The position numbers and the translations under genes were made by a program. Positions 1 through 64,000 of a stretch of 64,000 nt of DNA are shown here, in pieces. Where the stretch lies: positions 1 through 64,000 of the forward strand of contig JAJRXK010000058.1 in assembly GCA_024276305.1 (NCBI GenBank). Reading direction: 5' to 3'. Position 1 is the first letter of the stretch, and the number at the start of each line of letters is the position of its first letter. The notes under the pieces were generated by a model. That model was not told the DNA's origin. It saw nothing but the letters and a program-made list of their open reading frames with translations, and searched no databases. This DNA comes from Candidatus Krumholzibacteriota bacterium. Lineage in GTDB: Bacteria; Krumholzibacteriota; Krumholzibacteriia; JAJRXK01.

Positions 1-19
1 GGACTGAGCCCCTGCGCAT

Positions 20-135
20 ATCTGGGTGTCGCCCAAGAAGGGAGGTGGAAGCTAAAACCCTGTCAGATCGTCAGATCTACGGAAGACGGGTGCGCGAATC
101 TGGATGTCGCCTTAGTGCGAGAATCTGGGTGTCGC
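20..135 (+). repeat. three copies of a 13-bp direct repeat
   Basis: The 13-mer ATCTGGGTGTCGC occurs at 20-32 and 123-135, with a one-mismatch copy at 98-110. The last two copies are part of a longer unit of about 22 bp (GTGCG-GAATCTGG-TGTCGC) spaced 25 bp apart. No gene is visible here. Repeats like these can be the multiple end repeats of an insertion sequence lying left of the window, but no transposase is in view, so that reading is a guess. Confidence 0.6.
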
Positions 136-348
136 TGGACAATTCGGGCCGAAATGCCCCAACCGGCCCTCTGGCGGCCACTTGCCAGATTCACGGCCGC
201 AGAGTATGGTGTTGGAGTCAAGCGTCGGGCGCCGTCGTGCGTTGCGAAGGGCCCGGGCGCGATCCAGATTCGTCACGCCGGAGCCAACGACCCGGCTTGG
301 CCAGAGGCTCCGACCCCCATCTGGAGGCGGAGCTTTCTTGCAAAGGAT

Positions 349-369
349 TTCCTCCGACCGTCGGAGGAA
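349..369. promoter_or_regulatory. 21-bp perfect palindrome upstream of the RRM gene
   Basis: A 10-bp arm (TTCCTCCGAC) is followed after one base by its exact reverse complement. It lies about 120 bp before the RRM start codon, in a region without a convincing gene. The form suits a dimeric regulator's operator. Its centre is too short for a good RNA hairpin. No regulator is identified. Confidence 0.35.
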
Positions 370-451
370 TAGTCCGGTCGAAGGACTGGACTGTCTTGGA
401 AGCGCAGGGCTTCTCCCGGATTTGGCCGGTGAAGAACCGACGCTTTGGTTG

Positions 452-470
452 GACCGGCGCCTGTCCGGTC
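452..470 (+). promoter_or_regulatory. leader hairpin next to the RRM ribosome binding site
   Basis: GACCGG (452-457) pairs with CCGGTC (465-470) around a 7-nt loop. The Shine-Dalgarno-like GGAG starts at 475. Cold-induced RNA-binding proteins often have structured leaders, so this could tune translation, but the stem is only 6 bp. Confidence 0.3.
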
Positions 471-486
471 TGTTGGAGAAGATACG

Positions 487-786
487 TTGAAGAAGTTGTA
501 TGTGGGCAACCTGCCCTTCAGTGCTACCGATTCCGAGGTCAACGAACTGTTCTCGCAGCACGGTGCGGTTCATTCGGTGGCTCTGATCAATGACCGCGAG
601 ACCGGCCGCCCCCGAGGCTTTGGTTTTGTGGAGATGGACGACGAAGCGGCCATGGCTGCGATCGAGAAGCTCAATGGCTTCGAGATGGGCGGACGCCCTC
701 TTCGGGTCAACGAAGCCCAGGAACGCCCTCGTCGCGGTGGTGGCGGTGGCGGCGGTTATGGTGGCGGCGGCGGCAACCGCTGGTAA
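487..786 (+). CDS. RRM-domain RNA-binding protein, glycine-rich tail
   Basis: Small cytoplasmic RNA-binding protein of about 99 aa. One RNA recognition motif fills nearly the whole protein. RNP2 is LYVGNL at residues 4-9 and RNP1 is RGFGFVEM at 43-50. A glycine/arginine-rich tail (about 83-99) follows, as in cyanobacterial Rbp and plant glycine-rich RNA-binding proteins. I choose the TTG at 487 because GGAGAA lies 6 bases upstream and the protein then begins at the fold; an upstream ATG at 445 would add an unconserved leader. A strong terminator follows, so it is probably monocistronic. Family members act as RNA chaperones or cold-stress proteins; that role is inferred. Confidence 0.9.
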
Positions 787-823
787 GCCTCCTCTCGCAG
801 AGCATCCCGCGGCTTCGACAAGT

Positions 824-858
824 GGCCCCATCCTCTCCATGAGGGTGGGGCCTTCTTT
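824..858 (+). terminator. Rho-independent terminator after the RRM gene
   Basis: A 12-bp stem (GGCCCCATCCTC with GAGGGTGGGGCC, one G-T pair) closes a 5-nt TCCAT loop and is followed by TTCTTT. It starts about 38 bases after the RRM stop codon. Confidence 0.85.
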
Positions 859-931
859 CGAATTCGCTTGCCCCCCGGATTCGGGGTCCACATCATGGCG
901 GCAGCCCTTGTCCCTACGCTGGGAGCTCGAC

Positions 932-1447
932 GTGAAGAGACGAAGCTGGGCCTTTCTCCTCGTGACCGCTCTCGTTTGCGCCGTCGCCTCTCCCTCCTCC
1001 GCCGAAGAGCCCCGGCCTCGAGCGGGGTACTACGGAGGCCAATTCCTGGCCGGCATGGCGGGCACCGGCGCAGGTTTCTTCGGAGGAGGTCTGATCGCAG
1101 TCATCCTGGCCCGCGACGACCGCAACCGCGAATACGAATTGATCGGGAATTTCGTCCTCGGAGGCCTCATCGGAACCACCGTCGCCACCGCCGGAGGGGT
1201 CTATCTCGTGGGGACCAACGATCGCTTCGGGGGCTCTTTCGGTCCAACCTGGACGGGAGCGATCGCCGGAACTCTCGGTGGACTGGGATGGATGGCCCTG
1301 ATGGAGGACACGGACCCGGCTCTCATCGCACTGGGCGTGGCCTTCCCCACACTGGGCGCGATCTTCGGATTCAACACTTCCCGTCACCTGAAGGTGACTC
1401 CAAAGCCGGAGGGAGCGGTGGAACTCTCGTTTGGCTTCGAGTGGTGA
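932..1447 (+). CDS. uncharacterised glycine-rich envelope protein
   Basis: Protein of 171 aa, not recognised. It starts at GTG 932, preceded by GGGAG. The first 25 residues form a signal peptide ending near PSSAEE. Four Gly/Ala-rich hydrophobic stretches follow, separated by short polar loops (one with the charged run RDDRNREYE). The C-terminus FGFEW is the kind of aromatic ending seen on outer-membrane proteins. Either a small membrane protein with glycine-zipper-like helices or a small barrel would fit. The upstream terminator separates it from the RRM gene. Confidence 0.7.
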   Translation: MKRRSWAFLLVTALVCAVASPSSAEEPRPRAGYYGGQFLAGMAGTGAGFFGGGLIAVILARDDRNREYELIGNFVLGGLIGTTVATAGGVYLVGTNDRFGGSFGPTWTGAIAGTLGGLGWMALMEDTDPALIALGVAFPTLGAIFGFNTSRHLKVTPKPEGAVELSFGFEW

Positions 1448-1536
1448 GGGAGAGCATCTGCGCCTCGAGAGCGCCCCAGCTCGAAGCCGGGGAGCTCCCT
1501 GCCGATACCTCCCGAGCGGTGTTGCCCCTCCCAGGA

Positions 1537-2190
1537 TCAGATTCCGAAGCGTGATTTGACCGATCCCCAACGGTCCGACTCGGTCTCGACCGAGCAGTCA
1601 CAGAGGGGAAGCGATCCGAAGATCTCGCCGAAGCAGTGGCCATCCTCTTCATCGGCATCGTCATAGACTCCGTCGTGGTCGTCATCGTCGAGATCGTCCA
1701 CCAAGATGATCGGATGCGGGACCGCGTCTCCGGGAGGCAGCGGCGTGTAAAACCAGACCGACTGCTGAACGAAGTCATCGTCCTCGTTGCAGTTGTCACT
1801 TTCTCCACCGATGAACCGAATCGCAGGTCCGTTGAGAGGCGTGGGAATCTCCGGAGACCCCAGGCAGAGATACTCGCCGGTGACCGTACAGGCGCCGTCG
1901 TTGTCGTCATGGTCGGTCCCGATGATCTCACCGGCCACCGGCGGAAATACGATGAATCCGGGCTCGCACTGGCATTCACAATTCAGAATGTCCAGCATCA
2001 AGAAGAATCCGAATTCGTCGTCTTCGTCTTCATCGCTTTTGTCCAGAGTGATTGTGTACTTGTAGAGGTTCTCGAAGCCAGGATCATTGCTGTATTCCAC
2101 ACTGATGCTACCGGAGGCGGTATTGCAGATGTCGTCGTTGCTGGTGGGAGCAAGGGCCAGGGTCAGAGATACCAGCAGAGGCAAGAGCAT
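1537..2190 (-). CDS. secreted acidic protein, Asp-rich
   Basis: Protein of 217 aa with a short signal peptide (LLPLLVSLTLALA). The ATG at 2190 is chosen because AAGGA lies just upstream and the hydrophobic segment follows directly. The mature part is very acidic, with several Cys residues. Near residues 175-195 an Asp-dense run (DLDDDDHDGVYDDADEEDG) resembles the calcium-binding DxDxDG loops of EF-hand or thrombospondin type 3 repeats. Calcium binding is inferred. It lies 185 bp downstream of the potassium genes on the same strand. Function unknown. Confidence 0.75.
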   Translation of the reverse strand: MLLPLLVSLTLALAPTSNDDICNTASGSISVEYSNDPGFENLYKYTITLDKSDEDEDDEFGFFLMLDILNCECQCEPGFIVFPPVAGEIIGTDHDDNDGACTVTGEYLCLGSPEIPTPLNGPAIRFIGGESDNCNEDDDFVQQSVWFYTPLPPGDAVPHPIILVDDLDDDDHDGVYDDADEEDGHCFGEIFGSLPLCDCSVETESDRWGSVKSRFGI

Positions 2191-2375
2191 TCGAAGGTCC
2201 TTCGCTGGATGAATGATGATACTCGCACGGCGAGACAAGGGACTCTCTTCGGAGAGCTCCGTCAGTCTAACCAAAGCACGCGCCTTCGTGCAGACGAAAT
2301 GCGCAGAAGCCAAGGTCTCTCACGTTTTCTTCGCTTTACTTGCGTGGGTTTTTCAGAATTCCTGAAGGAAAGCCC

Positions 2376-3032
2376 TCAAGGTCGGAGCTGGGCCAGACGC
2401 GCGAGTTGGCCGATCACCACCAGACCGTCTCCGGCCTCCAGGGCTTCGTCCGCCCGTGGAATGTATCGGTACTCCCGATGACCGACCGGTTTCACCGCGA
2501 TCACCTGCACATCGAGACGATTGCTGAGGTCCAATTCCCGCAGGGTCTTCCCCGCCCAAGCCTCGACGATGTACTCTCGAACGCCCATCGAAGGATCGAA
2601 GGGAAGGTGTTCGACGAAGCCGGGCATGGCCACCCGCGCAGCAACTTCGCGCGCCGCCATGTACTCCGGAATCACGACCTTGTCGACCCCCACTTTTCTC
2701 AAGAGCTTCTGATGGTCCCGGTGCACCGCCTTGGCCATGACCGTACGGACCCCCAGCTCCTTCAGATACATGCCGATCATCACGCTCGTCGCAATCGAGC
2801 TCCCAATGCTCACGAGAACGTATTCCAATTCCTTCATGTCCAGTTGTTCGAGCGTCTCCTTGTCCGACGCATCCGCTTCGAAGACCTGAGTCAACACTCC
2901 CCTCGCTTCCCGTACGATCTTCGGATCCCGGTCCACGCCAAGGACTTCGTGTCCGAGATCCATGAGCGTCTCGGCAAAATGCAATCCGAACTTGCCCAAA
3001 CCGATCACTCCGGCTGCGACTTTGGTGGTCAT
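2376..3032 (-). CDS. ktrA: TrkA/KtrA-type potassium channel regulatory subunit
   Basis: Cytoplasmic RCK protein (218 aa) that binds nucleotides and gates the potassium-translocating KtrB subunit. Residues 8-35 hold the Rossmann signature GxGxFG followed by an acidic residue at the end of strand 2 (GVDRD). The RCK-N domain covers about 5-125 and an RCK-C (TrkA-C) domain about 140-218. The ATG at 3032 has AAGGAA and GGAAGAG upstream. It follows the ktrB stop by 28 bases, so the two are very likely co-transcribed. The length fits KtrA/KtrC rather than double-RCK TrkA. Confidence 0.92.
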   Translation of the reverse strand: MTTKVAAGVIGLGKFGLHFAETLMDLGHEVLGVDRDPKIVREARGVLTQVFEADASDKETLEQLDMKELEYVLVSIGSSIATSVMIGMYLKELGVRTVMAKAVHRDHQKLLRKVGVDKVVIPEYMAAREVAARVAMPGFVEHLPFDPSMGVREYIVEAWAGKTLRELDLSNRLDVQVIAVKPVGHREYRYIPRADEALEAGDGLVVIGQLARLAQLRP

Positions 3033-3060
3033 GACTCTTCCGGTTCCTTTCGAATGCCGA

Positions 3061-4419
3061 TCATCCGACGTTGAGTTCCTGCTCGGGCAGCGCATAGCGA
3101 ATCTCGGCCTGCATCTCGTGCAGAGCCGTCATCAACACCAGAGGGCCCAATCGCCCCACGAACATGAGAATGATGAGCACGATCTTCCCCACCACACTCA
3201 AGCCAGGTGTGAGCCCGGTACTCAGGCCCACGGTTCCGAAGGCCGACACCACCTCGAACAGGATCTCCAGAAACTGCCCTCGCGCCTGCGGGTGGGGCAC
3301 GCGCCCTCCCTCGGAGAAGTCCAGGATCAGTGTGCTCACCGCGATCAGAACCAGTGCAAGAAAGAGCAGAGTCACCGCCCGATCCACTGTTCCTCGGCTC
3401 ACCGCAAAGTGGCCCGACATGGTCACCTGCCGACGCCCTCGCATGCGGGCCCAGACGAATGCCGCAAGAACCCGGAAGGTCGTCACTTTGATGCCTCCGG
3501 CACAGGACCCAGGTGCTCCCCCGATGAACATCAACACCATGAGGAAAAGCAGCGAGACATTGGTCATTTGCCCCACCGGAATCGTATTGAACCCCGCCGT
3601 TCGGGCAGAGACGGAGTGAAAGAGCGAGGAGAGCAGACGCTGACTCTCCGGAAGATCTGCATTCGGGTGTACGGACTCCGCAAAGAAGAAGAACCCCGCC
3701 CCGGCCACCACCAGAAACACCGATGTCTGGACCACGATGCGGAAGTGATCGGAGACTCGGGGAAACTCCTGCCCCCGCAGTCGGCGAAGGACCAGCTCCT
3801 GGCCCTCCACGAGAACGACGAAGCCGACCCCACCGAGGATGATCAGAGCCATGATGATTCCGTTCACCAGCAGATCATCCACCGAACCCGCGAGATTGTC
3901 GGAATTGAGGGAGAACCCTGCATTGCAGAACGCGGAAATGGCATGAAACACAGCGGAGAAAGGAGAAAAGTGGACTGGTGAGCACAGCCACAACAATCCA
4001 GCCCCCAACAATTCGATGATCACGGTGAAGGTGACGACTCTCCGCAGAAACCGGCCGATGCTGATCCGTGGATCCTGGAGCAGACTCCGTCCCACCGCGA
4101 GGCGATCCGAGAGCGACAGGCTCCTCCCTGCAGCCACGATTGCCAAGCTGGTGAAGGTCATGATTCCCAGACCCCCCAACTGAATGAGCACCAAGATGAT
4201 CGACTGGCCGGCTGCAGTGTAGGAATTCCCAGTGTCCACGACCGTCAGACCGGTAACACAGGTCGCAGAGACCGCAGTGAAGATTGCATCGATCCAAGAG
4301 AGACCCTCACGGTGCGCGAAGGGAGATCGGAGCAGTACCGATCCCACCAGAATCGCCCCCGCGAAGAGAAGGATCGGCACCGCAGTGGGTGCTAGGCGTC
4401 GACGTCTCACCATCAACAT
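3061..4419 (-). CDS. ktrB: potassium uptake membrane subunit KtrB/TrkH family
   Basis: Integral membrane potassium translocator of 452 aa. It shows the four pore-loop repeats of the superfamily: CVTGLT, CNAGFS, RTAGFN and GTVGLS, whose central glycines form the selectivity filter. Long hydrophobic helices flank each loop. The length suits KtrB. It is paired with the RCK subunit just downstream, which completes a Ktr system. ATG codons at 4419 and 4413 are both possible starts. The gene follows the DUF190 gene by 27 bases, which links potassium uptake and the crcB/DUF190 pair in one transcription unit. Confidence 0.93.
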   Translation of the reverse strand: MLMVRRRRLAPTAVPILLFAGAILVGSVLLRSPFAHREGLSWIDAIFTAVSATCVTGLTVVDTGNSYTAAGQSIILVLIQLGGLGIMTFTSLAIVAAGRSLSLSDRLAVGRSLLQDPRISIGRFLRRVVTFTVIIELLGAGLLWLCSPVHFSPFSAVFHAISAFCNAGFSLNSDNLAGSVDDLLVNGIIMALIILGGVGFVVLVEGQELVLRRLRGQEFPRVSDHFRIVVQTSVFLVVAGAGFFFFAESVHPNADLPESQRLLSSLFHSVSARTAGFNTIPVGQMTNVSLLFLMVLMFIGGAPGSCAGGIKVTTFRVLAAFVWARMRGRRQVTMSGHFAVSRGTVDRAVTLLFLALVLIAVSTLILDFSEGGRVPHPQARGQFLEILFEVVSAFGTVGLSTGLTPGLSVVGKIVLIILMFVGRLGPLVLMTALHEMQAEIRYALPEQELNVG

Positions 4420-4446
4420 CTTCCCCGCCTCGCCAAGGCGATCACC

Positions 4447-4788
4447 TCAGTCCTGCCCGCCACTGCGGTAGAAGCGAACCTGAACCCGTTCCACCGTCGC
4501 CAATCCCTCCGGAATCGCTTGATCGATGAGCGGAAGAAATGCCTCGATCTTTTCTTCGGTGTCGACGATTTCGACGATGATCGGCAGATCTGTCGACAGG
4601 CGCAGGATTTTCGCGGTGTGCATTCGACTGTGGGCTCCAAAACCGGCGATGCCGCGGAGAACCGTGGCTCCGGCCAATCCCTCCTCTCTGGCTCTCTTCA
4701 CGATCCATTCGTGGAGCGGCATGCCGGAGAAACGATCGTTCTCCCCTAGGAAGAGGCGCAACAGTTTCCCATTCTCGGGCAGCACCAT
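4447..4788 (-). CDS. DUF190 family protein, CrcB partner
   Basis: Protein of 113 aa with the DUF190 pattern: an N-terminal KLLRLFLGENDRF segment, then GLAGATVLRGIAGFG and LPIIVEIVDTEEKI. The fold is PII-like/ferredoxin-like. Members are commonly encoded beside crcB fluoride channels and are thought to regulate or assist them. Here the ATG is 5 bases after the original end of the crcB reading frame, which suggests translational coupling now disturbed by the stop codon inside crcB. Cytoplasmic. Confidence 0.88.
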   Translation of the reverse strand: MVLPENGKLLRLFLGENDRFSGMPLHEWIVKRAREEGLAGATVLRGIAGFGAHSRMHTAKILRLSTDLPIIVEIVDTEEKIEAFLPLIDQAIPEGLATVERVQVRFYRSGGQD

Positions 4789-4793
4789 GATCT

Positions 4794-5183
4794 CTACCTC
4801 CCCACTCCGAAGACATATCCTGCACCCACGAGAGCCAAGCCCAAGATCACCTGTGCTCCCAGATTCACCAGAGCGAGCCCGAGTTCCTGTTCGCGCAAGA
4901 GGGCGAAGGTTTAGTAGCCGAAGGTGGAAAAGGTTGTGAATCCACCCAACAACCCGATGAGGACGAAGCTCCTAAAGGCCGGGCCAAAGAGCTGGCGGGC
5001 CTCTCCGATCCCGAAGAGGAGTCCGATGGCGAAACACCCCAGGAGGTTCACCGCGAGGGTTCCGTAGGGAAAGGCTCCCGAGGGAAGGGCTCGATGGACG
5101 AGCCCGCCCACGGTAAAACGCAATACCGCACCGCAGAAGCCTCCCGCTCCCACCCACATCGCCTGTAAGAGAATTGGGGGCAC
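4794..5183 (-). pseudogene. crcB: fluoride channel CrcB/Fluc, interrupted by in-frame TAA
   Basis: CrcB forms dual-topology dimeric fluoride channels in the inner membrane. The GTG at 5183 has GGGAG upstream; an ATG at 5159 is the alternative. Residues through GLLGGFTTFSTFGY match the family, but the next codon, where the family has Glu (FSTFxxE), is TAA at 4911-4913. Reading on in the same frame gives TFALLREQELG, then a last hydrophobic helix, and TAG at 4794-4796: the expected C-terminus with the expected total length (about 128 aa). A single G-to-T change from GAA explains it. It may be a recent nonsense mutation, a strain variant or a sequencing error. The truncated 90-aa product would lack the last helix. 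Confidence 0.85.
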
Positions 5184-5363
5184 CGACCTCTCTCCCGTCA
5201 ACTGCGCCGTCGCGCTCGAAGCAGATCGCATCGCCGCAGGATGATGCGCCCACCGCAGACATCTGGCAAGATCTCGGATCCGTTACATCCCCCGATTCGG
5301 CGAGGGGTCTGTGCTACACTCCCCTCTGTTCATCGCTCGTTGGTCAGAAAGGTGATCCCTGCG

Positions 5364-6350
5364 TTGTATACTGATCCTCAGGATTCGGATTCCTGCCCAT
5401 GTTGTTCCTCGGTCCTCCGTCCCACTCCATTCCAAGCCCGGGACTATCTCACACGCCGCACTTTTCTTCTGTCCGAATGCCCGCGCTGCGGCCAGCTCGA
5501 GACCATCTTGCCCCAGGGAATCAAACTCTCTGACGCCTACGGACACGAGTACTATCGCAGCGAGAAAGGGAAATTCATCCCCGGAGTGGAACAGCTCTTT
5601 CGCGCAACTCATCGTCGCCGAGCTCAGGACATCTTGTCCCGATACCGTCCCGACTCCGTCCTCGAGATCGGATGCGGGCGCGGGGAGATCCTCTGTGCGC
5701 TGTCAACCCACGGTGTCCGTGTGGCCGGTCTCGAATCCCCGGACGCTCCGTCGTGGATTCTGGAACATCCAGATATCGACGTTCGGCCCTTCGATCCTCG
5801 CGACAAAGTACCGCTGGAGGGTGCCCGCTTCGATCTCATCCTCATTTGGCATGTGCTCGAACACCTCCCCGATCCTCAGCTAGTACTGCGAACCTGCCGC
5901 GACCTCCTCGAAGACGGCGGCGCGTTGATCATTGGCGTTCCCAATCGCTCCAGTCTACAGGCTCGATTGCGGTTGAGCTCCTGGTTCCATCTGGACGTAC
6001 CTCGTCACCTTCATCACTTCAACCGCACTTCGTTGACGAGGCTCGCAGAAGCCAGTGGCTGGCAAGTCGAAAGCTGGGAACGCGGAGACCTCCTCCAAAA
6101 CCTCTACGGAGCACTGCAGAGTGTGGCGAATCTCCTCACTCCCGGCCGGCACAACATCCTGTACTGGGCTCTGCACGGAGGGCCTTTCTGGCGCGAGCGC
6201 GCGGATAGTCTGGGCCTGATCTGGCAGCTCTTGACGGTCTGGATATGGGCTCCGCTCGGAGCCCTTCTCTTCCTGCTGGAGACCCGGTCTCACCAGAGTG
6301 GAACCCTCACCTTGGTGCTGCGCCCGACGTCAACCGAGACCGGCGACTAA
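5364..6350 (+). CDS. SAM-dependent methyltransferase with N-terminal zinc ribbon
   Basis: Class I methyltransferase of about 328 aa. I choose TTG 5364 because AAAGGTGATC, a near-perfect Shine-Dalgarno, lies 7 bases before it; longer readings from 5241 run into the crcB promoter region. Cys residues at about 11, 13/14, 39 and 42 (CPCC and CPRC) form a zinc-ribbon-like finger. Motif I is VLEIGCGRGE at about 99-108, and IWHVLEHLPDP follows as motif IV. The C-terminus has a hydrophobic helix (WIWAPLGALLFLLE). Similar enzymes occur in surface polysaccharide and lipid clusters. The substrate is unknown. Confidence 0.85.
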   Translation: MYTDPQDSDSCPCCSSVLRPTPFQARDYLTRRTFLLSECPRCGQLETILPQGIKLSDAYGHEYYRSEKGKFIPGVEQLFRATHRRRAQDILSRYRPDSVLEIGCGRGEILCALSTHGVRVAGLESPDAPSWILEHPDIDVRPFDPRDKVPLEGARFDLILIWHVLEHLPDPQLVLRTCRDLLEDGGALIIGVPNRSSLQARLRLSSWFHLDVPRHLHHFNRTSLTRLAEASGWQVESWERGDLLQNLYGALQSVANLLTPGRHNILYWALHGGPFWRERADSLGLIWQLLTVWIWAPLGALLFLLETRSHQSGTLTLVLRPTSTETGD

Positions 6351-8494
6351 CCCGAATTCGCACCCTCCCCGAAGACCCGACCGTTCCGCAACTCCTCGAG
6401 ATCGTAGGGTGCCGGCTCACCTCCGAGATAGCGGTGAAACCACTCGAGATGAGCATTGTAGTAGAAAATCATCTCGTGCCAATTGGGCCAGTGTCCCGAA
6501 TTCGGAAAGACGACCAGCCGAGAATCCACTCCTCGGCGCTGCAGAGCAGTGAAATAGGCCAGACTCTGAGTGTAGGGAACTCGATAGTCCTTCTCTCCGG
6601 TGATGACCAGGCTTGGAGTGGCGAAGTTCTCTGCGTAGTTCGACGGTGACCACCTCTCGTAATCCCGGCTCTCCCACGGCACTCCTCGCAGGTCATGCTC
6701 GGGGAACCAGAGCTCCTCCGTCGCTCCGAAGAAACTCCGCAGATCGTAGAGACCCATCATCGCGGCTTGGCACACGAAGCGGTCGGTATGTCCCTGCATC
6801 CACATCATCATGTAGCCGCCGTAGCTCCATCCCATCGCCCCTATACGGTCGGCGTCGACATAGGAGAGCTCGCTCACCGCGTCGACCACCTGCATGAGGT
6901 CGTCGTAGACCCGTCCTCCCCAGTCGCCTGCGATGGCGTCGGTGTAGTCCTGTCCGAATCCCGTGCTTCCCGTCGGATTGGGAAGGACCACCACATAGCC
7001 CTTGCCCGGATAGACTTGCCAATCCCCGCGGTAGCGATCGTTCCAAGAACCCTGCGGACCACCGTGAACATTGACGATCGTCGGGTAGCTCCGAGAAGGA
7101 TCAAAGCCGTGAGGCTTGATCACCCAGCAATGGATGTCGTAACCACGACCCGATGGAACCCGAATCTCCTCGGCCGAGCGAAAATCGACCTCTTGGAGAA
7201 GTGGATCGTTGAAATGAGTCAGTGCCTGCGGGCGTCCTCCGCGCAGGGATGCTCGAAAGAGCTCGAAGGGCGATCCAATGTGACTTCGAGTATAGACGAG
7301 AGAGCGACCATCGGGACTGACCTGCCAACCGTTGAATACGCCATCGACCAGAACCTTCCGGACCTTCTTCGACTTCAATTCGAGTCGGTAGATCGGTCCT
7401 CGTGCGTCGACCTCCGCTTCGAAGTAGAGTGCCTTCCCGTCCGGCGACCAGCGGAGGTCTCCGATGAGGTTGTCGAAGGTGGCTCGGGAAGTGAGATAGG
7501 AGACCGAGGCTGAGCTCAGATCGTAGGTGGCGATGCGATAGAGATCACTCTCGTAACCCGCCGTCTTCTGGCTCAGGAAGGCAATCGACTTTCCGTCCGG
7601 AGAAATGAGCGGAGCCCCGTCGAATCCCCGATTCCCTTCGGTCAGCTTTTGCGGCTTCTGGACGCTCTCCTCATCCTCGACATCGATCCACCAAAGATCG
7701 GCATTGGTGGAGGTGGCCTGATCTTGGTCGTGATTGCTGACGAAGCAGAGATGGCGGGAGTCCGGAGCGAAATCATAGCCGCGTGCACCGCCCGCGCTGA
7801 AGGTGGGCGCGGGATAGGGGCCCGGAGTCAGATCCCTCACGATCTCGCCGGTCTCCGCATCCACGAGCAGTACATGACTCACCTTTCCGTCGCTCCACGA
7901 AGTCCAGTGCCGGTAGAGAAGAACATCGGTCATGTGCACCTCGAGCGAGGAGCCCTCTCGAGACTTGTCCCGCGCTTCGTTGCATTCGGGATCGATCCCG
8001 CAGTCGGGATAGACTTCCGCGGTGACCACCAACCACTTGCCATCGGCAGAAACCAAGGGGTCGCCGAGGTCGAGGGGGGTGTCGGTGACCGCCTGCGCCT
8101 CTCCACCCCGCGTGCTGATTCGGTAGATCTCGGTGCCTGCATCCCCGCGATCGCTGCTGAAATAGATCCACTGGCCATCCTTCGAGAAGGAGGCGGACCC
8201 GTCGTTCTGACGACCGAAGGTGAGCTGCTGCAGTCCCGTCCCATCGCTTCGGATCCGCCAGAGATTGGACCAACTCTCCTCTTGGTCCAGGTCGTAGCGA
8301 CGGACCGAAAACACCACCTCCTCGCCGTCCGGGCTCAGCGCAGGCCCCCCGACGAAGGCCGACGAGTAGTAGTCCGCGATCTCGAATCCGCGGCCGGAGT
8401 CCGCCGCGGCGGAGGAGGCTCCAGAACTCGAGAGGGCCGATCCCAGGGCCAGAATGCAGGCCACCCAAGGGAGAACAGTGGGTCTGATCATCAT
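6347..8494 (-). CDS. secreted S9 family prolyl oligopeptidase/acylaminoacyl peptidase
   Basis: Serine peptidase of about 715 aa. ATG 8494 (or 8491) follows GAGGA; a signal peptide with a long hydrophobic core ends near SSAAADS. Residues about 40-430 form a TolB/DPP-type beta-propeller with many xSPDGK blades. The C-terminal alpha/beta hydrolase has the nucleophile Ser about 556 in GWSYGGY, Asp about 634 in GEKDYRVPY and His about 667 in NSGHWPN. HGGPQGSW forms the oxyanion region. Such enzymes release dipeptides or acylated amino acids from peptides in the periplasm or outside. It is convergent with the methyltransferase gene, overlapping it by 4 bases. Confidence 0.93.
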   Translation of the reverse strand: MMIRPTVLPWVACILALGSALSSSGASSAAADSGRGFEIADYYSSAFVGGPALSPDGEEVVFSVRRYDLDQEESWSNLWRIRSDGTGLQQLTFGRQNDGSASFSKDGQWIYFSSDRGDAGTEIYRISTRGGEAQAVTDTPLDLGDPLVSADGKWLVVTAEVYPDCGIDPECNEARDKSREGSSLEVHMTDVLLYRHWTSWSDGKVSHVLLVDAETGEIVRDLTPGPYPAPTFSAGGARGYDFAPDSRHLCFVSNHDQDQATSTNADLWWIDVEDEESVQKPQKLTEGNRGFDGAPLISPDGKSIAFLSQKTAGYESDLYRIATYDLSSASVSYLTSRATFDNLIGDLRWSPDGKALYFEAEVDARGPIYRLELKSKKVRKVLVDGVFNGWQVSPDGRSLVYTRSHIGSPFELFRASLRGGRPQALTHFNDPLLQEVDFRSAEEIRVPSGRGYDIHCWVIKPHGFDPSRSYPTIVNVHGGPQGSWNDRYRGDWQVYPGKGYVVVLPNPTGSTGFGQDYTDAIAGDWGGRVYDDLMQVVDAVSELSYVDADRIGAMGWSYGGYMMMWMQGHTDRFVCQAAMMGLYDLRSFFGATEELWFPEHDLRGVPWESRDYERWSPSNYAENFATPSLVITGEKDYRVPYTQSLAYFTALQRRGVDSRLVVFPNSGHWPNWHEMIFYYNAHLEWFHRYLGGEPAPYDLEELRNGRVFGEGANSG

Positions 8495-8602
8495 CACGAA
8501 ATCCTCGGTGGAAGAATGGGGGCCCGCGCAGCATAATCCTCTCGCGCCGACTCGCAAAGCAGCGGGTCACCCCATCCGCCCCTCCCCCGCACGAGGTGTC
8601 TC

Positions 8603-9544
8603 ATGACCCCGCTCCGAAGCGGACTCGAAGGGCGACTCCCCTTCTTCGCCCTCGTCATTCTCCTCCTGCTCCCCGCGGCGCCGAGCCAGGCCGCCGACGC
8701 CTTTTCCGACCACTGGCACGATGGGCTTGCCGAAATCGACGGCTATCGCCTTCGAGTGGAGCGCTACGGGCAAGTGCGGGTGGGGCAAGCGGTCATGATC
8801 TACGTCACCGAGCCCCTTCGAAAGAGCACTCGGGTCAAGGCCGACCATCCCGACGTGAATCCACAGGACGTCGTCGACGTCCTGAAGCTCAACTTCGTTC
8901 GCGACTTCCAGACCGGAATCTACGACTACAACACCATGACCTCGGTTTTCTCGCGCACTTCCGACTTCGAGGCCATGAAAGTGTCCTTCAGCAGTGCCGA
9001 GTGGTGTGGACACGTCTACTCCGAGAGCATCTTCCAGCCGACCCAGGTCGAGATCACCATCCGCAGTTACTTCGAGAACGAGAACGCATCCCTCGAGGTC
9101 GACCGTCCCCGTCATGGCATTGCAGAGGAGGAACTCTTCATCCGGTTGCGAGGCCTCCGCCAGGACTTTCTGCCTCCCGGAGGCTCGGTCCGCCTGCCCC
9201 TGCTTCCCTCTTCCTTCGTCCAACGGCTCCTCCACCAAGCTCCCGAGTGGACCACTGTCGAGATCGACCGCCTCCCGACCGAAGAGCGCATCGAGGTCCC
9301 CGCCGGCGCCTTCGACGCGATGATCTACAAAGTGCGAATTGCCGATGGTCGCGAAGGGACTTTTGCCATCGAAACCGAAATGCCCCATCGCATTCTGCAG
9401 TGGAAACTCGAGCCGGATGTGGAGGGAGTGCTCACCGGGACCCTCCGCACCCCCTACTGGAACCAGCACGACGAGGGGGACGAGGCCCTGTTGGAGAAGC
9501 TGGGTCTGAGTCCGGTGGTCTCTCATTCCGAGACGGGCCCCTGA
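8603..9544 (+). CDS. uncharacterised secreted protein
   Basis: Protein of 313 aa with a signal peptide (LVILLLLPAAPSQA) and no further membrane helix. The mature part is beta-rich with no motif I can tie to an enzyme. A segment near 235-275 (PAGAFDAMIYKVRIADGREG, then hydrophobic strands) resembles the antiparallel sheet of DUF3108-like periplasmic proteins, but the match is weak. Its start is about 110 bp from the divergent S9 peptidase start. No function is proposed. Confidence 0.75.
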   Translation: MTPLRSGLEGRLPFFALVILLLLPAAPSQAADAFSDHWHDGLAEIDGYRLRVERYGQVRVGQAVMIYVTEPLRKSTRVKADHPDVNPQDVVDVLKLNFVRDFQTGIYDYNTMTSVFSRTSDFEAMKVSFSSAEWCGHVYSESIFQPTQVEITIRSYFENENASLEVDRPRHGIAEEELFIRLRGLRQDFLPPGGSVRLPLLPSSFVQRLLHQAPEWTTVEIDRLPTEERIEVPAGAFDAMIYKVRIADGREGTFAIETEMPHRILQWKLEPDVEGVLTGTLRTPYWNQHDEGDEALLEKLGLSPVVSHSETGP

Positions 9545-9689
9545 GCGGAAATCGAAGGGCAGACCGACCTCTCCTGGGGAAACTAGTGCATTTGCATCAT
9601 TAGATATTCGGCCTCCGTCCACCCGCCAGATCTGGATTTGCTTCATACTCTATGGGCTCATCTCGACAACGCATCGGAGAAACGAATCT

Positions 9690-9947
9690 ATGGTCCCCAC
9701 CACCTTGCCCGAACTGCGGGCCCAGCTGACTGAATTCTTCGTGGAAACCTACTATGTGGCCTCTCCCGACGAACTCCAACCGGACACCCCCCTTCTCGAG
9801 ACGGGCATTCTGGATTCGACCGGGGTGTTGGAGCTCGTGGCCCACCTCGAAGAGCGCTACGGGATCTCGATCGGTGATGAGGACATCGTCCCCGAGAACA
9901 TGAACAGCATCGATCGACTCAGTGCCTTCATCGCCTCACGGCGTTAG
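9690..9947 (+). CDS. acyl carrier protein
   Basis: Carrier protein of 85 aa. The phosphopantetheine site is Ser43 in GILDSTGVLELV, a variant of the usual DSL. The four-helix acyl carrier pattern is intact, including the acidic recognition helix (ELVAHLEERYG). It starts a compact gene set: the adenylating ligase begins 9 bases later, then the NadE-like and PP-loop genes. The set suggests a dedicated carrier for an activated acyl or aminoacyl group rather than the house-keeping fatty-acid ACP, which would sit with fab genes. Confidence 0.92.
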   Translation: MVPTTLPELRAQLTEFFVETYYVASPDELQPDTPLLETGILDSTGVLELVAHLEERYGISIGDEDIVPENMNSIDRLSAFIASRR

Positions 9948-9956
9948 GTAGCTACC

Positions 9957-11432
9957 ATGTCGCTTCCGCCGCCAGGAGATTGGCTGCAGCGGAACGCCGC
10001 GCGAGCTCCACGGCAAATCGCGCTCGTCGACGAGCACGAAAAGTGGACCTGGTCGCAGCTTCATGACCGAGCACAGAATTGCGCTCGAGTGCTCGGTCGC
10101 GCCGGTCTCACTCCAGCCGATCGCGTGGCCATCGCACTCCCACCGGGCTTCGACCCCGTGGCCTGGATCTGGGGTGCCCTCCTCTCGGACCTGACTTTCG
10201 TCGTGCTCGACCCCTCCCTTCCCGCATCGCGCCGGCACGCGATTCTGGAGGACTGTCGACCCCGAGTTCTGGTGACCGAAGAGGGCACCTATCCTCTGGC
10301 TCGAGTCGAGGCTGAGAACCCGAGCTTCGACTCCACCACGATCGCGAATCTCGTCTACACTTCGGGGAGCCGGGGAGAGCCCAAAGGCGTGGCCATGGGC
10401 CTCGACGCCATGACCGCCGTGGTCCACGCGATTCTCGACTATCTGCCCCTCGACGAAGAGGACGTGGTGTGGGGTGGCCTTCCCCTGCACTACGGATATG
10501 GCCTCTACCAGATCTTCCTCACCGCCAAATCCGGTGCCTCCCTGGTCCTCCCCCATCAGGTTGGATTCGTGGGTCACACTCTTCACCTCTTGCGCCAGCA
10601 TCGGGTCACCACTCTCCCCGGAGTTCCATCTCTCTGGGCCCAACTCCTGGCGAGCAGCTCCTTTGACACGGGCCATCTACCGGATCTGCGCCGCGCCACG
10701 AATGCCGGTGACCGTCTCCCGAATTCAGTGCGTTCCGCGCTGCACCAGCGCTTCCCCGACCTCGAACTCCACTCGATGTATGGCCTGAGCGAGTGCACCC
10801 GCGTCTCCTCCTTGCCCCCATCCGAGATCGATCTTCACCCCACGAGTGTTGGCTATCCGATCTCCGGATGCGAAGTGCGGATCGTCGACGACGAAGGGCA
10901 CGAAGTTCCCGAAGGATCGGTGGGCGAATTGGTGGTGCGAGGGCCCCATCTGATGTCCGCCTATTGGAATCGACCCCGCGCGACGGCGGAGACCCTACGT
11001 CCTCTGGCCCAGGGCCATCAACGCTGGCTGTGGACCGGAGACTGGTTCCGGCGGGACCGAGACGGGCGCCTGTACCACTGCGGCCGCAAGGACGACGGCT
11101 TCAAGTGTCGCGGTCAGAAAGTTGCACCCCAACGAGTGGCCGAAGTCTTGGAGAAGTACCCCTCGATTCAAGAGGCCGTAGTGCTGCCTCGGACCAAGTC
11201 CACGGGAGAAACAACCGTCCACGCAGTCCTGCGAACCGACGGGGAATCGGTCATCCTCCGAGACCTCCAGCGCTTCTGTCGCCATCATCTCGCAGTCCAC
11301 GAGATTCCCACCAGTCACGATTGTGTCGATTCTCTGCCTCGAACACCCCGGGGGAAGATCGACCGCGACCAACTCTTGAACCCACGAAACCAAGGAGAGC
11401 AGGCCCAATGCTCATCAGCGACCGTCGACTGA
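9957..11432 (+). CDS. AMP-forming acyl/aminoacyl ligase
   Basis: ANL-superfamily adenylating enzyme of 491 aa. Visible motifs: the phosphate loop YTSGSRGEPKG (about 130), MYGLSE (about 275), WTGDWF, GRKDDGFKCRG, and the C-terminal PRGKIDR, where Lys is the adenylation catalytic residue. There is no fused carrier, and the free ACP encoded directly upstream is the obvious acceptor. Substrate cannot be read from the sequence. The last 25 bases overlap the start of the NadE-like gene, which implies translational coupling. Confidence 0.92.
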   Translation: MSLPPPGDWLQRNAARAPRQIALVDEHEKWTWSQLHDRAQNCARVLGRAGLTPADRVAIALPPGFDPVAWIWGALLSDLTFVVLDPSLPASRRHAILEDCRPRVLVTEEGTYPLARVEAENPSFDSTTIANLVYTSGSRGEPKGVAMGLDAMTAVVHAILDYLPLDEEDVVWGGLPLHYGYGLYQIFLTAKSGASLVLPHQVGFVGHTLHLLRQHRVTTLPGVPSLWAQLLASSSFDTGHLPDLRRATNAGDRLPNSVRSALHQRFPDLELHSMYGLSECTRVSSLPPSEIDLHPTSVGYPISGCEVRIVDDEGHEVPEGSVGELVVRGPHLMSAYWNRPRATAETLRPLAQGHQRWLWTGDWFRRDRDGRLYHCGRKDDGFKCRGQKVAPQRVAEVLEKYPSIQEAVVLPRTKSTGETTVHAVLRTDGESVILRDLQRFCRHHLAVHEIPTSHDCVDSLPRTPRGKIDRDQLLNPRNQGEQAQCSSATVD

Positions 11433-12397
11433 ATTTCGACGCCGATTCCTGTGTTCGCGAGATCGCTTCCTTCTTGTCGACGCAGTTGCGCGATTCCAGT
11501 CGCAATGGAGGTTTTGTCGTCGGTCTCAGCGGAGGCGTGGACTCTGCCACCACCGCCGCGCTGGCATGCCGAGCAGTCGGTGCTGGCCGGGTCTTCGGTC
11601 TGTTGCTTCCCGAACGTCACAGCAGCCCCGAAAGCATCGAGTACGCGGAGGAGACCGCTGAAACCTTGGGCATCTCCACCGAACAGATCGAATTGACTCC
11701 CGTCCTGGAGTCCCTGGGAGTCTACGAGGGGCTACGAGCCGCCCTCTGCGAGGTCGATCCCGACTATCGCTCATCGTGGCCGTATCGGATCGTGCTCCCC
11801 TCGGATCTCCGGGAGAGCCGAGCCTGGAACGTCTATCACCTCGAGCTCTTTCCTCCCGACGGTGAGCCTCGCCGCCACCGACTCCCCGCCCAGATCCTGC
11901 GACGCCTCCAGGCCCTGACCAATGTGAAGCTCCGTTTGCGCATGACCCTTCTCTATCGCGAAGCCGAATCACGAGGCTATCTGGTCGCGGGAACCACGAA
12001 TCGCTGCGAGCTCGACCAGGGATTCTTCGTCCAATACGGTGACGGCGGCGTGGATCTCGAACCCATCGCCCACCTCTACAAGAGCCAAGTGCGTCAACTC
12101 GCCCTCCACTTCGGTCTGTCCGAACGTATCGCGCTACGTCCGGCCACTCCCGATACCTGGGGCGCTGATGTCACCGACGATGAGTTCTTCTTCCGGCTCC
12201 CCTACGAACTCGTGGACTCTCTGCTGGTGAGAGAGGACCTCGGACTCGACGATCAGACCATCGCGACCGAACTCGACCTGGACGTCGATCAGATCGTCCG
12301 CCTTCGGGCAGAGTTGGCGCGGCGACGGAAGGTGTCGGCTGCGATGCGATGCATACCTCCGTGCTTGCCGACGAACACTCTAGAAGAGGTGAATTGA
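11408..12397 (+). CDS. NAD synthase family ATP-pyrophosphatase, probably a dedicated paralogue
   Basis: Protein of 329 aa. ATG 11408 has AAGGAG 9 bases upstream. The N-type PP-loop is LSGGVDSA (about 40), followed by LLPERHSSPE, a TTNRCE variant of the NadE GTGNKSE motif, then YGDGGVDLEPIAHLYKSQVR. The NadE PSAxLxPGQTDE segment is replaced by RPATPDTWGADVTDDE. A region of about 60 residues between about 115 and 175 is not in standard ammonia-dependent NadE. These differences and the neighbours argue for amide formation on another carboxylate in this pathway rather than NAD synthesis, though NAD synthesis is not excluded. Confidence 0.85.
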   Translation: MLISDRRLNFDADSCVREIASFLSTQLRDSSRNGGFVVGLSGGVDSATTAALACRAVGAGRVFGLLLPERHSSPESIEYAEETAETLGISTEQIELTPVLESLGVYEGLRAALCEVDPDYRSSWPYRIVLPSDLRESRAWNVYHLELFPPDGEPRRHRLPAQILRRLQALTNVKLRLRMTLLYREAESRGYLVAGTTNRCELDQGFFVQYGDGGVDLEPIAHLYKSQVRQLALHFGLSERIALRPATPDTWGADVTDDEFFFRLPYELVDSLLVREDLGLDDQTIATELDLDVDQIVRLRAELARRRKVSAAMRCIPPCLPTNTLEEVN

Positions 12398-12398
12398 C

Positions 12399-13406
12399 AT
12401 GGGATCCGAATGCATTCGTTGCACCCTTCCGGGAGTTCATCCCTTGGCCCACCTCGACGCCAACGGGGTCTGCCGTCCCTGTCACCACCACGAGCGCTGG
12501 GCTCCCACTCCAGAACAACGCGAAGAGCTGGTGACCGAAATGCGTCTGCTGCTGAACAGCACCAAGGGCGAGGGCTCGATCGACGCGGTGGTGGCAGTGA
12601 GTGGAGGAAAGGACAGCAGCTGGACGCTCTACGAAATGGCGAGGCAAACTCCCCTTCGTCTGTTGGCGGTCACCATCGACAATGGATTCCTCTCGAATCA
12701 GGCCCTGGACAACGCTCGTCGGATCGCAGACATCGCCGGTGCCCGCCACGAAATCTTTGCCCCACCTCTGAATGACATGCGCCGCCTCTTTCACGCCGCC
12801 GCCGAGACCGAGCTGCACCCCGAAACCGGCCAGGGGAGAGCCAGCAGCATCTGCAATGCGTGCATCGCCGTGATCAAGCTCTACTGCCTGCACGTCGCAC
12901 AACGCGAGGGGGCTCCACTGCTGGCTTGGGGCTGGTCGCCAGGCCAAGCCCCCCTCAGTTCGGCCCTCTATCGACCGACGGCCTCGATGCTCGACATCTT
13001 TGTGTCGCGTCAACGCGAGCCGCTGGAGAAGGTCTTTCCCGGGGGAACGGATTGGATCTTCGAGCCCACTTTTTGCGAAGACGATGTCACGCCTCGATTC
13101 GTCCATCCCCTCGCACTCTGGGATTACGACGAACGCAGTATCGTGGCCCAACTCGAAGAGCTCGGCTGGCAGCGGCCACAGGATGTCGACTCCACGAGCA
13201 CGAACTGTCGTCTCAACGGCCTCGGCGTTGCGCTCCATCAACGCAGATACGGATACCATCCCTATGCCTACGAACTCGCGGGATTGGTGCGTACTGGATC
13301 GATGTCCAAACGGGAGTCCCGTCAACGCCAGCTTCCCCTCGAACTCAATCCGGACATCATGCAGATCTCCAAGGAACTCGGCCTCTCCGAGGAGATCTTT
13401 CGCTGA
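12399..13406 (+). CDS. PP-loop ATPase related to N-acetyl sugar amidotransferases (WbpG/PseA type)
   Basis: Protein of 335 aa starting one base after the NadE-like stop, with GAGGTGA upstream. The N-terminus has C5xxC8 and C25xxC28 (GVCRPC), the zinc-finger layout of WbpG/PseA-like enzymes. The PP-loop is VSGGKDSSW at about 67-75, and SSICNACIAVIK supplies two more Cys. WbpG partners use ammonia from HisH-like glutaminases to make acetamidino sugars. No such glutaminase or HisF homologue is in the window. The role in this operon is therefore uncertain: amidination, amidation or sulphur transfer all use this fold. Confidence 0.85.
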   Translation: MGSECIRCTLPGVHPLAHLDANGVCRPCHHHERWAPTPEQREELVTEMRLLLNSTKGEGSIDAVVAVSGGKDSSWTLYEMARQTPLRLLAVTIDNGFLSNQALDNARRIADIAGARHEIFAPPLNDMRRLFHAAAETELHPETGQGRASSICNACIAVIKLYCLHVAQREGAPLLAWGWSPGQAPLSSALYRPTASMLDIFVSRQREPLEKVFPGGTDWIFEPTFCEDDVTPRFVHPLALWDYDERSIVAQLEELGWQRPQDVDSTSTNCRLNGLGVALHQRRYGYHPYAYELAGLVRTGSMSKRESRQRQLPLELNPDIMQISKELGLSEEIFR

Positions 13407-13411
13407 GGACT

Positions 13412-15301
13412 TCAGGGGCCAGCCAGACGAGCGGGCGTCGGCCTGACCCGGTCGCGAACCAGAAAGCGGGTCAGGTCGGTCATGATCTCACGCATCCTGC
13501 CCGACGGCACCAATTCGATGGGGCCGGATCTCCCGTCGAGGGTGTAGGTTTTCAACCCGAAGGGTCGGCTCTCGTAGACGTTGTTCCCCACGATCACCGC
13601 GTGATTGAAGTAGCTGGCCACCACCAGTGCCCGCACCTTCGGGATCGCGCTCAACAGATCAACGCCATCACTGAAGGACCGGGCTTCACTCTGACACTCG
13701 AACATGAGTCGCATGAGCGTCGGCGCCAGGTCCAGATGAGACGTGCGGCGCTGAACGCGCCTCGGGGACATCTCCGGCACATGCACGATCAGAGGAACCT
13801 GAACCTGCGCCCGCGTGTACCGACTGCCGTGTCCCCAGTAATTCTTCCCATCGTCATCGAATGCCTCTCCGTGATCCGTGGTCACCACCACGATGGTGTT
13901 GCCCTCCAACCCCACCGCTGCAAGTCTGTCGAGCACGCGGCCCACGAGCTCATCGTCGTAGTGCAGAGCATTGCGGTAGTCGTTACGGTAGAGTTCCGGG
14001 TTCTCTCGAGGAAAGACCAGGGCAGGATTGAGTCTTGTCGACGGCTGAAACGGCGCGCGTTCACGGTCATAGCGATAATCGAAATGTGAAGCCTTGTAGA
14101 ATGCCAGAGCCATGAAGGGCCTTCGATCGATCCCTCGCTCTTCCAGGAATCGATTCACCTGTCGCGTCAGATCCACATCCCGCTCCGCAGTGTCGTGTCC
14201 GGACTGACGATCGTGCACCCGGATTCCTGAGAACACCGTGTCCTGGATCTTGTGACGACGGAAGTCCGAATCTGCGAACACTCCGAACTCATAGTTGCGG
14301 TCCTGAATGGCGTCGATCAGCACCGGGTTGTGGATTCTGGTGCTATTCGCCTTCACCGATTCCCAGTAGGTCGGTTGGATGCCGTAGAAGAGCCCGAACA
14401 GACCGGCGATCGTCGAGTTTCCACTGCTGAAATGCTCTTCGAAGCGAGTGGATCGCTCGGCATAGGAATCCAGCCTCGGAGTGATCTCCGAATTCAGAGA
14501 ATCCGCACGCCAACTCTCGAGGAGAACGATGAGAAGATTGTAAGGAGCGGAGTCCGGTGTTCCGAAACGAAGTGGCTCGAGAGGATAGTGCAGACTTCCG
14601 CCATCGCTGCCCTCCACCACCTGTCTACTGATTCCGGGAAGGCGGTCCCCGTACTTGACCGCGTTCGTGTGGGACCGCATTGGCAGATAGACCGGAAGTC
14701 GTGGGGTGAGACTCGTGATTCGCTCGTCATTCTTCTCGTAAGCGACGATGTGCACGACTTGACTCCCTACCAGACCCACCACGCACAGCCCCACTCCCCC
14801 CATCACCCACCGTCGGCGGTGGGTCAGGTTTGCAGCGATGTGGAAGACGACGACCTCGAAGAGCACGACGGCCCCGAGTGCGACCGCCGCCGCCGCCCAC
14901 ATGGCCATCGTGATTCCCATTCCGTCCGCGTCTCTCCACACGAATCCCAGCCAGAAGAAGTCGATGTGGAATTTGTAGATCGAATAGACTTGCCCGTCCA
15001 AGAGGAGCGCCCACAACATCAATGCCATGATGGCCGTAGTCGCCGGAATCACGACTTTCCGTGATCCCGCCAGCACCACCGAAACCGACCCCACCACCAG
15101 AATCATGAACGAGCCGTAGTAGCCCAGGATCGCACCGATTGCGTAGGGCGTGGCAATGCTGTGCGCAGGAATCCCCTCGAGATTGCGACCCAGAATCACG
15201 CACAGAAGGGGCAAGTTGAGGACTGCCGCAGTGAGTACCAGGCCGTGGTTGCGAAGATGAGTCGACACCAATGAGCGCAGTGTCGCCAGGAGTTTCGGCA
15301 T
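13412..15301 (-). CDS. YejM/PbgA-like inner-membrane sulfatase-fold protein
   Basis: Protein of about 629 aa. Five transmembrane helices lie within residues 20-190, followed by a periplasmic alkaline-phosphatase-fold domain. The architecture and segments such as SGNSTIAGLFGLFYGIQPTY (about 293-312) match YejM/PbgA, which controls lipopolysaccharide levels in enterobacteria. Unlike the E. coli protein as I recall it, this one keeps a DHGE motif and WGHGS typical of active metal-dependent phosphotransferases, so it may be enzymatic, for example modifying lipids. ATG 15301 is chosen; a TTG at 15328 is possible. It is convergent with the PP-loop gene, 5 bases apart. Confidence 0.85.
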   Translation of the reverse strand: MPKLLATLRSLVSTHLRNHGLVLTAAVLNLPLLCVILGRNLEGIPAHSIATPYAIGAILGYYGSFMILVVGSVSVVLAGSRKVVIPATTAIMALMLWALLLDGQVYSIYKFHIDFFWLGFVWRDADGMGITMAMWAAAAVALGAVVLFEVVVFHIAANLTHRRRWVMGGVGLCVVGLVGSQVVHIVAYEKNDERITSLTPRLPVYLPMRSHTNAVKYGDRLPGISRQVVEGSDGGSLHYPLEPLRFGTPDSAPYNLLIVLLESWRADSLNSEITPRLDSYAERSTRFEEHFSSGNSTIAGLFGLFYGIQPTYWESVKANSTRIHNPVLIDAIQDRNYEFGVFADSDFRRHKIQDTVFSGIRVHDRQSGHDTAERDVDLTRQVNRFLEERGIDRRPFMALAFYKASHFDYRYDRERAPFQPSTRLNPALVFPRENPELYRNDYRNALHYDDELVGRVLDRLAAVGLEGNTIVVVTTDHGEAFDDDGKNYWGHGSRYTRAQVQVPLIVHVPEMSPRRVQRRTSHLDLAPTLMRLMFECQSEARSFSDGVDLLSAIPKVRALVVASYFNHAVIVGNNVYESRPFGLKTYTLDGRSGPIELVPSGRMREIMTDLTRFLVRDRVRPTPARLAGP

Positions 15302-15396
15302 GTTGGCACGGGGGCGAGACAGGTGCAACCAAGGGTCGCTACCCTCGATCTACGATCTCCCATCGAAAGTGTGTCACTCCATCCCAGCCCACGCCG

Positions 15397-17088
15397 CTAT
15401 TCTCCATCGCGCAACACCCCAAGAAGAACCCACTGGTCGTCGGATCCCCCAGATGAACGAAGCCGATGCGATCCATCTGCGCCGACCCGTCGGTAGTGCG
15501 CGGAGGTGGGAGGAAGTCGCCGACCCTCCGGAGTCGAAGCGATCCACTCCACCACCACGTAGTCCTGTCCTTCGACCGTCGCAGAGTCCACCACCACCGA
15601 TGGCAGGAAACCATCCTCGTGGCATTTCTGTCTCTCTCTGCCTCGTAGGTCGAGCACCCGCACGCAATAGGTCAGATCGGAATCCAACCCCGCCTCGGTG
15701 AGCGCGTCGACCGCATCCACGCGAAATCCATCCCCCGACGTCGCGACCGGATCGAGACCTTCCACCGGACTCACCTGCGTGAGAGACCATCGAAGGGTCT
15801 TGCGCCAGCGTTCGACCAGAATGTCGGTCAGAACACGCTCTGCTTCGGGGTCTTCGAAGCGTGCCGCCTTCACCGCGGCAGCAATGTGGAGCGGCGTGAT
15901 CCATCGCAACTTCTGCCCGGCCCAGTAGAGATCGGCCGGATTCGCTGACAGAATCTGATCGTTCACGTAGTTGGAACGCCACCGAGCAGGATCGTAGTTC
16001 TTCGCATCGAAGAGTCCGATTTCCGGGTGCACCGCCTCATTCATTCCTTCGTAAGGCCGACGGTCCAGGCCCAGTTTCGGAATCGAGGAGAAGAACTGCC
16101 CCAGATCGAGATCGTAGGCCCACCCAATACGCGCCTCGTGACGCGCGGCCCAATAGCCGCCCAAGCACCCATCGAAATCGACCAAGTAGTGCTGCAGGTA
16201 GTGTCGGCCGTCGCGCTCGGTGTAGAGATCGAGAGTGTTGTCGATCTTCGTGTCCACGTGGTTCAACCAAGCACCGAAAACGCGCAGAGCACGCAGCGAA
16301 CGCCTTCGTTCGTGAGGAATTCGGTCGTTGGGATCGTCGGATCGAGTCCCTCGGTAGGAATAGCCACCAACCGGCCGACCACCCAGGAAACGAGACACCA
16401 GACCGCGCCACCGACCGTCTCCGAGATGGGTGGCGTGACTCTCGAGGATTGCATCGACCGCAGCACCGCTGATTCCGCGCTCGATCGCAGCATCGCTGAG
16501 CAGCAAGTCTTGTCTGCGAAAGAAGACCACTCGATCATCGGGCACGTGATAACCCAAGGCCCAGAACAGGCGATTCGCCACTGCCCCCGCGGCGGTCGCA
16601 ATGGTCGGAGTCCCCGGCTTGTCCAGCTTCAACAGGAAACGTTGACCGCTGGAGTCCCGAAACAGGAATCCCGGGTTCTGACCCCCGACTTTTACCCGAG
16701 TGAGAGTCCAGGGGAAGTGCTCTTCCGGACTGTCCAGGTCGCCTCCCGCACCACGGACCAGGTCTTCGGGCCGGAGGTCCTCACTTCGATTCACATACCA
16801 CGACGAGGTCGGTACTCCGCCGAGTCGGTTCACGTCGAGGGCCGGAGCCGCCAGCAGGGGATCGAGACCGTTGCGGATCCTTCGATCGAAGAAATTCACG
16901 AAATGATGCTGAAGCCGATAGAACTCCGTCTCGGACGGCGGATCGATGTTTGCGCGATCGTCTACATCCCAGACCACTGGACCCTCGACGAATCGCGGCA
17001 TCGTCGTCGAACAACCCGCTGCGCTCAGCGCAACGACCAAGAGAATCGCTGGACCACGGAGGATGATCCGGCCCGGCAGCATCTTCAT
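15397..17088 (-). CDS. lipoprotein with protein-kinase-like catalytic loop
   Basis: Protein of 563 aa. ATG 17088 has GAGGCG upstream and gives a signal peptide with lipobox LSAAGC (Cys26), so it is a lipoprotein in the periplasm or outer membrane. FLLKLDK (about 151-157) resembles an ATP-binding lysine strand. HVDTKIDN at 277-284 aligns residue by residue with the kinase catalytic loop HRDxKxxN, and VDFDG at about 303-307 sits where DFG is expected. The fold may be HipA- or CotH-like. The start codon overlaps the stop of the Omp85-like gene (ATGA), so the products probably work together. No substrate is known and this family is unfamiliar to me. Confidence 0.75.
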   Translation of the reverse strand: MKMLPGRIILRGPAILLVVALSAAGCSTTMPRFVEGPVVWDVDDRANIDPPSETEFYRLQHHFVNFFDRRIRNGLDPLLAAPALDVNRLGGVPTSSWYVNRSEDLRPEDLVRGAGGDLDSPEEHFPWTLTRVKVGGQNPGFLFRDSSGQRFLLKLDKPGTPTIATAAGAVANRLFWALGYHVPDDRVVFFRRQDLLLSDAAIERGISGAAVDAILESHATHLGDGRWRGLVSRFLGGRPVGGYSYRGTRSDDPNDRIPHERRRSLRALRVFGAWLNHVDTKIDNTLDLYTERDGRHYLQHYLVDFDGCLGGYWAARHEARIGWAYDLDLGQFFSSIPKLGLDRRPYEGMNEAVHPEIGLFDAKNYDPARWRSNYVNDQILSANPADLYWAGQKLRWITPLHIAAAVKAARFEDPEAERVLTDILVERWRKTLRWSLTQVSPVEGLDPVATSGDGFRVDAVDALTEAGLDSDLTYCVRVLDLRGRERQKCHEDGFLPSVVVDSATVEGQDYVVVEWIASTPEGRRLPPTSAHYRRVGADGSHRLRSSGGSDDQWVLLGVLRDGE

Positions 17089-18413
17089 CGCAATCGCCTC
17101 GAGCGGAGCGTGAAGAGGGTATCGCTCCCGATCGCCAATTGCACACCCTCCCGGCTCCAGGCCACATGAACCGACGAAAAGCGCTCTTGTCCAAAATTCA
17201 GTCCGAAGCCGAAACTCGGGTCGATTGCCCCGAGGCGAAGGTCCTCCCACCGAGAGGCGACACTTCCCCAGTCTCCGAAGAAAGCCGCCTGGGTTCGCTG
17301 GGTGAGACGATATCGATACTCGACGGTGACCGTCACCTGTCGCAGATCCGCAAATCGGTTACGGGGGTATCCACGCATCCCCAGTCTTCCGCCGGGACGC
17401 TCCATCTCGGTGAACGGCATGCGCTGCGCATCATCGGCCGCCACCCCCCCGGCGAAGACTCGGAGTGCGAGGGTCCGCGTGTGATGCGTCGAGAGGGGAA
17501 TGAAGACCTGAGCCTGGGCTCGATAGTGCAGATAGTCGGTGTTCGAATCTCGCAAACTTCCGTTCCACCCGAACTCCGCTTCGAAGGCGCGCCCCCGTCG
17601 AGAGTAGGCGCCGCGATCTCGGCGATCGAAGACACATCGAAGTGCGAATCCCACGTACTCGATTTCTTCTGCCAAAGCAAAATCTCCGGGCAGTTGGACT
17701 GCCGCCGATTCCCCCGCTTCGTCGATCCGATCTCCAATGTCGTCCAAGTCGTGATGAGTGTACCAAGACGCCACATCGAGGACCGAGCCCTCTCCGAGGG
17801 CCAGATCCAACCAGGTCTCGAATAGATAACCCCGGGAATCATAGAGGAGCTTGCGAGAGGGTGAGTCCGGGCCGAGACCGTGGAATCGCCGATTGGTCTT
17901 GGACTCGAAATGCGAACGCAGGTGCAGACAGACCGCACGATCCTCGGGAGTCGAGAGTTTCAGATCGAGAATATTCCGGTCTCGATCGAGAAAGCCGGCC
18001 TTGGTTCGAAACTTCCACTGGCGACGCGGCCATTCCTCACTCCGGCTCTCGACTCCGAATTCCGAAAACCCCTCCCCGGAGTCAAAGTTTCCGAAAAGGG
18101 AAAAGCGAAACGCGCCGACTCGGGTCCCCCCACTCAAGAGACTGGCCGCAAGCCGCACTCTCGCGCTTCGATCATAGAGGCCCGCGCTCTGCTCGAGGGG
18201 CCAAGCCACGACCCTCCACGCTCCGTAGACCGGAAGAACCAAATAGTGAGCGCCTTGGCGCAGCATCCCACTGCGACCCGCGAGTGGCTCCTCGGTCCCC
18301 CGAAGAGAATCGGCCACCGTGCTTTCGGAGGCGAGTGCAACGTTGGTCGCCGCGAGCACCAAGCCCGCGGCGACCATCCAAATCCACTTCCATGTTCCTA
18401 CGTGAACAAACAC
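17085..18413 (-). CDS. Omp85/BamA-like outer-membrane beta-barrel without obvious POTRA
   Basis: Protein of 442 aa with a signal peptide (MVAAGLVLAATNVALA). It starts at GTG 18413, with an in-frame ATG at 18377 as alternative. The body consists of alternating amphipathic strands. GMRGYPRNRF (about 365) matches the VRGF/Y motif of the L6 loop in the Omp85 superfamily, and the final strands fit a 16-stranded barrel. Only a short region precedes the barrel, so a POTRA domain is doubtful. It shares an ATGA overlap with the kinase-like lipoprotein. Possible roles are export or assembly of that lipoprotein or its product. Confidence 0.8.
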   Translation of the reverse strand: MFVHVGTWKWIWMVAAGLVLAATNVALASESTVADSLRGTEEPLAGRSGMLRQGAHYLVLPVYGAWRVVAWPLEQSAGLYDRSARVRLAASLLSGGTRVGAFRFSLFGNFDSGEGFSEFGVESRSEEWPRRQWKFRTKAGFLDRDRNILDLKLSTPEDRAVCLHLRSHFESKTNRRFHGLGPDSPSRKLLYDSRGYLFETWLDLALGEGSVLDVASWYTHHDLDDIGDRIDEAGESAAVQLPGDFALAEEIEYVGFALRCVFDRRDRGAYSRRGRAFEAEFGWNGSLRDSNTDYLHYRAQAQVFIPLSTHHTRTLALRVFAGGVAADDAQRMPFTEMERPGGRLGMRGYPRNRFADLRQVTVTVEYRYRLTQRTQAAFFGDWGSVASRWEDLRLGAIDPSFGFGLNFGQERFSSVHVAWSREGVQLAIGSDTLFTLRSRRLR

Positions 18414-18420
18414 TCACGAC

Positions 18421-20886
18421 CTACTTGAGCAAAGCACCCCGCAAGGTCTGCGTACCATCTTCGGTCACCAGACGGAAGAAATACACACCACTTGCTGCCG
18501 CTCGCCCCTCCTGAGTCTGTCCATTCCACGAGATCTCGTGTTCTCCCGCAGACATCTGAGCATCGGCGACCAGAGCCACTCGTCGTCCGCGCAGATCCAA
18601 GACATCCACGCGAGCCTGCTGCTCGCGGTCGAGACGGAAGACGATCGAAGTCCGCGGATTGAAGGGATTGGGAACGAGTTTCAGGAGAGCCGAGCCGCCC
18701 GGAGCTGCGGGAGCCGCGGTGGGCTGGGGCAGAACGGTAACCGTTCCGGTGCAGAACCCCAAGTTTCCGAATGCGTCCGTAGCCGTGAAGAAGACCGAAT
18801 TCACCCCTACCGGGATCGGATCGGGAGTCAGACTCTGGATGACAGGATTCGGATCACAGGAGTCCTGCGCCACCGCCGAAGCGAAGAATGTCGCCAGAGC
18901 CGGATCGTTCTTGGCGATTCCATTCGGGCTCGTGGCCACGACCGTGACCGAGTCGGGACAAGTGACCACCGGAGGATCGGTGTCCTCAACGACCGTGAAA
19001 TTGGCATCGCTGAGGTCGAACCACGTATTCGACACCCCTTCGATCCGCACCCGTCCCTCGGTAGTGGGAGTACATGTGAGAATCAGACTCTCCGCGCCAT
19101 CGTTCGGAGTCGAAGCCACAACTTCGGTCCAGGTGATCCCGGCATCAGCAGAAAATAGCACTCGAACATTGGCATCAACGCTACCGCCCTTGTCCCAGCT
19201 GAGGGGGACCAGGGCCCCGGTGACAATGCTCTCTCCACCGTTGGGAGAGGTCAGAACGAAGGGAGCCCCGCTCACACTCACGAAAGTCGACGACCACTTC
19301 ACCGACCCGACCCCCGGATGATTGTCTCTCGCGACCAAGCGGAAGGTCATGCTCCGATCCACGCCGGGAAGGAACTCCCAGGGAGTCACCGATCCCAACC
19401 GATAGAACGAGTAGGTGGGAAAGGATCGTGTCGCCGAAGCTACCGGGGCAAAATTGCGAAAGAGCGGACCCGACGTCTGAACAACTTGGGAGTTCGAAGG
19501 CCCTAGATCGTATTGCTCCCAGGAGAAGGTCAGCGGATCGCCATCGACATCCGATCCCGTACCTCTCAGTTCGAATGCGGTGTTGCGGGGAATCGTCTGC
19601 GACGGTCCCGCACTCACCACTGGAGCCGTATTCCCGGAATTCGTCCAAGTCCCGCATGAGGAACTCGCGATGATCTGATTGGAGATCTGCTGGAGCGCCC
19701 CCGCGTTGAAAACGTCGATCTGGGTATTCGACACATTGTCCGCGGCACAGATTCCAGCGTAGGACATGATCGTCACCCCGCTGCCGATCTCATAGGCGGA
19801 AAAGGCACTGCGATTCCCGGAGCAACCTCCGGTCTCGCTGTTGAAACTATGCGTGGCTCCGAGCTGATGACCCAGTTCGTGGAGCACCACATCGGAGAGG
19901 GCACCGGCGACGGGAAGAGATCCGAACGACCCTCCTCCTCCGTGGAAGTTGGCGACACATTGGACTCCCACATAGGCCAGACCATGGGCTCCGGAACCTG
20001 GCGACTGGCTGATCACATGCCCCACGTCATAGCCGTTGCTGCCCAACTTGGCATTCAGCGCGCTGGTGTTCTGGGCCAGAGTCGTCCCATCGAGAACGGT
20101 CCCATTGGAAAAGGGATCCGTGGCAGGATCGGGGTATACATTGAGATCGACGATCTGCAGAGTGACGCCCAGTTCATTCTCGTAGACCAGATTGACGGAG
20201 TTGACGAAAGCGGTCAGGTCTGCCTCGGCCGCCGCCACCGAACCATGGTACTGCGTGTATTCACCGGTACCGGTCATCGCAATCCGATAGGTCACCAGAG
20301 ACTCGCCCAGCGCCTTCTTTTGATTCGTGATGGAGGCATCCGACCGAAAGTGCTCCGCGTCGCTGACGCCGCAACCAAAACGGACTGCCTGGAAATCACG
20401 GTCGTAAGCCGACATCCATTGACCTCGATCCAGACTCGGCTGACGCATGACGCTCCAGCTGCCCTTGGTGGTACGCACCAAGGCGTGGAAACCGTTCTCG
20501 CTCACACCGATCCTCACTCGAGCCGAGGGATCCTCTACCCCCACTCCCCGATAGGTCTTCAAGTCCGGACGTTTGACCTGCCACTCGGGAGAGAGAATCG
20601 GCGCATCGACCACTCGCACGTGGAAGATTCCACCGTCGGGAGCCGGCAATGGAATCTCGAGGCCTTGGTCGATGACCGAGGGGGTTCGGGGCGCCTGCGC
20701 CAACAACGCAGCCACTCGGTCCACGTCCACTGTCAGAGCCCGAAAGTGCGAAGGAGCCGGCACTTCCGCCACCAAGGCCGCGGGAACATCCGACCAGTAG
20801 ACCGGCGCCGCGGCAGCCACCGAGACCTGCCCCAGGCTGAAGGCGAAAAGAAATAGAATGGGAGAACGAAGGGAATTCCAGCGCAT
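18421..20886 (-). CDS. secreted zinc metalloprotease (reprolysin-like) with HYR and FlgD-like domains
   Basis: Protein of 821 aa; ATG 20886 follows GAGGTGA. A signal peptide ends near VAAAAP. The catalytic domain (about 200-405) holds the extended zinc motif HELGHQLGATH of M12-type zincins with a later Met-turn region (IMSYAG). Next come a PKD-like domain (about 415-535), an Ig-like segment, a HYR domain (about 640-720, PPVVTCPDSVTV) and a C-terminal FlgD-like Ig fold of about 80 residues (VPNPFNPRTSI...). Such tails sort or anchor secreted proteins in FCB-type and related bacteria. Acts outside the cell as an endopeptidase, substrate unknown. Confidence 0.92.
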   Translation of the reverse strand: MRWNSLRSPILFLFAFSLGQVSVAAAAPVYWSDVPAALVAEVPAPSHFRALTVDVDRVAALLAQAPRTPSVIDQGLEIPLPAPDGGIFHVRVVDAPILSPEWQVKRPDLKTYRGVGVEDPSARVRIGVSENGFHALVRTTKGSWSVMRQPSLDRGQWMSAYDRDFQAVRFGCGVSDAEHFRSDASITNQKKALGESLVTYRIAMTGTGEYTQYHGSVAAAEADLTAFVNSVNLVYENELGVTLQIVDLNVYPDPATDPFSNGTVLDGTTLAQNTSALNAKLGSNGYDVGHVISQSPGSGAHGLAYVGVQCVANFHGGGGSFGSLPVAGALSDVVLHELGHQLGATHSFNSETGGCSGNRSAFSAYEIGSGVTIMSYAGICAADNVSNTQIDVFNAGALQQISNQIIASSSCGTWTNSGNTAPVVSAGPSQTIPRNTAFELRGTGSDVDGDPLTFSWEQYDLGPSNSQVVQTSGPLFRNFAPVASATRSFPTYSFYRLGSVTPWEFLPGVDRSMTFRLVARDNHPGVGSVKWSSTFVSVSGAPFVLTSPNGGESIVTGALVPLSWDKGGSVDANVRVLFSADAGITWTEVVASTPNDGAESLILTCTPTTEGRVRIEGVSNTWFDLSDANFTVVEDTDPPVVTCPDSVTVVATSPNGIAKNDPALATFFASAVAQDSCDPNPVIQSLTPDPIPVGVNSVFFTATDAFGNLGFCTGTVTVLPQPTAAPAAPGGSALLKLVPNPFNPRTSIVFRLDREQQARVDVLDLRGRRVALVADAQMSAGEHEISWNGQTQEGRAAASGVYFFRLVTEDGTQTLRGALLK

Positions 20887-20960
20887 AGCTCACCTCGAAG
20901 GGACCGAGTCAGGGTGTGTCGTCCGAGCATTCTATCAGAAAGATGCACCGAGATCGGCGG

Positions 20961-23234
20961 CTAATCTGCAGACTCGGCGGAGCGCTGGGCCTCGAGCACC
21001 GCGATGGCCGCGAGATTGACGATATCCCCCACCTCCGCATCACGCTGGAGCACATGAACCGGGCGGGAGAATCCCGTCAGAATCGGCCCGATCAACTCCC
21101 CCGATCCCAAGTGCCGCAGCAACTTGTAGGCGGCGTTGGCGGCCGTCAGATTGGGGAAGATCAACACATTGGCTGCTCCACAGAGGGTGTTGAAGGGATG
21201 ACGAGCCCGGAGAATGCTGATGTCCACGGCCGTATCCGCGTGCATCTCACCGTCGATGCAGAGATCGGGATCGAGATCTCGGCACAGTTCCACTGCTCGT
21301 CTCACCCTCTCCGCCTCGGAACTCTTGACCGAACCAAAATTGCTGTGGCTGAGAAGCGCGACTCGCGGCTGCGTCTCCATCTCTCGAGCCACCCCCGCAG
21401 TCGCCAACGCGATCTCCGCCAGTTGCTCCGAAGTCGGTTCGAGATTCACCGCGCAGTCGCCAAAGAAGTAGGGCCGTCCCTGAAGCAGAAGAACATACAC
21501 TGCGCTGACCACGCTGCGTCCAGGGCAGAGGTCGATGCACTGGAGCGCCGGCCGGAGAGTCTCGGGAAAGTAGGTGCTGAGCCCGCCCATGAGAGCGTCT
21601 GCCGCCCCCTCTCGCACCATCATCGCTGCGTACATATAAGGATTTCGCAGAGCCAGTTCCGCATCACGGAGGGTCATCCCACGACGCTGACGCCGTTCGA
21701 AGAGAGCCTGAGCGTAGGTCTCTCGGCGGGTGTCGTCAGATCTCGGATCGAGAACCGTGATCCCGGTGAGTTCGACTCCGATTTCCGCGGCTCTGCGGGT
21801 GACCTTCGCCACATCTCCCAAGATCACCGGATGAGCGATCTTCTCATCGACCATCCGGCGTGAGGCACGAATCACCCGACGATCCGCTCCCTGCGGAAGC
21901 ACCAGGTGTTTGGGCTGTCGCTGCGCCCGCACCGTCACGCTGTGCATGAGGCCGTAACTCGCCTCGAACTTGCGGCGCAGGCCGTCCCGGTACTGCTCGA
22001 CGTCCTCCAGTGGCAACCGAGCGATGCCCTCTTCCGTTGCGGCCTCGGCGACCGCCGGCGCCACATGCCACAGGACGCGCGGGTCGAAGGGCTTGGGGAT
22101 GATGTAGTCGGGTCCGAACTCCAAGCGATCGAGTTCGTAGGCCTTGAGCACCGATGATGGGACGGGTTCCTTGGCCAGAGCGGAGATCGCCCGTGCCGCC
22201 GCGATTTTCATACGGTCACTGATTCCCTTGGCCCGCACGTCGAGAGCTCCCCGAAAAAGGAAGGGAAATCCCAGAACGTTGTTCACCTGATTGGGGAAAT
22301 CGCTACGGCCGGTGGCAACGATCGCATCGGGAACGGCCTCCTTTGCCACTTCGTAGCGAATCTCCGGATCGGGATTGGCCAGGGCGAAGACCAGAGGTCG
22401 AGGCGCCATGGATTGCACCATGGCCGGACTCAACACGTCCTTCACACTGACTCCCACGAAGGCGTCGGCACTTTCCACCGCTTCGCCCAAGGTCCGTCGG
22501 TCGGTCGAGACCGCGAAGGCCTGTTTGTATTCGTTGAGATCTTCCCGCCCGGCGTGAATGACCCCCTTGCTGTCACACATCATCAGCAGAGAGGCATCGA
22601 CCCCCATCAGCACGAGCAGGCGCGCGCAGGCCACTCCCGCCGCTCCGGCTCCGTTGATCACCACCCGGATGCTTCCGATGTCCCTTCCGGTGATCTCACA
22701 GGCATTGAGAAGACCGGCGGCGGCAATGATCGCGGTCCCATGCTGATCATCGTGAAAAACGGGGATGTCCATCGTCGCCTGGAGCTGTTGCTCGATCACG
22801 AAGCACTCGGGCGCCTTGATGTCTTCGAGATTGATCCCCCCGAAGGTCGGTTCGAGGAGCTGACAAGTTCGGATGATCTCATCGGGATCCGCCGTATCGA
22901 GTTCGATGTCGAAGACGTCGATATCGGCAAATCTCTTGAAGAGCACTGCCTTGCCCTCCATGACGGGCTTGCCTGCAAGGGCACCGATGTTCCCCAGTCC
23001 CAGGACTGCACTCCCGTTGCTCACCACCGCCACGAGATTGCCCCGATTGGTGTAGAGGAAGGCATCGTTCGGCTCGCGGTGAATCTCCAGACAGGGTTCG
23101 GCGACCCCCGGAGAATAGGCCAATCCCAAATCGTTTGCGGTGGCGGTGGGCTTGGTGGGTTGAATCTGGATCTTGCCTGGCCGACCCGAAGAGTGATATT
23201 CGAGGGCCTCACTGAACTTGCGGTCGTGGCTCAT
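20961..23234 (-). CDS. maeB: NADP-dependent malic enzyme with phosphotransacetylase-like domain
   Basis: Cytoplasmic enzyme of 757 aa, the full two-domain MaeB length. Residues about 15-410 are the malic enzyme part: [12 protein letters not shown], the metal-binding [11 protein letters not shown], and a dinucleotide fold ([17 protein letters not shown]). Residues about 425-757 are the phosphotransacetylase-like regulatory domain ([12 protein letters not shown]-type segments, the terminal [11 protein letters not shown]). It decarboxylates malate to pyruvate with NAD(P) reduction; the C-terminal part usually senses acetyl-CoA rather than catalysing. It is divergent from ogt. Confidence 0.96.
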
Positions 23235-23420
23235 ACTTCACGCTCGACTTTCACCTGCAGGTCTCGCAACGAGAGATTGACCATAGGCCCCCCTCCGGAG
23301 AGCGTCGAGGGCAAATTCCGCGGTCGGATCGCCGCCTGATTGGCGCCACGAAATCATCCGCTCAGCCTGGAAAAACCTGCTAGACTCGCGCCTCGAACCT
23401 CGACCCCTCCGGAGGAAGCG

Positions 23421-23987
23421 ATGAACCGGAACCACGACCCTTCGATGGCCGAGCGCAACCTCGACACCCCCATCGGGACTCTGGTTCTGCGATCAAGCAG
23501 TGCTGGCCTCACGCATATCCTCTTCGAAGCATCCCAGACTCCACGTTCTCCTTCCAGCTCGGGCCGAGCCCGCGAGATCCTCGATCAGACCGAGGAGGAA
23601 CTCGGCGAGTATTTCGCACACCGACGTCGCACATTCACGGTGGCTCTCGCACCAACCGGAACCGACTTCCAGCGCCAGGTATGGAAGGCGCTGCTGGAAG
23701 TTCCCTTCGGCCAAACCCGTAGCTATCGGGACATCGCGGCCCGAATCGCACGACCGCGAGCAGTGCGAGCGGTCGGCACCGCGAATGGAGCCAACCCCCT
23801 CCCGATCATCGTGCCCTGCCATCGCATCGTGGGAGCGAACCGCCGACTCACGGGCTACGCCGGTGGCCTCGACCGCAAACGTGCGCTGCTCGTTCTCGAG
23901 GGAGTCCCCTGTCACGGCGATCGCCTGGTCGAGGCATTGCCACTGGCGCTCGACCGGCCGAAAGAGGCCGCGTCTGCGATGCGCTGA
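23421..23987 (+). CDS. ogt: methylated-DNA-protein cysteine methyltransferase
   Basis: DNA repair protein of 188 aa. ATG 23421 has GGAGG 6 bases upstream. FQRQVWKALLEVPFGQTRSY opens the DNA-binding domain, and Cys133 in IIVPCHRIVG is the acceptor that takes the methyl group from O6-methylguanine in a suicide reaction. ANGANPLPI and LTGYAGGLDRK complete the motif set. No AdaA domain is present, so this is the constitutive Ogt/MGMT type. Upstream, TGCTAGACT (23379-23387) could be an extended -10 element. Confidence 0.96.
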   Translation: MNRNHDPSMAERNLDTPIGTLVLRSSSAGLTHILFEASQTPRSPSSSGRAREILDQTEEELGEYFAHRRRTFTVALAPTGTDFQRQVWKALLEVPFGQTRSYRDIAARIARPRAVRAVGTANGANPLPIIVPCHRIVGANRRLTGYAGGLDRKRALLVLEGVPCHGDRLVEALPLALDRPKEAASAMR

Positions 23988-24086
23988 CTCTCCGTCCACT
24001 TCCCCCTCACCGCGAGTCGATCATTGCCCCGCCCCCATCGAGGGCCTACTCTCGGACGCCCCCATCGACTTGATCTTCGAGGTAGC

Positions 24087-27000
24087 ATGATTTCTACGCG
24101 CACCATTTGGGCGGTCTTGGTCACTGCCCTCTCCCTCTCTCCGGCTTCGGCCCAATCGGCGGAATCACCATCGACGCAAGAGGAAGGATGGAAGGTCGAA
24201 TCTCCCCCGGGAGATAAGCACGAGATCGATCTGGATCTTCGAAGCGGCACCTGGCTGAGCCTGGATGTCTCGCCCGATGGCCGGTGGGTGGTCTTCGATC
24301 TCCTGGGTGACATCTATCGCATCCCGATCGAGGGAGGTGAAGCTCAGTCCCTCAGTTCCGGTCTGGCCTGGGACTACCAACCTCGGTATTCGCCCGATGG
24401 GACTTCGATCGCCTTCACCTCCGACCGAGGTGGGGGAGACAATATCTGGATCATGGATGCCGACGGAGGCCATCCTCGAGCCTTGACCACCGAGGACTTT
24501 CGGCTTCTCAACAATCCCACATGGCACCCCTCGGGCGAGTACATCGCCGCCCGCAAGCACTTCACCACCCGCCGCTCCCTGGGCACCGGAGAGATCTGGC
24601 TCTACGACCTGCGCGGAGGCAGCGGGGTGCAGCTCGTGAAGCGACCCGGCGAACATTTCCAGAAGGAACTCGGCGAGCCCATCTTCTCTGCGGACGGCCG
24701 CTATCTGTACTTCACCCAGAGCTCGACCCCGGGGGATCGATTCGTCTACGCCGACGATTCGAACGGGGAGCTCTTCCAGATTCGGCGTTACGACCTGCAG
24801 ACCAGGAAGATCGATCGGGCGGCCGGGGGTGCGGGGGGCGCGGTGCGCCCCACTCCCTCTCCGGATGGGCGTTACCTCGCCTTCGTACGCCGATTCCGAG
24901 CGGAGTCGGCCCTGGTGCTCCGCGATCTCCGCAGCGGTTCGGAGTCCACGCTGGTCGAGGACCTCGACCACGACATGCAGGAGACCTGGGGGGTCCAGGG
25001 CCTCTATCCGAACATGGATTGGACTCCCGACAGTCGAAGCATCGTCTTTTGGAATCGTGGAATCTTCCACCGCGTCGACATCGAGACGAAGGAGGTGGAA
25101 GACATCGCGTTCCGGGCCATCGACCACCGTACCGCGATTCGGCCGCCGCGACCCCAGATCGAAGTCGCTCCCGACAGAGTCGACCTCAAGATGCTGCGTT
25201 TCGCCGCGGTCTCTCCCGACGGACGGCGTGTGGTCTTCGAGACCCTTGGACAACTCTGGATTCGGGATCTCCCTCGGGGCAAGGCCCACCGCCTGACCGA
25301 GGAGACCGATGCCTTCGAGTTCTTCCCGACCTGGTCTCCGGACTCGTCCACCATTGCCTACTTGCGGTGGAATGACGACGATCTCGGTCAGATCCGTCTC
25401 TGTGAAATCGCCACCCGCGAGATCCGGACCATCACTCCCGAACCGGGGCACTACCTCCGCCCACGTTTCTCACCCGAAGGCGATGCCCTCGTGTTCGGGC
25501 GCAGCACCGGCGGACACCTGACCTCCCCCCTTTGGTCGGTCGATCCTGGAATCTACACCGTCGATCTCAGGTCATCCGAGATGAGGAGAATCCTCGATCA
25601 CGGCCGCGATCCCCACTTCTCGAGCGATGGAAGTCGAATCTACTTCACCGACGACGTCGACTCGAAACATTTGCTGCGAAGTGTCGACCTCTCCGGCAAA
25701 GACCAACGCACCCACGCCAGCAGCGACTATGCTCTTCGTTTCGAAGTGGCGCCGGAGGGCAACTATCTCGCCTTCCGTGAAAACTATCACGTCTACGTGG
25801 TGCCCCTACCGCCCTCCGGAGAGATCCAGCTCTCTCCCTCCGAGAACGGCATCCCGTTGCGACGGGTGACCAAGACCGGAGGACAATTCTTCCACTGGAC
25901 GAACGGCACTCAGCTGAGCTGGATGGTGGGGCCGAAACTCCACTCCGTCGATGTGGCGGTCCGGATGGAGGAGAAACAACCCGTCCCTGACCAAGACCGC
26001 TCCACCGAATTGGCGGATCTGTCGTTTTCGGTGCCCGCCGATCGCCCCACCACCACCGTGGCTCTAGTCGGCGCCCGCGTGATCACCATGAATGATTCCC
26101 GGGATGTTCTCGAAGAAGGGGTCATCGTGATTCGCGCCAATCGAATCGTCGCGGTCGGATCTGCCGAGGACGTGACCATTCCGGAGGATGCGGTGCGCAT
26201 CGATCTCGCGGGACGAAGCGTGGTTCCGGGATTCATCGACGCCCATGCCCACGGGCCGCAGGCCAGCCACGGGGTCATCCCCCAACAGAATTGGTCGAGC
26301 CTCGCCCATTTGGCCTTCGGGGTCACCACCATTCACGACCCCTCGAATTCCGCCAGCAACATCTTCGCCGCCTCCGAGTACCAACGGGCCGGTCGCATCC
26401 TCGGGCCGCGAATCTTTTCGACCGGGGAGATTCTCTACGGTGCTCGGAGCGAGTATCTGGCCCGCATCGAAACTCTCGACGACGCCCTCGATCACGTTCG
26501 TCGACTCAAAGCTCAGGGCGCGGTGTCGATCAAGAACTACAACCAACCTCGGAGAGAACAGCGGCAAATGGTGGTGACCGCTGCTCGGCAAGAAGGGCTC
26601 AACGTGGTCGCCGAGGGAGGCTCGCTCTACCACATGGACATGTCCATTCTCGCCGATGGCAACACGGGACTCGAACACAACCTTCCCCCGGAATTCTTCT
26701 ATGACGATGTTCTGCAGTTCTGGCCCGCCACCGGGGCAGGCTACACTCCGACCCTCATCGTGACCTATGGAGGGCCTTCGGGAGAACGTTGGTTCTACCA
26801 GGAGGATGACGTCTGGCTCGATCCCATCCTCTCACGCTTCGTGCCTCCCCACATCCTGCAACCCCGAGCGGTGCGCCGAGTCAAGGCCCCCATCGAGGAC
26901 TACGACCACATGATCCACGCGGCCACCCAGGCCCGTGAGCTCATGCTGCGGGGGGTCTATGTGAATGTCGGGGCGCACGGCCAGCGCGAGGGACTCGGTG

Positions 27001-27296
27001 CTCACTGGGAAATGTGGGCCTTCGTCATGGGGGGAATGACCCCGATGGAAGCGCTCGCCACCGCAACCACCAACCCCGCCCACCATCTGGGCTTCGTCCA
27101 GGATCTCGGCAGCATCCAGGAACACAAGCTCGCCGATCTGGTCGTCCTCACCGCGAACCCGCTCGAAGACATCCGCAACACCCACTCCATCGAGAAAGTG
27201 ATCCTCAACGGAAGAATCTTCGAGATTCCGGAGCTGACCGAGATCGTCACCGGAAATCGAAGGCTGCGCCCTTTCTACTGGCAGCGAGACGGGTAG
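24087..27296 (+). CDS. TolB-propeller amidohydrolase, secreted
   Basis: Protein of 1069 aa with a signal peptide (ALSLSPASAQ). ATG 24087 is preceded by CGAGGTAGC. Residues about 50-640 hold repeated PD40 blades (LDVSPDGRWVVFDLLGD and others) of a TolB-like propeller. From about 670 an amidohydrolase barrel follows: composite-domain strand LVGARVITMNDS, metal-binding FIDAHAHG, the K/H-bearing segments in the barrel, and MTPMEALATATTNPAHHLG near the C-terminus. This fusion is found in many soil and marine bacteria, where members are annotated as imidazolonepropionase-like or prolidase-like. The natural substrate is unknown. A terminator follows. Confidence 0.92.
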   Translation: MISTRTIWAVLVTALSLSPASAQSAESPSTQEEGWKVESPPGDKHEIDLDLRSGTWLSLDVSPDGRWVVFDLLGDIYRIPIEGGEAQSLSSGLAWDYQPRYSPDGTSIAFTSDRGGGDNIWIMDADGGHPRALTTEDFRLLNNPTWHPSGEYIAARKHFTTRRSLGTGEIWLYDLRGGSGVQLVKRPGEHFQKELGEPIFSADGRYLYFTQSSTPGDRFVYADDSNGELFQIRRYDLQTRKIDRAAGGAGGAVRPTPSPDGRYLAFVRRFRAESALVLRDLRSGSESTLVEDLDHDMQETWGVQGLYPNMDWTPDSRSIVFWNRGIFHRVDIETKEVEDIAFRAIDHRTAIRPPRPQIEVAPDRVDLKMLRFAAVSPDGRRVVFETLGQLWIRDLPRGKAHRLTEETDAFEFFPTWSPDSSTIAYLRWNDDDLGQIRLCEIATREIRTITPEPGHYLRPRFSPEGDALVFGRSTGGHLTSPLWSVDPGIYTVDLRSSEMRRILDHGRDPHFSSDGSRIYFTDDVDSKHLLRSVDLSGKDQRTHASSDYALRFEVAPEGNYLAFRENYHVYVVPLPPSGEIQLSPSENGIPLRRVTKTGGQFFHWTNGTQLSWMVGPKLHSVDVAVRMEEKQPVPDQDRSTELADLSFSVPADRPTTTVALVGARVITMNDSRDVLEEGVIVIRANRIVAVGSAEDVTIPEDAVRIDLAGRSVVPGFIDAHAHGPQASHGVIPQQNWSSLAHLAFGVTTIHDPSNSASNIFAASEYQRAGRILGPRIFSTGEILYGARSEYLARIETLDDALDHVRRLKAQGAVSIKNYNQPRREQRQMVVTAARQEGLNVVAEGGSLYHMDMSILADGNTGLEHNLPPEFFYDDVLQFWPATGAGYTPTLIVTYGGPSGERWFYQEDDVWLDPILSRFVPPHILQPRAVRRVKAPIEDYDHMIHAATQARELMLRGVYVNVGAHGQREGLGAHWEMWAFVMGGMTPMEALATATTNPAHHLGFVQDLGSIQEHKLADLVVLTANPLEDIRNTHSIEKVILNGRIFEIPELTEIVTGNRRLRPFYWQRDG

Positions 27297-27349
27297 GCAA
27301 TAGTTTCCGGTCCCCTATTCCTGGACCACGGCACGATCGCCGCCATGAG

Positions 27350-27379
27350 AGGTCCCAGCCTAAAGGTTGGGACCTTTTC
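27350..27379 (+). terminator. Rho-independent terminator after the amidohydrolase
   Basis: AGGTCCCAGCC pairs with GGTTGGGACCT (one G-T pair) around a TAAA loop, followed by TTTTCT. It begins 54 bases after the stop codon at 27296 and separates this gene from the hybrid kinase. Confidence 0.88.
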
Positions 27380-27441
27380 TCCCGATACAGACTTCGATCG
27401 AGATTCCGCGAATCCTGCATCCAAGAAAAGGCTCCGAAGCT

Positions 27442-30400
27442 GTGTCCACTCGCCACCTGCGCTATTCCCTACTCTGCCTGTTCTTCATTGGAGCTGCGGC
27501 TCGGGCCACGAGTGCCGGGGTACGGGCTTCACACCTGAACTTCGAGCGCCTCGATCTCCGCGACGGGCTCTCTCAGAACACTGTGAACGCCCTGCTCCAA
27601 GACCATGAGGGCTTCCTGTGGATCGGCACCCAAAACGGTCTCAACCGATACGATGGCTATCGGTTCTCCACTTTCTTCCACGAGAAGAAGAGCGACACCA
27701 GCCTGAGCAACAGCTACGTCCTCGCTCTGATGGAAGACCGGCTCGAGCAGATGTGGGTGGCCACCAACGACGGGCTGAACATTTTCGATCGTGACCACAG
27801 CACTTTCGCGTCGATTCTGGTCGACTTCGAGAACCCCGAGGCTCTACGCAATGGCCGGGTTCGGGCCCTGGCCGAAGACATCGACGGATTCCTCTGGGTG
27901 GGTACCGAAGGAGGGGGCCTTCACCGTATCGACCTCCAAACTCGCCGTGTGGAGCGAATCCTTCCAAAGACTCCCGCAACGGAATCGGGGAGCTTGGGAG
28001 AATCGTCGGTCATCTTGTCGCTGATGATCGATCGCGACGGTCAGCTGTGGATCGGATCGAGAGCCGGACTCTTCCGGATGGACACTCATCGCTACCAAGC
28101 GCAGAAGATCGACCTCGAGGCTGCGAACTTCGATCCGAGTTCGGAAGAGATCGACGCACTCCATCAGGATTCGCGGGGCCGAATCTGGGTCGGAACCCTC
28201 GGCAGTGGGCTCTTCTGCGTCAGCCCCGAAGGCAAGGTCATGGAGCATCTGCGCCATGACATCAACGACCCCACCACTCTCAGCGGCGACTTCGTGCGGG
28301 CAGTCTACGAGGACTCGAGCCGAACCCTCTGGGTCGGCACACGATCGGGCCTCAACATTCGCACGGACGGCGAAGAGGTCTTCCAGCACGCCAAACGAGC
28401 CTACCAAATCGGAGGATTGCCGGACAATCACATCACTCGGCTGTATCAGGACCGGAGCGGAGTGCTGTGGTTGGGAACCGCCACCGCCGGACTCGCCAAG
28501 CACGTGCAGGAGGACCATCGCTTTCCGTGCATTCGATTCCAGTCCGATGATCCCACACGGTCCGGCACCAATGTCATCCGGGCGGTCTTTCAGGACAGCG
28601 ACGCCCTCCTCTGGATCGGCACCGAGGGTGACGGATTGCTCTGCTACGACCGACGTACCGGTCGTGTAGAGCAGTTCTCTCATGATGCGACCAACCCACA
28701 GTCTCTCGTGGGACCTACAGTTCGAGCCATCGCACAGGATGCCAGCGGTCACCTGTGGCTGGGAGCCGATGGAGAAGGCCTGACGATCTTCGATCCCAAG
28801 GCACGGACCTTCGAGCGCATGCCGCCTCGTCCCGCCTCTCCCGACGCCCTCCCCACAGGGGTGGTGCGAACACTCTTGCCCGACGACCAAGGCGGGATGT
28901 GGGTCGGACTCTTCGGAGGTGGCCTCCACTACTACGATCCCGAGAAGAAGATCTTCACCCGGCACTACCGCGAAGACGACTTCACCAATGGGGCAGGGAT
29001 CAGCGACTACGTGTACACGCTGACCAGGGCCCGAGACGGGAAGATCTGGGTGGGGGGAGTGAATCTCTGCGTCTTCGATCCTTCTTCCGAACGCTGGTTC
29101 CACTACCCCAAAGGGTCCGACACCAAGTACGAGATCGACAGCAACTTCATTCTCCAGATCACCGAGGCCAGCGACGGCTATTTCTGGATCTCGACCACCA
29201 ACGGCCTCTTCCGCCTCGACCCCAAGAATCAGACCTTCCTCCACTTTACCGAGGATGACGGCCTTCCTGACAACATGATCTATGCCGCCCTCGAAACCCA
29301 GGACGGCAATCTGTGGCTCTCGACGAACCGAGGTCTGGCGGAGTTCGACCCCGGCACCGGCGCCGTACGTCACTACGATTCCAGCCACGGGCTCCAGAGT
29401 TCGGAATTCAATGGCGGATCCTACTTCCAGAGTGCCGATGGAGAGCTCTTCTTTGGGGGAATCGACGGTCTGAACGCCTTCTACCCCGAGCGCATCGGAC
29501 GAAGCGAAGCCGCACCCCAAGTTGCATTCACCGATCTTCAGCTCTTCAACGAATCCGTTGTCGTCGGACAGGAGTATTCGGGACGGGTTCTTCTCGACCG
29601 ATCGATTACCGAGACGCGAGCAATCGAGATCTCTTACGACCAAAGTGTCATTGCGTTCGAATTCGCCGGCTTGCACTTCGTCAGTCCTGAAAAGAATATC
29701 TATGCCTACCGCCTGAAGGGATTCGAGCAGTCCTGGAACGAGGTCGGAAACCGGCGCTTCGCCAGCTACACCAGCTTGCCTCCTGGGCGCTACGAATTCC
29801 AAGTACGAGCGGCCAACAACGACGGGGTGTGGAATCCCACTCCGGCCACCATCGCATTGCGGGTCCTTCCCCCGTTCTGGATGACCACCTGGTTCCGGGG
29901 GCTGGCCATCCTGGCCTTCGTGTCCTTGGTCTGGCTCGTCCTCTACGTCCGCACCCGAGCCATCGCGATGCGGAACCATGAACTCGAAGAGCGCGTGCGA
30001 GAACGGACCAGCAAGCTCGAGAACGAGATCCAACAGAGGCAGCAAGCGCAGCTCGAGCTCGAAGAGGCAAGAGATGCCGCGGAGGCCGCGAGTCGCGCCA
30101 AGGGACAGTTCTTGGCCAACATGAGCCATGAGATCCGGACTCCCATGAACGGCATCCTGGGCATGACGCAGCTCCTACTGGACACCGACCTCAGCGAAGA
30201 ACAGATGGACTATGCGCAGACCGTCTACGAAAGCACCCAGGTGCTCCTGTCGGTGATCAACGACATTCTGGACTTTTCCAAGATCGAGTCGGGCCGTTTG
30301 GACATCGAAACCATCGGCTTCGACCTGCACCGGAGCGTCGATGGCGTGCGCGACCTCCTCTCATGGAAGGCCGAGGAGAAGGGCCTGCAGTTCCGGTGCA

Positions 30401-31260
30401 GAGTGGATGACAGGATTCCGGATGTTCTCATGGGAGACCCTCTGCGAATCCGTCAGGTTCTGCTCAATCTCCTTGGAAATGCCATCAAGTTCACCGAACA
30501 AGGATCCGTCTCCTTGGATGTGCGATTGGTGGCGCGTCACGATCGTGTCGCCCGGCTCGCCTTTTCGGTCCGCGACACCGGCATCGGTATCCCCGAAAGA
30601 AAACTGGAGTCGCTCTTCGACTCCTTCTCTCAGGTGGATGAATCCACCACTCGTCGCTTCGGCGGCACCGGGCTGGGATTGGCCATTTCCAAGCAACTCG
30701 TGGAAATGATGGGAGGCACTCTCGTCGTCCACAGCTGTGAGGGACAGGGTTCCGAATTCCGGGCCGAGATCGATTTCGGGATCGGTCACACCAGTGATCT
30801 GGAAAGCGTCTGTCTCGATCCGGCCCCGGTGAACTCACCCTCCCCGACCTGCGCTCCGGGAACCATAGTATTGCTCGCCGAAGACAATCCGGTGAACCAG
30901 AAGCTGGCCCAGCGCATCCTCGAACGAGCCAACTATGAAGTCGTCGTCGCCAACAACGGGCAGGAAGCTCTCGATGCCCTCGACCAGAGTCCCCCCTTCG
31001 ATGTCGTGCTCATGGACGTACAGATGCCGGTGATGGATGGCTTCGAGGCCACTCAAGCCATCCGAGGCGGAGAAATCGAAGGGATCGACACCGCAATCCC
31101 CATCATCGCTCTCACTGCGCACGCGATGCGGGGAGACCGTCAGAAATGTCTCATCGCCGGTATGGATGACTACGTGACCAAGCCGATTCACCGCGAAATC
31201 CTGATCGAGACCATCGAACGTCACATCGAAGCCTCGCGAGTTTCGGTCACGGATGTCTGA
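27442..31260 (+). CDS. hybrid histidine kinase with ligand-sensing propellers and receiver domain
   Basis: About 1272 aa, starting at GTG 27442; an earlier TTG (27367) lies inside the terminator and is rejected. A signal or anchor segment is followed by two seven-bladed propellers made of Reg_prop repeats (WIGTxxGLNRYD type), a Y_Y_Y domain (about 725-800) and one transmembrane helix (about 815-835). The cytoplasmic part has a coiled coil, HisKA ([15 protein letters not shown], His near 890), HATPase ([17 protein letters not shown]) and a C-terminal receiver ([11 protein letters not shown], phospho-Asp, Lys in VTKPI). No DNA-binding domain is fused, unlike Bacteroides HTCS proteins. The ligand is unknown. 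The next gene is convergent. Confidence 0.95.
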
Positions 31261-31277
31261 GCCCTTGGCCCGATCCT

Positions 31278-32066
31278 TCAATCCTCGTCCAGGCGCAGGG
31301 GGGACAAAGGGGCGTCGAGATCCAGCAGGTCGAGCGTTCTCCACACGACTCGCGACTGTTGGTCACGATCTCCAACGCGGCCCAGCGTCGCACCCCGCCC
31401 GAGCCGGGTGAAGGTTGCTCGTGGCGGGTTCAAGGACCGGGTTCGTCCCGGATGCCACGAGCTCAGAGTGGTAGCGATCCCTGCACACTCCAGCCCTCTC
31501 GCGATCAGCCCCACGGACTGACAACACAGAGGTCACGAGGGAACCAAGAATGCAGCATCGGCCCCCGCACCCTTGGCGGCGGCAATCAGCTCCGGAAGAG
31601 TTTCATCCGCGACGCACCCCAAGTCCGGCTGATAGCCCATGAAACTCAGCCAGATCTCCGCCACCGAGCCGATACGACCCTCTTCGACGCCCTCTTGGAG
31701 GAGCTCGAGGGGAAGGAGCACCCCAGGATCCTCCCGGACTGCGCTCTGGTCATAGTGGTCGTGGGCGAAATCGAGGCCGGCAAGCCCGTCTTCCCATCGG
31801 TGCTCCCGCACTTCGTAGTCCCCCAGCGGATCCGAAGCCCGAAACGCAGCGTGCCGCGAGGGATCATAGGCTCCGGAAGACGAGATCAGGAGTAGACGAC
31901 TCGTGCGAAGATCGACTCCCGCCCCGTTCAACGGCGGCAGCGTGGGGGTCTTCGGATAGAGACTCCAATCGATCTCGCCGCTCCGGTCGAAATGCGCACG
32001 CCAGCCCTCGCGCAGCTCGGATTCCCATGACGGTCGCGCGGGGAAGAATTCTTCGGGAAAGTCCAT
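31278..32066 (-). CDS. GrdB/PrdB-family selenoprotein, UGA-encoded selenocysteine (Sec178)
   Basis: Read through one in-frame UGA (31533-31535), the gene encodes 262 aa. Before the UGA the protein runs to ADAAFLVPS and after it to PLCCQSVGLIARGLECAGI and SLNPPRATF. This matches the glycine/sarcosine/betaine/D-proline reductase selenoprotein B family, whose active site is Sec-x-x-C in this very position (here U-P-L-C). Both halves are in one frame, and a SECIS-like hairpin follows the UGA. ATG 32066 has GAGGAA upstream and lies 15 bases after the outer-membrane barrel gene, so it ends the cytochrome operon. The family reduces C-N or related bonds; the substrate of short, stand-alone members is unknown. 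Confidence 0.85.
31505..31521 (-). promoter_or_regulatory. bacterial SECIS-like hairpin
   Basis: On the minus strand, 11 nt after the UGA, TCAGTCC pairs with GGGCTGA (7 bp, one U-G pair) around a GUG loop. A short stem at this distance with G at the start of the apical loop fits the known bacterial SECIS pattern: E. coli fdhF also places its upper stem 11 nt after UGA. SelB would bind it to deliver Sec-tRNA. Confidence 0.7.
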
Positions 32067-32081
32067 CGGGTTCCTCGGGAT

Positions 32082-33638
32082 TCAGAGTCGGAGAGTGGCC
32101 GAAAACCAGTGCTCCTGGTAGGCCTCGTTTCCTTCGAAACTGCGCTCGAAATCATAACCCACGCTCCAACGCGAGCCGATTTCTGCCTCCGCGCCCCATC
32201 CGAACCAGGGGTCGGTGAAATCGCTGAGGTCGTTGTCCTTGCCGTTCTCGTGGCGGAGCCCCGCGAAGAGTTCCAGGGTGAATCCTCGGTCATTGCCCCA
32301 CCCCAAACGACCGGATTGCAACCATCCATCGACTAGGTCATTGCGATAGGCCGTGCTGCGCGAAACCACCCACCAACGGCCTTTCCAGTCCTCGCTGCCT
32401 CGCAGATCCAGGGTCAGCGCATCTGCCCCATCCTGACTCGCTCCGCGCCGGCTTCGCAGCATCACGCCCCAGCTATACGAGGAGTTCAACCGATGCCGCA
32501 AGCCGGCCCACAGGCCTTGCCGATAACGATCGTCGAATCGAGTCTCCGGAGTCTCCAGATCCCGATAGCGCCGAATGGGACGGCGGTTGTCATAGCCTCC
32601 GAAGACCACTACCGCATCGTCCAGCCTCGAGCGCAATAGTAGATGGCTTCGAGTCAATGAAAAAGTCTTTCCCTCGAGAGCATGCTTCCAAACACGGTTC
32701 ACATCCACATCCTGGGTCGCCACCAGGGTGAATCGCCGAGAGGAATACCGTGACCTCAAGTGCACGAACTCGCGATCGAAGTGTCCGGAGTCATAGGATC
32801 CCGCATAGCCCATTCCCAGGCGCCACTTGTTTCCATGTGTCGTCGTGTGATGATGAAAGAGCATGAATCCGGCGCGAAGGCTCGTGGCCCGGAAACCCAG
32901 GTTCAACCCATCCGGCTGGGTTCCTCCGAGTGCCTGGAGTTCCCAAGATCCCCTACGCCAACCCATCTGGGCACCATCGACGAGTCCGAAGGCTCCGACG
33001 TCGGTGGAGTACTGTCGCCCGAAACTCCACCGCACTCCATGGGACTCGGTCGAGAGAGTGAATTTGTAAATGCGATTGCGCTGCAGTGTCGGTTGACCCT
33101 TCGCGGAATAGATGCTCCGGCGAGTCCGAATATCGATGTCCGCATCCCAACGATTCGCCAACACCTGGCGCCCCTTCAGCCTCAATCGGGCCGCGGGCTG
33201 CCAGAGATCCCGTCCGAGTCCGCTCTCGTCACGGAGGTAGAGGAGATCGACCGCCACTCTTCCGTGCAGACCGGAGCGGCGGCCTCGAGAAGAGGGATCG
33301 AGGCCATGGGCTCCGCTTTCGGACGGGGATCGATTCAACGCGCCGAGGGGGACCACAGAATCCCCCATCACCGGACGATCCACTCCCTCTACGAGGCTAC
33401 AGGCCGCCCGTCGAGAAGAGAGCTCACGCACCTCGAGCTGGGCCACGACTTCGCCATCTCGTCGCAACTCGAGTCGCTGTCCCACTCTCAATCCGGCATT
33501 CGCCCCCAGGTCGATGTAGACCGTGCGCGCGGTGACGTAGGTCACGCGGGCCGTCGCCGGCTCCGCCACTCCCGTTCCGGGCCATCCGAGACCCACCAAG
33601 ACCACGAGGCACCAGAGTCCGGCCTGCCACGCCCGCAT
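32082..33638 (-). CDS. outer-membrane beta-barrel of the cytochrome operon
   Basis: Protein of 518 aa with signal peptide (LWCLVVLVGLGWPGTGVA). Residues about 27-85 form a small beta domain (VYIDLGANAGLRVGQRLEL...), similar to the SH3-like folds often attached to envelope proteins. The remaining 400 residues alternate polar and aromatic residues in many short strands and end in HWFSATLRL, as expected for a large barrel. It starts inside the stop of the 12-haem cytochrome gene (TGATG overlap). By position it is the best candidate for the porin sheath of a porin-cytochrome conduit. No sequence family was recognised. Confidence 0.8.
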   Translation of the reverse strand: MRAWQAGLWCLVVLVGLGWPGTGVAEPATARVTYVTARTVYIDLGANAGLRVGQRLELRRDGEVVAQLEVRELSSRRAACSLVEGVDRPVMGDSVVPLGALNRSPSESGAHGLDPSSRGRRSGLHGRVAVDLLYLRDESGLGRDLWQPAARLRLKGRQVLANRWDADIDIRTRRSIYSAKGQPTLQRNRIYKFTLSTESHGVRWSFGRQYSTDVGAFGLVDGAQMGWRRGSWELQALGGTQPDGLNLGFRATSLRAGFMLFHHHTTTHGNKWRLGMGYAGSYDSGHFDREFVHLRSRYSSRRFTLVATQDVDVNRVWKHALEGKTFSLTRSHLLLRSRLDDAVVVFGGYDNRRPIRRYRDLETPETRFDDRYRQGLWAGLRHRLNSSYSWGVMLRSRRGASQDGADALTLDLRGSEDWKGRWWVVSRSTAYRNDLVDGWLQSGRLGWGNDRGFTLELFAGLRHENGKDNDLSDFTDPWFGWGAEAEIGSRWSVGYDFERSFEGNEAYQEHWFSATLRL

Positions 33639-34630
33639 CAACTCTTCCCCCGCGGATGACAGTCGAAACAGGCGAAACTGTCGTAGCTGTAGCCACTGAC
33701 CTCGCGGTGATCTCCATCGGTCTTGGAACGATCGCTGTGCGGATGGCAACCGACACATTCGAAATCTCCGAAGTCACTCGAGTTCACGTGACAGTCGCTG
33801 CAGACATCCCATTTTCCACGGTGGGCTCCCGAATTGATGGGGAAGTAGTCTCGGTGGGAGCACTCTGCGTCTTCCCACCGTCGGGTGTTGTGACAGAGCT
33901 GACACTCGGTCGAGAACCCGAGATCCGCGTGCCGGGGATTGGAGGTCGCATCGTAAGCGCTCTGATGACACTCCGCGCACACCAGCGATGCACCTCCTAG
34001 CTGGCGTTCGTGATTGAAGAATCCTCCCACGAAGGTCCGGGTGCTGTGGCAGAACTCGCAATCCTGGGAGAAGGCATTGGCGACGTGATCGGGATCCTTC
34101 GCCCCCGAGTATTCCGCCTCATGGCAGGCAACGCAGGCGCTGTCGACGCCCAGGAATTCCAGGATTCCCTCCATGCCCACCGGATGACAGGACTCACAGG
34201 GGGCCGTCGCATGAGCCCCCGAAAGTGGAAAGCGCTCTTCGCGATGGAGCCGGCGCTGATCCACCACGTCGATGAAGCTCCTGGATCCGTGACACCGATC
34301 GCAATCGAGTCCCAATTGGCCCTGATGAACATCCATATGACAGTCCGAGCACTCCGAACCGGTGAACGAGAAGCGCAGATCCTGGTGACAGTCCATGCAG
34401 TCGAGGCGTGCATGTGCGCCCGAAAGGCTGAAGCCGAATCGGCGATGATCGAATTCCGCACCGATTCGAAGGGGGCTCCAGGCCGAAGAGCTGTGGCACC
34501 TCTCGCAGGCCAGTCCCAGATCGCTGTGTGGACTCTCGAAACCGACTTCGGCCACCGCGACGAGATGGATTCCCATCACCATCCCGGCGACCATCAGCCC
34601 TCCGAGAAACCGAACTCCACCCGTTGTCAT
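33638..34630 (-). CDS. 12-haem c-type cytochrome
   Basis: Secreted or periplasmic cytochrome of 330 aa. After a signal peptide (LMVAGMVMGIHLVAVA) I count twelve CxxCH haem sites: CERCH, CMDCH, CSDCH, CDRCH, CESCH, CVACH, CEFCH, CAECH, CQLCH, CSDCH, CVGCH and CFDCH. Additional His residues in GAHARLDC- and HREERFPLSGAH-type segments can serve as distal ligands. One haem per 27 residues is typical of electron wires such as MtrA-like proteins. The ATG overlaps the stop of the 20-haem gene (ATGA), so the two are made together. Confidence 0.95.
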   Translation of the reverse strand: MTTGGVRFLGGLMVAGMVMGIHLVAVAEVGFESPHSDLGLACERCHSSSAWSPLRIGAEFDHRRFGFSLSGAHARLDCMDCHQDLRFSFTGSECSDCHMDVHQGQLGLDCDRCHGSRSFIDVVDQRRLHREERFPLSGAHATAPCESCHPVGMEGILEFLGVDSACVACHEAEYSGAKDPDHVANAFSQDCEFCHSTRTFVGGFFNHERQLGGASLVCAECHQSAYDATSNPRHADLGFSTECQLCHNTRRWEDAECSHRDYFPINSGAHRGKWDVCSDCHVNSSDFGDFECVGCHPHSDRSKTDGDHREVSGYSYDSFACFDCHPRGKS

Positions 34631-36402
34631 CGGGGGACTCCCTTCGTATGACAGTCCTCACAGGCCTTGGGCACGCCAGAGAAGTCCCGCCGAACCTCGG
34701 CCGCTGCGCCGCGAATGAGCGTCGAAGCCAATGGCGCTCGGGTCAACGACGGGTGACAGAGAAAACAAGGAGTGGCCCGGTGCGCACCCTCCAGCGAGAA
34801 GGCAAAGCCCTGATGGAGATTCACGTCCACGAGAGAGGGACGAAACCGCTCGGTGCCATGGCAGTCCTCGCAACGATGGCGGAGCCCGTGGGGGGCAGAA
34901 TTCGAGTACCTGCCCCCATGAACGTCGACATGACACTCCGCACACTCCGTCTCGATCCCGCGAAAGACGAGACCAGTCGTGCCCGCAGTGGACGCGTCGA
35001 CCGAATCGAGGCCGGGACGGTCCAGTGCGTGGCAGGACTCGCACTTCACCCGTTGGTGGGCCCCCGCAAGCGGGAACGTCGCACTTGCGTGCGCGTCGAT
35101 CCCGAAGGTCGAGGGTCGAAAGCCATCCACGACATGGCATCGGTCGCAGTTGCCCCCCCCCGAAGAGAACTGTCCTCCGTGGGCATCCCGATGGCAGGAC
35201 GCGCAAGCGTCGAAGACCGGGCGCATCTTCACTCCCGCTTCCCCCCATTGCTGACGATCCGCATCGTGCGGATGGCACTTCGCGCATTCGACATCGCGGT
35301 GCTTGCCCTCGAGGGGATAGCGAGTCGCCGCATGGGCGACGAGGTCGAAGGTCGAGGGCCGGAACCCCCGGAGTCCGTGGCAGGCCTCACAGTCCTTGGA
35401 ATCATTTCCGAGGGTCGCGGTCCCCTGGTGAGGATCTCCGTGGCAGGATCCGCATCTCTCGAAGGATGGCTTCTTTCCCCACCCTCCCAGCGCGGGATCG
35501 TGGCACTGTCCGCACTTCACTCGACGATGCGCACCCTGCAAGGGATAGCGGGTGCGTGCGTGATCGAAATTCGATCGAGAGACCACCTCGAATCCGTCGA
35601 CGACATGGCAATTCTCGCAGGCCGCTCCGAAGCGACCTTGGTGCACGTCCCGATGGCAAGAGCCACACTCGGTGGTCGCAAGTCCCTGTAGAACCCATTC
35701 GGCCTTCTCCCGCCGGCTCGATGCGAAGCGTCCGTTCTCATGGCACTTGGCGCACTCGACCTGGGCGTGGCGACCCTCCAGCGCGTAGCCCGTCTTCCGA
35801 TGATCGAAGTCCTCGACTCCGTGCCACCGACTCGACCCGTGACAGTCGGCGCACACCGTTCCCAAGCGTCCACCGTGCGGATCCGCGTGACAAGACGTGC
35901 AGGCCGAGTCGAGACCCACCCAACTTCGGGCCAAATCCTGGACCTGCATGCGCAGGGTGATGCTTCGCGATTGACGGTCGGCTCGATGACAGCTCCGGCA
36001 CTCCTCTCTCGCGTGGGCTCCGGAGAGGGGCCAACCCGTTCGGCCGTGGTCGAAACTCTGGCTGGGATCCGATTCCCAGGCGATCAGCTCGAATCGACGA
36101 CCCGCGTGCTCCGGATGGCATCGGGCACAGTCCTTTTTCCCCTCGCGAGCGTGCAGACCCCGCCCCTTTTCCAAGAGAAAGGCGATGCCCTCGTGGCACG
36201 CGAGACAACGGTCGTCGACCGATGCCTTGCCTCCGGCGTGACACCGCGTGCAATTGCGAACTCCTTCGAAGTCCGCGTGAGCACTGGAGAGCTCCCCGGG
36301 TGAGATCTGTGCTCTCGCGCCCCCAGGCAAGCAGAGCACCAGGATCACGACCCCCAGCCCGAAAGCCACCGGTCCTTCGAAGATCCGACGCAACTCATGC
36401 AT
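34627..36402 (-). CDS. 20-haem c-type cytochrome with repeated modules
   Basis: Protein of 591 aa with a signal peptide (VVILVLCLPGGARA). I count twenty CxxCH sites spread from CTRCH near residue 51 to CEDCH near 583. The segment FDHxxTxYPLxGxHxxVxCxxCH recurs at least six times, so the protein grew by duplication of a module of roughly 80-100 residues. The His residues in these modules are probable distal haem ligands. Its size would span a long distance as a wire through the periplasm. It overlaps the iron-sulphur flavoprotein gene by 8 bases and the 12-haem gene by 4. Confidence 0.95.
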   Translation of the reverse strand: MHELRRIFEGPVAFGLGVVILVLCLPGGARAQISPGELSSAHADFEGVRNCTRCHAGGKASVDDRCLACHEGIAFLLEKGRGLHAREGKKDCARCHPEHAGRRFELIAWESDPSQSFDHGRTGWPLSGAHAREECRSCHRADRQSRSITLRMQVQDLARSWVGLDSACTSCHADPHGGRLGTVCADCHGSSRWHGVEDFDHRKTGYALEGRHAQVECAKCHENGRFASSRREKAEWVLQGLATTECGSCHRDVHQGRFGAACENCHVVDGFEVVSRSNFDHARTRYPLQGAHRRVKCGQCHDPALGGWGKKPSFERCGSCHGDPHQGTATLGNDSKDCEACHGLRGFRPSTFDLVAHAATRYPLEGKHRDVECAKCHPHDADRQQWGEAGVKMRPVFDACASCHRDAHGGQFSSGGGNCDRCHVVDGFRPSTFGIDAHASATFPLAGAHQRVKCESCHALDRPGLDSVDASTAGTTGLVFRGIETECAECHVDVHGGRYSNSAPHGLRHRCEDCHGTERFRPSLVDVNLHQGFAFSLEGAHRATPCFLCHPSLTRAPLASTLIRGAAAEVRRDFSGVPKACEDCHTKGVPR

Positions 36403-37798
36403 CGACTTGTGACTCCACGAGGGGAATGTCTTTCTTCACGATCTGCACCCCGATGCGCTCGAGGAAGGGATAGGGTGCTTCGCCCCCGATGCGCACGATG
36501 AGATCGTCGTTGGGGAGCGTGTGCACCCCCCCGCCATCTTCGATGTCGATCTCACCGCTTCGAATTGCCCGCACCTGACTTTCTCTCCACACGCGCAAGG
36601 CACCTCGAGACTCGGCCTCGTCGAGCTTGGCCACATTGCGCTCCTTCGCCCGATCGAAGCTTGCCTTGCGATAGGAGAGAATCACTTCGGTCCCCTCTTG
36701 TTCGGCCAATCCCAAAGCCGACTCCAATGCGCTGTCCCCACCCCCTACGACCACCACCCGTCGTCCGGCGAAGGCCTCCATCTCGACGATGTCATAGAAT
36801 ACCGAGGCGCAGTCTTCACCCTCGATCCCCAATCTCCGAGGACTCCCGCGCCTTCCCATGGCCAAAATGACCCTGGCTGCCCGAAGGTCACCCTGTGAGC
36901 TGCGCAGGAGGAAGCTGCCCACTCTGCCCTCCACCGCGATCACCCGATGTTGGGTCTTCACCTCGACCCCGGTCACCTCCACGATGGTCTCCCAGGCTGC
37001 GAGCAGGGATTCCTTCGAAGTGTCGGCGATCCAGAGATCCCCGTAGAGTGGGATGTGGACCGGCTCGGCCAAAAGTAGTTTGTGGCGGGGGTACTTGCGG
37101 ATCGTGTCCGCCAGAGAGCCTTGCTCGAGCACCACATAATCCACTCCGAGTCTCTTGCATTCGAGTGCCGCGCTCAGACCGGCGGGGCCCGATCCCACGA
37201 TCGCGACCTGATAGAGGTGCGGCTGCGCCGAGGTGGAATCGGGCTCGAACTCTTCGGCCGCGACACTGCGCGCCGCCACGCAACCTTCGTTGATTGCATT
37301 CTTGATGAGTCCCCTCCCGCCCAGCTCTCCCACCACGTAGATCCCCGCCACATCCGACTGAAAATCGGCTCCGACGCGGGGCACCTCCACCCGTTGGGCA
37401 TTCCCCGCTCCGACGACGATCGCGGAAACGGGGCAGGCCTCCGCGCAGTGGCCATGCCCCACGCACTTGGTCAGATCCACCATCGCCAACTTCCCCTCCA
37501 TGCGGAGAGCGCCCTCTTCGGGGCAGGCCGGGACACAGACCCCACAGCCCACACAGAGATCGGAGCGGACCACCGCATGAGACTCGACCCCGGAATCGAG
37601 ATCCGACAACGCTTCCTCCGCGCCCACGACTTCGAAGATCTGAAGGGGAATCCCACACTTGGTGCAACGGTTGGGTCGATCGTCCAACTTGGCTCCGCAG
37701 GCCGGACAGGTCGGCACCACCACGCCCCGGCTGCGCTCCCGCAGGTGGCGCGACGCGAACCATGCGGTCAGGAGAAGGAATCCGATCGTCCACCACAT
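36395..37798 (-). CDS. membrane-anchored iron-sulphur FAD/NAD(P) oxidoreductase
   Basis: Protein of 467 aa. An N-terminal helix (WWTIGFLLLTAWFA) is followed by a zinc ribbon (CPACG ... CTKCG) and a ferredoxin domain. The first cluster motif is complete (CVGCGVCVPACP). The second reads CVGHGHCAEACP, with His in place of the second Cys. The C-terminal 330 residues are a thioredoxin-reductase-like two-nucleotide fold: VGSGPAGLSAAL for FAD and VVVGGGDSALESA for NAD(P)H. It probably passes electrons between NAD(P)H and the membrane cytochrome or haem wires encoded beside it. Direction cannot be told from sequence. Confidence 0.92.
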   Translation of the reverse strand: MWWTIGFLLLTAWFASRHLRERSRGVVVPTCPACGAKLDDRPNRCTKCGIPLQIFEVVGAEEALSDLDSGVESHAVVRSDLCVGCGVCVPACPEEGALRMEGKLAMVDLTKCVGHGHCAEACPVSAIVVGAGNAQRVEVPRVGADFQSDVAGIYVVGELGGRGLIKNAINEGCVAARSVAAEEFEPDSTSAQPHLYQVAIVGSGPAGLSAALECKRLGVDYVVLEQGSLADTIRKYPRHKLLLAEPVHIPLYGDLWIADTSKESLLAAWETIVEVTGVEVKTQHRVIAVEGRVGSFLLRSSQGDLRAARVILAMGRRGSPRRLGIEGEDCASVFYDIVEMEAFAGRRVVVVGGGDSALESALGLAEQEGTEVILSYRKASFDRAKERNVAKLDEAESRGALRVWRESQVRAIRSGEIDIEDGGGVHTLPNDDLIVRIGGEAPYPFLERIGVQIVKKDIPLVESQVDA

Positions 37799-37810
37799 CT
37801 CGATGCGCCC

Positions 37811-38707
37811 TCAATAGAACCAAGTGGAGCCTACGACGACCACCACGATCACGTGGATCAACACCGCCAACAATGCGGTCATGGCCACCGGTTTGTGGAA
37901 GACATGCCAGTAACGGAAGATGGTCTGAGTACGATGGAGCAGCCGCGCCTGTTGAGACAAGGCCATCTGCTGCCGGGCCAGTACGACCACTCGATCGAGG
38001 GCGGACTCGTCGAAGTCTGCTCCCTCCGCGATCAAGCGGCGGCAACGGCCTCGGAGTCGACGCACCGCGCGTCGTCGTTCGAAGTCGTCGCGGGCCATCT
38101 GCAGGAGTCCGCCCAAGATGCTCAGCGAGGCCTTGGGAGGGTCGGCGGCCAGCTCGCTCTCGACCAGAGCCTGTTGCAGTCCAGTGATGCCGGCCAATTC
38201 CACGAGGAGCTGGCGGCGCTTCTGGGCCAAGTCCTCGGCGCTGAGCTCGAGACCGTTCCACCCTCTGGGAATGTGGACATAGACGTAGCGACCGATGACT
38301 CCACTCAGTGCCACGATGAACATCGCCCACCACCCCAGACCGATGACTCCATCGAAACGCCACGCCGAATGAACTGCTCCGAAGTAGCAGATGGTCAGAC
38401 CGACCACGATGTGCACGTCGAGCCACTTGGGGAGGGGTCCGAAGCCCTTGCGAGCGCCGATCTTCTTGCGCAGGGGGTAGAGCCAGAGAAAGAGCAGACC
38501 GGCCAGAGTCACGATGCCTGCGCTCTGTCCCACCCATCCGGAGGGTCGCAGCCAGTCGTGCATCTCGTGACGCACCCGCACTTCCGTCGGCGCGAAGTAG
38601 TAGGAAGATCCCCAAACGCTGAGGGCGGTGAGCAGAACTACCGGCGCCCACACCCAGGGGGACACCGATCCCACCGCTCTCTTACCACCGCTTTGGTCAT
38701 CTGCCAT
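37811..38707 (-). CDS. inner-membrane cytochrome b-like protein
   Basis: Protein of 298 aa starting at ATG 38707; a longer reading would begin inside the divergent promoter region. Four helices lie within about 20-145, then a soluble, Arg-rich alpha-helical stretch of about 110 residues, then a last helix (VAMTALLAVLIHVIVVVVV). His residues in LDVHIVV, GAVHSAW, YWHVFHKP and LIHVI are placed for one or two b-haems, as in cytochrome b561/ferric-reductase-like proteins. It is the first gene of the operon and 12 bases before the flavoprotein, consistent with a quinone- or flavoprotein-linked entry point. Confidence 0.8.
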   Translation of the reverse strand: MADDQSGGKRAVGSVSPWVWAPVVLLTALSVWGSSYYFAPTEVRVRHEMHDWLRPSGWVGQSAGIVTLAGLLFLWLYPLRKKIGARKGFGPLPKWLDVHIVVGLTICYFGAVHSAWRFDGVIGLGWWAMFIVALSGVIGRYVYVHIPRGWNGLELSAEDLAQKRRQLLVELAGITGLQQALVESELAADPPKASLSILGGLLQMARDDFERRRAVRRLRGRCRRLIAEGADFDESALDRVVVLARQQMALSQQARLLHRTQTIFRYWHVFHKPVAMTALLAVLIHVIVVVVVGSTWFY

Positions 38708-39009
38708 TTCGAACCAAGGGCCAGGGAGAAGGACCAGGTCCGGCGGGGAACCTTGGGCCACCAAAACGAACGGCCGCCCACCGGCCGCGTCCGAGAGCCA
38801 TCGCACTGCATGGCTCGTGCCCGACACTAGTGCATCCACACCATTGTTGGGATGGGCGAATATGGTCCCTCTATTGACCACTGTCGCGAACTGGCAGGGA
38901 TCGGGGCTGGCGCTAGATTTCGGGGGGACGGGGCGCGAACTTGGCCCTATCATGGCAGCTCGTCCCTGAAGCCCCCAACCCCGTTCACGACCTCTCGCGG
39001 AGGAATCCG
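38708..39009. other. intergenic region between divergent operons
   Basis: About 300 bases separate the cytochrome operon (minus) from the outer-membrane protein gene (plus). It should hold both promoters. TTGACC occurs near 38875 but no well-spaced -10 partner is clear. No hairpin or repeat stands out. Confidence 0.4.
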
Positions 39010-39597
39010 ATGCAGCACCGCCTCCTCTTTGCCCTCCTTCTGACCTCTCTGGTGGTCACCGGCCCAGGATTCGCCCGCGCCGAACGCCTCGAGCACGGCA
39101 CCTTCGAATGGAGTTTCGCGGGCTCCGGATCACGAGAGAGCTTTCAGCTCGACGGATCCGAGAACGGCGATCGGACTCGGTTCTCCATGATCACCGAAGT
39201 GGGCTACTTCCTCACCCCGGTCTTCGAAATCGCGATCAATACCGGCGGAACTCACACCAGCATCGAGCCCCAGGGCCGCGCCCGGAAGAAGTCCAACTCC
39301 TTCATTTTCGGGGGACGCTTGATCGTCAATGTTCCCAACGAGTCCCGCGTGACCCCCTACGCCTACCTCGGCTCCGGCGTCCGCACCTATAGTGGTGACG
39401 AAGCCCTGGTGGGAAGCGAAACCGCATCCATCCTCCCCACCATGGGAGTCGGTGCTCGCTACTTCTTGGGTGATCACGTGTCCTTCAACATGCAATTCGA
39501 CTTCAGCAAGATTCAGAACGACAATGGCGTTCTCAATGCGGACACCGATGTCATCACCTTCTCCTTCGGCTTTTCGACCTTCCTGAGGAGGCCCTAG
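39010..39597 (+). CDS. small outer-membrane beta-barrel protein
   Basis: Protein of 195 aa with a signal peptide (LLFALLLTSLVVTGPGFARA) and an OmpX/OmpW-like barrel of about eight strands (EVGYFLTPVFEIAIN, VTPYAYLGSGV, GVGARYFLGDHVSFNMQF, final ITFSFGFSTF). ATG 39010 has GAGGA upstream. It heads a plus-strand series with metal uptake genes, so a role in metal homeostasis or envelope adaptation is possible but only by context. Confidence 0.82.
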   Translation: MQHRLLFALLLTSLVVTGPGFARAERLEHGTFEWSFAGSGSRESFQLDGSENGDRTRFSMITEVGYFLTPVFEIAINTGGTHTSIEPQGRARKKSNSFIFGGRLIVNVPNESRVTPYAYLGSGVRTYSGDEALVGSETASILPTMGVGARYFLGDHVSFNMQFDFSKIQNDNGVLNADTDVITFSFGFSTFLRRP

Positions 39598-39621
39598 CTT
39601 CTCTTGCCCTCTTTCGGATCC

Positions 39622-39903
39622 ATGCACGGACTGAGGCTCAGATCCCTGGCGGTCGGGGTCCTCGTGGCGACCTTGGTCGCAGTGGTACTATTGCCGCTGT
39701 GCCATTTGAGCTCCGCCCACAGCGAAGAATGTCCCCTTTGCAATCCATTGGCCCACGGTTTCGAGCCCGTAATCTCCCTCGAAACTCTAGCGATTCCTCT
39801 CACCCCATCGTCGACGACTCCTTCCCGCCGCACTCCCCTTCCCAGCGGCAGTCCCGCCACTCAGTGGGCCGGACGGGCGCCTCCCACAGGATTCACGGTC
39901 TAG
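39622..39903 (+). CDS. small secreted or membrane-anchored protein with CPLC motif
   Basis: Protein of 93 aa from ATG 39622. A hydrophobic segment (LAVGVLVATLVAVVLLPLC) is followed by HLSSAHSEECPLCNPLAHG, whose His and Cys residues could bind a metal. The rest is Pro/Ser/Thr-rich. It lies 24 bases after the barrel gene and before the porin and metal ABC genes. The arrangement is reminiscent of small DUF2946-like metal-associated proteins, but the match is too weak to assign. Confidence 0.55.
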   Translation: MHGLRLRSLAVGVLVATLVAVVLLPLCHLSSAHSEECPLCNPLAHGFEPVISLETLAIPLTPSSTTPSRRTPLPSGSPATQWAGRAPPTGFTV

Positions 39904-39964
39904 CCTCAATCTTCGCGGGAGCATTCTGCTCCTGACCGTGAACATCCTCGTGGGAAGGTCTTCC

Positions 39965-41038
39965 ATGGATATACGATTGCCTTCGGCAAGTTGTCTTTGC
40001 CCTGCTGTCCTCCTATTCGTCGCCGCGTCCCTCACCCCTACCGGCAGCGCCTGGGGAGCGGGAGAGAGCACGACCACCGGGGTGTCGCGTGCGTTCAATC
40101 CAGCTCTCAGTCTCAACGGTCTCTTTCTCTTCGGACTCGACACCCGAAGCGACACGGAATCCGACGAACTCACCCAGGGAATCGAGGTGCAGGAAGTCGA
40201 GATGAGGTTGACTTCCACGATCGACGCCTACTCGAAGGCAGATGCATCTCTCTCGTTCTCGAACGACGAAATAGCCTTCGAAGAGGTGTACATCCGATCT
40301 TCGGTGCTGGGCCACGGCATCGGATTGAGAGCCGGACGCTTCTATGTCCCGTACAGCATCGAGAATTCGATGCACACGCACCAGCTTCCCTTTCTCCGGC
40401 GCACTCTCCAGGAATCCTCCGTCGCCACCGAAAACTACCGGGACACCGGATTGGAGCTGAGCTGGCTGGCCCCCACCTCATTCTATCTCGAGGCCTCCAC
40501 TGCCCTCCTCGACGGGAACCTTCCTGGCTGGTTCGACTCCAGTCGCTCGAAGGACTACGCGTACCACGGACGCCTCTCTGCCCTTGTGGACCTTGGAGAG
40601 GCGACGACCGCCTCACTGGGGGGCGGGGTCGTCACCGGCCGCAACTCGCGTGGCGGTTCGAGCACCCTGAGCTCGGTGGCATTCACACTCCGATGGCGTC
40701 CCCTCCGACGAGCCATCTACCACAGCTTCCACGCCCGCGCGGAGTACACCTACGCAGATCGGACCGGAACCGAATCCTACTCCTCCGGCGGTTTCGATTC
40801 GATCCTTCAGTACCAATTCGGTCGCCGATGGTGGTCCGGCCTGCGCTACGACAACCTGGATCCGTCCGACCAGGACCAGAACTCATGGCGGTGGAGTACG
40901 CAGATCGCGTTCGTCCCCAGCGAATTCCAGGTCCTTCGGGCAGAGCTTTCGTCGGTGCACACCCCGAACGACCAATTCCGAGAGTTCTTCCTGCAATACA
41001 ACTTCACGATCGGGTCGCATCCGGCCCACCGCTACTAG
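39965..41038 (+). CDS. outer-membrane porin-like protein upstream of the metal transporter
   Basis: Protein of 357 aa with a signal peptide (AVLLFVAASLTPTGSAWG). ATG 39965 has GGAAGG upstream. The body consists of barrel strands with features of phosphate-selective porin-like families (IGLRAGRFYVPYSIEN, DTGLELSWL, final FREFFLQYNFTIG). The stop is 9 bases before the zinc/manganese-binding protein gene, so it is co-transcribed and probably the outer-membrane entry route for the same metal. That role is inferred from context only. Confidence 0.8.
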   Translation: MDIRLPSASCLCPAVLLFVAASLTPTGSAWGAGESTTTGVSRAFNPALSLNGLFLFGLDTRSDTESDELTQGIEVQEVEMRLTSTIDAYSKADASLSFSNDEIAFEEVYIRSSVLGHGIGLRAGRFYVPYSIENSMHTHQLPFLRRTLQESSVATENYRDTGLELSWLAPTSFYLEASTALLDGNLPGWFDSSRSKDYAYHGRLSALVDLGEATTASLGGGVVTGRNSRGGSSTLSSVAFTLRWRPLRRAIYHSFHARAEYTYADRTGTESYSSGGFDSILQYQFGRRWWSGLRYDNLDPSDQDQNSWRWSTQIAFVPSEFQVLRAELSSVHTPNDQFREFFLQYNFTIGSHPAHRY

Positions 41039-41047
41039 GAGGCCATC

Positions 41048-41995
41048 ATGGGTTCTACCACACTCCTCCCGCGCTTCGTGGCCTGCCTCTTGGTTCTTGG
41101 ATCCACGATTCCATTTTCCGCAAACGCACACGCAAAAACGATCAAGGTCGTCGCCACCACCACGGACATCGCCTATCTCTTCGAGGCGATCGGAAATTCC
41201 CAGGTCGAAGTTCGAACTCTGGCCAAGGGCTATCAGGATCCCCACTACCTTGAGGCCAAACCGAGCTATATCGCACGCATGCGCGACGCGGATCTTCTGG
41301 GCTACGTGGGTCTCGAGCTCGAGGTCGGGTGGCTACCGCTTCTCGTCGAAGGCGCGAGGAATTCCCGGCTCGGAGCCGGTGGGCAAGGAAATGTGCCGCT
41401 GTCCGTGGGAATCGAGATTCGAGATGTCCCGGCCGGCGAAGTCGATCGATCCAAGGGAGACCTCCATCCACTGGGCAATCCGCACTACTGGCTCGACCCC
41501 CGCAACCAGATCATCATGGCGGAAACCATCGCGACCGCCCTGGCCCTGACCGATCCTGACCACAGGGAAGACTACTCGGCCAACCTCGCGGAATTCCGCA
41601 CTCGCCTTCGATCTGCGATCGACCGATGGGAAGAGGAGATGGCTCCCTTCCGCGGTCGCAAGATCGTTTGCTACCACACTCAATGGGAATACCTCACGGA
41701 TTGGATGGGGCTGGAAATCGTGGATTACGTCGAGAACCGGCCCGGAATTCCCCCCTCTCCACGTCATCTCCACGAGCTGAAACAGCGGATCGTCGGTGAG
41801 CACATCCCCTTGATCCTGATGTCGAACTTCTTCGAAACCGGTTCCGTCGAAAAGATCGCGAAATCCACGGGCGCCATTCTGGTCGTCGCGCCGGCTTCGA
41901 TCAAGGGCGAAGACTCCATCACCGACCCGGTGAAGCTCTTCGACCACCTCGTCGAATCCATCACCGCGGCCCTGTCCGATGGAGACACACCATGA
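41048..41995 (+). CDS. zinc/manganese ABC transporter substrate-binding protein
   Basis: Periplasmic cluster A-I binding protein of 315 aa with a signal peptide. It starts with KVVATTTDIAYLFEAIG, typical of ZnuA/TroA/PsaA. Probable metal ligands are His in KGYQDPHYLEAKPS, His in NPHYWLDP and His in VCYHTQWEYL. There is no His-rich loop as in high-affinity ZnuA. Metal preference (zinc, manganese or iron) cannot be decided. The stop overlaps the permease start (ATGA). Confidence 0.92.
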   Translation: MGSTTLLPRFVACLLVLGSTIPFSANAHAKTIKVVATTTDIAYLFEAIGNSQVEVRTLAKGYQDPHYLEAKPSYIARMRDADLLGYVGLELEVGWLPLLVEGARNSRLGAGGQGNVPLSVGIEIRDVPAGEVDRSKGDLHPLGNPHYWLDPRNQIIMAETIATALALTDPDHREDYSANLAEFRTRLRSAIDRWEEEMAPFRGRKIVCYHTQWEYLTDWMGLEIVDYVENRPGIPPSPRHLHELKQRIVGEHIPLILMSNFFETGSVEKIAKSTGAILVVAPASIKGEDSITDPVKLFDHLVESITAALSDGDTP

Positions 41996-42822
41996 CCGAG
42001 ATCATGAGCATCATGTGGTTGCCATTCCTCGCATGCCTGGTCCTGGTGACGATTCACTCCTATTTGGGCATTCATGTTCTGGCTCGGGGAGTGATCTTCG
42101 TAGACCTGGCTCTGGCTCAGATTGCCGCCCTGGGAAGCACGATCGCCGTACTCCTCGGCTACGAGCTTCACAGTCGTCCAGCCTACGCCCTCTCCCTGCT
42201 GTTCACGCTCATCGGTGCGGCAACCTTCGCGTTTTCCCGAGTGAAAATGCGCGGAGTGCCTCAGGAAGCCTTCATCGGCGTCAGCTATGCGGTCGCGAGC
42301 AGCGCTGCAATCCTGGCTCTGAACTCTGCGCCGCACGGCGCCGAACAGATCAAGACAATCCTCGTGGGGTCCATTCTGTGGGTCACTCCACAGGAAGTTG
42401 CGAAGACCGCAGTCATCTATTCACTCGTCGGCCTCTTCCACTGGATCTACCGTCGGCAATTCCTGCGAATGAGCTTCGACACCGACTCCGCGGAAAGGTC
42501 AGGAATGAAAGTTCGGTGGTGGGATTTCCTCTTCTACGCATCCTTCGGGTTCGTGGTCACGAGCTCCGTGAAGGTCGCGGGCATCTTGCTCGTGTTCAGT
42601 TTTCTCATCGTACCCGGCATCATGGGAACACTCTTCGCCACTACGATCCGCAATCGTCTATTGGTAGGATGGAGTACCGGGTGGATCGTATCGATGTTGG
42701 GTTGTCTCGTGTCCTATGAAGCCGACCTTCCAACCGGCGCCACCGTAGTATGTACCTTCGGTGTCGCCCTATTCGTCGCGGTGATGATTCGCAGATGCCG
42801 AGCTCAGAGCCCGGCCCGATGA
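41992..42822 (+). CDS. zinc/manganese ABC transporter permease
   Basis: ZnuB-family permease of 276 aa with about eight membrane helices. Typical parts are [28 protein letters not shown] near the N-terminus and [23 protein letters not shown] near residue 200. The start codon overlaps the binding-protein stop. No ATPase gene follows; instead the 3-prime end overlaps the convergent histidine kinase by 54 bases. An ATPase encoded elsewhere must serve it. Confidence 0.92.
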
Positions 42823-44229
42823 CTCGCCCTCGACCAGGGCGATGGGCAACTCGATCCAGAAGCGGCTACCTCGGCCCGGAGTACTCTCCACTCCGATCCG
42901 TCCACCCATGCACTCGGCGAGTTGCCTCGAGATTGCCAAGCCCAATCCAGTCCCCCCAAAGCGTCGAGTGGTGGAGCTATCCGCTTGTTCGAAGGGACGG
43001 AAGAGACCGTTGAGTTTTTCGGCTTCGATCCCGATTCCGGTATCCTCGACGCTGAAGCGGATTCTGCCGTCGTAGCAGGGCTTGGCGCGCAGCACCACCG
43101 AGCCCTGGTCGGTGAACTTCACTGCGTTGCTCAGAAGGTTGAGGAGAATCTGTCGCAGACGCGTAGGATCGACGATCATGGTTTCGGGAAGGTCCTCGGA
43201 AACGGTCATTCGCAGGTCGAGACTCTTGGCCTCCGCATTGGGCAACACCAGGGCCAGGGTCTGCCGCAGGAATCCCTCGACCTCGATTTCGAGGGCTTCG
43301 AGTACCACCTTGCCGGCTTCGAGCTTCGAGAAATCCAGAATGTCGTTGATCACCGAGAGGAGGACCTCCCCCGATCCTTCGATGGTCTCGACACATTCTC
43401 GCTGCTCCTCATCGAGTTCCGTGGTGTGAAGGATCGAGGCCATTCCCAGAACTCCGTTCATCGGAGTTCGGATCTCGTGGCTCATCGTGGCCAAGAACTG
43501 ACTCTTGGCCTGATTGGCCGCTTCCGCCTCGCGGCGTGCGATCTCCAGTTCGCGATTCTGCGTCTCGAGAGCGTCGTGTGAGGCCAAGACCTCCATCCCT
43601 GCCCGATAGAGGTTTCCGGCCAGCCCCACGAGGAAGACCACGTACCAGCCCGAGTACAGGGCCAGACTGAGGTTGAATCCATCGGGGACGAGCACTCCAT
43701 GGACCACGAAGGGCCCTAAGATCACCCCCGCGTAGAGCTTGGGCAGATACTTCTCCGAACTCGTGGTCATCACTCCACCCGCCGCGATCCCCACCGTCAG
43801 AATCATCATGGGCGCGTAGACCGCATCGAGGGTGCTGTTCCAGTTGATGAGAAGAACGAAGCTCGTCCAGATTCCACCGCACAGGAGGATGTTCGCCCGC
43901 AGCTGGTGACGCCAACTCCGCTTGCGCGCGGGAAAGAACCGGCCCGGATCGTGGAGAAGAACCTTGCGATGAAGAGCGAGGACCACGTAGCCCGCTAGCA
44001 CGACCCAGCTCCCCAGCGGCGCCCGCTGATGCAGCGGAGTAGTCAGAAGCAGCATCACGATGGCTACGGGATAGAAAATCCCACCGGACCGGACCCGCTG
44101 GGCCAGCTCCTTCGCGGTCGTCTCCTCTCGGCGCGCATGAGATTCCAATGAGGCGCCAAGTCTTTGGTCGATGTTCTCGTCCACGATCCTGTACTCTGGC
44201 CCCACGCGGCCGCCTGATAGTCCTGGCAA
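42769..44229 (-). CDS. membrane histidine kinase
   Basis: Sensor kinase of up to 486 aa. The start is uncertain: TTG 44229 gives this length, and GTG codons follow within 16 residues. Residues about 50-215 hold five or six membrane helices of a sensor region without a known periplasmic domain. A coiled coil leads to HisKA ([17 protein letters not shown]) and HATPase ([32 protein letters not shown]). There is no receiver domain and no neighbouring response regulator gene, so it is an orphan kinase here. Confidence 0.92.
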
Positions 44230-44278
44230 GGCTATGTATCAGGGGTATCGGGCTCTCTCCCCAGAACTTGAGTTCTCG

Positions 44279-44920
44279 ATGGAAATCCAGACTTTCTCCC
44301 TTCCCACCCCTCGGAGCGGCCACTATTACGCCGCCGGAGACAGGAATGCCCCGGAGTTGTGGGTGGTCCTCCACGGATACGGCCAGCTGGCGAGCCGCTT
44401 CCTGCGCCATTTAACGTCGCAGGCCGGACCCCACCGCCGGATCGTCGCCCCAGAGGGCCTCTCTCGCTTCTATCTCGACGACGCCTACGAGCGGGTGGGA
44501 GCTTCCTGGATGACCCGTCTCGATCGGCAGGACGAGGTCGAAGACGGTCATCGCTGGCTGGACCAGGTCTACGCCGAAGAATCCGAGCACCAGGGCCATC
44601 GCCTGACCGTCCTGGGATTCTCGCAGGGCGCTCCCACCGCGGGAAGGTGGCTCCTCCACCGCCGCCCCGAGGCCGCAGTCCGGCTCATCTGCTGGGGTGC
44701 CGGCCTCCCCCACGACATCGACTTGCGGGCAGACGCGGCCTATTTCGCCAGCCTCCGCATCGATCTGGTAGTGGGAGACCGGGACGAATACCTCGACGAA
44801 GAACGGATCGCTCGTGAGCGCGAGCGCCTGGAGATCGCCGGGATCGACGCGCATTGGACTCACTACGGTGGAGGACATCGGATGGACCGACGGGTCCTCG
44901 ATCGTCTGGTCGAGGTCTGA
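44279..44920 (+). CDS. carboxylesterase/phospholipase-like serine hydrolase
   Basis: Alpha/beta hydrolase of about 213 aa. The N-terminal strand and oxyanion site LWVVLHGYGQ lead to the nucleophile in GFSQGAPTAGRW. DLVVGDRDEYLD carries the acid and GGGHRMD the His. The arrangement fits the YpfH/acyl-protein thioesterase group. ATG 44279 is used; ATG 44234 in frame is possible. It is divergent from the histidine kinase. Substrate unknown. Confidence 0.88.
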   Translation: MEIQTFSLPTPRSGHYYAAGDRNAPELWVVLHGYGQLASRFLRHLTSQAGPHRRIVAPEGLSRFYLDDAYERVGASWMTRLDRQDEVEDGHRWLDQVYAEESEHQGHRLTVLGFSQGAPTAGRWLLHRRPEAAVRLICWGAGLPHDIDLRADAAYFASLRIDLVVGDRDEYLDEERIARERERLEIAGIDAHWTHYGGGHRMDRRVLDRLVEV

Positions 44921-44938
44921 CCGACCTCGCCGCCGACT

Positions 44939-45355
44939 CTAGTTTGCCGATCCCATTCTCAGAATGGTTTCGAACTCTTTCCGACTCACCGGTGCCACGG
45001 ACAGCCGCGAGTGACGGACCAACGCCATTTCCGCCAACGAAGCTTCGGCTTTGATCTCTGCGAGCGACACCGGTCTCGCCAGAGCTTTCTCGGGCACGAC
45101 ATCCACGACCACCCACCGCTCGTCCTCGGTCGTGGGATCGGGATAGTGCTCCCGCACGACTCTCACCACTCCCACGATCTCCCTCGGGCCCACCGAGTGA
45201 TAGAACAACCCCAGATCTCCCTCCCGCATCTCCCGCAGATTGTTCCTCGCCTGATAGTTGCGTACGCCATCCCATGGGGTTCGACCCTCGCGCTCGAGGT
45301 CGTCCCAGCTGTAGGCACCGGGTTCGGTCTTCAGGAGCCAGTAGTGACGGGCCAT
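44939..45355 (-). CDS. EVE domain protein
   Basis: Protein of 138 aa starting at ATG 45355. It opens with HYWLLKTEPGAYSWDDL and then WDGVRNYQARNNLREM and GDLGLFYHS, the hallmark of EVE (PUA-like) proteins such as thymocyte nuclear protein 1. EVE domains bind modified bases in DNA or RNA. In bacteria they may take part in RNA modification or defence. It is convergent with the hydrolase gene, 18 bases apart. The exact ligand is unknown. Confidence 0.93.
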   Translation of the reverse strand: MARHYWLLKTEPGAYSWDDLEREGRTPWDGVRNYQARNNLREMREGDLGLFYHSVGPREIVGVVRVVREHYPDPTTEDERWVVVDVVPEKALARPVSLAEIKAEASLAEMALVRHSRLSVAPVSRKEFETILRMGSAN

Positions 45356-45510
45356 GGGGCTACTCCCAAGGAAGAAAGAGGCGCAGGATCCCCGAGCGCG
45401 GGGCACCGCAGCCTAGCATCGGACCGGTGATCCCCGAAGTCGGAATCGGGAGGTGGCACGGATCCGGTCGAATTCCGTAGAGACAAGAGTTCGATCTGAG
45501 GGCATTCTCC

Positions 45511-45969
45511 ATGATCCTAATCTTCGCCAGACCTCTCGAATCCCACCAAGGGCCATCCCCCATGCACTCTCTCGATCTTGCGGACACTTGGACGGCGGAG
45601 CTGCCAGAAGGCTGGCTCGCGGAGCGAGAAGGGGATACGGTCATCGCGGTTCATCCCGATGGCGTGGGGACTCTTCATCTGACGGAGCTCCGGACGAAGT
45701 CTCCCCTCCAAGAGGAGGAGCTTCGCCGCATCGCTCTCGGCCGCCACGGTGCCGACCCGCAGGCCCTCGAAGCGGCCGAGTGGGGAGAATTCTCGGGACT
45801 GAGTCTGAGGAGTTTGCGCGAACAGAATCACGTGTGGGAACTCTACCTCTGCCGAGGTCGAGACCTTCTCTTTCTGACCTACCTTTGCGAGCAGGGAGAA
45901 GAAGAAGTGGAGGCGAAAGCCATCGAGTCGATTTTGGCCACCCTCCGAGGCCGTCCACAACCCGACTGA
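45511..45969 (+). CDS. uncharacterised small protein
   Basis: Protein of up to 152 aa. ATG 45511 has GAGGG upstream; ATG 45562 (MHSLDLADTW) has AAGGG and may be the true start, giving 135 aa. No signal peptide. The pattern WTAELPEGW ... VIAVHPDGVGTLHLTEL ... LLFLTYLC ... AIESILATL looks like a single alpha/beta domain of the kind found in small immunity-like or PsbP-like proteins. No function is assigned. It precedes gcdH by 105 bases. Confidence 0.65.
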   Translation: MILIFARPLESHQGPSPMHSLDLADTWTAELPEGWLAEREGDTVIAVHPDGVGTLHLTELRTKSPLQEEELRRIALGRHGADPQALEAAEWGEFSGLSLRSLREQNHVWELYLCRGRDLLFLTYLCEQGEEEVEAKAIESILATLRGRPQPD

Positions 45970-46007
45970 TCCCTCACCCCAGCTTCGGAGGGCGAAGTCC
46001 CGATCCT

Positions 46008-46020
46008 TTCTGTATACTGG
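46008..46020 (+). promoter_or_regulatory. possible -10 element before gcdH
   Basis: TTCTGTATACTGG contains TATACT preceded by TG, an extended -10-like sequence about 60 bases before the gcdH start. No good -35 partner is visible. Confidence 0.3.
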
Positions 46021-46074
46021 GCCGCAAATGCTCGGGCGGATCCGTTCCGTGTGAGCCCAACCCGAAGGAAATCC

Positions 46075-47259
46075 ATGGACGCCCTGTCTCTCGACGAATT
46101 CATCGCCCTCGAAGACGAACTCAGCGACGAAGAGAAGCTGGTTCGCGACACCACTCGACGGTGGGTGTCCGAACGCTTTCTCCCCATCGTCGGCGAGCAC
46201 TTCGAGAATGCAACCTTCCCCGACGAGGTGGCCCGCGAAGTGGCCGAACTGGGGCTCTTCGGTGGAAGTCTGCCTCCGAAGTACGGCTGCGCGGGGATGA
46301 ACCAAGTGGCCTACGGTCTGGCCCAACAAGAGCTCGAATACGGAGACAGCGGGCTCCGCAGTTTCGTCAGCGTTCAGGGTTCTCTCTGCATGTTCCCGAT
46401 CTATCGATTCGGAAGCGAAGAGCAGCGCACCAAGTATCTCCCCAAAATGGCGGCCGGAGAATTGATCGGCTGCTTCGGTCTCACCGAGCCCGATGCGGGC
46501 AGCGACCCCGGCAGCATGAAGACTCGCGCCACCAGGGACGGCAGCGATTACATCCTGCACGGCCAGAAGATGTGGATCACTAATTCTCCCATCGCGGATC
46601 TCTGTATCGTGTGGGCGAAGACCGACGGTGATGACGCCAAGGACATTCGGGGCTTCATCGTCGAACGCGATCGCGAGGGCGTCGAATGCCCCACCACTCA
46701 CCACAAGATGTCTCTCCGGGCTTCGCATACCGGAGAGATCTTGCTCGATGAGGTTCGGGTTCCCGCCGAGAACATCCTGCCCGAGACCAAAGGCCTGGGA
46801 AGTCCGTTGGCCTGCCTCAATCAGGCGCGCTTCGGAATCGCCTGGGGCGCACTGGGCGCGGCCCGCGCTTGCTTCGACGAAGCCCTGGCCTATGGCAACG
46901 AACGCATCGTCTTCGGCAAGCCGATCACCGCGAAACAGCTCATTCAGAAGCAGCTCGCCGACAGCGCCACGCAGATCGCGCTCGGACAGTGGATGATGCA
47001 CCACCTCTCCCGCCTCAAGGACCGCCAAGGGGGAAGGATCCTGCCCTACCAAGTGAGCATGGCCAAGAGGAACAACGTGGCCATCGCCCTCGAAGTCGCA
47101 CGTACTTGTCGCTCCATTCTGGGTGGCAATGGGATCAGCGCCGAATTCGCCAGCATTCGTCACATGCTCAATCTCGAGTCCGTCTACACCTACGAAGGCA
47201 CTCACGAGGTGCATACGCTCATCGTGGGTCGTGGTTTGACCGGACAGGACGCCTTCTAG
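46075..47259 (+). CDS. gcdH: glutaryl-CoA dehydrogenase
   Basis: FAD enzyme of 394 aa that oxidises and decarboxylates glutaryl-CoA to crotonyl-CoA in lysine/tryptophan/aromatics breakdown. ATG 46075 follows GAAGGAA. Acyl-CoA dehydrogenase signatures are GCFGLTEPDAGSDP (about 136-149) and the C-terminal YEGTHEVHTLIVGRGLTG, where Glu374 is the catalytic base; the EGTHE-HxLIxGR form is characteristic of GCDH rather than medium-chain enzymes. SLRASHTGEILLDEVRVPAEN is the substrate-loop region. It is convergent with the next gene, overlapping by 4 bases. Confidence 0.94.
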   Translation: MDALSLDEFIALEDELSDEEKLVRDTTRRWVSERFLPIVGEHFENATFPDEVAREVAELGLFGGSLPPKYGCAGMNQVAYGLAQQELEYGDSGLRSFVSVQGSLCMFPIYRFGSEEQRTKYLPKMAAGELIGCFGLTEPDAGSDPGSMKTRATRDGSDYILHGQKMWITNSPIADLCIVWAKTDGDDAKDIRGFIVERDREGVECPTTHHKMSLRASHTGEILLDEVRVPAENILPETKGLGSPLACLNQARFGIAWGALGAARACFDEALAYGNERIVFGKPITAKQLIQKQLADSATQIALGQWMMHHLSRLKDRQGGRILPYQVSMAKRNNVAIALEVARTCRSILGGNGISAEFASIRHMLNLESVYTYEGTHEVHTLIVGRGLTGQDAF

Positions 47260-47663
47260 TCGGGAGAAGACCGGCGTGATGGGTGCCCCCGGGCTTCGGC
47301 CTCTCGCTGGGCCTGGCGCATGGCCACCATCCCCTGGAGCACCGCTTCTTTGACCAGGACATCTTCGATCTGGGGGTCGTAGACCTCCCAACGAAGCCAT
47401 TCGGCGAGCATGAACACCAGTGCGAAGACCTGAGGGCCACGCTCCTGGACCCACGGCCGTGGAACCGAGACCTCGATGGACAGATCGTGATAGTCGAGAC
47501 CCATCACCCCGTGCTCGTCGGCCTCTCCGAACTCGTAACGGCCCTCGCTCACTTCGACCACCCCTGGAATTCGGAGAAGTCGGGCCCGACTCTCGTGGCT
47601 CGACCCCGCCGCGTCGGATCGGGCAGAGGGCCGAAGACAAAGTGCGTAGGAACTCGCGGTCAT
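47256..47663 (-). CDS. uncharacterised protein
   Basis: Protein of 135 aa from ATG 47663. It has no signal peptide and no motif I recognise. The central part (HGVMGLDYHDLSIEVSVPRPWVQERGP) is beta-like and the C-terminal part is helical and charged. Reading frame and codon use look like a real gene: it fills the space between gcdH and the divergent lipoprotein gene. Confidence 0.6.
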   Translation of the reverse strand: MTASSYALCLRPSARSDAAGSSHESRARLLRIPGVVEVSEGRYEFGEADEHGVMGLDYHDLSIEVSVPRPWVQERGPQVFALVFMLAEWLRWEVYDPQIEDVLVKEAVLQGMVAMRQAQREAEARGHPSRRSSPD

Positions 47664-47806
47664 GATCTCTTTGCTCCCGAGAGGTCGCGAATGCGTACTT
47701 GAGAGGCAGGCCAACATCGCGGATTCTCGGACCTGCACCCCGAATCGACGGTGGACCTTCAAAACATAGGATCTTTTCCGGAGATCGGCAGGAAGGGAGG
47801 AGAAGG

Positions 47807-48388
47807 ATGCGACGGATTGCCACTGCAGGAATATTCCTCCTGGCCGTCGGATCCATTTCCGCTCTAGTCGGCTGTGCGAAACCCTCGGCTCCCGATCTTC
47901 TTCTGGTGGCCCCCTTCCACCGCGGCCTGGTTCTGGCCGAGGACGATCCAGACACCATCCGCTTCGACCTGCGCGGTGCGGTGGGGTCGCTGCGCATGCT
48001 GCCGCGCAACCTCGAAGACCCCGATGAGATGCGCGCCGCGGTCGCAGAGAATCCGCCCGCAATTCTCTGGCTTCGGGGAACACCACGCTTCGACCACTGG
48101 CTCGGCTCTCTCCCGGAATCTTGGCATGGCGTGGTGCTGCGCACTCTTCCCCCCGCCCGACTGGAGAATTGGACTTCCCCGGACCCACCCGGACATCTCA
48201 CGGTCCTCTACGCTCCTCCGGCCCGTAGCGACCGAATCCATGCCGCCTACGTCCGTCGCCTGCTCCACGCCCTGAAGGAAGGGGTCGACCTGCGCGAGGC
48301 CAACCGTCGGGCCGCAGGAGACGAGATCGCCTGGACTCTGTTCGGAGACGGCACCTGGACCTGGAGGAACCATGCCTCGAAGCGCTGA
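47807..48388 (+). CDS. lipoprotein upstream of the HEAT-transporter gene
   Basis: Protein of 193 aa. ATG 47807 follows GGGAGGAGAAGG, a very strong ribosome site. The signal peptide ends in the lipobox ALVGC (Cys about 22). The mature part has an alpha/beta pattern (LLLVAPFHRGLVLAEDD, AILWLRGTPRFDHWL, HLTVLYAPPARSD) reminiscent of periplasmic binding or Rossmann-like domains. It is followed closely by the transporter-HEAT gene and is probably co-transcribed. Function unknown. Confidence 0.75.
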   Translation: MRRIATAGIFLLAVGSISALVGCAKPSAPDLLLVAPFHRGLVLAEDDPDTIRFDLRGAVGSLRMLPRNLEDPDEMRAAVAENPPAILWLRGTPRFDHWLGSLPESWHGVVLRTLPPARLENWTSPDPPGHLTVLYAPPARSDRIHAAYVRRLLHALKEGVDLREANRRAAGDEIAWTLFGDGTWTWRNHASKR

Positions 48389-48478
48389 ATTCCTGACCAA
48401 CCCAGAGGGCTGACCATCGGTGGACTGAATCCATTCTCGGCCGTACGGCCCGGCGAGCACCGCCTCGTCTACGGAGCC

Positions 48479-51202
48479 ATGCTCACCCTATGGGCGGTCA
48501 TGGCGGCGCACTCTCTCCTCGAGACCGCTCGGGACAGTCTTTTCTTGGCCAAGCTCCCCGCAACCTACCTCCCGTGGGCATATATCTGCATCGCAGCTGC
48601 CGCCATCCTGTTCATCCAGCTGCAGGCGCTACTTCCGTTGCGGGGGACCAATCGACAGGTTCTCGGCATGACCTTGGGGCTGTCGTCGGGGGTCACCCTC
48701 GGTCTGTGGTGGCTCTCGCAGACCGGTCAAACCTGGGTACTCGCAACGATCTACGTGTGGGCCGGCGTTTTTTCGACCCTGGTGGTCACCCGCTTCTGGA
48801 TGGTCGCCGCGGATGTCTTCAGTCTGACCCAGGCCAAAAGGGTCTTCGCCCTCATCGGCGCCGGAAGCGTGGTGGGCGCGATTGCGGGATCGGGTACGGC
48901 CAGCGTCCTGACCCGTTTCTTCGTCGATCCACGCCAATTCCTGGTGGTGGCTTCGGCCTTGATGGCCGGAGCCGCGATCCTGCCGCTGCTCCTTCTGCGC
49001 TTGGAGGACGAAGGCCCAGTCAGGAGTCCCGACACTCCCACCTGTCCCAATCCCCTTCACTGGGGAAGTTGCACTCACTCCATTCGTCACACTCCCTATC
49101 TCCGAAACCTCTTCGCGCTGGTGCTCTGGTCCACGGTGGCTCTGACCTTCGTGGACTATCTCTTCAAGAGCATCGTGGCAGATGTCGTCCCCGCCGAGTC
49201 GCTCCCCGAATTCTTCGCCACGACCTACTTCTGTCTCAACCTTGCATCCCTGGGTCTCCAACTGACCTTCGTCGGATTCATGCTTCGGCGGGGTGGACTG
49301 CAACGATCTCTGACCACCATGCCGATCCTCCTCGGTCTCGCCGCCCTATGGCTGCTCGCGATGGCGATCCTCGGCCCCGCATTGCTCCTCTTGCCCGCCC
49401 TGGCTCTGAAGTCCGTGGATGGAAGTCTTCGCCACACGCTCCACCGAACCGCGATCGAAACCCTTTACGTCCCCCTCACTCGCGAGCTTCGCGACCGCGT
49501 CAAGACCACTCTGGACGTGCTCGGACAGCGAGGAGGCCAAGCCCTGGCCTCCTTGGTGTTGGTCCCGGTCATTCTCCTGCCCCATTCGCAGTGGATTCTT
49601 TCGGCGGCGGTCGTGGGCCTCTGTTGGATGTGGCTACGCCGGGCCCGACGCCTGCATTCGCACTATCTCGACCTATTCCGGACAACGCTGGGAGAAGGTC
49701 GATCGCATGTCCGCCTCGACTTCCCGGAACTCGATCTGGCCTCCCTCGAAACCCTCATGGCTCACCTCAACTCCGAGAACGACGCCGAAGTCCTTGCGGC
49801 CATGGACATCCTCGAGGAGCAGCAACGAATCCATCTCATCCCCGGCCTCATCCTCTACCATCCCTCGAGTCGAATCGTCGTGCGCGCCCTGGAGCTCTTC
49901 GAGCGCCATGACCAGAAGAACCTCGGCGGCATTCTCGACCGCACCGAACACCATGAGGACCCGGAGGTCCGAGCTGCAGCCCTGCGGGTTCGGATCCGCC
50001 ATGCACCCGATGTGAGTCATCTCCTCCACGTCTTTCTCGATGATCCCTCACCCATCGTGCGTATGACCGCCCTGGTGGGCTTGGTCGCCGCCGAATGGAT
50101 CACCGGGGAGGAAGCCGAGAAAGCCACCCGGAGCTTGGCCAGTGAAGCGGAAGACGACGAGATCGTGGCCCTCCTCAAGTCCATCCGTACCAACCCCGCG
50201 GCCATCCATACCCCTCTCCTCCTCCACTTCGCGGAGCACGAGAGCCTCGACGTCCGACTCGAGGTGGCTCTGGCCATGCGGCTCGTTCATGACGATCGCC
50301 ATCTGCCGGCCCTGCTCCAGATGCTGGCATTTCGTCAGATCCGGTTCGCAGCCCGAAGCGCCCTGGTGTCGATGGGTCCCGCCGCCGTCGATTACCTCGA
50401 GGCATCGCTTGCCGACGCATCTCTGCCCCAGGAGATTCGACGTCACATCCCCCGCACCCTGGCTCGCTTCGCTCCCGAGACCGTGGTCCGGATTCTCAGC
50501 GATCGACTGGGAAGCGAAGGCGACGGCTTGGTCCGGTTCAAGATTCTCCGAGCCCTCGGTCATCTCCGTCGTGTCGATCCCAACCTGGCCATCCCCACCC
50601 GCCCTCTCGACGACGCGATCCTCGAGACGCTGCAAGGGTGTTTCCGCCTCCTGGATTGGCAGCTCCACCTCGAGAAGGCCGGAAGAGAGGACCCATCTCG
50701 GCTCACGGCCGTGCACCAGCTCCTCCACACAACTCTATTGCGCAAGGAGCACCACGCCATCGAGAGGCTCTTTCGCCTGCTGGGACTTCGGCACCCTGAG
50801 GAGGACTGGCAACAGATTCACCGCGGAGTCACGAGCTCCCGAGCCGACAACCGAGCCAGCAGCGCCGAACTCATCGAAGCGAACTTGAGCGGACAGCTCC
50901 GCGACGCGGTCCTGGCCCTGGTCGATGACCTTCCCGTCGTCCAGCGCCTGGTGGGAGGCCGGGCCTTCTATCGGGCCGAGGTCCGAGACTTCGCCTCCCT
51001 CCTCGAAGAATTCGTCGAACGGTCCAGCCTCGGACTGCGATCGCTCGCGTACTATCACATCGCGGAGACCCAATTGGGATCCCTGCGTCCCCTCCTGGAG
51101 GCCCGGCGAGAGGACGCGCCCTCCTTCGAACGCGACGTCATCGAACGCGCTCTGGCCCTGCTCGACGACCCCAACCCCCAGGTTCTGCGCTATGACGGTT
51201 GA
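48479..51202 (+). CDS. nucleotide-transporter-like (MFS/TLC) protein fused to HEAT repeats
   Basis: Protein of 907 aa from ATG 48479. About twelve membrane helices fill residues 1-390; the first (LETARDSLFLAKLPATYLPW) and the QAKRVFALIGAGSVVGAIAGS segment are typical of the ATP/ADP translocase-like NTT/MFS group. Residues 410-900 are helical repeats of HEAT type on the cytoplasmic side. Homologues usually start with VRPGE; here NPFSAVRPGEHRLVYGAM lies in frame upstream of the ATG but lacks ATG/GTG/TTG, so translation may begin earlier at a rare codon. It overlaps the cyclic-nucleotide-binding gene by 11 bases. Transported substrate unknown. Confidence 0.85.
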   Translation: MLTLWAVMAAHSLLETARDSLFLAKLPATYLPWAYICIAAAAILFIQLQALLPLRGTNRQVLGMTLGLSSGVTLGLWWLSQTGQTWVLATIYVWAGVFSTLVVTRFWMVAADVFSLTQAKRVFALIGAGSVVGAIAGSGTASVLTRFFVDPRQFLVVASALMAGAAILPLLLLRLEDEGPVRSPDTPTCPNPLHWGSCTHSIRHTPYLRNLFALVLWSTVALTFVDYLFKSIVADVVPAESLPEFFATTYFCLNLASLGLQLTFVGFMLRRGGLQRSLTTMPILLGLAALWLLAMAILGPALLLLPALALKSVDGSLRHTLHRTAIETLYVPLTRELRDRVKTTLDVLGQRGGQALASLVLVPVILLPHSQWILSAAVVGLCWMWLRRARRLHSHYLDLFRTTLGEGRSHVRLDFPELDLASLETLMAHLNSENDAEVLAAMDILEEQQRIHLIPGLILYHPSSRIVVRALELFERHDQKNLGGILDRTEHHEDPEVRAAALRVRIRHAPDVSHLLHVFLDDPSPIVRMTALVGLVAAEWITGEEAEKATRSLASEAEDDEIVALLKSIRTNPAAIHTPLLLHFAEHESLDVRLEVALAMRLVHDDRHLPALLQMLAFRQIRFAARSALVSMGPAAVDYLEASLADASLPQEIRRHIPRTLARFAPETVVRILSDRLGSEGDGLVRFKILRALGHLRRVDPNLAIPTRPLDDAILETLQGCFRLLDWQLHLEKAGREDPSRLTAVHQLLHTTLLRKEHHAIERLFRLLGLRHPEEDWQQIHRGVTSSRADNRASSAELIEANLSGQLRDAVLALVDDLPVVQRLVGGRAFYRAEVRDFASLLEEFVERSSLGLRSLAYYHIAETQLGSLRPLLEARREDAPSFERDVIERALALLDDPNPQVLRYDG

Positions 51203-52169
51203 AGCTCGCTTTGTCGGACCCGTGGATCGCCTCCTCTTCATGAAGACGATCCCGACCTTGCGCGGTCTCGACACCGAACTCCTGGCCACCATCGCCCGTT
51301 CCCTCGAGGAACGGACCTACGCCCAAGGCGACGTCGTCTTTCGAAGCGGCGAACTCGCCGACCGGATGTGCGTGGTGGTCAGTGGACGGATCGCTCAAAC
51401 CCACGCGGGAAAGCCCTTCGCCTCCACCGCCCCCGGCGACACCGTGGGGCTTCTCCACGCCTTGGCCGACAACGACGAACTGGGAGCGACCGCCGAAGTC
51501 GACACCCTGGCCCTCGAGTATGCCATGGATCCGTTCTTCGACCTCTACGAAGAGCACTTCGCTCTCCTGCAGAACACCATCGTGCAGTTGGCCCGCTATC
51601 AACGGGGCCTGCTCGAGCATGTCGCGGACGGATCGGTCCGTTCGTCCTGGAGTTCCGACCAGGCGATGGCCATCCCTTCCCGTGATTTGGACGTCGTCGA
51701 GCGCCTGGTCCTCCTCAGCCGCGGGGAGGTCTTCCGCAACATCGGAATCGGCGCCCTCTCGTTACTGGCCCAAGCCCTGAAACAGGAGAGCTATCCCTCG
51801 GGCACCGCGATCTGGGAGCGGGGAGATCGCGCGGGCCACTTAGACCTCCTCCTCTCGGGCGAGGTCAGGGCGCAGTGGGAGAGCGGTAGTTTCGTCGCCC
51901 GGCCGGGCTATCCTCTGGGGAGTGTCGAGACCCTTGCCCGGCAGGATCGCTGGTACGATGCCACCGCCCTCGGCGATGTGGTGGTGCTGCGAGGAGACCA
52001 CGAAACTCTCTTCGATGTCCTCGAAGACGACTTCGACGTGGCCATGGACTTCGTGGGAGCCATGGCCCGTGGGATTCTTCGCAGCGCGAGTCGCTTCGTG
52101 GACCAAGCGGGCCCGATGGACAGCCCCTTTCAGTTCCTGATGGGCTCTCCGGCCGAGGACCACGGCTAG
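51192..52169 (+). CDS. double cyclic-nucleotide-binding-domain protein
   Basis: Protein of 325 aa. Two cNMP-fold domains are visible: about 15-125 (FMKTIPTLRGLDTELLATIARSL, QGDVVFRSGELADRMCVVVSGRI) and about 180-290 (LVLLSRGEVFRNIGIGALSLLAQAL, ERGDRAGHLDLLLSGEV). The phosphate-binding cassette is incomplete in both, so ligand binding is uncertain. No DNA-binding domain is present. The ATG lies inside the end of the HEAT-transporter gene, implying coupling: it probably acts as a soluble regulatory partner of that membrane protein. Confidence 0.85.
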   Translation: MTVEARFVGPVDRLLFMKTIPTLRGLDTELLATIARSLEERTYAQGDVVFRSGELADRMCVVVSGRIAQTHAGKPFASTAPGDTVGLLHALADNDELGATAEVDTLALEYAMDPFFDLYEEHFALLQNTIVQLARYQRGLLEHVADGSVRSSWSSDQAMAIPSRDLDVVERLVLLSRGEVFRNIGIGALSLLAQALKQESYPSGTAIWERGDRAGHLDLLLSGEVRAQWESGSFVARPGYPLGSVETLARQDRWYDATALGDVVVLRGDHETLFDVLEDDFDVAMDFVGAMARGILRSASRFVDQAGPMDSPFQFLMGSPAEDHG

Positions 52170-52309
52170 AGCGGAAGCGATTGCTCGATCCCGTACTTGC
52201 GGCAGGCGTCCATCGCTGAGTCTCAGGTGTCTGATCCGTCATCGTCTTCCCTCCAATGATTGGTCCCTGCTACTCTAGCAGCTGTCCAGTCTCGGAGGGG
52301 GCAGTATAC

Positions 52310-52340
52310 TTCGCCAGAATCCAACTGAGAACCTGGCGAA
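52310..52340. promoter_or_regulatory. inverted repeat upstream of a small membrane protein gene
   Basis: TTCGCCAG (52310-52317) is repeated in exact inversion as CTGGCGAA (52333-52340) with 15 bases between. TATACT at 52305-52310 just before it could be a -10 element. An operator or a weak hairpin are both possible. Confidence 0.35.
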
Positions 52341-52374
52341 TATCGAAGCCCCGTAACAAGTGGAACAGGATCGC

Positions 52375-52398
52375 TCTTTGTCTTTGTCTTTGTCTTCG
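52375..52398. repeat. hexanucleotide tandem repeat
   Basis: TCTTTG is repeated three times exactly (52375-52392) plus an imperfect fourth copy (TCTTCG). It lies about 40 bases before the start of the small membrane protein gene, where length changes could alter promoter spacing. Confidence 0.6.
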
Positions 52399-52434
52399 TG
52401 TACAGTAGCGCAAGGATCGGATTGGGAGGCTTCG

Positions 52435-52674
52435 ATGAATTCGCACATGGTGTGGATACTGACCGGAACAGTAATGTCGGTTGCCCTGAGCCTCGCCTCG
52501 CGTTTCTTGGGTCTTCGGATGCGCATGGGCAAGGCGGGGATCTTGCTACTCTCACTTCTACTGGCATACCCGGTGTTTGTGGGCCCCGTGGGGCACGGTG
52601 GAGTCTGGCTCAATCTGGTCGGAGGTTCTCTAGCTGTGCTGGCAATACTATACGACGTGAGCAAGAACAAGTAG
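52435..52674 (+). CDS. small membrane protein
   Basis: Protein of 79 aa. ATG 52435 follows GGGAGG. Three hydrophobic segments are visible: MVWILTGTVMSVALSLAS, GILLLSLLLAYPVFVGPVG and WLNLVGGSLAVLAILY. No motif is recognised. It sits in an accessory patch with lower GC than its surroundings. Confidence 0.6.
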   Translation: MNSHMVWILTGTVMSVALSLASRFLGLRMRMGKAGILLLSLLLAYPVFVGPVGHGGVWLNLVGGSLAVLAILYDVSKNK

Positions 52675-52700
52675 GGCCCCTCACATTCGGTGGGGGGGCC
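52675..52700. terminator. imperfect hairpin between convergent genes
   Basis: GGCCCCTCAC can pair with GTGGGGGGGCC, with one extra G, around a short loop, just after the stop of the small membrane protein gene and before the convergent lipoprotein stop. There is no T-run, so termination is uncertain. Confidence 0.4.
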
Positions 52701-52718
52701 GTATTGGGAAGTTCTGTG

Positions 52719-53531
52719 CTACCAGCCCCATGGCAAGTCATCGATGCCCCATGCACCGTCGCCTCCGCAACAGCCGCCGGTCTCGAGCTGATCGATCATC
52801 GCCATTACAAAGGCACTTGTCGCTCCTCCGACCGCCGTCCCTCCAAGCCAAGCCGCAATCGTATCAGCAGCGAGCACAATGTAGTCCTTGCCAGCGTATT
52901 TATGGAGGGTTGGCCTCTCTTCGATGTTCAACCCATAGGATCCGACGAATACACCGACAACCTGCTTCTCTAGATTTGTGCCACGTTCGTCAGTCGAACG
53001 GGTGAATTCATCGAGACCGTCGCCAACTGCGTGCCGGTCTCCGTTGTAGACGTCCAAGAGTCGACCGCGAATTTCCTCGCCCACGGCAGGGGTCATTTCA
53101 CCGGATCTCCGTGATTCCTTGAGTGCACGCATAACCACCGCTCTCATTTCGTTCCGTTCGCTGACAGCCACAACAAAGTCGTGTGGAGTCGGGAAGATTG
53201 TCTTGAAACGCTGGAGTTCGGTAGATACAACAGCATCGAGTGATTTTGAACCTGGAGGAGAGAGGACAGGGTAGCGCTGATGTATCCTCTTCAGAATAGC
53301 CGGGAAATCCTTTCGAATTTCACCGGTGGGGTCCATTGTCACTGAGTACGTGTCGAGAATGTCGTGGACGATTTCGTTATGAATGCGAGCGTTGGCCATG
53401 ACTGTCGCGCCGGAAGCGTCTGAGATGGGAGCCGTAACGTGCTGGGTAACCGAATCATGTGCGGCGCAACCGACCAGAGTGACCAGACAAAGGCTGAGCG
53501 AAATCGATCGTAGTCGAATCGTCGAATTCAT
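52719..53531 (-). CDS. uncharacterised lipoprotein with C-terminal glycine-rich segment
   Basis: Protein of 270 aa. The signal peptide ends in the lipobox TLVGC (Cys22). The mature part is mostly helical (IHNEIVHDILDTY, LDAVVSTELQRFKTIFP). A hydrophobic Gly/Ala-rich stretch (WLGGTAVGGATSAFVMAMI) precedes a terminal GGCCGGDG cluster. Lower GC and less biased codons than its neighbours suggest acquired DNA. Function unknown. Confidence 0.68.
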   Translation of the reverse strand: MNSTIRLRSISLSLCLVTLVGCAAHDSVTQHVTAPISDASGATVMANARIHNEIVHDILDTYSVTMDPTGEIRKDFPAILKRIHQRYPVLSPPGSKSLDAVVSTELQRFKTIFPTPHDFVVAVSERNEMRAVVMRALKESRRSGEMTPAVGEEIRGRLLDVYNGDRHAVGDGLDEFTRSTDERGTNLEKQVVGVFVGSYGLNIEERPTLHKYAGKDYIVLAADTIAAWLGGTAVGGATSAFVMAMIDQLETGGCCGGDGAWGIDDLPWGW

Positions 53532-53545
53532 CAGGAGATCTCCTG
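53532..53545. promoter_or_regulatory. 14-bp perfect palindrome over the ribosome binding site
   Basis: CAGGAGATCTCCTG abuts the lipoprotein ATG. It contains the Shine-Dalgarno GGAG and its own complement CTCC, so it may be an operator or a structure (in two mRNA copies or a tight hairpin) that hides the ribosome site. Confidence 0.4.
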
Positions 53546-53565
53546 TTCAGGTTTGGATGCGCGAA

Positions 53566-53796
53566 CTACGGCGCTTTCCGTGTATAGATTTCTCCGCTAT
53601 TTTGGCTTACAGGTCCATCGGGAAGGCCGTAGTTCTCTAGGGAGTTGATTGAAGCCTCAACCAAGGAATCCTTAGAAGCTCCGTCAGCCAATATCTGGTC
53701 GCACAGATCACCGAGCCCTTCGAGTGTAACTGTCGCGGGGAACCTTGGTTTATTGGTCACAGGACTTACCGAACCAGCTTCTCTTGGAGACAGCAT
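53566..53796 (-). CDS. possible small protein
   Basis: An open frame of 76 aa upstream of the lipoprotein on the same strand. It has an ATG start but no clear ribosome site. The composition is ordinary and soluble (VTLEGLGDLCDQILADGASKDSLVEASINSL). It may be a remnant or a real small gene. Confidence 0.3.
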   Translation of the reverse strand: MLSPREAGSVSPVTNKPRFPATVTLEGLGDLCDQILADGASKDSLVEASINSLENYGLPDGPVSQNSGEIYTRKAP

Positions 53797-54191
53797 GAAC
53801 GAGCTGGCCTAAGAACCCGCGCCAACACGTGAGGACCTTTCGTCGGAGAATACCTGCATCCTGCATGCCGCCGGATGTAGCTTCGCGAAACATGAGGTAT
53901 ATCGTTTGTAATTAGGGTCTTGCTATTGACGGCAAGCAGAAGAAGCACACATGAAATGTGTCCCGGTTCCCGAACATTGTCCGGAGATCCGTACACTATC
54001 TGTCGACGAAACCCAGTGGGGGCTCAACAACGAGGAATGCATGCAGCACGGTTTTGCGGCTTTCGATCGATCGTAGAATTGCGTGCGGCGTCATTGGGTG
54101 AGATCCCGCAGGAGGCCGGCGTGGATCCCGTCCCGCATCTTGTGGAAATTCTCTGACGTAGCCTCCGGGCTCGGATTGTCAGGCTATCGCG
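53797..54191. other. intergenic, probably degraded DNA next to IS remnants
   Basis: About 395 bases, with lower GC than the rest. I see no convincing gene, hairpin or repeat. TTGACGG near 53926 resembles a -35 element but has no clear -10. It most likely contains flanking debris of past insertions. Confidence 0.35.
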
Positions 54192-54657
54192 TCACGCAGC
54201 CTGGTTCAACATCTCTGCGACCTTCGGCATGTCCTTCCAACCGACAATCTTGCGAAACTGGATGTGACCGAGGGCAACGAGAGCCCACAGCAGCAGCAAG
54301 GCCGAGTTCGCGTTGCTGAACGATTCCTGCGTCTTCGTTCGCCTTCGAAACTCTCCGTTCAACCGCTCGATCTGGTTCGTCGTGCGAAGGCTTTTTCACT
54401 GCGACTTCGGATAGCGGTAGAAGGTCAGCAGATCATGCCCGGCCTCCTGGAGACTCGTCACCGCCTCCACGCAGAGCTTCGACCACTTTTCGCAGAGAGC
54501 GTCGTACGCCTTCTGGGCCGTCTCGAGATCAGCCGCGTAGACGATGTCGCGGTAGTCCCGCTTCATCTCCTCGTGACAGTACTTCAGTGCTGCCGAACGC
54601 AGGTTCCCGAGCTCGTGCTTCGTGCAACGCTGAATGTTCGTCGCGGGCCACGAGGTT
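54192..54657 (-). pseudogene. IS256-family transposase, C-terminal fragment
   Basis: The minus strand encodes WPATNIQRCTKHELGNL, then a helical region and, after an in-frame TGA where the family has Trp (YPKSQ-stop-KSLRTTN), the hallmark RTTNQIERLNGEFRRRTKTQ and a normal C-terminus ending in TGA at 54192. The N-terminal half is missing. This is a decayed mutator-type DDE transposase, cut by the second remnant to its right. Confidence 0.85.
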
Positions 54658-54659
54658 AG

Positions 54660-55722
54660 TGCATCATACCTTCTCTAAATTCGTTCAGCCCGCAGCCTCG
54701 GCAACGAGCGCTTGAGCAGGCGGGCCATGTCGGGTCTCTTGTTGGTGAAGCCAATTCATCAACGAGGAAGGACCAAGCGACATGACCCACCCCGAGCAGC
54801 ATGAATTGTCTGAGCTTGCGTTGGAAGCACTGGTCGAAGGAGAATTGGACGGGATGGCTACGGCGATTCAGATCCTGTTCAACGAGGCGATGCGGATCGA
54901 ACGGAGCCGATTCCTGCAGGTCGAGCCCCACGAGCGAACGGAAGACCGCACCGGCTACGCCAATGGCTACAAGCCGAAGACGGTGAAGAGCCGCGTCGGA
55001 GAGCTTGACCTGCGGATTCCGCAGACGCGCAACACCAGCACTCCATTCTATCCGCAGTCCCTTGAGCGCGGCCGTCGCAGCGAGCGAGCGCTGAGTCTGA
55101 CACTCGCCGAGATGTACGTCCAAGGGGTCTCGACGCGAAAAGCACAGGCCATCGTGGAAGAGCTCAGCGCGTGGCGCGAACGAGAAACAGGCGCCATCAA
55201 ACACCTGATTCTGGACGCTCGTTACGAGAAGGTCCGCCATGGGGTAGTGTGATCGATTGCGCTGTGCTGATCGCCAAGGGCGTTGGTGCCGACGACGGCA
55301 AGCGCTGAATCCTTGGGGTGGGCGTGTCGCTGAACGAGGCAGAGGTGCACTGGCGGTCCTTCCCGGAGGGCCTCCAAGGGCGCGGGACGCGCGGCGTGAA
55401 GACCGTGACGAGTGACGATCACAAGGGGCTCAAGGCCGCGCTCCGGGCCCGTCTAACGGGCGTGCCGTGGCAACGTTGCCAGTTTCATCTGCAGCGCAAC
55501 GCCGCTGGCTACGTGCCGCGCAAGGACGAACGGTCTCGAGCGCGTGAACAAGGAGATCAAGCGACGCACACGCGTCGCGACGCTCTTTCCGAACGAGGAG
55601 TCAGTCCTGCGACTGGTGAGTGCTCTGCTGATGGAAATCAGCGAGGAGTGGGAGGCCGGCCGCATCTACATCGCCAACCAGGACGACGACTCGACCTGAA
55701 GCGATTTACAGAAGAGGGGTTG
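54660..55722 (+). mobile_element. degraded IS256-family insertion sequence
   Basis: The left end near 54667 (CCTTCTCTAAAT) and the right end near 55703-55715 (ATTTACAGAAGAGG, inverse CCTCTTCTGTAAAT) are similar inverted ends. They bracket a broken transposase gene. The element is about 1.06 kb, shorter than intact relatives, in line with the deletions seen in the gene. Exact ends and target duplication cannot be fixed. Confidence 0.65.
54782..55699 (+). pseudogene. IS256-family transposase with deletions and frameshift
   Basis: ATG 54782 begins a normal N-terminus (LSELALEALVEGELDGMATAIQ, RTGYANGYKPKTVKSRVGELDLRIPQTR, MYVQGVSTRKAQAIVEELS). Then about 40 residues are missing before LILDARYEKVRHG, after which the frame shifts. 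The next part reads VIDCAVLIAKGVG, has a TGA, and continues EAEVHWRSFPEGLQG, TSDDHKGLKAALRA, WQRCQFHLQRNA. A further deletion and shift leads to GLERVNKEIKRRTRVATLFPNEES and the end at 55699. It is clearly inactive and differs from the neighbouring minus-strand remnant. Confidence 0.9.
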
Positions 55723-55814
55723 CTCTATCCTCACCTCCTCCGCCGGACTCAATCTCCCCACGCGGATCACGCCGAGACGAAACCCGTGGGAGAGAGTCTT
55801 CGACCCTTCTGCAA

Positions 55815-56036
55815 TCAACCCCAGTAGAAGGGGTCGTGTTTCACTTTGCGCGTCGTTCCGGCGTCGGGATGACGCGCTCGCTCGGCCTGCATGTCCTCCA
55901 ACCAACGACCCAGTTTCCGCACCGCCCTGATACAGCGCTGACGCAGCTCTTCGTCGTAGTCCCAGATGTCGTAGTCTTGAATGCGGCCCACGGAGTCGTC
56001 GTGGCGTTTGGACACTCGTGGTTTCGACGTGACCAT
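55815..56036 (-). CDS. small uncharacterised protein
   Basis: Protein of 73 aa. ATG 56036 has AAAGGAG 8 bases upstream, a strong ribosome site. The protein is hydrophilic and helical (DEELRQRCIRAVRKLGRWLEDMQAERA) and ends HDPFYWG. It lies beside the degraded IS256 element and is not part of that transposase. No family is recognised. Confidence 0.5.
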   Translation of the reverse strand: MVTSKPRVSKRHDDSVGRIQDYDIWDYDEELRQRCIRAVRKLGRWLEDMQAERARHPDAGTTRKVKHDPFYWG

Positions 56037-56226
56037 GGCTCCACTCCTTTGCTCCGGGCCTCAGTCAAGCACTCGCCTGCAGCAACAGCAAGCCCAAAGC
56101 GCGGTTCCCGGCCCACAATGGCCCAGATGCACTAGGCGATGACTCGCCCGTAGCACTCCCCCGGCGATGCGGCTACACTCGCATCCAAGACTCGACGATC
56201 GCTCCCTGCCGCCGGTGAGTGTCCGA

Positions 56227-56712
56227 ATGAATTACGACATTCGAATCGAAGAAGGCATCGAGACTCGCTACGCCGCCGTCGCGGTGGAATGCTCTCCCGA
56301 GGACTTCTAAGTGCAGGTGGAGCAGGCCCTGACTCAGATCTGGGCGCTCATGGACGAGGCCGGCATCCCTCCCGCGGGCCCACCGATTTGCCTGGTGCCT
56401 CAGATCCAGACGGTGGAGGACGAAGTTCCACCGCCGTCTCCCTGGCAACTCGTCGCCGGATTTCCCATCGAGGACGAGGTCGCCGCAGAGGACCCGGTTC
56501 TGGTGGGGACCCTTCCGGGTGGCAAGACTCTGACCACGGTCCACGCTGGAGAGCTCCGCTCCCTTTCGACCGCCTATCTCGCCCTCCAGGTCTACATGCA
56601 GGCCAACGGACTCGAACCGAATGGTCCCCCCTGGGAGATCTACCTCACGGACCCGGTCTGGGAACCGGATCCGGACCAATGGCGCACCATCGTGCGGTGG
56701 GCCGTGAAATGA
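56227..56712 (+). pseudogene. GyrI-like effector-binding protein interrupted by in-frame TAA
   Basis: ATG 56227 has GGTGAG upstream and opens MNYDIRIEEGIETRYAAVAVECSPEDF, a typical start of GyrI/AraC effector-binding (SOUL-like) domains. Codon 28 is TAA (56308-56310). The same frame goes on directly with VQVEQALTQIWALMDEAGIPPAGPP and the rest of the domain to 56712. A one-base change (GAA or AAA to TAA) would explain it. Translation could restart at GTG 56311, giving 133 aa without the first strand. The stop overlaps the guaD start (ATGA), so coupling is likely. Family members bind small, often cationic, ligands. Confidence 0.75.
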
Positions 56713-57200
56713 CCACCGCTGGAGGCGACACCCGGCCCGAAGACTTCATGCGAGAGGCCATTGCCCTGGCCTGTGCGGGAGTGGATCAACACTTGGGAGG
56801 CCCCTTCGGAGCGGTGGTGGTGCGCGAAGGAGAGATCGTGGGCCGGGGTCAGAATCGAGTGACCAGCACCAACGACCCCACCGCCCACGCCGAAGTCCAG
56901 GCCATTCGCGATGCCTGTCGCCGGCTCGAGACCTTCCAACTCAGTGATTGCGATCTCTACACCAGCTGCGAGCCCTGTCCCATGTGCCTCTCGGCCATCT
57001 ACTGGGCCCGGCTGAAGGCCGTCTACTACGGATGCCACCGGGCCGACGCCGCGGCGGTGGGATTCGACGACGCCAAGATCTACGACGAAGTCGCCCGGGA
57101 CCTCGAGGATCGTGAACTTCCGCTGCATGCATTGATGCGAGAGGAGGCCCTCGAAGCGATGCGACAGTGGGAAGCGCAGACCGACCGCATCGACTACTGA
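56709..57200 (+). CDS. guaD: guanine deaminase
   Basis: Zinc-dependent deaminase of 163 aa converting guanine to xanthine. The pattern closely follows Bacillus GuaD: ALACAGVDQHLGGPFGAVVV, SNDPTAHAEVQAIRDAC-type segment with zinc His and catalytic Glu, YTSCEPCPMCLSAIYWAR with the two zinc Cys, and GFDDAKIYDE. The length and this GFDD region separate it from tRNA adenosine deaminase TadA. It begins with an ATGA overlap after the GyrI-like gene and converges with a glycosyltransferase gene. Confidence 0.9.
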   Translation: MTTAGGDTRPEDFMREAIALACAGVDQHLGGPFGAVVVREGEIVGRGQNRVTSTNDPTAHAEVQAIRDACRRLETFQLSDCDLYTSCEPCPMCLSAIYWARLKAVYYGCHRADAAAVGFDDAKIYDEVARDLEDRELPLHALMREEALEAMRQWEAQTDRIDY

Positions 57201-57958
57201 GCGTCGGCGGTGACCGCCGCCTCCCGGCGACGACTGCGCTGCCAGCTCCATCGGGCCAAGATGGACAGAATGGTCCAGCTCGCGAGGGCCGTGCCCCGCA
57301 GGGTCCCCGTGATCTTCGACTTGCCCACCCGAACTCGATAGTCGACCGGAACCTCCACGCATCGCAGCCCTGAAGATGCCGCTTTGAGCTGCATCTCCAC
57401 CGTCCACCCGAAGGCGGGGTCTTCCATCCCCAGCGACTCGAGACGGCCCCACCGCAGGGCTCGGAACGGACCCAGATCCGTGAAGCGAACTCCGGTGATC
57501 GCGGCGATGATCCGCGTCGCGAGCCAATTGCCCCACCGCGCCTGAGGCAGGAGAGCCCCTTTCTCGCGGCGTCCCAACACTCGTGATCCGATCACCAGGT
57601 CCGCCCGGTCTTCGAGGAGTGGCGCGATGACTTCGGGAAGCTGGGATGGGTCGTCGCTGTAGTCCGCATCGAGAAAGACCACCAGATCCTCGTCCCGTGC
57701 GCCGAGGCGCCGCACTTCCGCCAGCGCCGTCAGACAGGCAATGCCGTAGCCGCGGCGGAGCTGCTCGACCACCACTGCACCTGCCTCCCGCGCCACCTCC
57801 GCACTGCGGTCTCGACTCCCGTTGTCGCACACCACCACTCGGCAACCCAGATCGGGCGGCAGGCTCTGCAGGACCAGAGGGAGCGACTCTTCTTCGTCGA
57901 GGGCGGGAATCACCACCCAGATCGTCGGTAGGGCCGACAATGGGGAATCCTCGATCAT
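57194..57958 (-). CDS. family 2 glycosyltransferase
   Basis: GT-A fold enzyme of 254 aa of the dolichol-phosphate-mannose-synthase-like group. IWVVIPALDEEESLPLVLQSL opens the nucleotide-sugar fold, CDNGSRDRSAEVA and VVFLDADYSDDPSQ (DxD) bind the sugar nucleotide and metal. The C-terminus (KSKITGTLRGTALASWTILSILARW) is amphipathic and probably touches the membrane. It starts with an ATGA overlap with the Crp-type regulator gene. The sugar donor and acceptor are unknown; a polyprenyl phosphate acceptor is common. Confidence 0.9.
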   Translation of the reverse strand: MIEDSPLSALPTIWVVIPALDEEESLPLVLQSLPPDLGCRVVVCDNGSRDRSAEVAREAGAVVVEQLRRGYGIACLTALAEVRRLGARDEDLVVFLDADYSDDPSQLPEVIAPLLEDRADLVIGSRVLGRREKGALLPQARWGNWLATRIIAAITGVRFTDLGPFRALRWGRLESLGMEDPAFGWTVEMQLKAASSGLRCVEVPVDYRVRVGKSKITGTLRGTALASWTILSILARWSWQRSRRREAAVTADAQ

Positions 57959-58662
57959 GACGAGTCCCCCGCCCGATCCCTCAATGCACCAAGGTCGGGA
58001 AGGGTGATCCAACGGTCGGTGGTGACGACCAAGCCCTCCCTCCGAAAGTCGGCCAGGGTCTTGGAGAGGGTCTCCCGCGTGGACACCACCAGACTCGCCA
58101 ATTCCTGGTGCGTGAGTCTCAGTCCCAATCGGATGCTCCCATCCTCTTGGTGCTCTCCATGGACCTCGGCCAAGGCCACCAGGATTCGAGCCAGGCGTTC
58201 GGCCACATCATCGAAGGCCAGGGCCTCGAGACGGTGCTTCGCTCCGAGCCAACGCCGACCGAGTTCGCGGGCGACTTCCAGGGCCAGAGATGGGTGGGCC
58301 AGCAGGGCCTCTTCGAAGTCCTGGCGGGCGATCCGACGGACCACGGACCTCTCCAGGGCCACGGCTGTAGAATCGCGAACCTGTCCCTCCTGCAGAGCCT
58401 CTTCCCCGAAGAACTCCCCCCGCTCGAGGATCGCCAGCGTGATCTCACGGCCTCGATCGTCGAAACGCGAGAGCTTCACCCGACCACTCTCCAGAATGTA
58501 GACCGCATCGCCCTGATCGTCGGCCGAAAAGAGGAGCTGCCGGGGTGCCAACGGCAACTCTCGGCCCTTCTCCCACAGTTCCGTACTGACTTCCACCGGA
58601 GCCGATTGGAGGAAGTGGATGCGCTTGAGAATCCAGGTCTTGTTCGACGAGAGTTCGCCCAC
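57955..58662 (-). CDS. Crp/Fnr family transcription regulator
   Basis: Regulator of about 235 aa from GTG 58662; the frame stays open to 58761, but that would cross the divergent gene's start. The cNMP-binding fold (about 25-130) includes LFSADDQGDAVYILESGRVKL and ERGEFFGEEAL. The C-terminal winged helix has LTHQELASLVVSTRETLSKTLADFRREG, the recognition helix pattern of the family. There are no N-terminal Fnr-type Cys residues. The gene shares an ATGA junction with the glycosyltransferase and is divergent from the next gene, which it may control. Confidence 0.9.
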   Translation of the reverse strand: MGELSSNKTWILKRIHFLQSAPVEVSTELWEKGRELPLAPRQLLFSADDQGDAVYILESGRVKLSRFDDRGREITLAILERGEFFGEEALQEGQVRDSTAVALERSVVRRIARQDFEEALLAHPSLALEVARELGRRWLGAKHRLEALAFDDVAERLARILVALAEVHGEHQEDGSIRLGLRLTHQELASLVVSTRETLSKTLADFRREGLVVTTDRWITLPDLGALRDRAGDSS

Positions 58663-58738
58663 CGGCTCGGATGCGCTAGAATGACTTCCCCCATCCACCG
58701 GCCGATCACAGGCGATCCACGGAGAAAACGGTAGGACG

Positions 58739-59434
58739 ATGTCGGAAGCGAGTTTGGGCATCTTCTTGAAAGTCCCTCGACCGGGTGAGGTGAAGACCAG
58801 GATCGCCGCGGAGCTCGGAGATCGAGCGGCGACTGAACTCTATACGGCCCTCCTCCGGGACACTGTGACTCTCGCATTGAAGGAGCCTTCGCGCCACCTC
58901 CACTTTTTCGTCAGCGGAGGTTCGATCGAATCCGCCCTCGGCCCGGGTTGGAACCCCTCTCCCGACCGCCACCACGCCCATCAGCAATGCGGCAGAGACC
59001 TCGGCCACCGGCTGGACCATGCATTCGTGGACGCCCATGCCCTGGACCCACGACCCTTGGTCATTCTCGGCAGCGACAGTCCGGATCTTCCGCACTCCCT
59101 CCTGTGCGAGGCCCTCGAAGCCCTCGACGCGGGCGCCGACGTCGTCCTCGGCCCCGTGGCTGATGGTGGGGTGTGGTGCATCGGATTGGGTCGTCCCGTA
59201 CCCCACTTCTTCTCGGATCTGCCCTGGAGCAGCCCCGGCACGGGACAGGCGCTGGTGGACCGCGCCCACGAGATGCGCTTGGAACTTGTCGAGACTGGTC
59301 CATGGTACGATTGTGATGAGGTCACGGACCTCGTGGATCTCTCACACCGCCTGCGCGAATGCGGCGACACGGCTCCCGCAACCCGTGCATGGCTCGCACA
59401 TCACCCTCGATTCCTTCGGTTGGAGAGCCCCTGA
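58739..59434 (+). CDS. DUF2064/TIGR04282 family glycosyltransferase-like protein
   Basis: Protein of 231 aa. LGIFLKVPRPGEVKTRIAAELG is the diagnostic nucleotide-binding N-terminus. VILGSDSPDLPHSLLCEAL and DVVLGPVADGGVWCIGL carry the expected GSDxPD and GPAxDGG motifs. Members are predicted GT-A type sugar-nucleotide enzymes; some sit in arsenosugar clusters, but no arsenic gene is present here. The stop overlaps the start of the next gene (TGATG). Confidence 0.92.
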   Translation: MSEASLGIFLKVPRPGEVKTRIAAELGDRAATELYTALLRDTVTLALKEPSRHLHFFVSGGSIESALGPGWNPSPDRHHAHQQCGRDLGHRLDHAFVDAHALDPRPLVILGSDSPDLPHSLLCEALEALDAGADVVLGPVADGGVWCIGLGRPVPHFFSDLPWSSPGTGQALVDRAHEMRLELVETGPWYDCDEVTDLVDLSHRLRECGDTAPATRAWLAHHPRFLRLESP

Positions 59435-60051
59435 TGACGCATCTGTTTCATTTCCGCCCTGGCCGTGCGTGTTGTTGGAGCGCGGTGCTATTTCTCCTCG
59501 CGTGGGCCCCCACGGCCAATGCGCAGTCCAGTTCCTATGCCACCCCCGACGAAATCCCCGGCCACTACACCGTCGGAATCTACGCCGACAATACCGGCAC
59601 CAGCCGTGAACTCGAACTTCCACCTGGCGAGCAGGTCTTCGACTGTTTCATCGGGATCACCGGCGATTCCACCAAGATCTTCTCGGCCTTGGTGTTCCGG
59701 CTCGAACTGCCGCTGGGCGCGACGCTGGACCGCCCCATCACTTGGGCCCCGGTACCGGGCTTGAAACAGATCGAGAGCGCTCTGGAGGGCGGAACCCAGA
59801 TCGAGTTCAACAAGGAGTGCATTCTGCAGACCACCGACCTTCCGGCCATCGTGGGCCGCATGCGCATCCGCATGTCCGCGGACCTCGATCGACTGGAAAT
59901 CACTCCTCTCCCGCACCGGAGTTTCGGACTCAGCGTCGAGCTCTGCGACGAATCCCGGGAGTGGCCCAAGCCCTACGCCGAAGCGCTTTCCCTCCAGGTC
60001 ACCCGCAAGCGCAGCTTCCTCCAGCGGCTCCGCTCCCTCTTCGGCGGCTGA
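59434..60051 (+). CDS. secreted protein of unknown function
   Basis: Protein of 205 aa with a signal peptide (CWSAVLFLLAWAPTANA). The mature part is all-beta-like and begins IPGHYTVGIYADNTGTSRELEL. I have an impression of similar short VGIYxDxxGT domains in secreted proteins of Eisenbacteria-type genomes, but cannot confirm it. The C-terminus is basic (RKRSFLQRLRSLFGG). It is coupled to the DUF2064 gene and 33 bases before the rhomboid gene. Confidence 0.7.
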   Translation: MTHLFHFRPGRACCWSAVLFLLAWAPTANAQSSSYATPDEIPGHYTVGIYADNTGTSRELELPPGEQVFDCFIGITGDSTKIFSALVFRLELPLGATLDRPITWAPVPGLKQIESALEGGTQIEFNKECILQTTDLPAIVGRMRIRMSADLDRLEITPLPHRSFGLSVELCDESREWPKPYAEALSLQVTRKRSFLQRLRSLFGG

Positions 60052-60084
60052 CCCCCGCCGCACCGGCGGCCACTTCGAGGTAGC

Positions 60085-60828
60085 ATGTTTCTCCCCCTCA
60101 AGGACTACAACCCGACGCAGCGACGACCCTGGGTCACTCAGGTCCTCATCGCTGCCAATGTCGGAGTTTGGATTCTGGAATTGAGTCAGGGCGCGGGACT
60201 CGGAGAGTTTCTGCACCAGTGGGGGGCCATCCCTCAGAAGATCCTGCACTCTCCCTTCCCATCCGCTGTGGACCTCACCTTGGTCAGCTCGCTCTTCCTC
60301 CACGGCGGATGGGCCCACATCTCCTTCAACATGCTCTTTCTCTGGATCTTCGGAAACAACGTCGAAGATTTCCTCGGACGCACCCGCTACCTGGTCTTCT
60401 ACCTGGGCAGCGGGGTCTTGGGATCCCTCCTCCACATCGTCCTCTCTCCGAATTCCACCATTCCCACCGTCGGTGCGAGTGGCGCGATCAGCGGCGCCCT
60501 CGGAGCCTACCTCGTGCTCTATCCGCAGGCTCGGGTGCGCTGTTTGCTCTTTCTCGGATTCTTCGTCCAGATCATCGATGTCCCCGCCATTCTCCTCATC
60601 TCCGTTTGGACCGTCCTGCAGTTCCTGGGTGGATTCGCGGGACTCTTCGCCGACACCAACCTGAGTGGGGTGGCCTACTGGGCTCATGTGGGAGGATTCC
60701 TGACGGGGTGGATCTGTCTCCGCTTCGTCTACCGGGACCGGCGTCAACACGACCTGTGGCGTTCGCGGTGGAGACAGTTGCCCGGAAGCCTGTCGGAAGT
60801 CGATGACTTCGATCCTTCCGACGAATGA
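60085..60828 (+). CDS. rhomboid family intramembrane serine protease
   Basis: Inner-membrane protease of 247 aa with six or seven helices. HGGWAHISFNMLFLWIFGNNVED contains the HxxxN region, GASGAISGALGAYLVLYP has the catalytic Ser (about residue 133), and AHVGGFLTGW has the catalytic His. The N-terminal MFLPLKDYNPTQRRPWVT is typical for bacterial rhomboids of this group. It cleaves helices of membrane proteins; its substrates are unknown. It is convergent with the flippase gene. Confidence 0.94.
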   Translation: MFLPLKDYNPTQRRPWVTQVLIAANVGVWILELSQGAGLGEFLHQWGAIPQKILHSPFPSAVDLTLVSSLFLHGGWAHISFNMLFLWIFGNNVEDFLGRTRYLVFYLGSGVLGSLLHIVLSPNSTIPTVGASGAISGALGAYLVLYPQARVRCLLFLGFFVQIIDVPAILLISVWTVLQFLGGFAGLFADTNLSGVAYWAHVGGFLTGWICLRFVYRDRRQHDLWRSRWRQLPGSLSEVDDFDPSDE

Positions 60829-60838
60829 ACTCCCAGAC

Positions 60839-62281
60839 CTAGGTTTCCACTCTCCGCTCGGCCGCCATCCGACGCAACGCCCGCAGATCCCCTGGCCGCA
60901 ACCCCCGGAGGATCACCAGGGGAACCGCCCACACCACCAAGATCGCTCCCCAGTGCAGAGAGGTCTGCACCGGAGAATAGCGCGTCGCCGCCCAGGCGAT
61001 GGCCAGTGCGCAGATCGGGGTGAGCACGCTGCCCCACACGGGAATCGCCAATCCGCGGCGCCGAAGGAAGAAGAGGTACAGTCCAGCCGCGACGGCATAG
61101 CTGGTGAGGGTGGCGAAGGCCGCTCCTTCTTTGCCCCAGATGCCGATCCACCACCAGTTCAATCCGAAATTGGTGAGCATCGACACCAACCCCACCCACA
61201 AGACGTCGCGCTCGGCCTCGACGACGATGAGCATCCGGGCCCCGAGGTGGGCCGCGCCCTGGAAGAGAATTCCCCAGCTCAATACCCGCAATACGAAGGC
61301 GGCCGGAACGAATTCCGGACCCGGAGTCACCCGCAGCGCGAAGGGCGCGACGATCCAGGTCACGAGGCCGACCACCGAACAGGCCACCAGCGTGAGTCGA
61401 GTGGACTCGGCCACGAGTTCCCTCATCTTGGCGGGGTCTTCGTCGCGGTGCCGGCGCAATGCAGGATAGACCGCGGTGGCCAAGATACGAGGCACGAGCA
61501 CCAACACATCGATGATCCTCACCGCGGCGGTGTAGAGGCCCACCTCCTCGGGAGTGGCCATCTTCCCGAGCATCAGAATGTCCATGCGGTGAAAGAGCAA
61601 GGACAGAACCGTTGCCCCGAAGAGCGGCGCGGCATTTCGGACCAAGTAGCCCATCTCGCTGCGATCGATGTGGCGCAGACTCAGATGGACGAAGCCGGTG
61701 CGGCGTGCGAAACGCAACATGAGAAGCCATCGCAGAACGAAACTGAGAGCGAAGCAGGCGGCATAGCCCAGCAGGCCAAGCCCTCCCAACAGGGCGGCAC
61801 TCCCACTGGCGAAGAGAAAGATCGCGGTCACCAAAAAGGTGCGGCTGATGAATTCCATGCGCTCGCGACCCTGGAAGACGGAGTCGACGACATCGCTGAG
61901 ATTCTCGAAGAAGACGGCGCTTCCCACGATCAAGGTGATCGCCAGAACTCCCGCGGGATAGTCGAGGGCGATGACCCACCCCACCATCGCGAAGTAGGCG
62001 AAGACCGCGAGGATGACCTTGATCAGGCTGGCGTTGGAGGCGACACGGTCCGCGCGTCCGGAGTCCGCGGCTACCTCTCGAGCCACGAGGAAGTCGAGTC
62101 CGGAAGCGGCCATGACCCGGGTCACTTCGACGATGGAGGTCCCGATGGCGTAAATCCCGAAGCCCGTCGTGCCCAGGGTCCGACCCGCGATGGCGGTGAG
62201 AGCGATGCTGAAGAACTTCGACGCTCCGTGGGCCACCGCCAGGAAGAGGCTGCTCTTGACGATGGTGCGACTGGTGCTCAT
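60839..62281 (-). CDS. polysaccharide/lipid-linked oligosaccharide flippase
   Basis: Integral membrane protein of 480 aa with about fourteen helices of the MATE/MOP superfamily (Wzx/MurJ-like, oligosaccharide flippase). The N-terminus (FLAVAHGASKFFSIALTAIAGRTLGTTGFGIYAIG) is the typical first helix pair with the GxxGFGxYA motif. It probably moves a lipid-linked glycan across the inner membrane. The nearby glycosyltransferases may supply it, though they are not in one operon. It is 40 bases downstream of the POTRA/barrel gene. Confidence 0.9.
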   Translation of the reverse strand: MSTSRTIVKSSLFLAVAHGASKFFSIALTAIAGRTLGTTGFGIYAIGTSIVEVTRVMAASGLDFLVAREVAADSGRADRVASNASLIKVILAVFAYFAMVGWVIALDYPAGVLAITLIVGSAVFFENLSDVVDSVFQGRERMEFISRTFLVTAIFLFASGSAALLGGLGLLGYAACFALSFVLRWLLMLRFARRTGFVHLSLRHIDRSEMGYLVRNAAPLFGATVLSLLFHRMDILMLGKMATPEEVGLYTAAVRIIDVLVLVPRILATAVYPALRRHRDEDPAKMRELVAESTRLTLVACSVVGLVTWIVAPFALRVTPGPEFVPAAFVLRVLSWGILFQGAAHLGARMLIVVEAERDVLWVGLVSMLTNFGLNWWWIGIWGKEGAAFATLTSYAVAAGLYLFFLRRRGLAIPVWGSVLTPICALAIAWAATRYSPVQTSLHWGAILVVWAVPLVILRGLRPGDLRALRRMAAERRVET

Positions 62282-62320
62282 CTCGACCCATCTTCCCGCG
62301 AGTCGGTTCGGCGACGAGGA

Positions 62321-63967
62321 TCAGAACACATGGCCGGTACCGATGCTCAGCACTGGGCTTCCCTGCTCCGATGGATACAGCAGGGGCCACGCGAGGTCCA
62401 CGCGGATCGGCACTTCATTGGCGGCGCGGTTGAAGCCCAGGCGCATCCCCACCCCGATCGCGCCTCGCAGATCTCCGCTGCTCAGATCGCGTTCCGACTC
62501 GAACCACGCCGTTCCCACGTCGCCAAAGGCCGCCAGTCCCGGAGTCACGAATCCCCACCACCCCGGTCGATGCACCCACCGCAACTCCATATTGCCTCGC
62601 AGGAGCCGGTCCCCGGTGAGTTCCCGGAATCGTGCGGCCCGCAGACCGGACTCGAGACCCAGGATGAAGACCCGGTGGCGCTCGAGTTCCGCCCCCATGG
62701 CTCCGAGCACCGAGGCCGCGGCCACCGTGCTGCTCCCCAGGGGACGGTAGATCGCGAGCTGGGCCTGCACTCGAGCGTCCGAGACATCGTCTCCCCGGAG
62801 CAGTCCCCCGGCGGAAATCTCCACCCGATCGAAACTTCCCCCTCCATGGCTGGCGAAGAACTGCTCGCTGGCCTTGAAGTAGAGTCCGCTCTCACTGCTC
62901 CAGAGCGCCCGCGTGGTCCAGCCCAGGCGCAGCTCGAAGTCCGAACCAATCGGGATGTCCTCCACTCTCCCCATCTCGAAGAGATAGCGGGTCTGCACGT
63001 ACTTGCGGGTTTGGCGCTCGAGGGAAAGCAGGGGCGTATGCCACCGTCGGTTCTCTTCGGGATCGAGAGGCAAGGACCCGGTCTCCCCGGTGGGGCCGCT
63101 GGGATCGAGGATCTCCAGGGTCCGCAGCGATTCGAATCGCTGATGCCGAAGCGCGAATCCGATGCCCCATCGCCACACTGCCTCCGCGTGGACTGCGAAA
63201 CGACTCTGCGCCAAGACCTCGAGCTCGGTGTAGTCGAGATGGGGTCGAAGATAGCGCCCCCGTGAAAGGTAGTAGCGGGGGGCGATGCCTCCGTGAAAAT
63301 AACGGCTGCTGAATTGGTGCCGATCGGTCAATTCGAAGAAGGGCCGAGCCAGGGACCAACCGAAGCTCTGTCCGTCGTCCGCACTCGCCCGAAAGAAATT
63401 GCCCCGCCATCGTCCGCCGAAGAGTTGGCGATCTCCGACCCCCACACTCCACGAAGCCCGGTCGAGGTCCTGGGACCGTCCGATGTCGAAGGACCGCGCC
63501 GAGCCCAGGAAGTTCCGCTCCCGGAGCCGGAAGGACCACAGTTTCTCGTCTTCGAATTTCTCGTAGCTGAAATCCACGGCCGTGGTCCAGAGCTCCCGGG
63601 TGAGGATCCGGATGTCGACGCTGTCTGCAGAGACAGGAATGGTCTGGACCTCGACGTCCGAGAAGAAACCCGTCTCTCGCAACTTCCGGGCGGATTCGTC
63701 GATTTGCTCCTGAGTGACCCGCTGACCTTCCTCGAAGACCAGCTCGCGCCGGATCACCGACTCGCGGGTGTCCACATGGAGGCGATCCACCCAAGCCAAG
63801 GGGAGCCACTTGAAGCGAGCCCGATCCGCGGCGGAGAAGATGGGCTGGCGATGGAGCTCCACCTGCCGCACCACCGGCATCTCCCCCGCATTGCCCGGCT
63901 CACCCCAACAGAGAGTCTGACACATCACTGCCACAACAACCCAATATTTCCGGGAAATGACTGTCAT
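62321..63967 (-). CDS. Omp85-family outer-membrane protein with one POTRA domain
   Basis: Protein of 548 aa with an N-terminal signal segment. Residues about 50-125 form one POTRA-like domain (VIRRELVFEEGQRVTQEQIDESARKLRETGFFSDVEVQ). The barrel follows, with ELRWVHRPGWWGFVTPGLAAFGDVGTAW and GVGMRLGFNRA near the C-terminus and a final Phe, as in surface antigen (D15) proteins. BamA has five POTRA repeats, so this is an accessory member, perhaps TamA- or FhaC-like. ATG 63967 lacks a clear ribosome site; its promoter is near or beyond the window end. Confidence 0.88.
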   Translation of the reverse strand: MTVISRKYWVVVAVMCQTLCWGEPGNAGEMPVVRQVELHRQPIFSAADRARFKWLPLAWVDRLHVDTRESVIRRELVFEEGQRVTQEQIDESARKLRETGFFSDVEVQTIPVSADSVDIRILTRELWTTAVDFSYEKFEDEKLWSFRLRERNFLGSARSFDIGRSQDLDRASWSVGVGDRQLFGGRWRGNFFRASADDGQSFGWSLARPFFELTDRHQFSSRYFHGGIAPRYYLSRGRYLRPHLDYTELEVLAQSRFAVHAEAVWRWGIGFALRHQRFESLRTLEILDPSGPTGETGSLPLDPEENRRWHTPLLSLERQTRKYVQTRYLFEMGRVEDIPIGSDFELRLGWTTRALWSSESGLYFKASEQFFASHGGGSFDRVEISAGGLLRGDDVSDARVQAQLAIYRPLGSSTVAAASVLGAMGAELERHRVFILGLESGLRAARFRELTGDRLLRGNMELRWVHRPGWWGFVTPGLAAFGDVGTAWFESERDLSSGDLRGAIGVGMRLGFNRAANEVPIRVDLAWPLLYPSEQGSPVLSIGTGHVF

Positions 63968-64000
63968 TTTGTCAGTAACCAGTCCCCGCCGGGAATCCCG

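Follow-up and report, generated by a model that had tools for sequence, protein, structure and literature searches.

Genes at the locus

On the minus strand of the window (the whole stretch of DNA analysed, 64,000 nt), positions 31278–32066 hold a single reading frame interrupted by a UGA codon. The frame opens with an ATG at 32066, with GAGGA ahead of the start codon, and runs for 177 codons to the UGA at 31533–31535. Read through, it continues for 84 more codons and terminates at a second UGA (31278–31280). Read conventionally, it appears as a 177-aa frame (32066–31533) and a 78-aa frame (31514–31278), which share the same minus-strand frame and have the UGA as their sole separator. The GTG with which the 78-aa frame would start (31514–31512) sits within the loop of a hairpin. 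The read-through product is a PrdB/GrdB-like protein of 262 aa, in which the UGA corresponds to residue 178 and lies in the motif VPS-U-P-L-C-C-Q (UxxC). The assignment of 31278–32066 as one coding region draws on the read-through frame, tblastn, an 87-row tree, similarity to Pfam GRDB and NCBIfam PrdB, and a single predicted fold. A first-pass annotation of the DNA had proposed a single minus-strand frame from 32066 to 31278 split by a UGA, and this is correct to the base. A standard gene caller would cut the protein off at its active site.

The gene is the last of a compact minus-strand run (31278–38953) that resembles an electron-transfer module. The run is headed by a probable membrane protein (38953–37811), followed by a 4Fe-4S/FAD pyridine-nucleotide oxidoreductase (36395–37798), which is YpdA/thioredoxin-reductase-like and has a hydrophobic N-terminal stretch (Pfam Pyr_redox_3; NCBIfam YpdA, 135/340 bits). 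Next come two multihaem c-type cytochromes with 32 CxxCH motifs between them, specifically 20 in the first (34627–36402; Pfam Cytochrome_C7 and Cytochrom_c3_2) and 12 in the second (33638–34630; Pfam Cytochrome_C7). The gene directly upstream of the split frame (32082–33638) is an ORF with no family match; it encodes 518 aa with a signal-like N-terminus, possibly an outer-membrane barrel, and ends 15 nt before the ATG at 32066. A scan for promoters and terminators found nothing.

On the plus strand, a convergent gene (27367–31260) encodes a 1297-aa hybrid two-component sensor with a Reg_prop propeller, a HisKA domain and a receiver, and ends 17 nt from the split frame. Farther away, a gene for a ZnuA-type metal-binding protein is followed by an ABC-permease-like putative gene (41048–42822, plus strand), probably a metal uptake locus.

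Decoding of the UGA

The genome that contains the window is a draft of 3.5 Mb in 119 contigs, 97.9% complete. A genome-wide look for selA, selB, selC and selD, the absence of which would have counted against selenocysteine (Sec), found all four. Specifically, the genome encodes a tRNA-Sec with the anticodon TCA (72.1 bits, above the Rfam cut-off), SelB (350 bits), SelA (448 bits) and SelD (328 bits). The selD gene lies on the same contig (G000:C42, L019:1480–2535), about 3.5 kb past the window end, and has an in-frame UGA of its own in the context AAAAG-U-AAK; judged from this sequence, SelD is very likely a second selenoprotein.

For the split frame, a search of the genome contig collection retrieved one relative, from an Anaerolineae MAG (47% identity), with UGA at the matching codon. 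Within the phylum of the host, matches were found in three of 80 genomes, namely the host genome itself, a genome of the same genus and a genome with one Cys protein. In the same-genus genome (G008), the sole homologue is a diverged UGA protein (34%) and a close orthologue is missing, and the relatives with 46–53% identity belong to another phylum; horizontal transfer of the gene is possible. In that other phylum, 98 of 400 genomes carry a PrdB-like gene, and three genomes (G249, G468 and G385) have four to six family paralogues each, mostly with UGA. Seven longer homologues (L050, L063, L068, L070, L087, L095 and L113) have an extra C-terminal region of roughly at least 100 aa where aligned.

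The codon at the Sec column, read in the fetched loci, is UGA in 70 rows of the 87-row tree and Cys (TGC or TGT) in the other 17. The three closest full-length relatives (46–53% identity) all have UGA at the aligned codon. The window protein falls in a clade of four (SH-aLRT 99), all with UGA, which is separate from the PrdB of Terrisporobacter. The tree requires seven changes between Sec and Cys, of which three are forced by well-supported branches; it is a quick tree with long branches, and its deep order is unsure.

The first-pass annotation had held that an ordinary stop in homologues, or lost conservation past the UGA, would speak against Sec. In the homologues compared, the UGA is in place and the downstream part is the better conserved one: the 84 residues after the UGA are 67, 60 and 58% identical to the three closest relatives, versus 48, 43 and 40% for the upstream part. 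The piece after the UGA, used alone as a query, retrieves the close relatives with E values of 1e-27 to 1e-30. Against the same three relatives, pN/pS is 0.38–0.53, at synonymous sites that are near saturation. The UxxC motif is near-invariant across homologues, with Sec or Cys conserved at 178 and Cys181 nearly invariant. Two variants of the motif were seen. One UGA homologue (L072, G161:C167) has Asp in place of the resolving Cys (U-P-R-D). Another (L071, G382:C266) carries a second in-frame UGA three codons from the first (U-P-I-U), so that its resolving Cys would also be Sec, giving UxxU.

The usual bacterial SECIS has a short stem and a small loop containing a G, and lies about 16–37 nt after the UGA. 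At the locus, a 7-bp stem with a GUG apical loop (31505–31521, minus strand; UCAGUCC-GUG-GGGCUGA, read from 31521 to 31505) starts 11 nt after the UGA, with the loop starting at 18 nt; the position, stem length and loop given for it in the first-pass annotation were confirmed. The minimum-energy single-strand fold extends this stem (31495–31532, minus strand) down to the base adjoining the UGA, with a free energy of −20.9 kcal/mol; 3 of 200 shuffles folded as well (z = −2.67). By itself, such a free-energy comparison says little about a SECIS in a GC-rich coding region, and a 7-bp hairpin is not rare by chance in a single sequence, being reached by 13% of synonymous-codon shuffles. An Rfam search at the hairpin site gave no matching family.

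The hairpin is regarded as more than chance because of its covariation across homologues, not because of its length in one sequence. The covariation test covered the inner 8 bp of the stem. Among 31 distinct hairpin sequences from UGA homologues, 84.7% of pair cells are formed, versus 65.6% after shuffling; a group with the motif U-P-D-C-C and one further homologue (L109), whose best hairpins lie elsewhere, were left out before counting, which raises these percentages. Changes on both sides of the stem number 42, versus 13.1 in shuffled data, and the covariation score is 0.494, versus 0.154 (0 of 500 shuffles as high). Sliding the pairing partner by one to three columns, as a control on the same hairpins, lowers the score to 0.14 or less. 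Stems in other UGA homologues include GCAAUCC/GGAUUGC, CCACACC/GGUGUGG and GCGUACC/GGUACGC. The Cys homologues (n = 15) show 55.8% pairing and no excess of covariation. With the U-P-D-C-C group included, a stem of at least 6 bp occurs near the expected place in 87% of 67 distinct UGA sequences, versus 13% of the Cys sequences. In the U-P-D-C-C group itself (L027, L039, L045 and relatives), the best hairpin is CGUGCC-CGUGCU-GGCACG, 5 nt further downstream, and the SECIS thus appears to have shifted its position within the family.

With the selA, selB, selC and selD genes present, the UGA kept in homologues, conservation continuing past it and the hairpin covarying, the selenocysteine reading of the first-pass annotation holds, and we consider it nearly certain on comparative sequence evidence that UGA 31533–31535 is decoded as selenocysteine and that the gene encodes a selenoprotein. 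The other way to read the codon is as an ordinary stop, with a 177-aa product and a remnant behind it, left by a pseudogene or a sequencing error. This is what a gene caller would report, and UGA is a normal stop in this genome, where it ends both the selenoprotein gene and the gene upstream. However, a remnant is hard to reconcile with a UGA that is in place in about 70 homologues, with a downstream part conserved more highly than the part before it, with a covarying hairpin beside complete Sec machinery, and with a predicted fold that uses both halves; this reading is highly improbable. Insertion of some other amino acid, through an alternative code or a suppressor, is less probable still. 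An open frame under a changed code does not itself name the residue, but the homologues have Cys at the site, not Trp or Gly, tRNA-Sec and SelB are present, and UGA serves as the stop of the selenoprotein gene and of its neighbour.

Family identity, fold and partners

The selenoprotein is homologous to PrdB and GrdB and has Sec in UxxC, which places it in the PrdB-like UxxC selenoprotein family. The NCBIfam PrdB profile TIGR04483 matches it with 73.1 bits (E = 2e-20), below the cut-off of 300; the GrdB-type NCBIfam models reach 18–30 bits, and Pfam GRDB reaches 23–24 bits, just above its cut-off of 22. The GrdB motif UxxCxxC is not matched, as the selenoprotein reads U-P-L-C-C-Q-S. The first-pass annotation had recognized here the Sec site of the selenoprotein B of glycine/sarcosine/betaine/D-proline reductase. 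The PrdB/GrdB likeness in this claim stands, with the correction that the closest characterized relative is PrdB, not GrdB (73 versus at most 30 bits).

D-proline reductase has a pyruvoyl subunit, PrdA (PMC10298544). PrdA was searched for directly, with a positive control, in place of the profile TIGR04482, which represents PrdD and had no match anywhere. No PrdA was found in the host genome or in four others (G008, G326, G423 and G198), and the control, a Terrisporobacter plasmid, was matched twice. Likewise, no GrdA was found in the host genome, G326, G080 or G423, and the control, a Peptoclostridium record, gave 263 bits. In the phylum of the relatives, PrdA-like matches occur in only two of the 400 genomes and are partial (27 and 19 bits). 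The case for the absence of PrdA and GrdA from the host genome is strong, not absolute, in a draft of this completeness and contig number.

An AlphaFold2 model built on 30 homologues shows a single alpha/beta domain (pLDDT 90.7, pTM 0.90). The predicted fold has core elements both before and after the UGA. Sec follows a strand (171–175) and is located at the start of a helix (179–194). A PDB search by sequence gave no meaningful relative, only designed or unrelated proteins, and a search by fold gave no meaningful match either (best E = 0.009, with RMSD above 15 Å). Therefore, structure gives no function for the selenoprotein. The protein is probably cytoplasmic, because a signal peptide is not apparent by eye.

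Two functional settings compete with a stand-alone enzyme. If the protein were a genuine PrdB subunit of D-proline reductase, or a B-type subunit of glycine reductase, it would act in amino-acid fermentation; its best NCBIfam match is indeed PrdB, its UxxC is placed as in the Terrisporobacter PrdB, where the codon is likewise UGA, and its Pfam GRDB score just passes the cut-off. Yet the PrdB score is about a quarter of the cut-off, PrdA and GrdA are missing where the controls are positive, the clade is different from that of PrdB, and 98 of 400 genomes with a PrdB-like gene stand against two with a weak, partial PrdA match. Because of this score, the missing PrdA and GrdA, and the near-absence of PrdA among the 400 genomes, the selenoprotein is, on sequence grounds, very unlikely to be a subunit of D-proline reductase, and a true reductase subunit of either kind seems quite improbable. 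Alternatively, the selenoprotein may be a dedicated part of the multihaem-cytochrome/flavoprotein module, through which a selenol reaction in the cytoplasm would be coupled to electron transfer in the periplasm or outside the cell. The shared strand, the overlapping upstream genes, the 15-nt spacing to the ATG and the two cytochromes with their 32 motifs suggest as much, as does the YpdA-like flavoprotein inside the run. Of the four clade members, two have a YpdA-like flavoprotein nearby; in G326 the YpdA-like gene lies about 1.9 kb from the relative. However, gene order in a single genome is weak support, no conserved neighbourhood or shared operon was seen among the close relatives, the nearest relatives are without such a cytochrome cluster, and a look around six wider family members and in the G423 region found no YpdA-like gene. 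A functional link to the cytochrome/YpdA-like run is thus only a lead, because the close relatives are without the run and the YpdA-like gene is missing near wider relatives, and a dedicated part in the module is unlikely. We know of no description of a selenium-dependent redox function wired to a 32-haem electron-transfer module.

Proposed mechanism and relation to known systems

In the mechanism that we propose, the ribosome would insert Sec at UGA 31533–31535, with SelB and tRNA-Sec delivering it and the downstream hairpin directing the insertion. The product would be a 262-aa protein of the PrdB/GrdB family with Sec at a helix N-terminus and Cys181 of the UxxC as the second redox residue, and the selenoprotein subfamily would work without PrdA or GrdA. 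The Sec selenolate may act as nucleophile on an oxidized or electrophilic substrate, Cys181 may serve as the resolving thiol, with a selenenyl-sulfide as intermediate, and a thiol system or a flavin reductase may carry out re-reduction. The YpdA-like flavoprotein (36395–37798), linked to the selenoprotein gene, is a candidate electron donor. Argued from the motif and the absence of partners, a stand-alone selenol/thiol oxidoreductase mechanism is moderately favoured over that of a D-proline or glycine reductase. Taken as a whole, Sec insertion together with a stand-alone UxxC redox enzyme that works without PrdA or GrdA is, with good confidence, the best explanation of the locus.

In sea-water metagenomes, the PrdB-like family, which takes its name from D-proline reductase, ranks among the commonest selenoproteins. 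Of the 400 genomes, 98 have a PrdB-like gene and almost none has PrdA, which suggests that this name misleads. A much broader proposal, in which the four-member clade, along with most 'PrdB' selenoproteins from the environment, would consist of orphan selenoenzymes with a function unrelated to D-proline reductase, here wired to the 32-haem electron-transfer module, is unlikely.

Compared with D-proline reductase PrdB (TIGR04483), the selenoprotein is homologous over residues 53–248, and the PrdB of the Terrisporobacter plasmid has UGA at the matching codon, in the same UxxC position. It differs from PrdB in its identity of about 30%, its score of 73/300 bits, the undetected PrdA, another SECIS stem and a separate branch. 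With GrdB (PF07355) it has in common the Sec-bearing C-terminal region, with weak Pfam and NCBIfam matches; unlike GrdB, it has 262 aa, versus about 430 for the NCBIfam profiles, reads U-P-L-C-C instead of UxxCxxC, and occurs in a genome where GrdA was not found. A protein of Haematobacter (WP_035710215.1, 'glycine/sarcosine/betaine reductase selenoprotein B family protein') belongs to the same family and has CxxC at the matching position; proteins of this type have Cys for Sec, and the Cys set is without a conserved SECIS hairpin.

The closest description is that of the marine 'proline reductase PrdB' UxxC family (PMC1088965, PMC2398784), represented by 42 selenoprotein genes in the Sargasso Sea data (PMC1088965) and 235 sequences in the GOS data (PMC2398784). 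D-proline reductase with UxxC is also listed in reviews from 2022 (PMC9312934) and 2026 (PMC13188914). By description, the marine family resembles the window protein in being Pfam07355-type with Sec in UxxC, in having a bacterial SECIS directly downstream and in the existence of Cys homologues. Unlike that family, the window protein belongs to a distinct four-member clade and to a genome without detectable PrdA. Reports of PrdB-like selenoproteins with UxxC in sea-water metagenomes go back to 2005, and the window protein adds one member.

Follow-up and report, generated by a model that had tools for sequence, protein, structure and literature searches.

A predicted PCC3-like electron conduit with a flavoprotein companion, and a selenoprotein gene behind it, in a Candidatus Krumholzibacteriota genome

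The window, i.e. the whole stretch of 64,000 nucleotides analysed here (contig JAJRXK010000058.1 of assembly GCA_024276305.1), contains between positions 31278 and 38707 six tightly packed minus-strand genes, which we name MEMB, FLAVO, CYT20, CYT12, BARREL and SEL in their order of transcription (all coordinates of these genes and their features refer to that strand). The ORF listing and translations agree with the original prediction on this layout and on its junctions, with overlaps of 8 bases for FLAVO/CYT20, 4 for CYT20/CYT12 and 1 for CYT12/BARREL, and gaps of 12 bases between MEMB and FLAVO and 15 between BARREL and SEL. On one side the operon is bordered by a divergent gene (38941), on the other by a hybrid sensor kinase gene that converges on it (27367-31260), and an Rfam search of the window returned no RNA families.

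MEMB (37811..38707) encodes a 298-aa inner-membrane protein with five hydrophobic segments, predicted from these, its motifs and its alignment to be a five-helix di-haem cytochrome b. It contains WLDVH-x13-H, SGVIG and WHVFH-x13-H, i.e. an SGXXG motif and two copies of WX3HX13H. Both WX3HX13H motifs are present in the window's protein and in all 20 of the 20 homologues aligned, and SGXXG is kept in the homologues with the exception of one divergent protein. The four histidines of the WX3HX13H motifs are proposed to be the putative ligands of two b haems. MEMB has no match in Pfam or NCBIfam, and a PDB profile search with its alignment found no convincing relatives. A single-sequence AlphaFold2 model reached a pLDDT of 61, and a structural look-up with this model returned middling Z scores only, to unrelated helical proteins.

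FLAVO (36395..37798) encodes a 467-aa protein in which Pfam, NCBIfam and PDB matches delineate two [4Fe-4S] sites and a FAD/NAD(P) domain similar to Pyr_redox, YpdA and ferredoxin-NADP reductase, preceded by a hydrophobic segment at the N-terminus. The cluster cysteines and the FAD and NAD(P) glycine motifs are invariant in the alignment, in which the window's protein carries a zinc-ribbon-like insert that its relatives do not have. No CxxC of the thioredoxin-reductase type was seen in the FAD/NAD(P) part, which suits a protein that would transfer electrons to its clusters and not to thiols, and the second glycine motif is followed by basic residues (YRKASFDRAK) that suggest NADPH as the nucleotide. 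In two genomes (G253 and G355, in our own numbering) FLAVO and MEMB form a single polypeptide.

CYT20 (34627..36402) and CYT12 (33638..34630) encode c-type cytochromes of 591 and 330 aa whose CXXCH motifs number 20 and 12, as had been predicted, and for both there is support from Pfam and NCBIfam as cytochromes of the c3/c7 type. At 29.6 and 27.5 residues per haem, respectively, both would be densely packed if every motif is loaded. CYT20 has a signal-peptide-like N-terminus and is predicted to be a periplasmic wire; a PDB sequence search with it gave nothing useful. Its homologues mostly have exactly 20 haems, a near-constant count, while the haem number of the partner cytochrome that corresponds to CYT12 mostly lies between 10 and 52. 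CYT12, which has a signal peptide and no lipobox, is predicted to be the counterpart of this variable-length, distal or extracellular cytochrome. Plasmid matches to CYT20 in Sphingobium were considered as a further instance of the module and rejected, these being short cytochromes beside DUF1622 genes.

BARREL (32082..33638) encodes a 518-aa protein that is likely to be a transmembrane barrel of the outer membrane, with about 20 amphipathic strands preceded by a predicted N-terminal periplasmic β domain (residues ~28-85). In an alignment of 14 homologues the autocorrelation of hydrophobicity alternates in sign (-0.17, +0.17, -0.16 and +0.13 at lags 1-4, with a standard deviation of ~0.05), and there are 21 strong amphipathic segments vs 13.8 +/- 2.3 in shuffles. 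A C-terminal Phe is found in 11 of 13 relatives; the window's protein ends in Leu. A PDB profile search with the alignment found no convincing relatives. However, the possibility has to be weighed that BARREL is a separate outer-membrane protein and not the sheath of a conduit, the cytochromes staying in the periplasm. This would be consistent with the finding of no match to Pfam or NCBIfam, with a single-sequence AlphaFold2 model that is β-rich and uninformative (pLDDT 32), and with a strand number below that of most porins in PCC3, the named porin-cytochrome conduit discussed at the end (He et al. 2017, PMC5566968). Nevertheless, besides the β-alternation and the C-terminal Phe, the gene adjoins that of the variable cytochrome, and the 1-base start/stop overlap between the two recurs in relatives at most loci, which together make a free-standing barrel improbable.

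The arrangement of these five genes is not peculiar to the window. Complete sets were found at 19 other loci, 10 in genomes of the same class, 8 in genomes of other groups and one on plasmid pEMTOL02 of Emticicia oligotrophica, besides many partial loci, and this recurrence is far beyond chance. MEMB is present in 55 of 387 genomes; within the class, for which the sample of 80 genomes is also the entire sample of the phylum, MEMB was detected in 23 and CYT20 in 26. Two main orders are seen. The first, MEMB-FLAVO-CYT20-CYTn-BARREL, is that of the window, G234 and Emticicia, and loci in G183, G129, G272 and G315 (its second locus, G315b) that are cut by contig ends are consistent with it; the second, MEMB-CYT20-CYTn-BARREL-FLAVO, is that of the rest of the class, G088, G293 and G315, and a few loci are rearranged relative to both. 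Within and beyond the phylum, FLAVO is present in 19 of the 19 complete loci. Of the six genes whose conserved order had been proposed as a check, five recur as a set, in two main orders, but the sixth does not, since SEL occurs in none of the 19, and the idea of a conserved six-gene operon was rejected because SEL is absent from all other module loci.

In trees of FLAVO, MEMB and CYT20, the window's module does not group with its own class but with G272 and/or G315b, which lie outside the phylum (support 0.88-1.0). Because of this grouping, and because its gene order differs from that of the class, the module has probably been acquired horizontally. The loci of these two relatives end at or before a complete barrel gene, at contig ends, so that the gene after the barrel is unreadable in both.

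The last gene, SEL (31278..32066), encodes a 262-aa protein with an in-frame TGA at codon 178 (31533..31535), predicted to specify selenocysteine within a UPLC (UxxC) motif (SUPLC in its context). The protein scores 23.0 bits against PF07355 (GRDB; cut-off 22) and 73.1 bits against the PrdB model TIGR04483 (cut-off 300; E 2e-20). It thus shares the UxxC selenocysteine motif and a family match with PrdB/GrdB proteins (pfam07355) but is too distant from the PrdB of D-proline reductase to be classed as that enzyme, and no proline or glycine reductase genes adjoin it. PrdB-like UxxC selenoproteins are a known family that is abundant in marine metagenomes (PMC2398784). That SEL might be a pseudogene broken by the TGA was rejected, since a 47%-identical homologue on an Anaerolineae MAG scaffold (L026) shares the position of the TGA codon and is homologous on both sides of it. 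This conservation, together with the SelA, SelB and tRNA-Sec encoded in the genome, each above its cut-off, is why SEL looks like a genuine selenoprotein of the PrdB/GrdB family, in accord with what had been predicted for it. A SECIS-like hairpin lies directly 3' of the TGA (31495..31532; -22.7 kcal/mol, z -1.86), with 10 of 200 shuffles equally good; its apical stem is TCAG/CTGA here and GCAA/TTGC in L026, with both sides changed and the loop kept, which is suggestive only as support for a SECIS element. SEL has no signal peptide and is predicted to be cytoplasmic. A PDB sequence search gave nothing useful, and a profile search no convincing relative.

Does SEL belong to the conduit? One alternative is that all six genes form one unit, in which SEL, as a reductase of the cytosol or an enzyme for a particular substrate, would exchange electrons with the conduit; the result would be a new extracellular respiration that depends on selenium. 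The 15-base gap contains a Shine-Dalgarno-like GAGGA ahead of the start of SEL, and no terminator-like or promoter-like site was found between BARREL and SEL. Since GAGGA lies in this gap and no terminator-like site precedes SEL, the gene is probably co-transcribed with the conduit genes, whose base composition it also resembles. However, none of the other module loci showed a SEL-like frame, searches of G272 and G315, whose modules are nearest to that of the window, gave no match to SEL, and a paralogous cytochrome-barrel pair in the same genome is not accompanied by SEL. Conversely, around ~35 other SEL loci, with ~1.5 kb on each side covered for most of them, there are no frames with at least 3 haem motifs. 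Within the class, SEL is found in 3 of 80 genomes and a CYT20 match in 26, and the window's genome is the only one with both. The predicted pairing as a unit thus does not hold up, there being no other genome examined in which SEL follows the module. At the level of whole genomes, the co-occurrence that the original prediction implies fares better: SEL and MEMB are found together in 11 of 387 genomes vs 5.3 expected, a figure that takes no account of shared ancestry or lifestyle, and outside the class in 10 vs 3.5 expected (p ~0.0009, uncorrected for kinship or an anaerobic/selenium lifestyle). In all 10 other dual carriers, the two families are on different contigs, so that what stands is presence in the same genome above chance but not adjacency, which fails everywhere else it can be examined. 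This mildly raised co-occurrence leaves room for an indirect link between SEL and the conduit. A six-gene unit nevertheless seems quite unlikely, and it is less likely still that SEL is a working part of the conduit; SEL looks like a passenger behind the operon in this genome rather than a conduit subunit.

Taken together, our preferred reading, to which we give a probability of roughly two-thirds, is that the five genes encode a PCC3-type trans-envelope conduit with its own cytosolic flavoprotein, while SEL is genuine but not a subunit of it. In the path we propose, cytoplasmic NAD(P)H (or ferredoxin) would exchange electrons with the FAD and the two [4Fe-4S] clusters of FLAVO, and the two b haems of MEMB would then take them across the inner membrane. 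CYT20, spanning the periplasm with its 20 haems, would then hand them to CYT12, which would sit within BARREL in the outer membrane or beyond it, and thence they would reach an outside partner that might be a metal, a mineral, an electrode or another cell, and each of these steps might in principle run in reverse. The original claim of a porin-cytochrome-type conduit operon spanning every layer of the envelope is borne out by gene content, by conservation, by the haem-ligand motifs of the PCC3 signature and by the natural FLAVO-MEMB fusions.

PCC3 conduits should, by prediction, be very long protein wires for which neither the cytosolic partner nor the direction of flow is established, and later work still calls them functionally unverified (PMC12442390). 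The constancy of FLAVO in all complete loci seen and its occasional fusion to MEMB suggest NAD(P)H or ferredoxin as this partner, instead of or besides quinone, and the fused proteins are single polypeptides on which the question can be tested. More specifically, although this is tentative, FLAVO and MEMB could be parts of one flavocytochrome b that carries electrons from NAD(P)H through a wire of 20 haems and a barrel to the exterior, with no quinone involved; the module would then be a trans-envelope NAD(P)H oxidoreductase of many bacterial groups, distinct from the four-gene PCC3. In the PCC3 model of He et al., the cytochrome b is quinone-active (PMC5566968), and the conduit might by analogy be tied to the quinone pool through MEMB, with FLAVO an accessory reductase off the main path. 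In accord with this scenario, some module-like loci (e.g. L140, L141 and L146, partly cut by contig ends) have no detected FLAVO. However, a FLAVO gene in every complete locus and the two natural fusions speak against a quinone link of this kind, and we consider it less likely than not. We give a similar probability to the proposal that the module works inward: Fe(II), Mn(II), a partner cell or a cathode would supply the electrons with which FLAVO would make NAD(P)H. PCC3 is indeed found in iron and manganese oxidisers, and in strain CL21 iron-oxidising activity was accompanied by a rise of one PCC3 copy's membrane-protein gene, but the two PCC3 clusters of strain ES-1 went down on Fe(II) (PMC8788666) and sequence fixes no direction.

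How does the module compare with known systems? With MtrCAB, MtoAB and PioAB it shares the general plan of a barrel with multihaem cytochromes, but against the DmsE/MtrA-type model TIGR03508 CYT20 reaches 39 bits where the cut-off is 192, and BARREL matches no barrel family, MtrB/PioB included. PCC4 has a membrane protein with the same motifs as MEMB and has Fe-S and other redox genes in its cluster, but its cytochromes have 4, 5 and 10 haems and, unlike in the window, there is no large 20-haem protein (PMC5566968). A five-gene cluster identical in content and in exact order to that of the window is found on Emticicia pEMTOL02 (EMTOL_RS21090-RS21110), where, in contrast, ccsA lies upstream, the cytochromes have 23 and 40 haems and there is no selenoprotein. 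The reach of the module thus extends outside Proteobacteria, to Bacteroidota and many other groups.

The closest named counterpart of the conduit is PCC3 (He et al. 2017, PMC5566968), although the original prediction knew of no named system in which such a conduit is paired with a GrdB-family selenoprotein. PCC3, whose hosts include Sideroxydans, Leptothrix and others, consists of a porin, a periplasmic cytochrome of ~21 haems, an extracellular cytochrome whose haems are very numerous, and a ~300-aa membrane protein of five helices, the third and fifth of which bear WX3HX13H and the fourth SGXXG; its cytochromes have 22-39 residues per haem, with a median of 21 haems for the periplasmic one (PMC5566968). 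Compared with this published description, MEMB has the same size, five predicted helices and both motifs, CYT20 agrees in haem number, and CYT20 and CYT12 both fall within the residue-to-haem range. The haem number is constant in CYT20 and variable in its partner, as it is in PCC3 for the periplasmic and the extracellular cytochrome, and the exported CYT12 is the predicted counterpart of the latter. An adjacent porin gene in PCC3 would correspond here to the adjacent BARREL, a predicted barrel by its sequence pattern and smaller than most PCC3 porins, and the selenoprotein gene follows the module only in the window's genome. A further difference is that PCC3 is described with four genes, whereas every complete locus here has a [4Fe-4S]/FAD protein as well. 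Since the PCC3 descriptions, in the main texts of the part of the literature covered, include no such flavoprotein, FLAVO is apparently an undescribed companion of PCC3-type conduits. Because it adds to the described gene set, we regard the five-gene module as a putative PCC3-like variant rather than PCC3 in the strict sense, the likeness being one to the published signature.

PrdB-like selenoproteins and PCC3-type inner-membrane proteins, whose genes lie in one co-directional run in the window, were found to share a genome about twice as often as expected (387 genomes), and in the other genomes having both, the corresponding genes lie on separate contigs. The window's selenoprotein gene ends 17 bases from the end of a convergent plus-strand gene (27367-31260), whose product is a large hybrid sensor kinase with Reg_prop, Y_Y_Y, HisKA, HATPase and receiver domains. 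On the other side, a divergent plus-strand gene group (38941-42822) encodes a small outer-membrane barrel, a Porin_O_P-like protein (a weak match), an ABC-3 permease and a metal-binding protein of the ZnuA type. This group appears to serve the uptake of zinc or manganese and to carry its own porins.

The operon's Fe-S flavoprotein (36395-37798, minus strand) contains a zinc-ribbon-like insert (CPAC...CTKC) that is absent from its aligned relatives. In two genomes of other groups, an Fe-S flavoprotein is naturally fused to a PCC3-type membrane protein (L142:6259-9297 and L144:6892-9156). L144 also holds a reading frame (12845-18001) that contains 69 or more CXXCH motifs and extends past the end of the DNA read.

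The window's genome has a further cytochrome-barrel pair, consisting of a 19-haem cytochrome and a barrel with an additional N-terminal domain that, judged by eye, is AMIN-like. This pair is divided between contigs C6 (L100:11427-14593) and C51 (L101:9727-10566), the ends of which share 368 bases at 98% identity, and neither the membrane protein nor the flavoprotein was seen with it there.

Elsewhere (L118:5489-7489), a ferredoxin-like domain is fused to the N-terminus of a PCC3/PCC4-like membrane protein, adjoined by 6-haem and 27-haem cytochromes. This fusion is reminiscent of an Oceanospirillum beijerinckii gene annotated as Fe-S/membrane-protein in He et al. (2017; PMC5566968).
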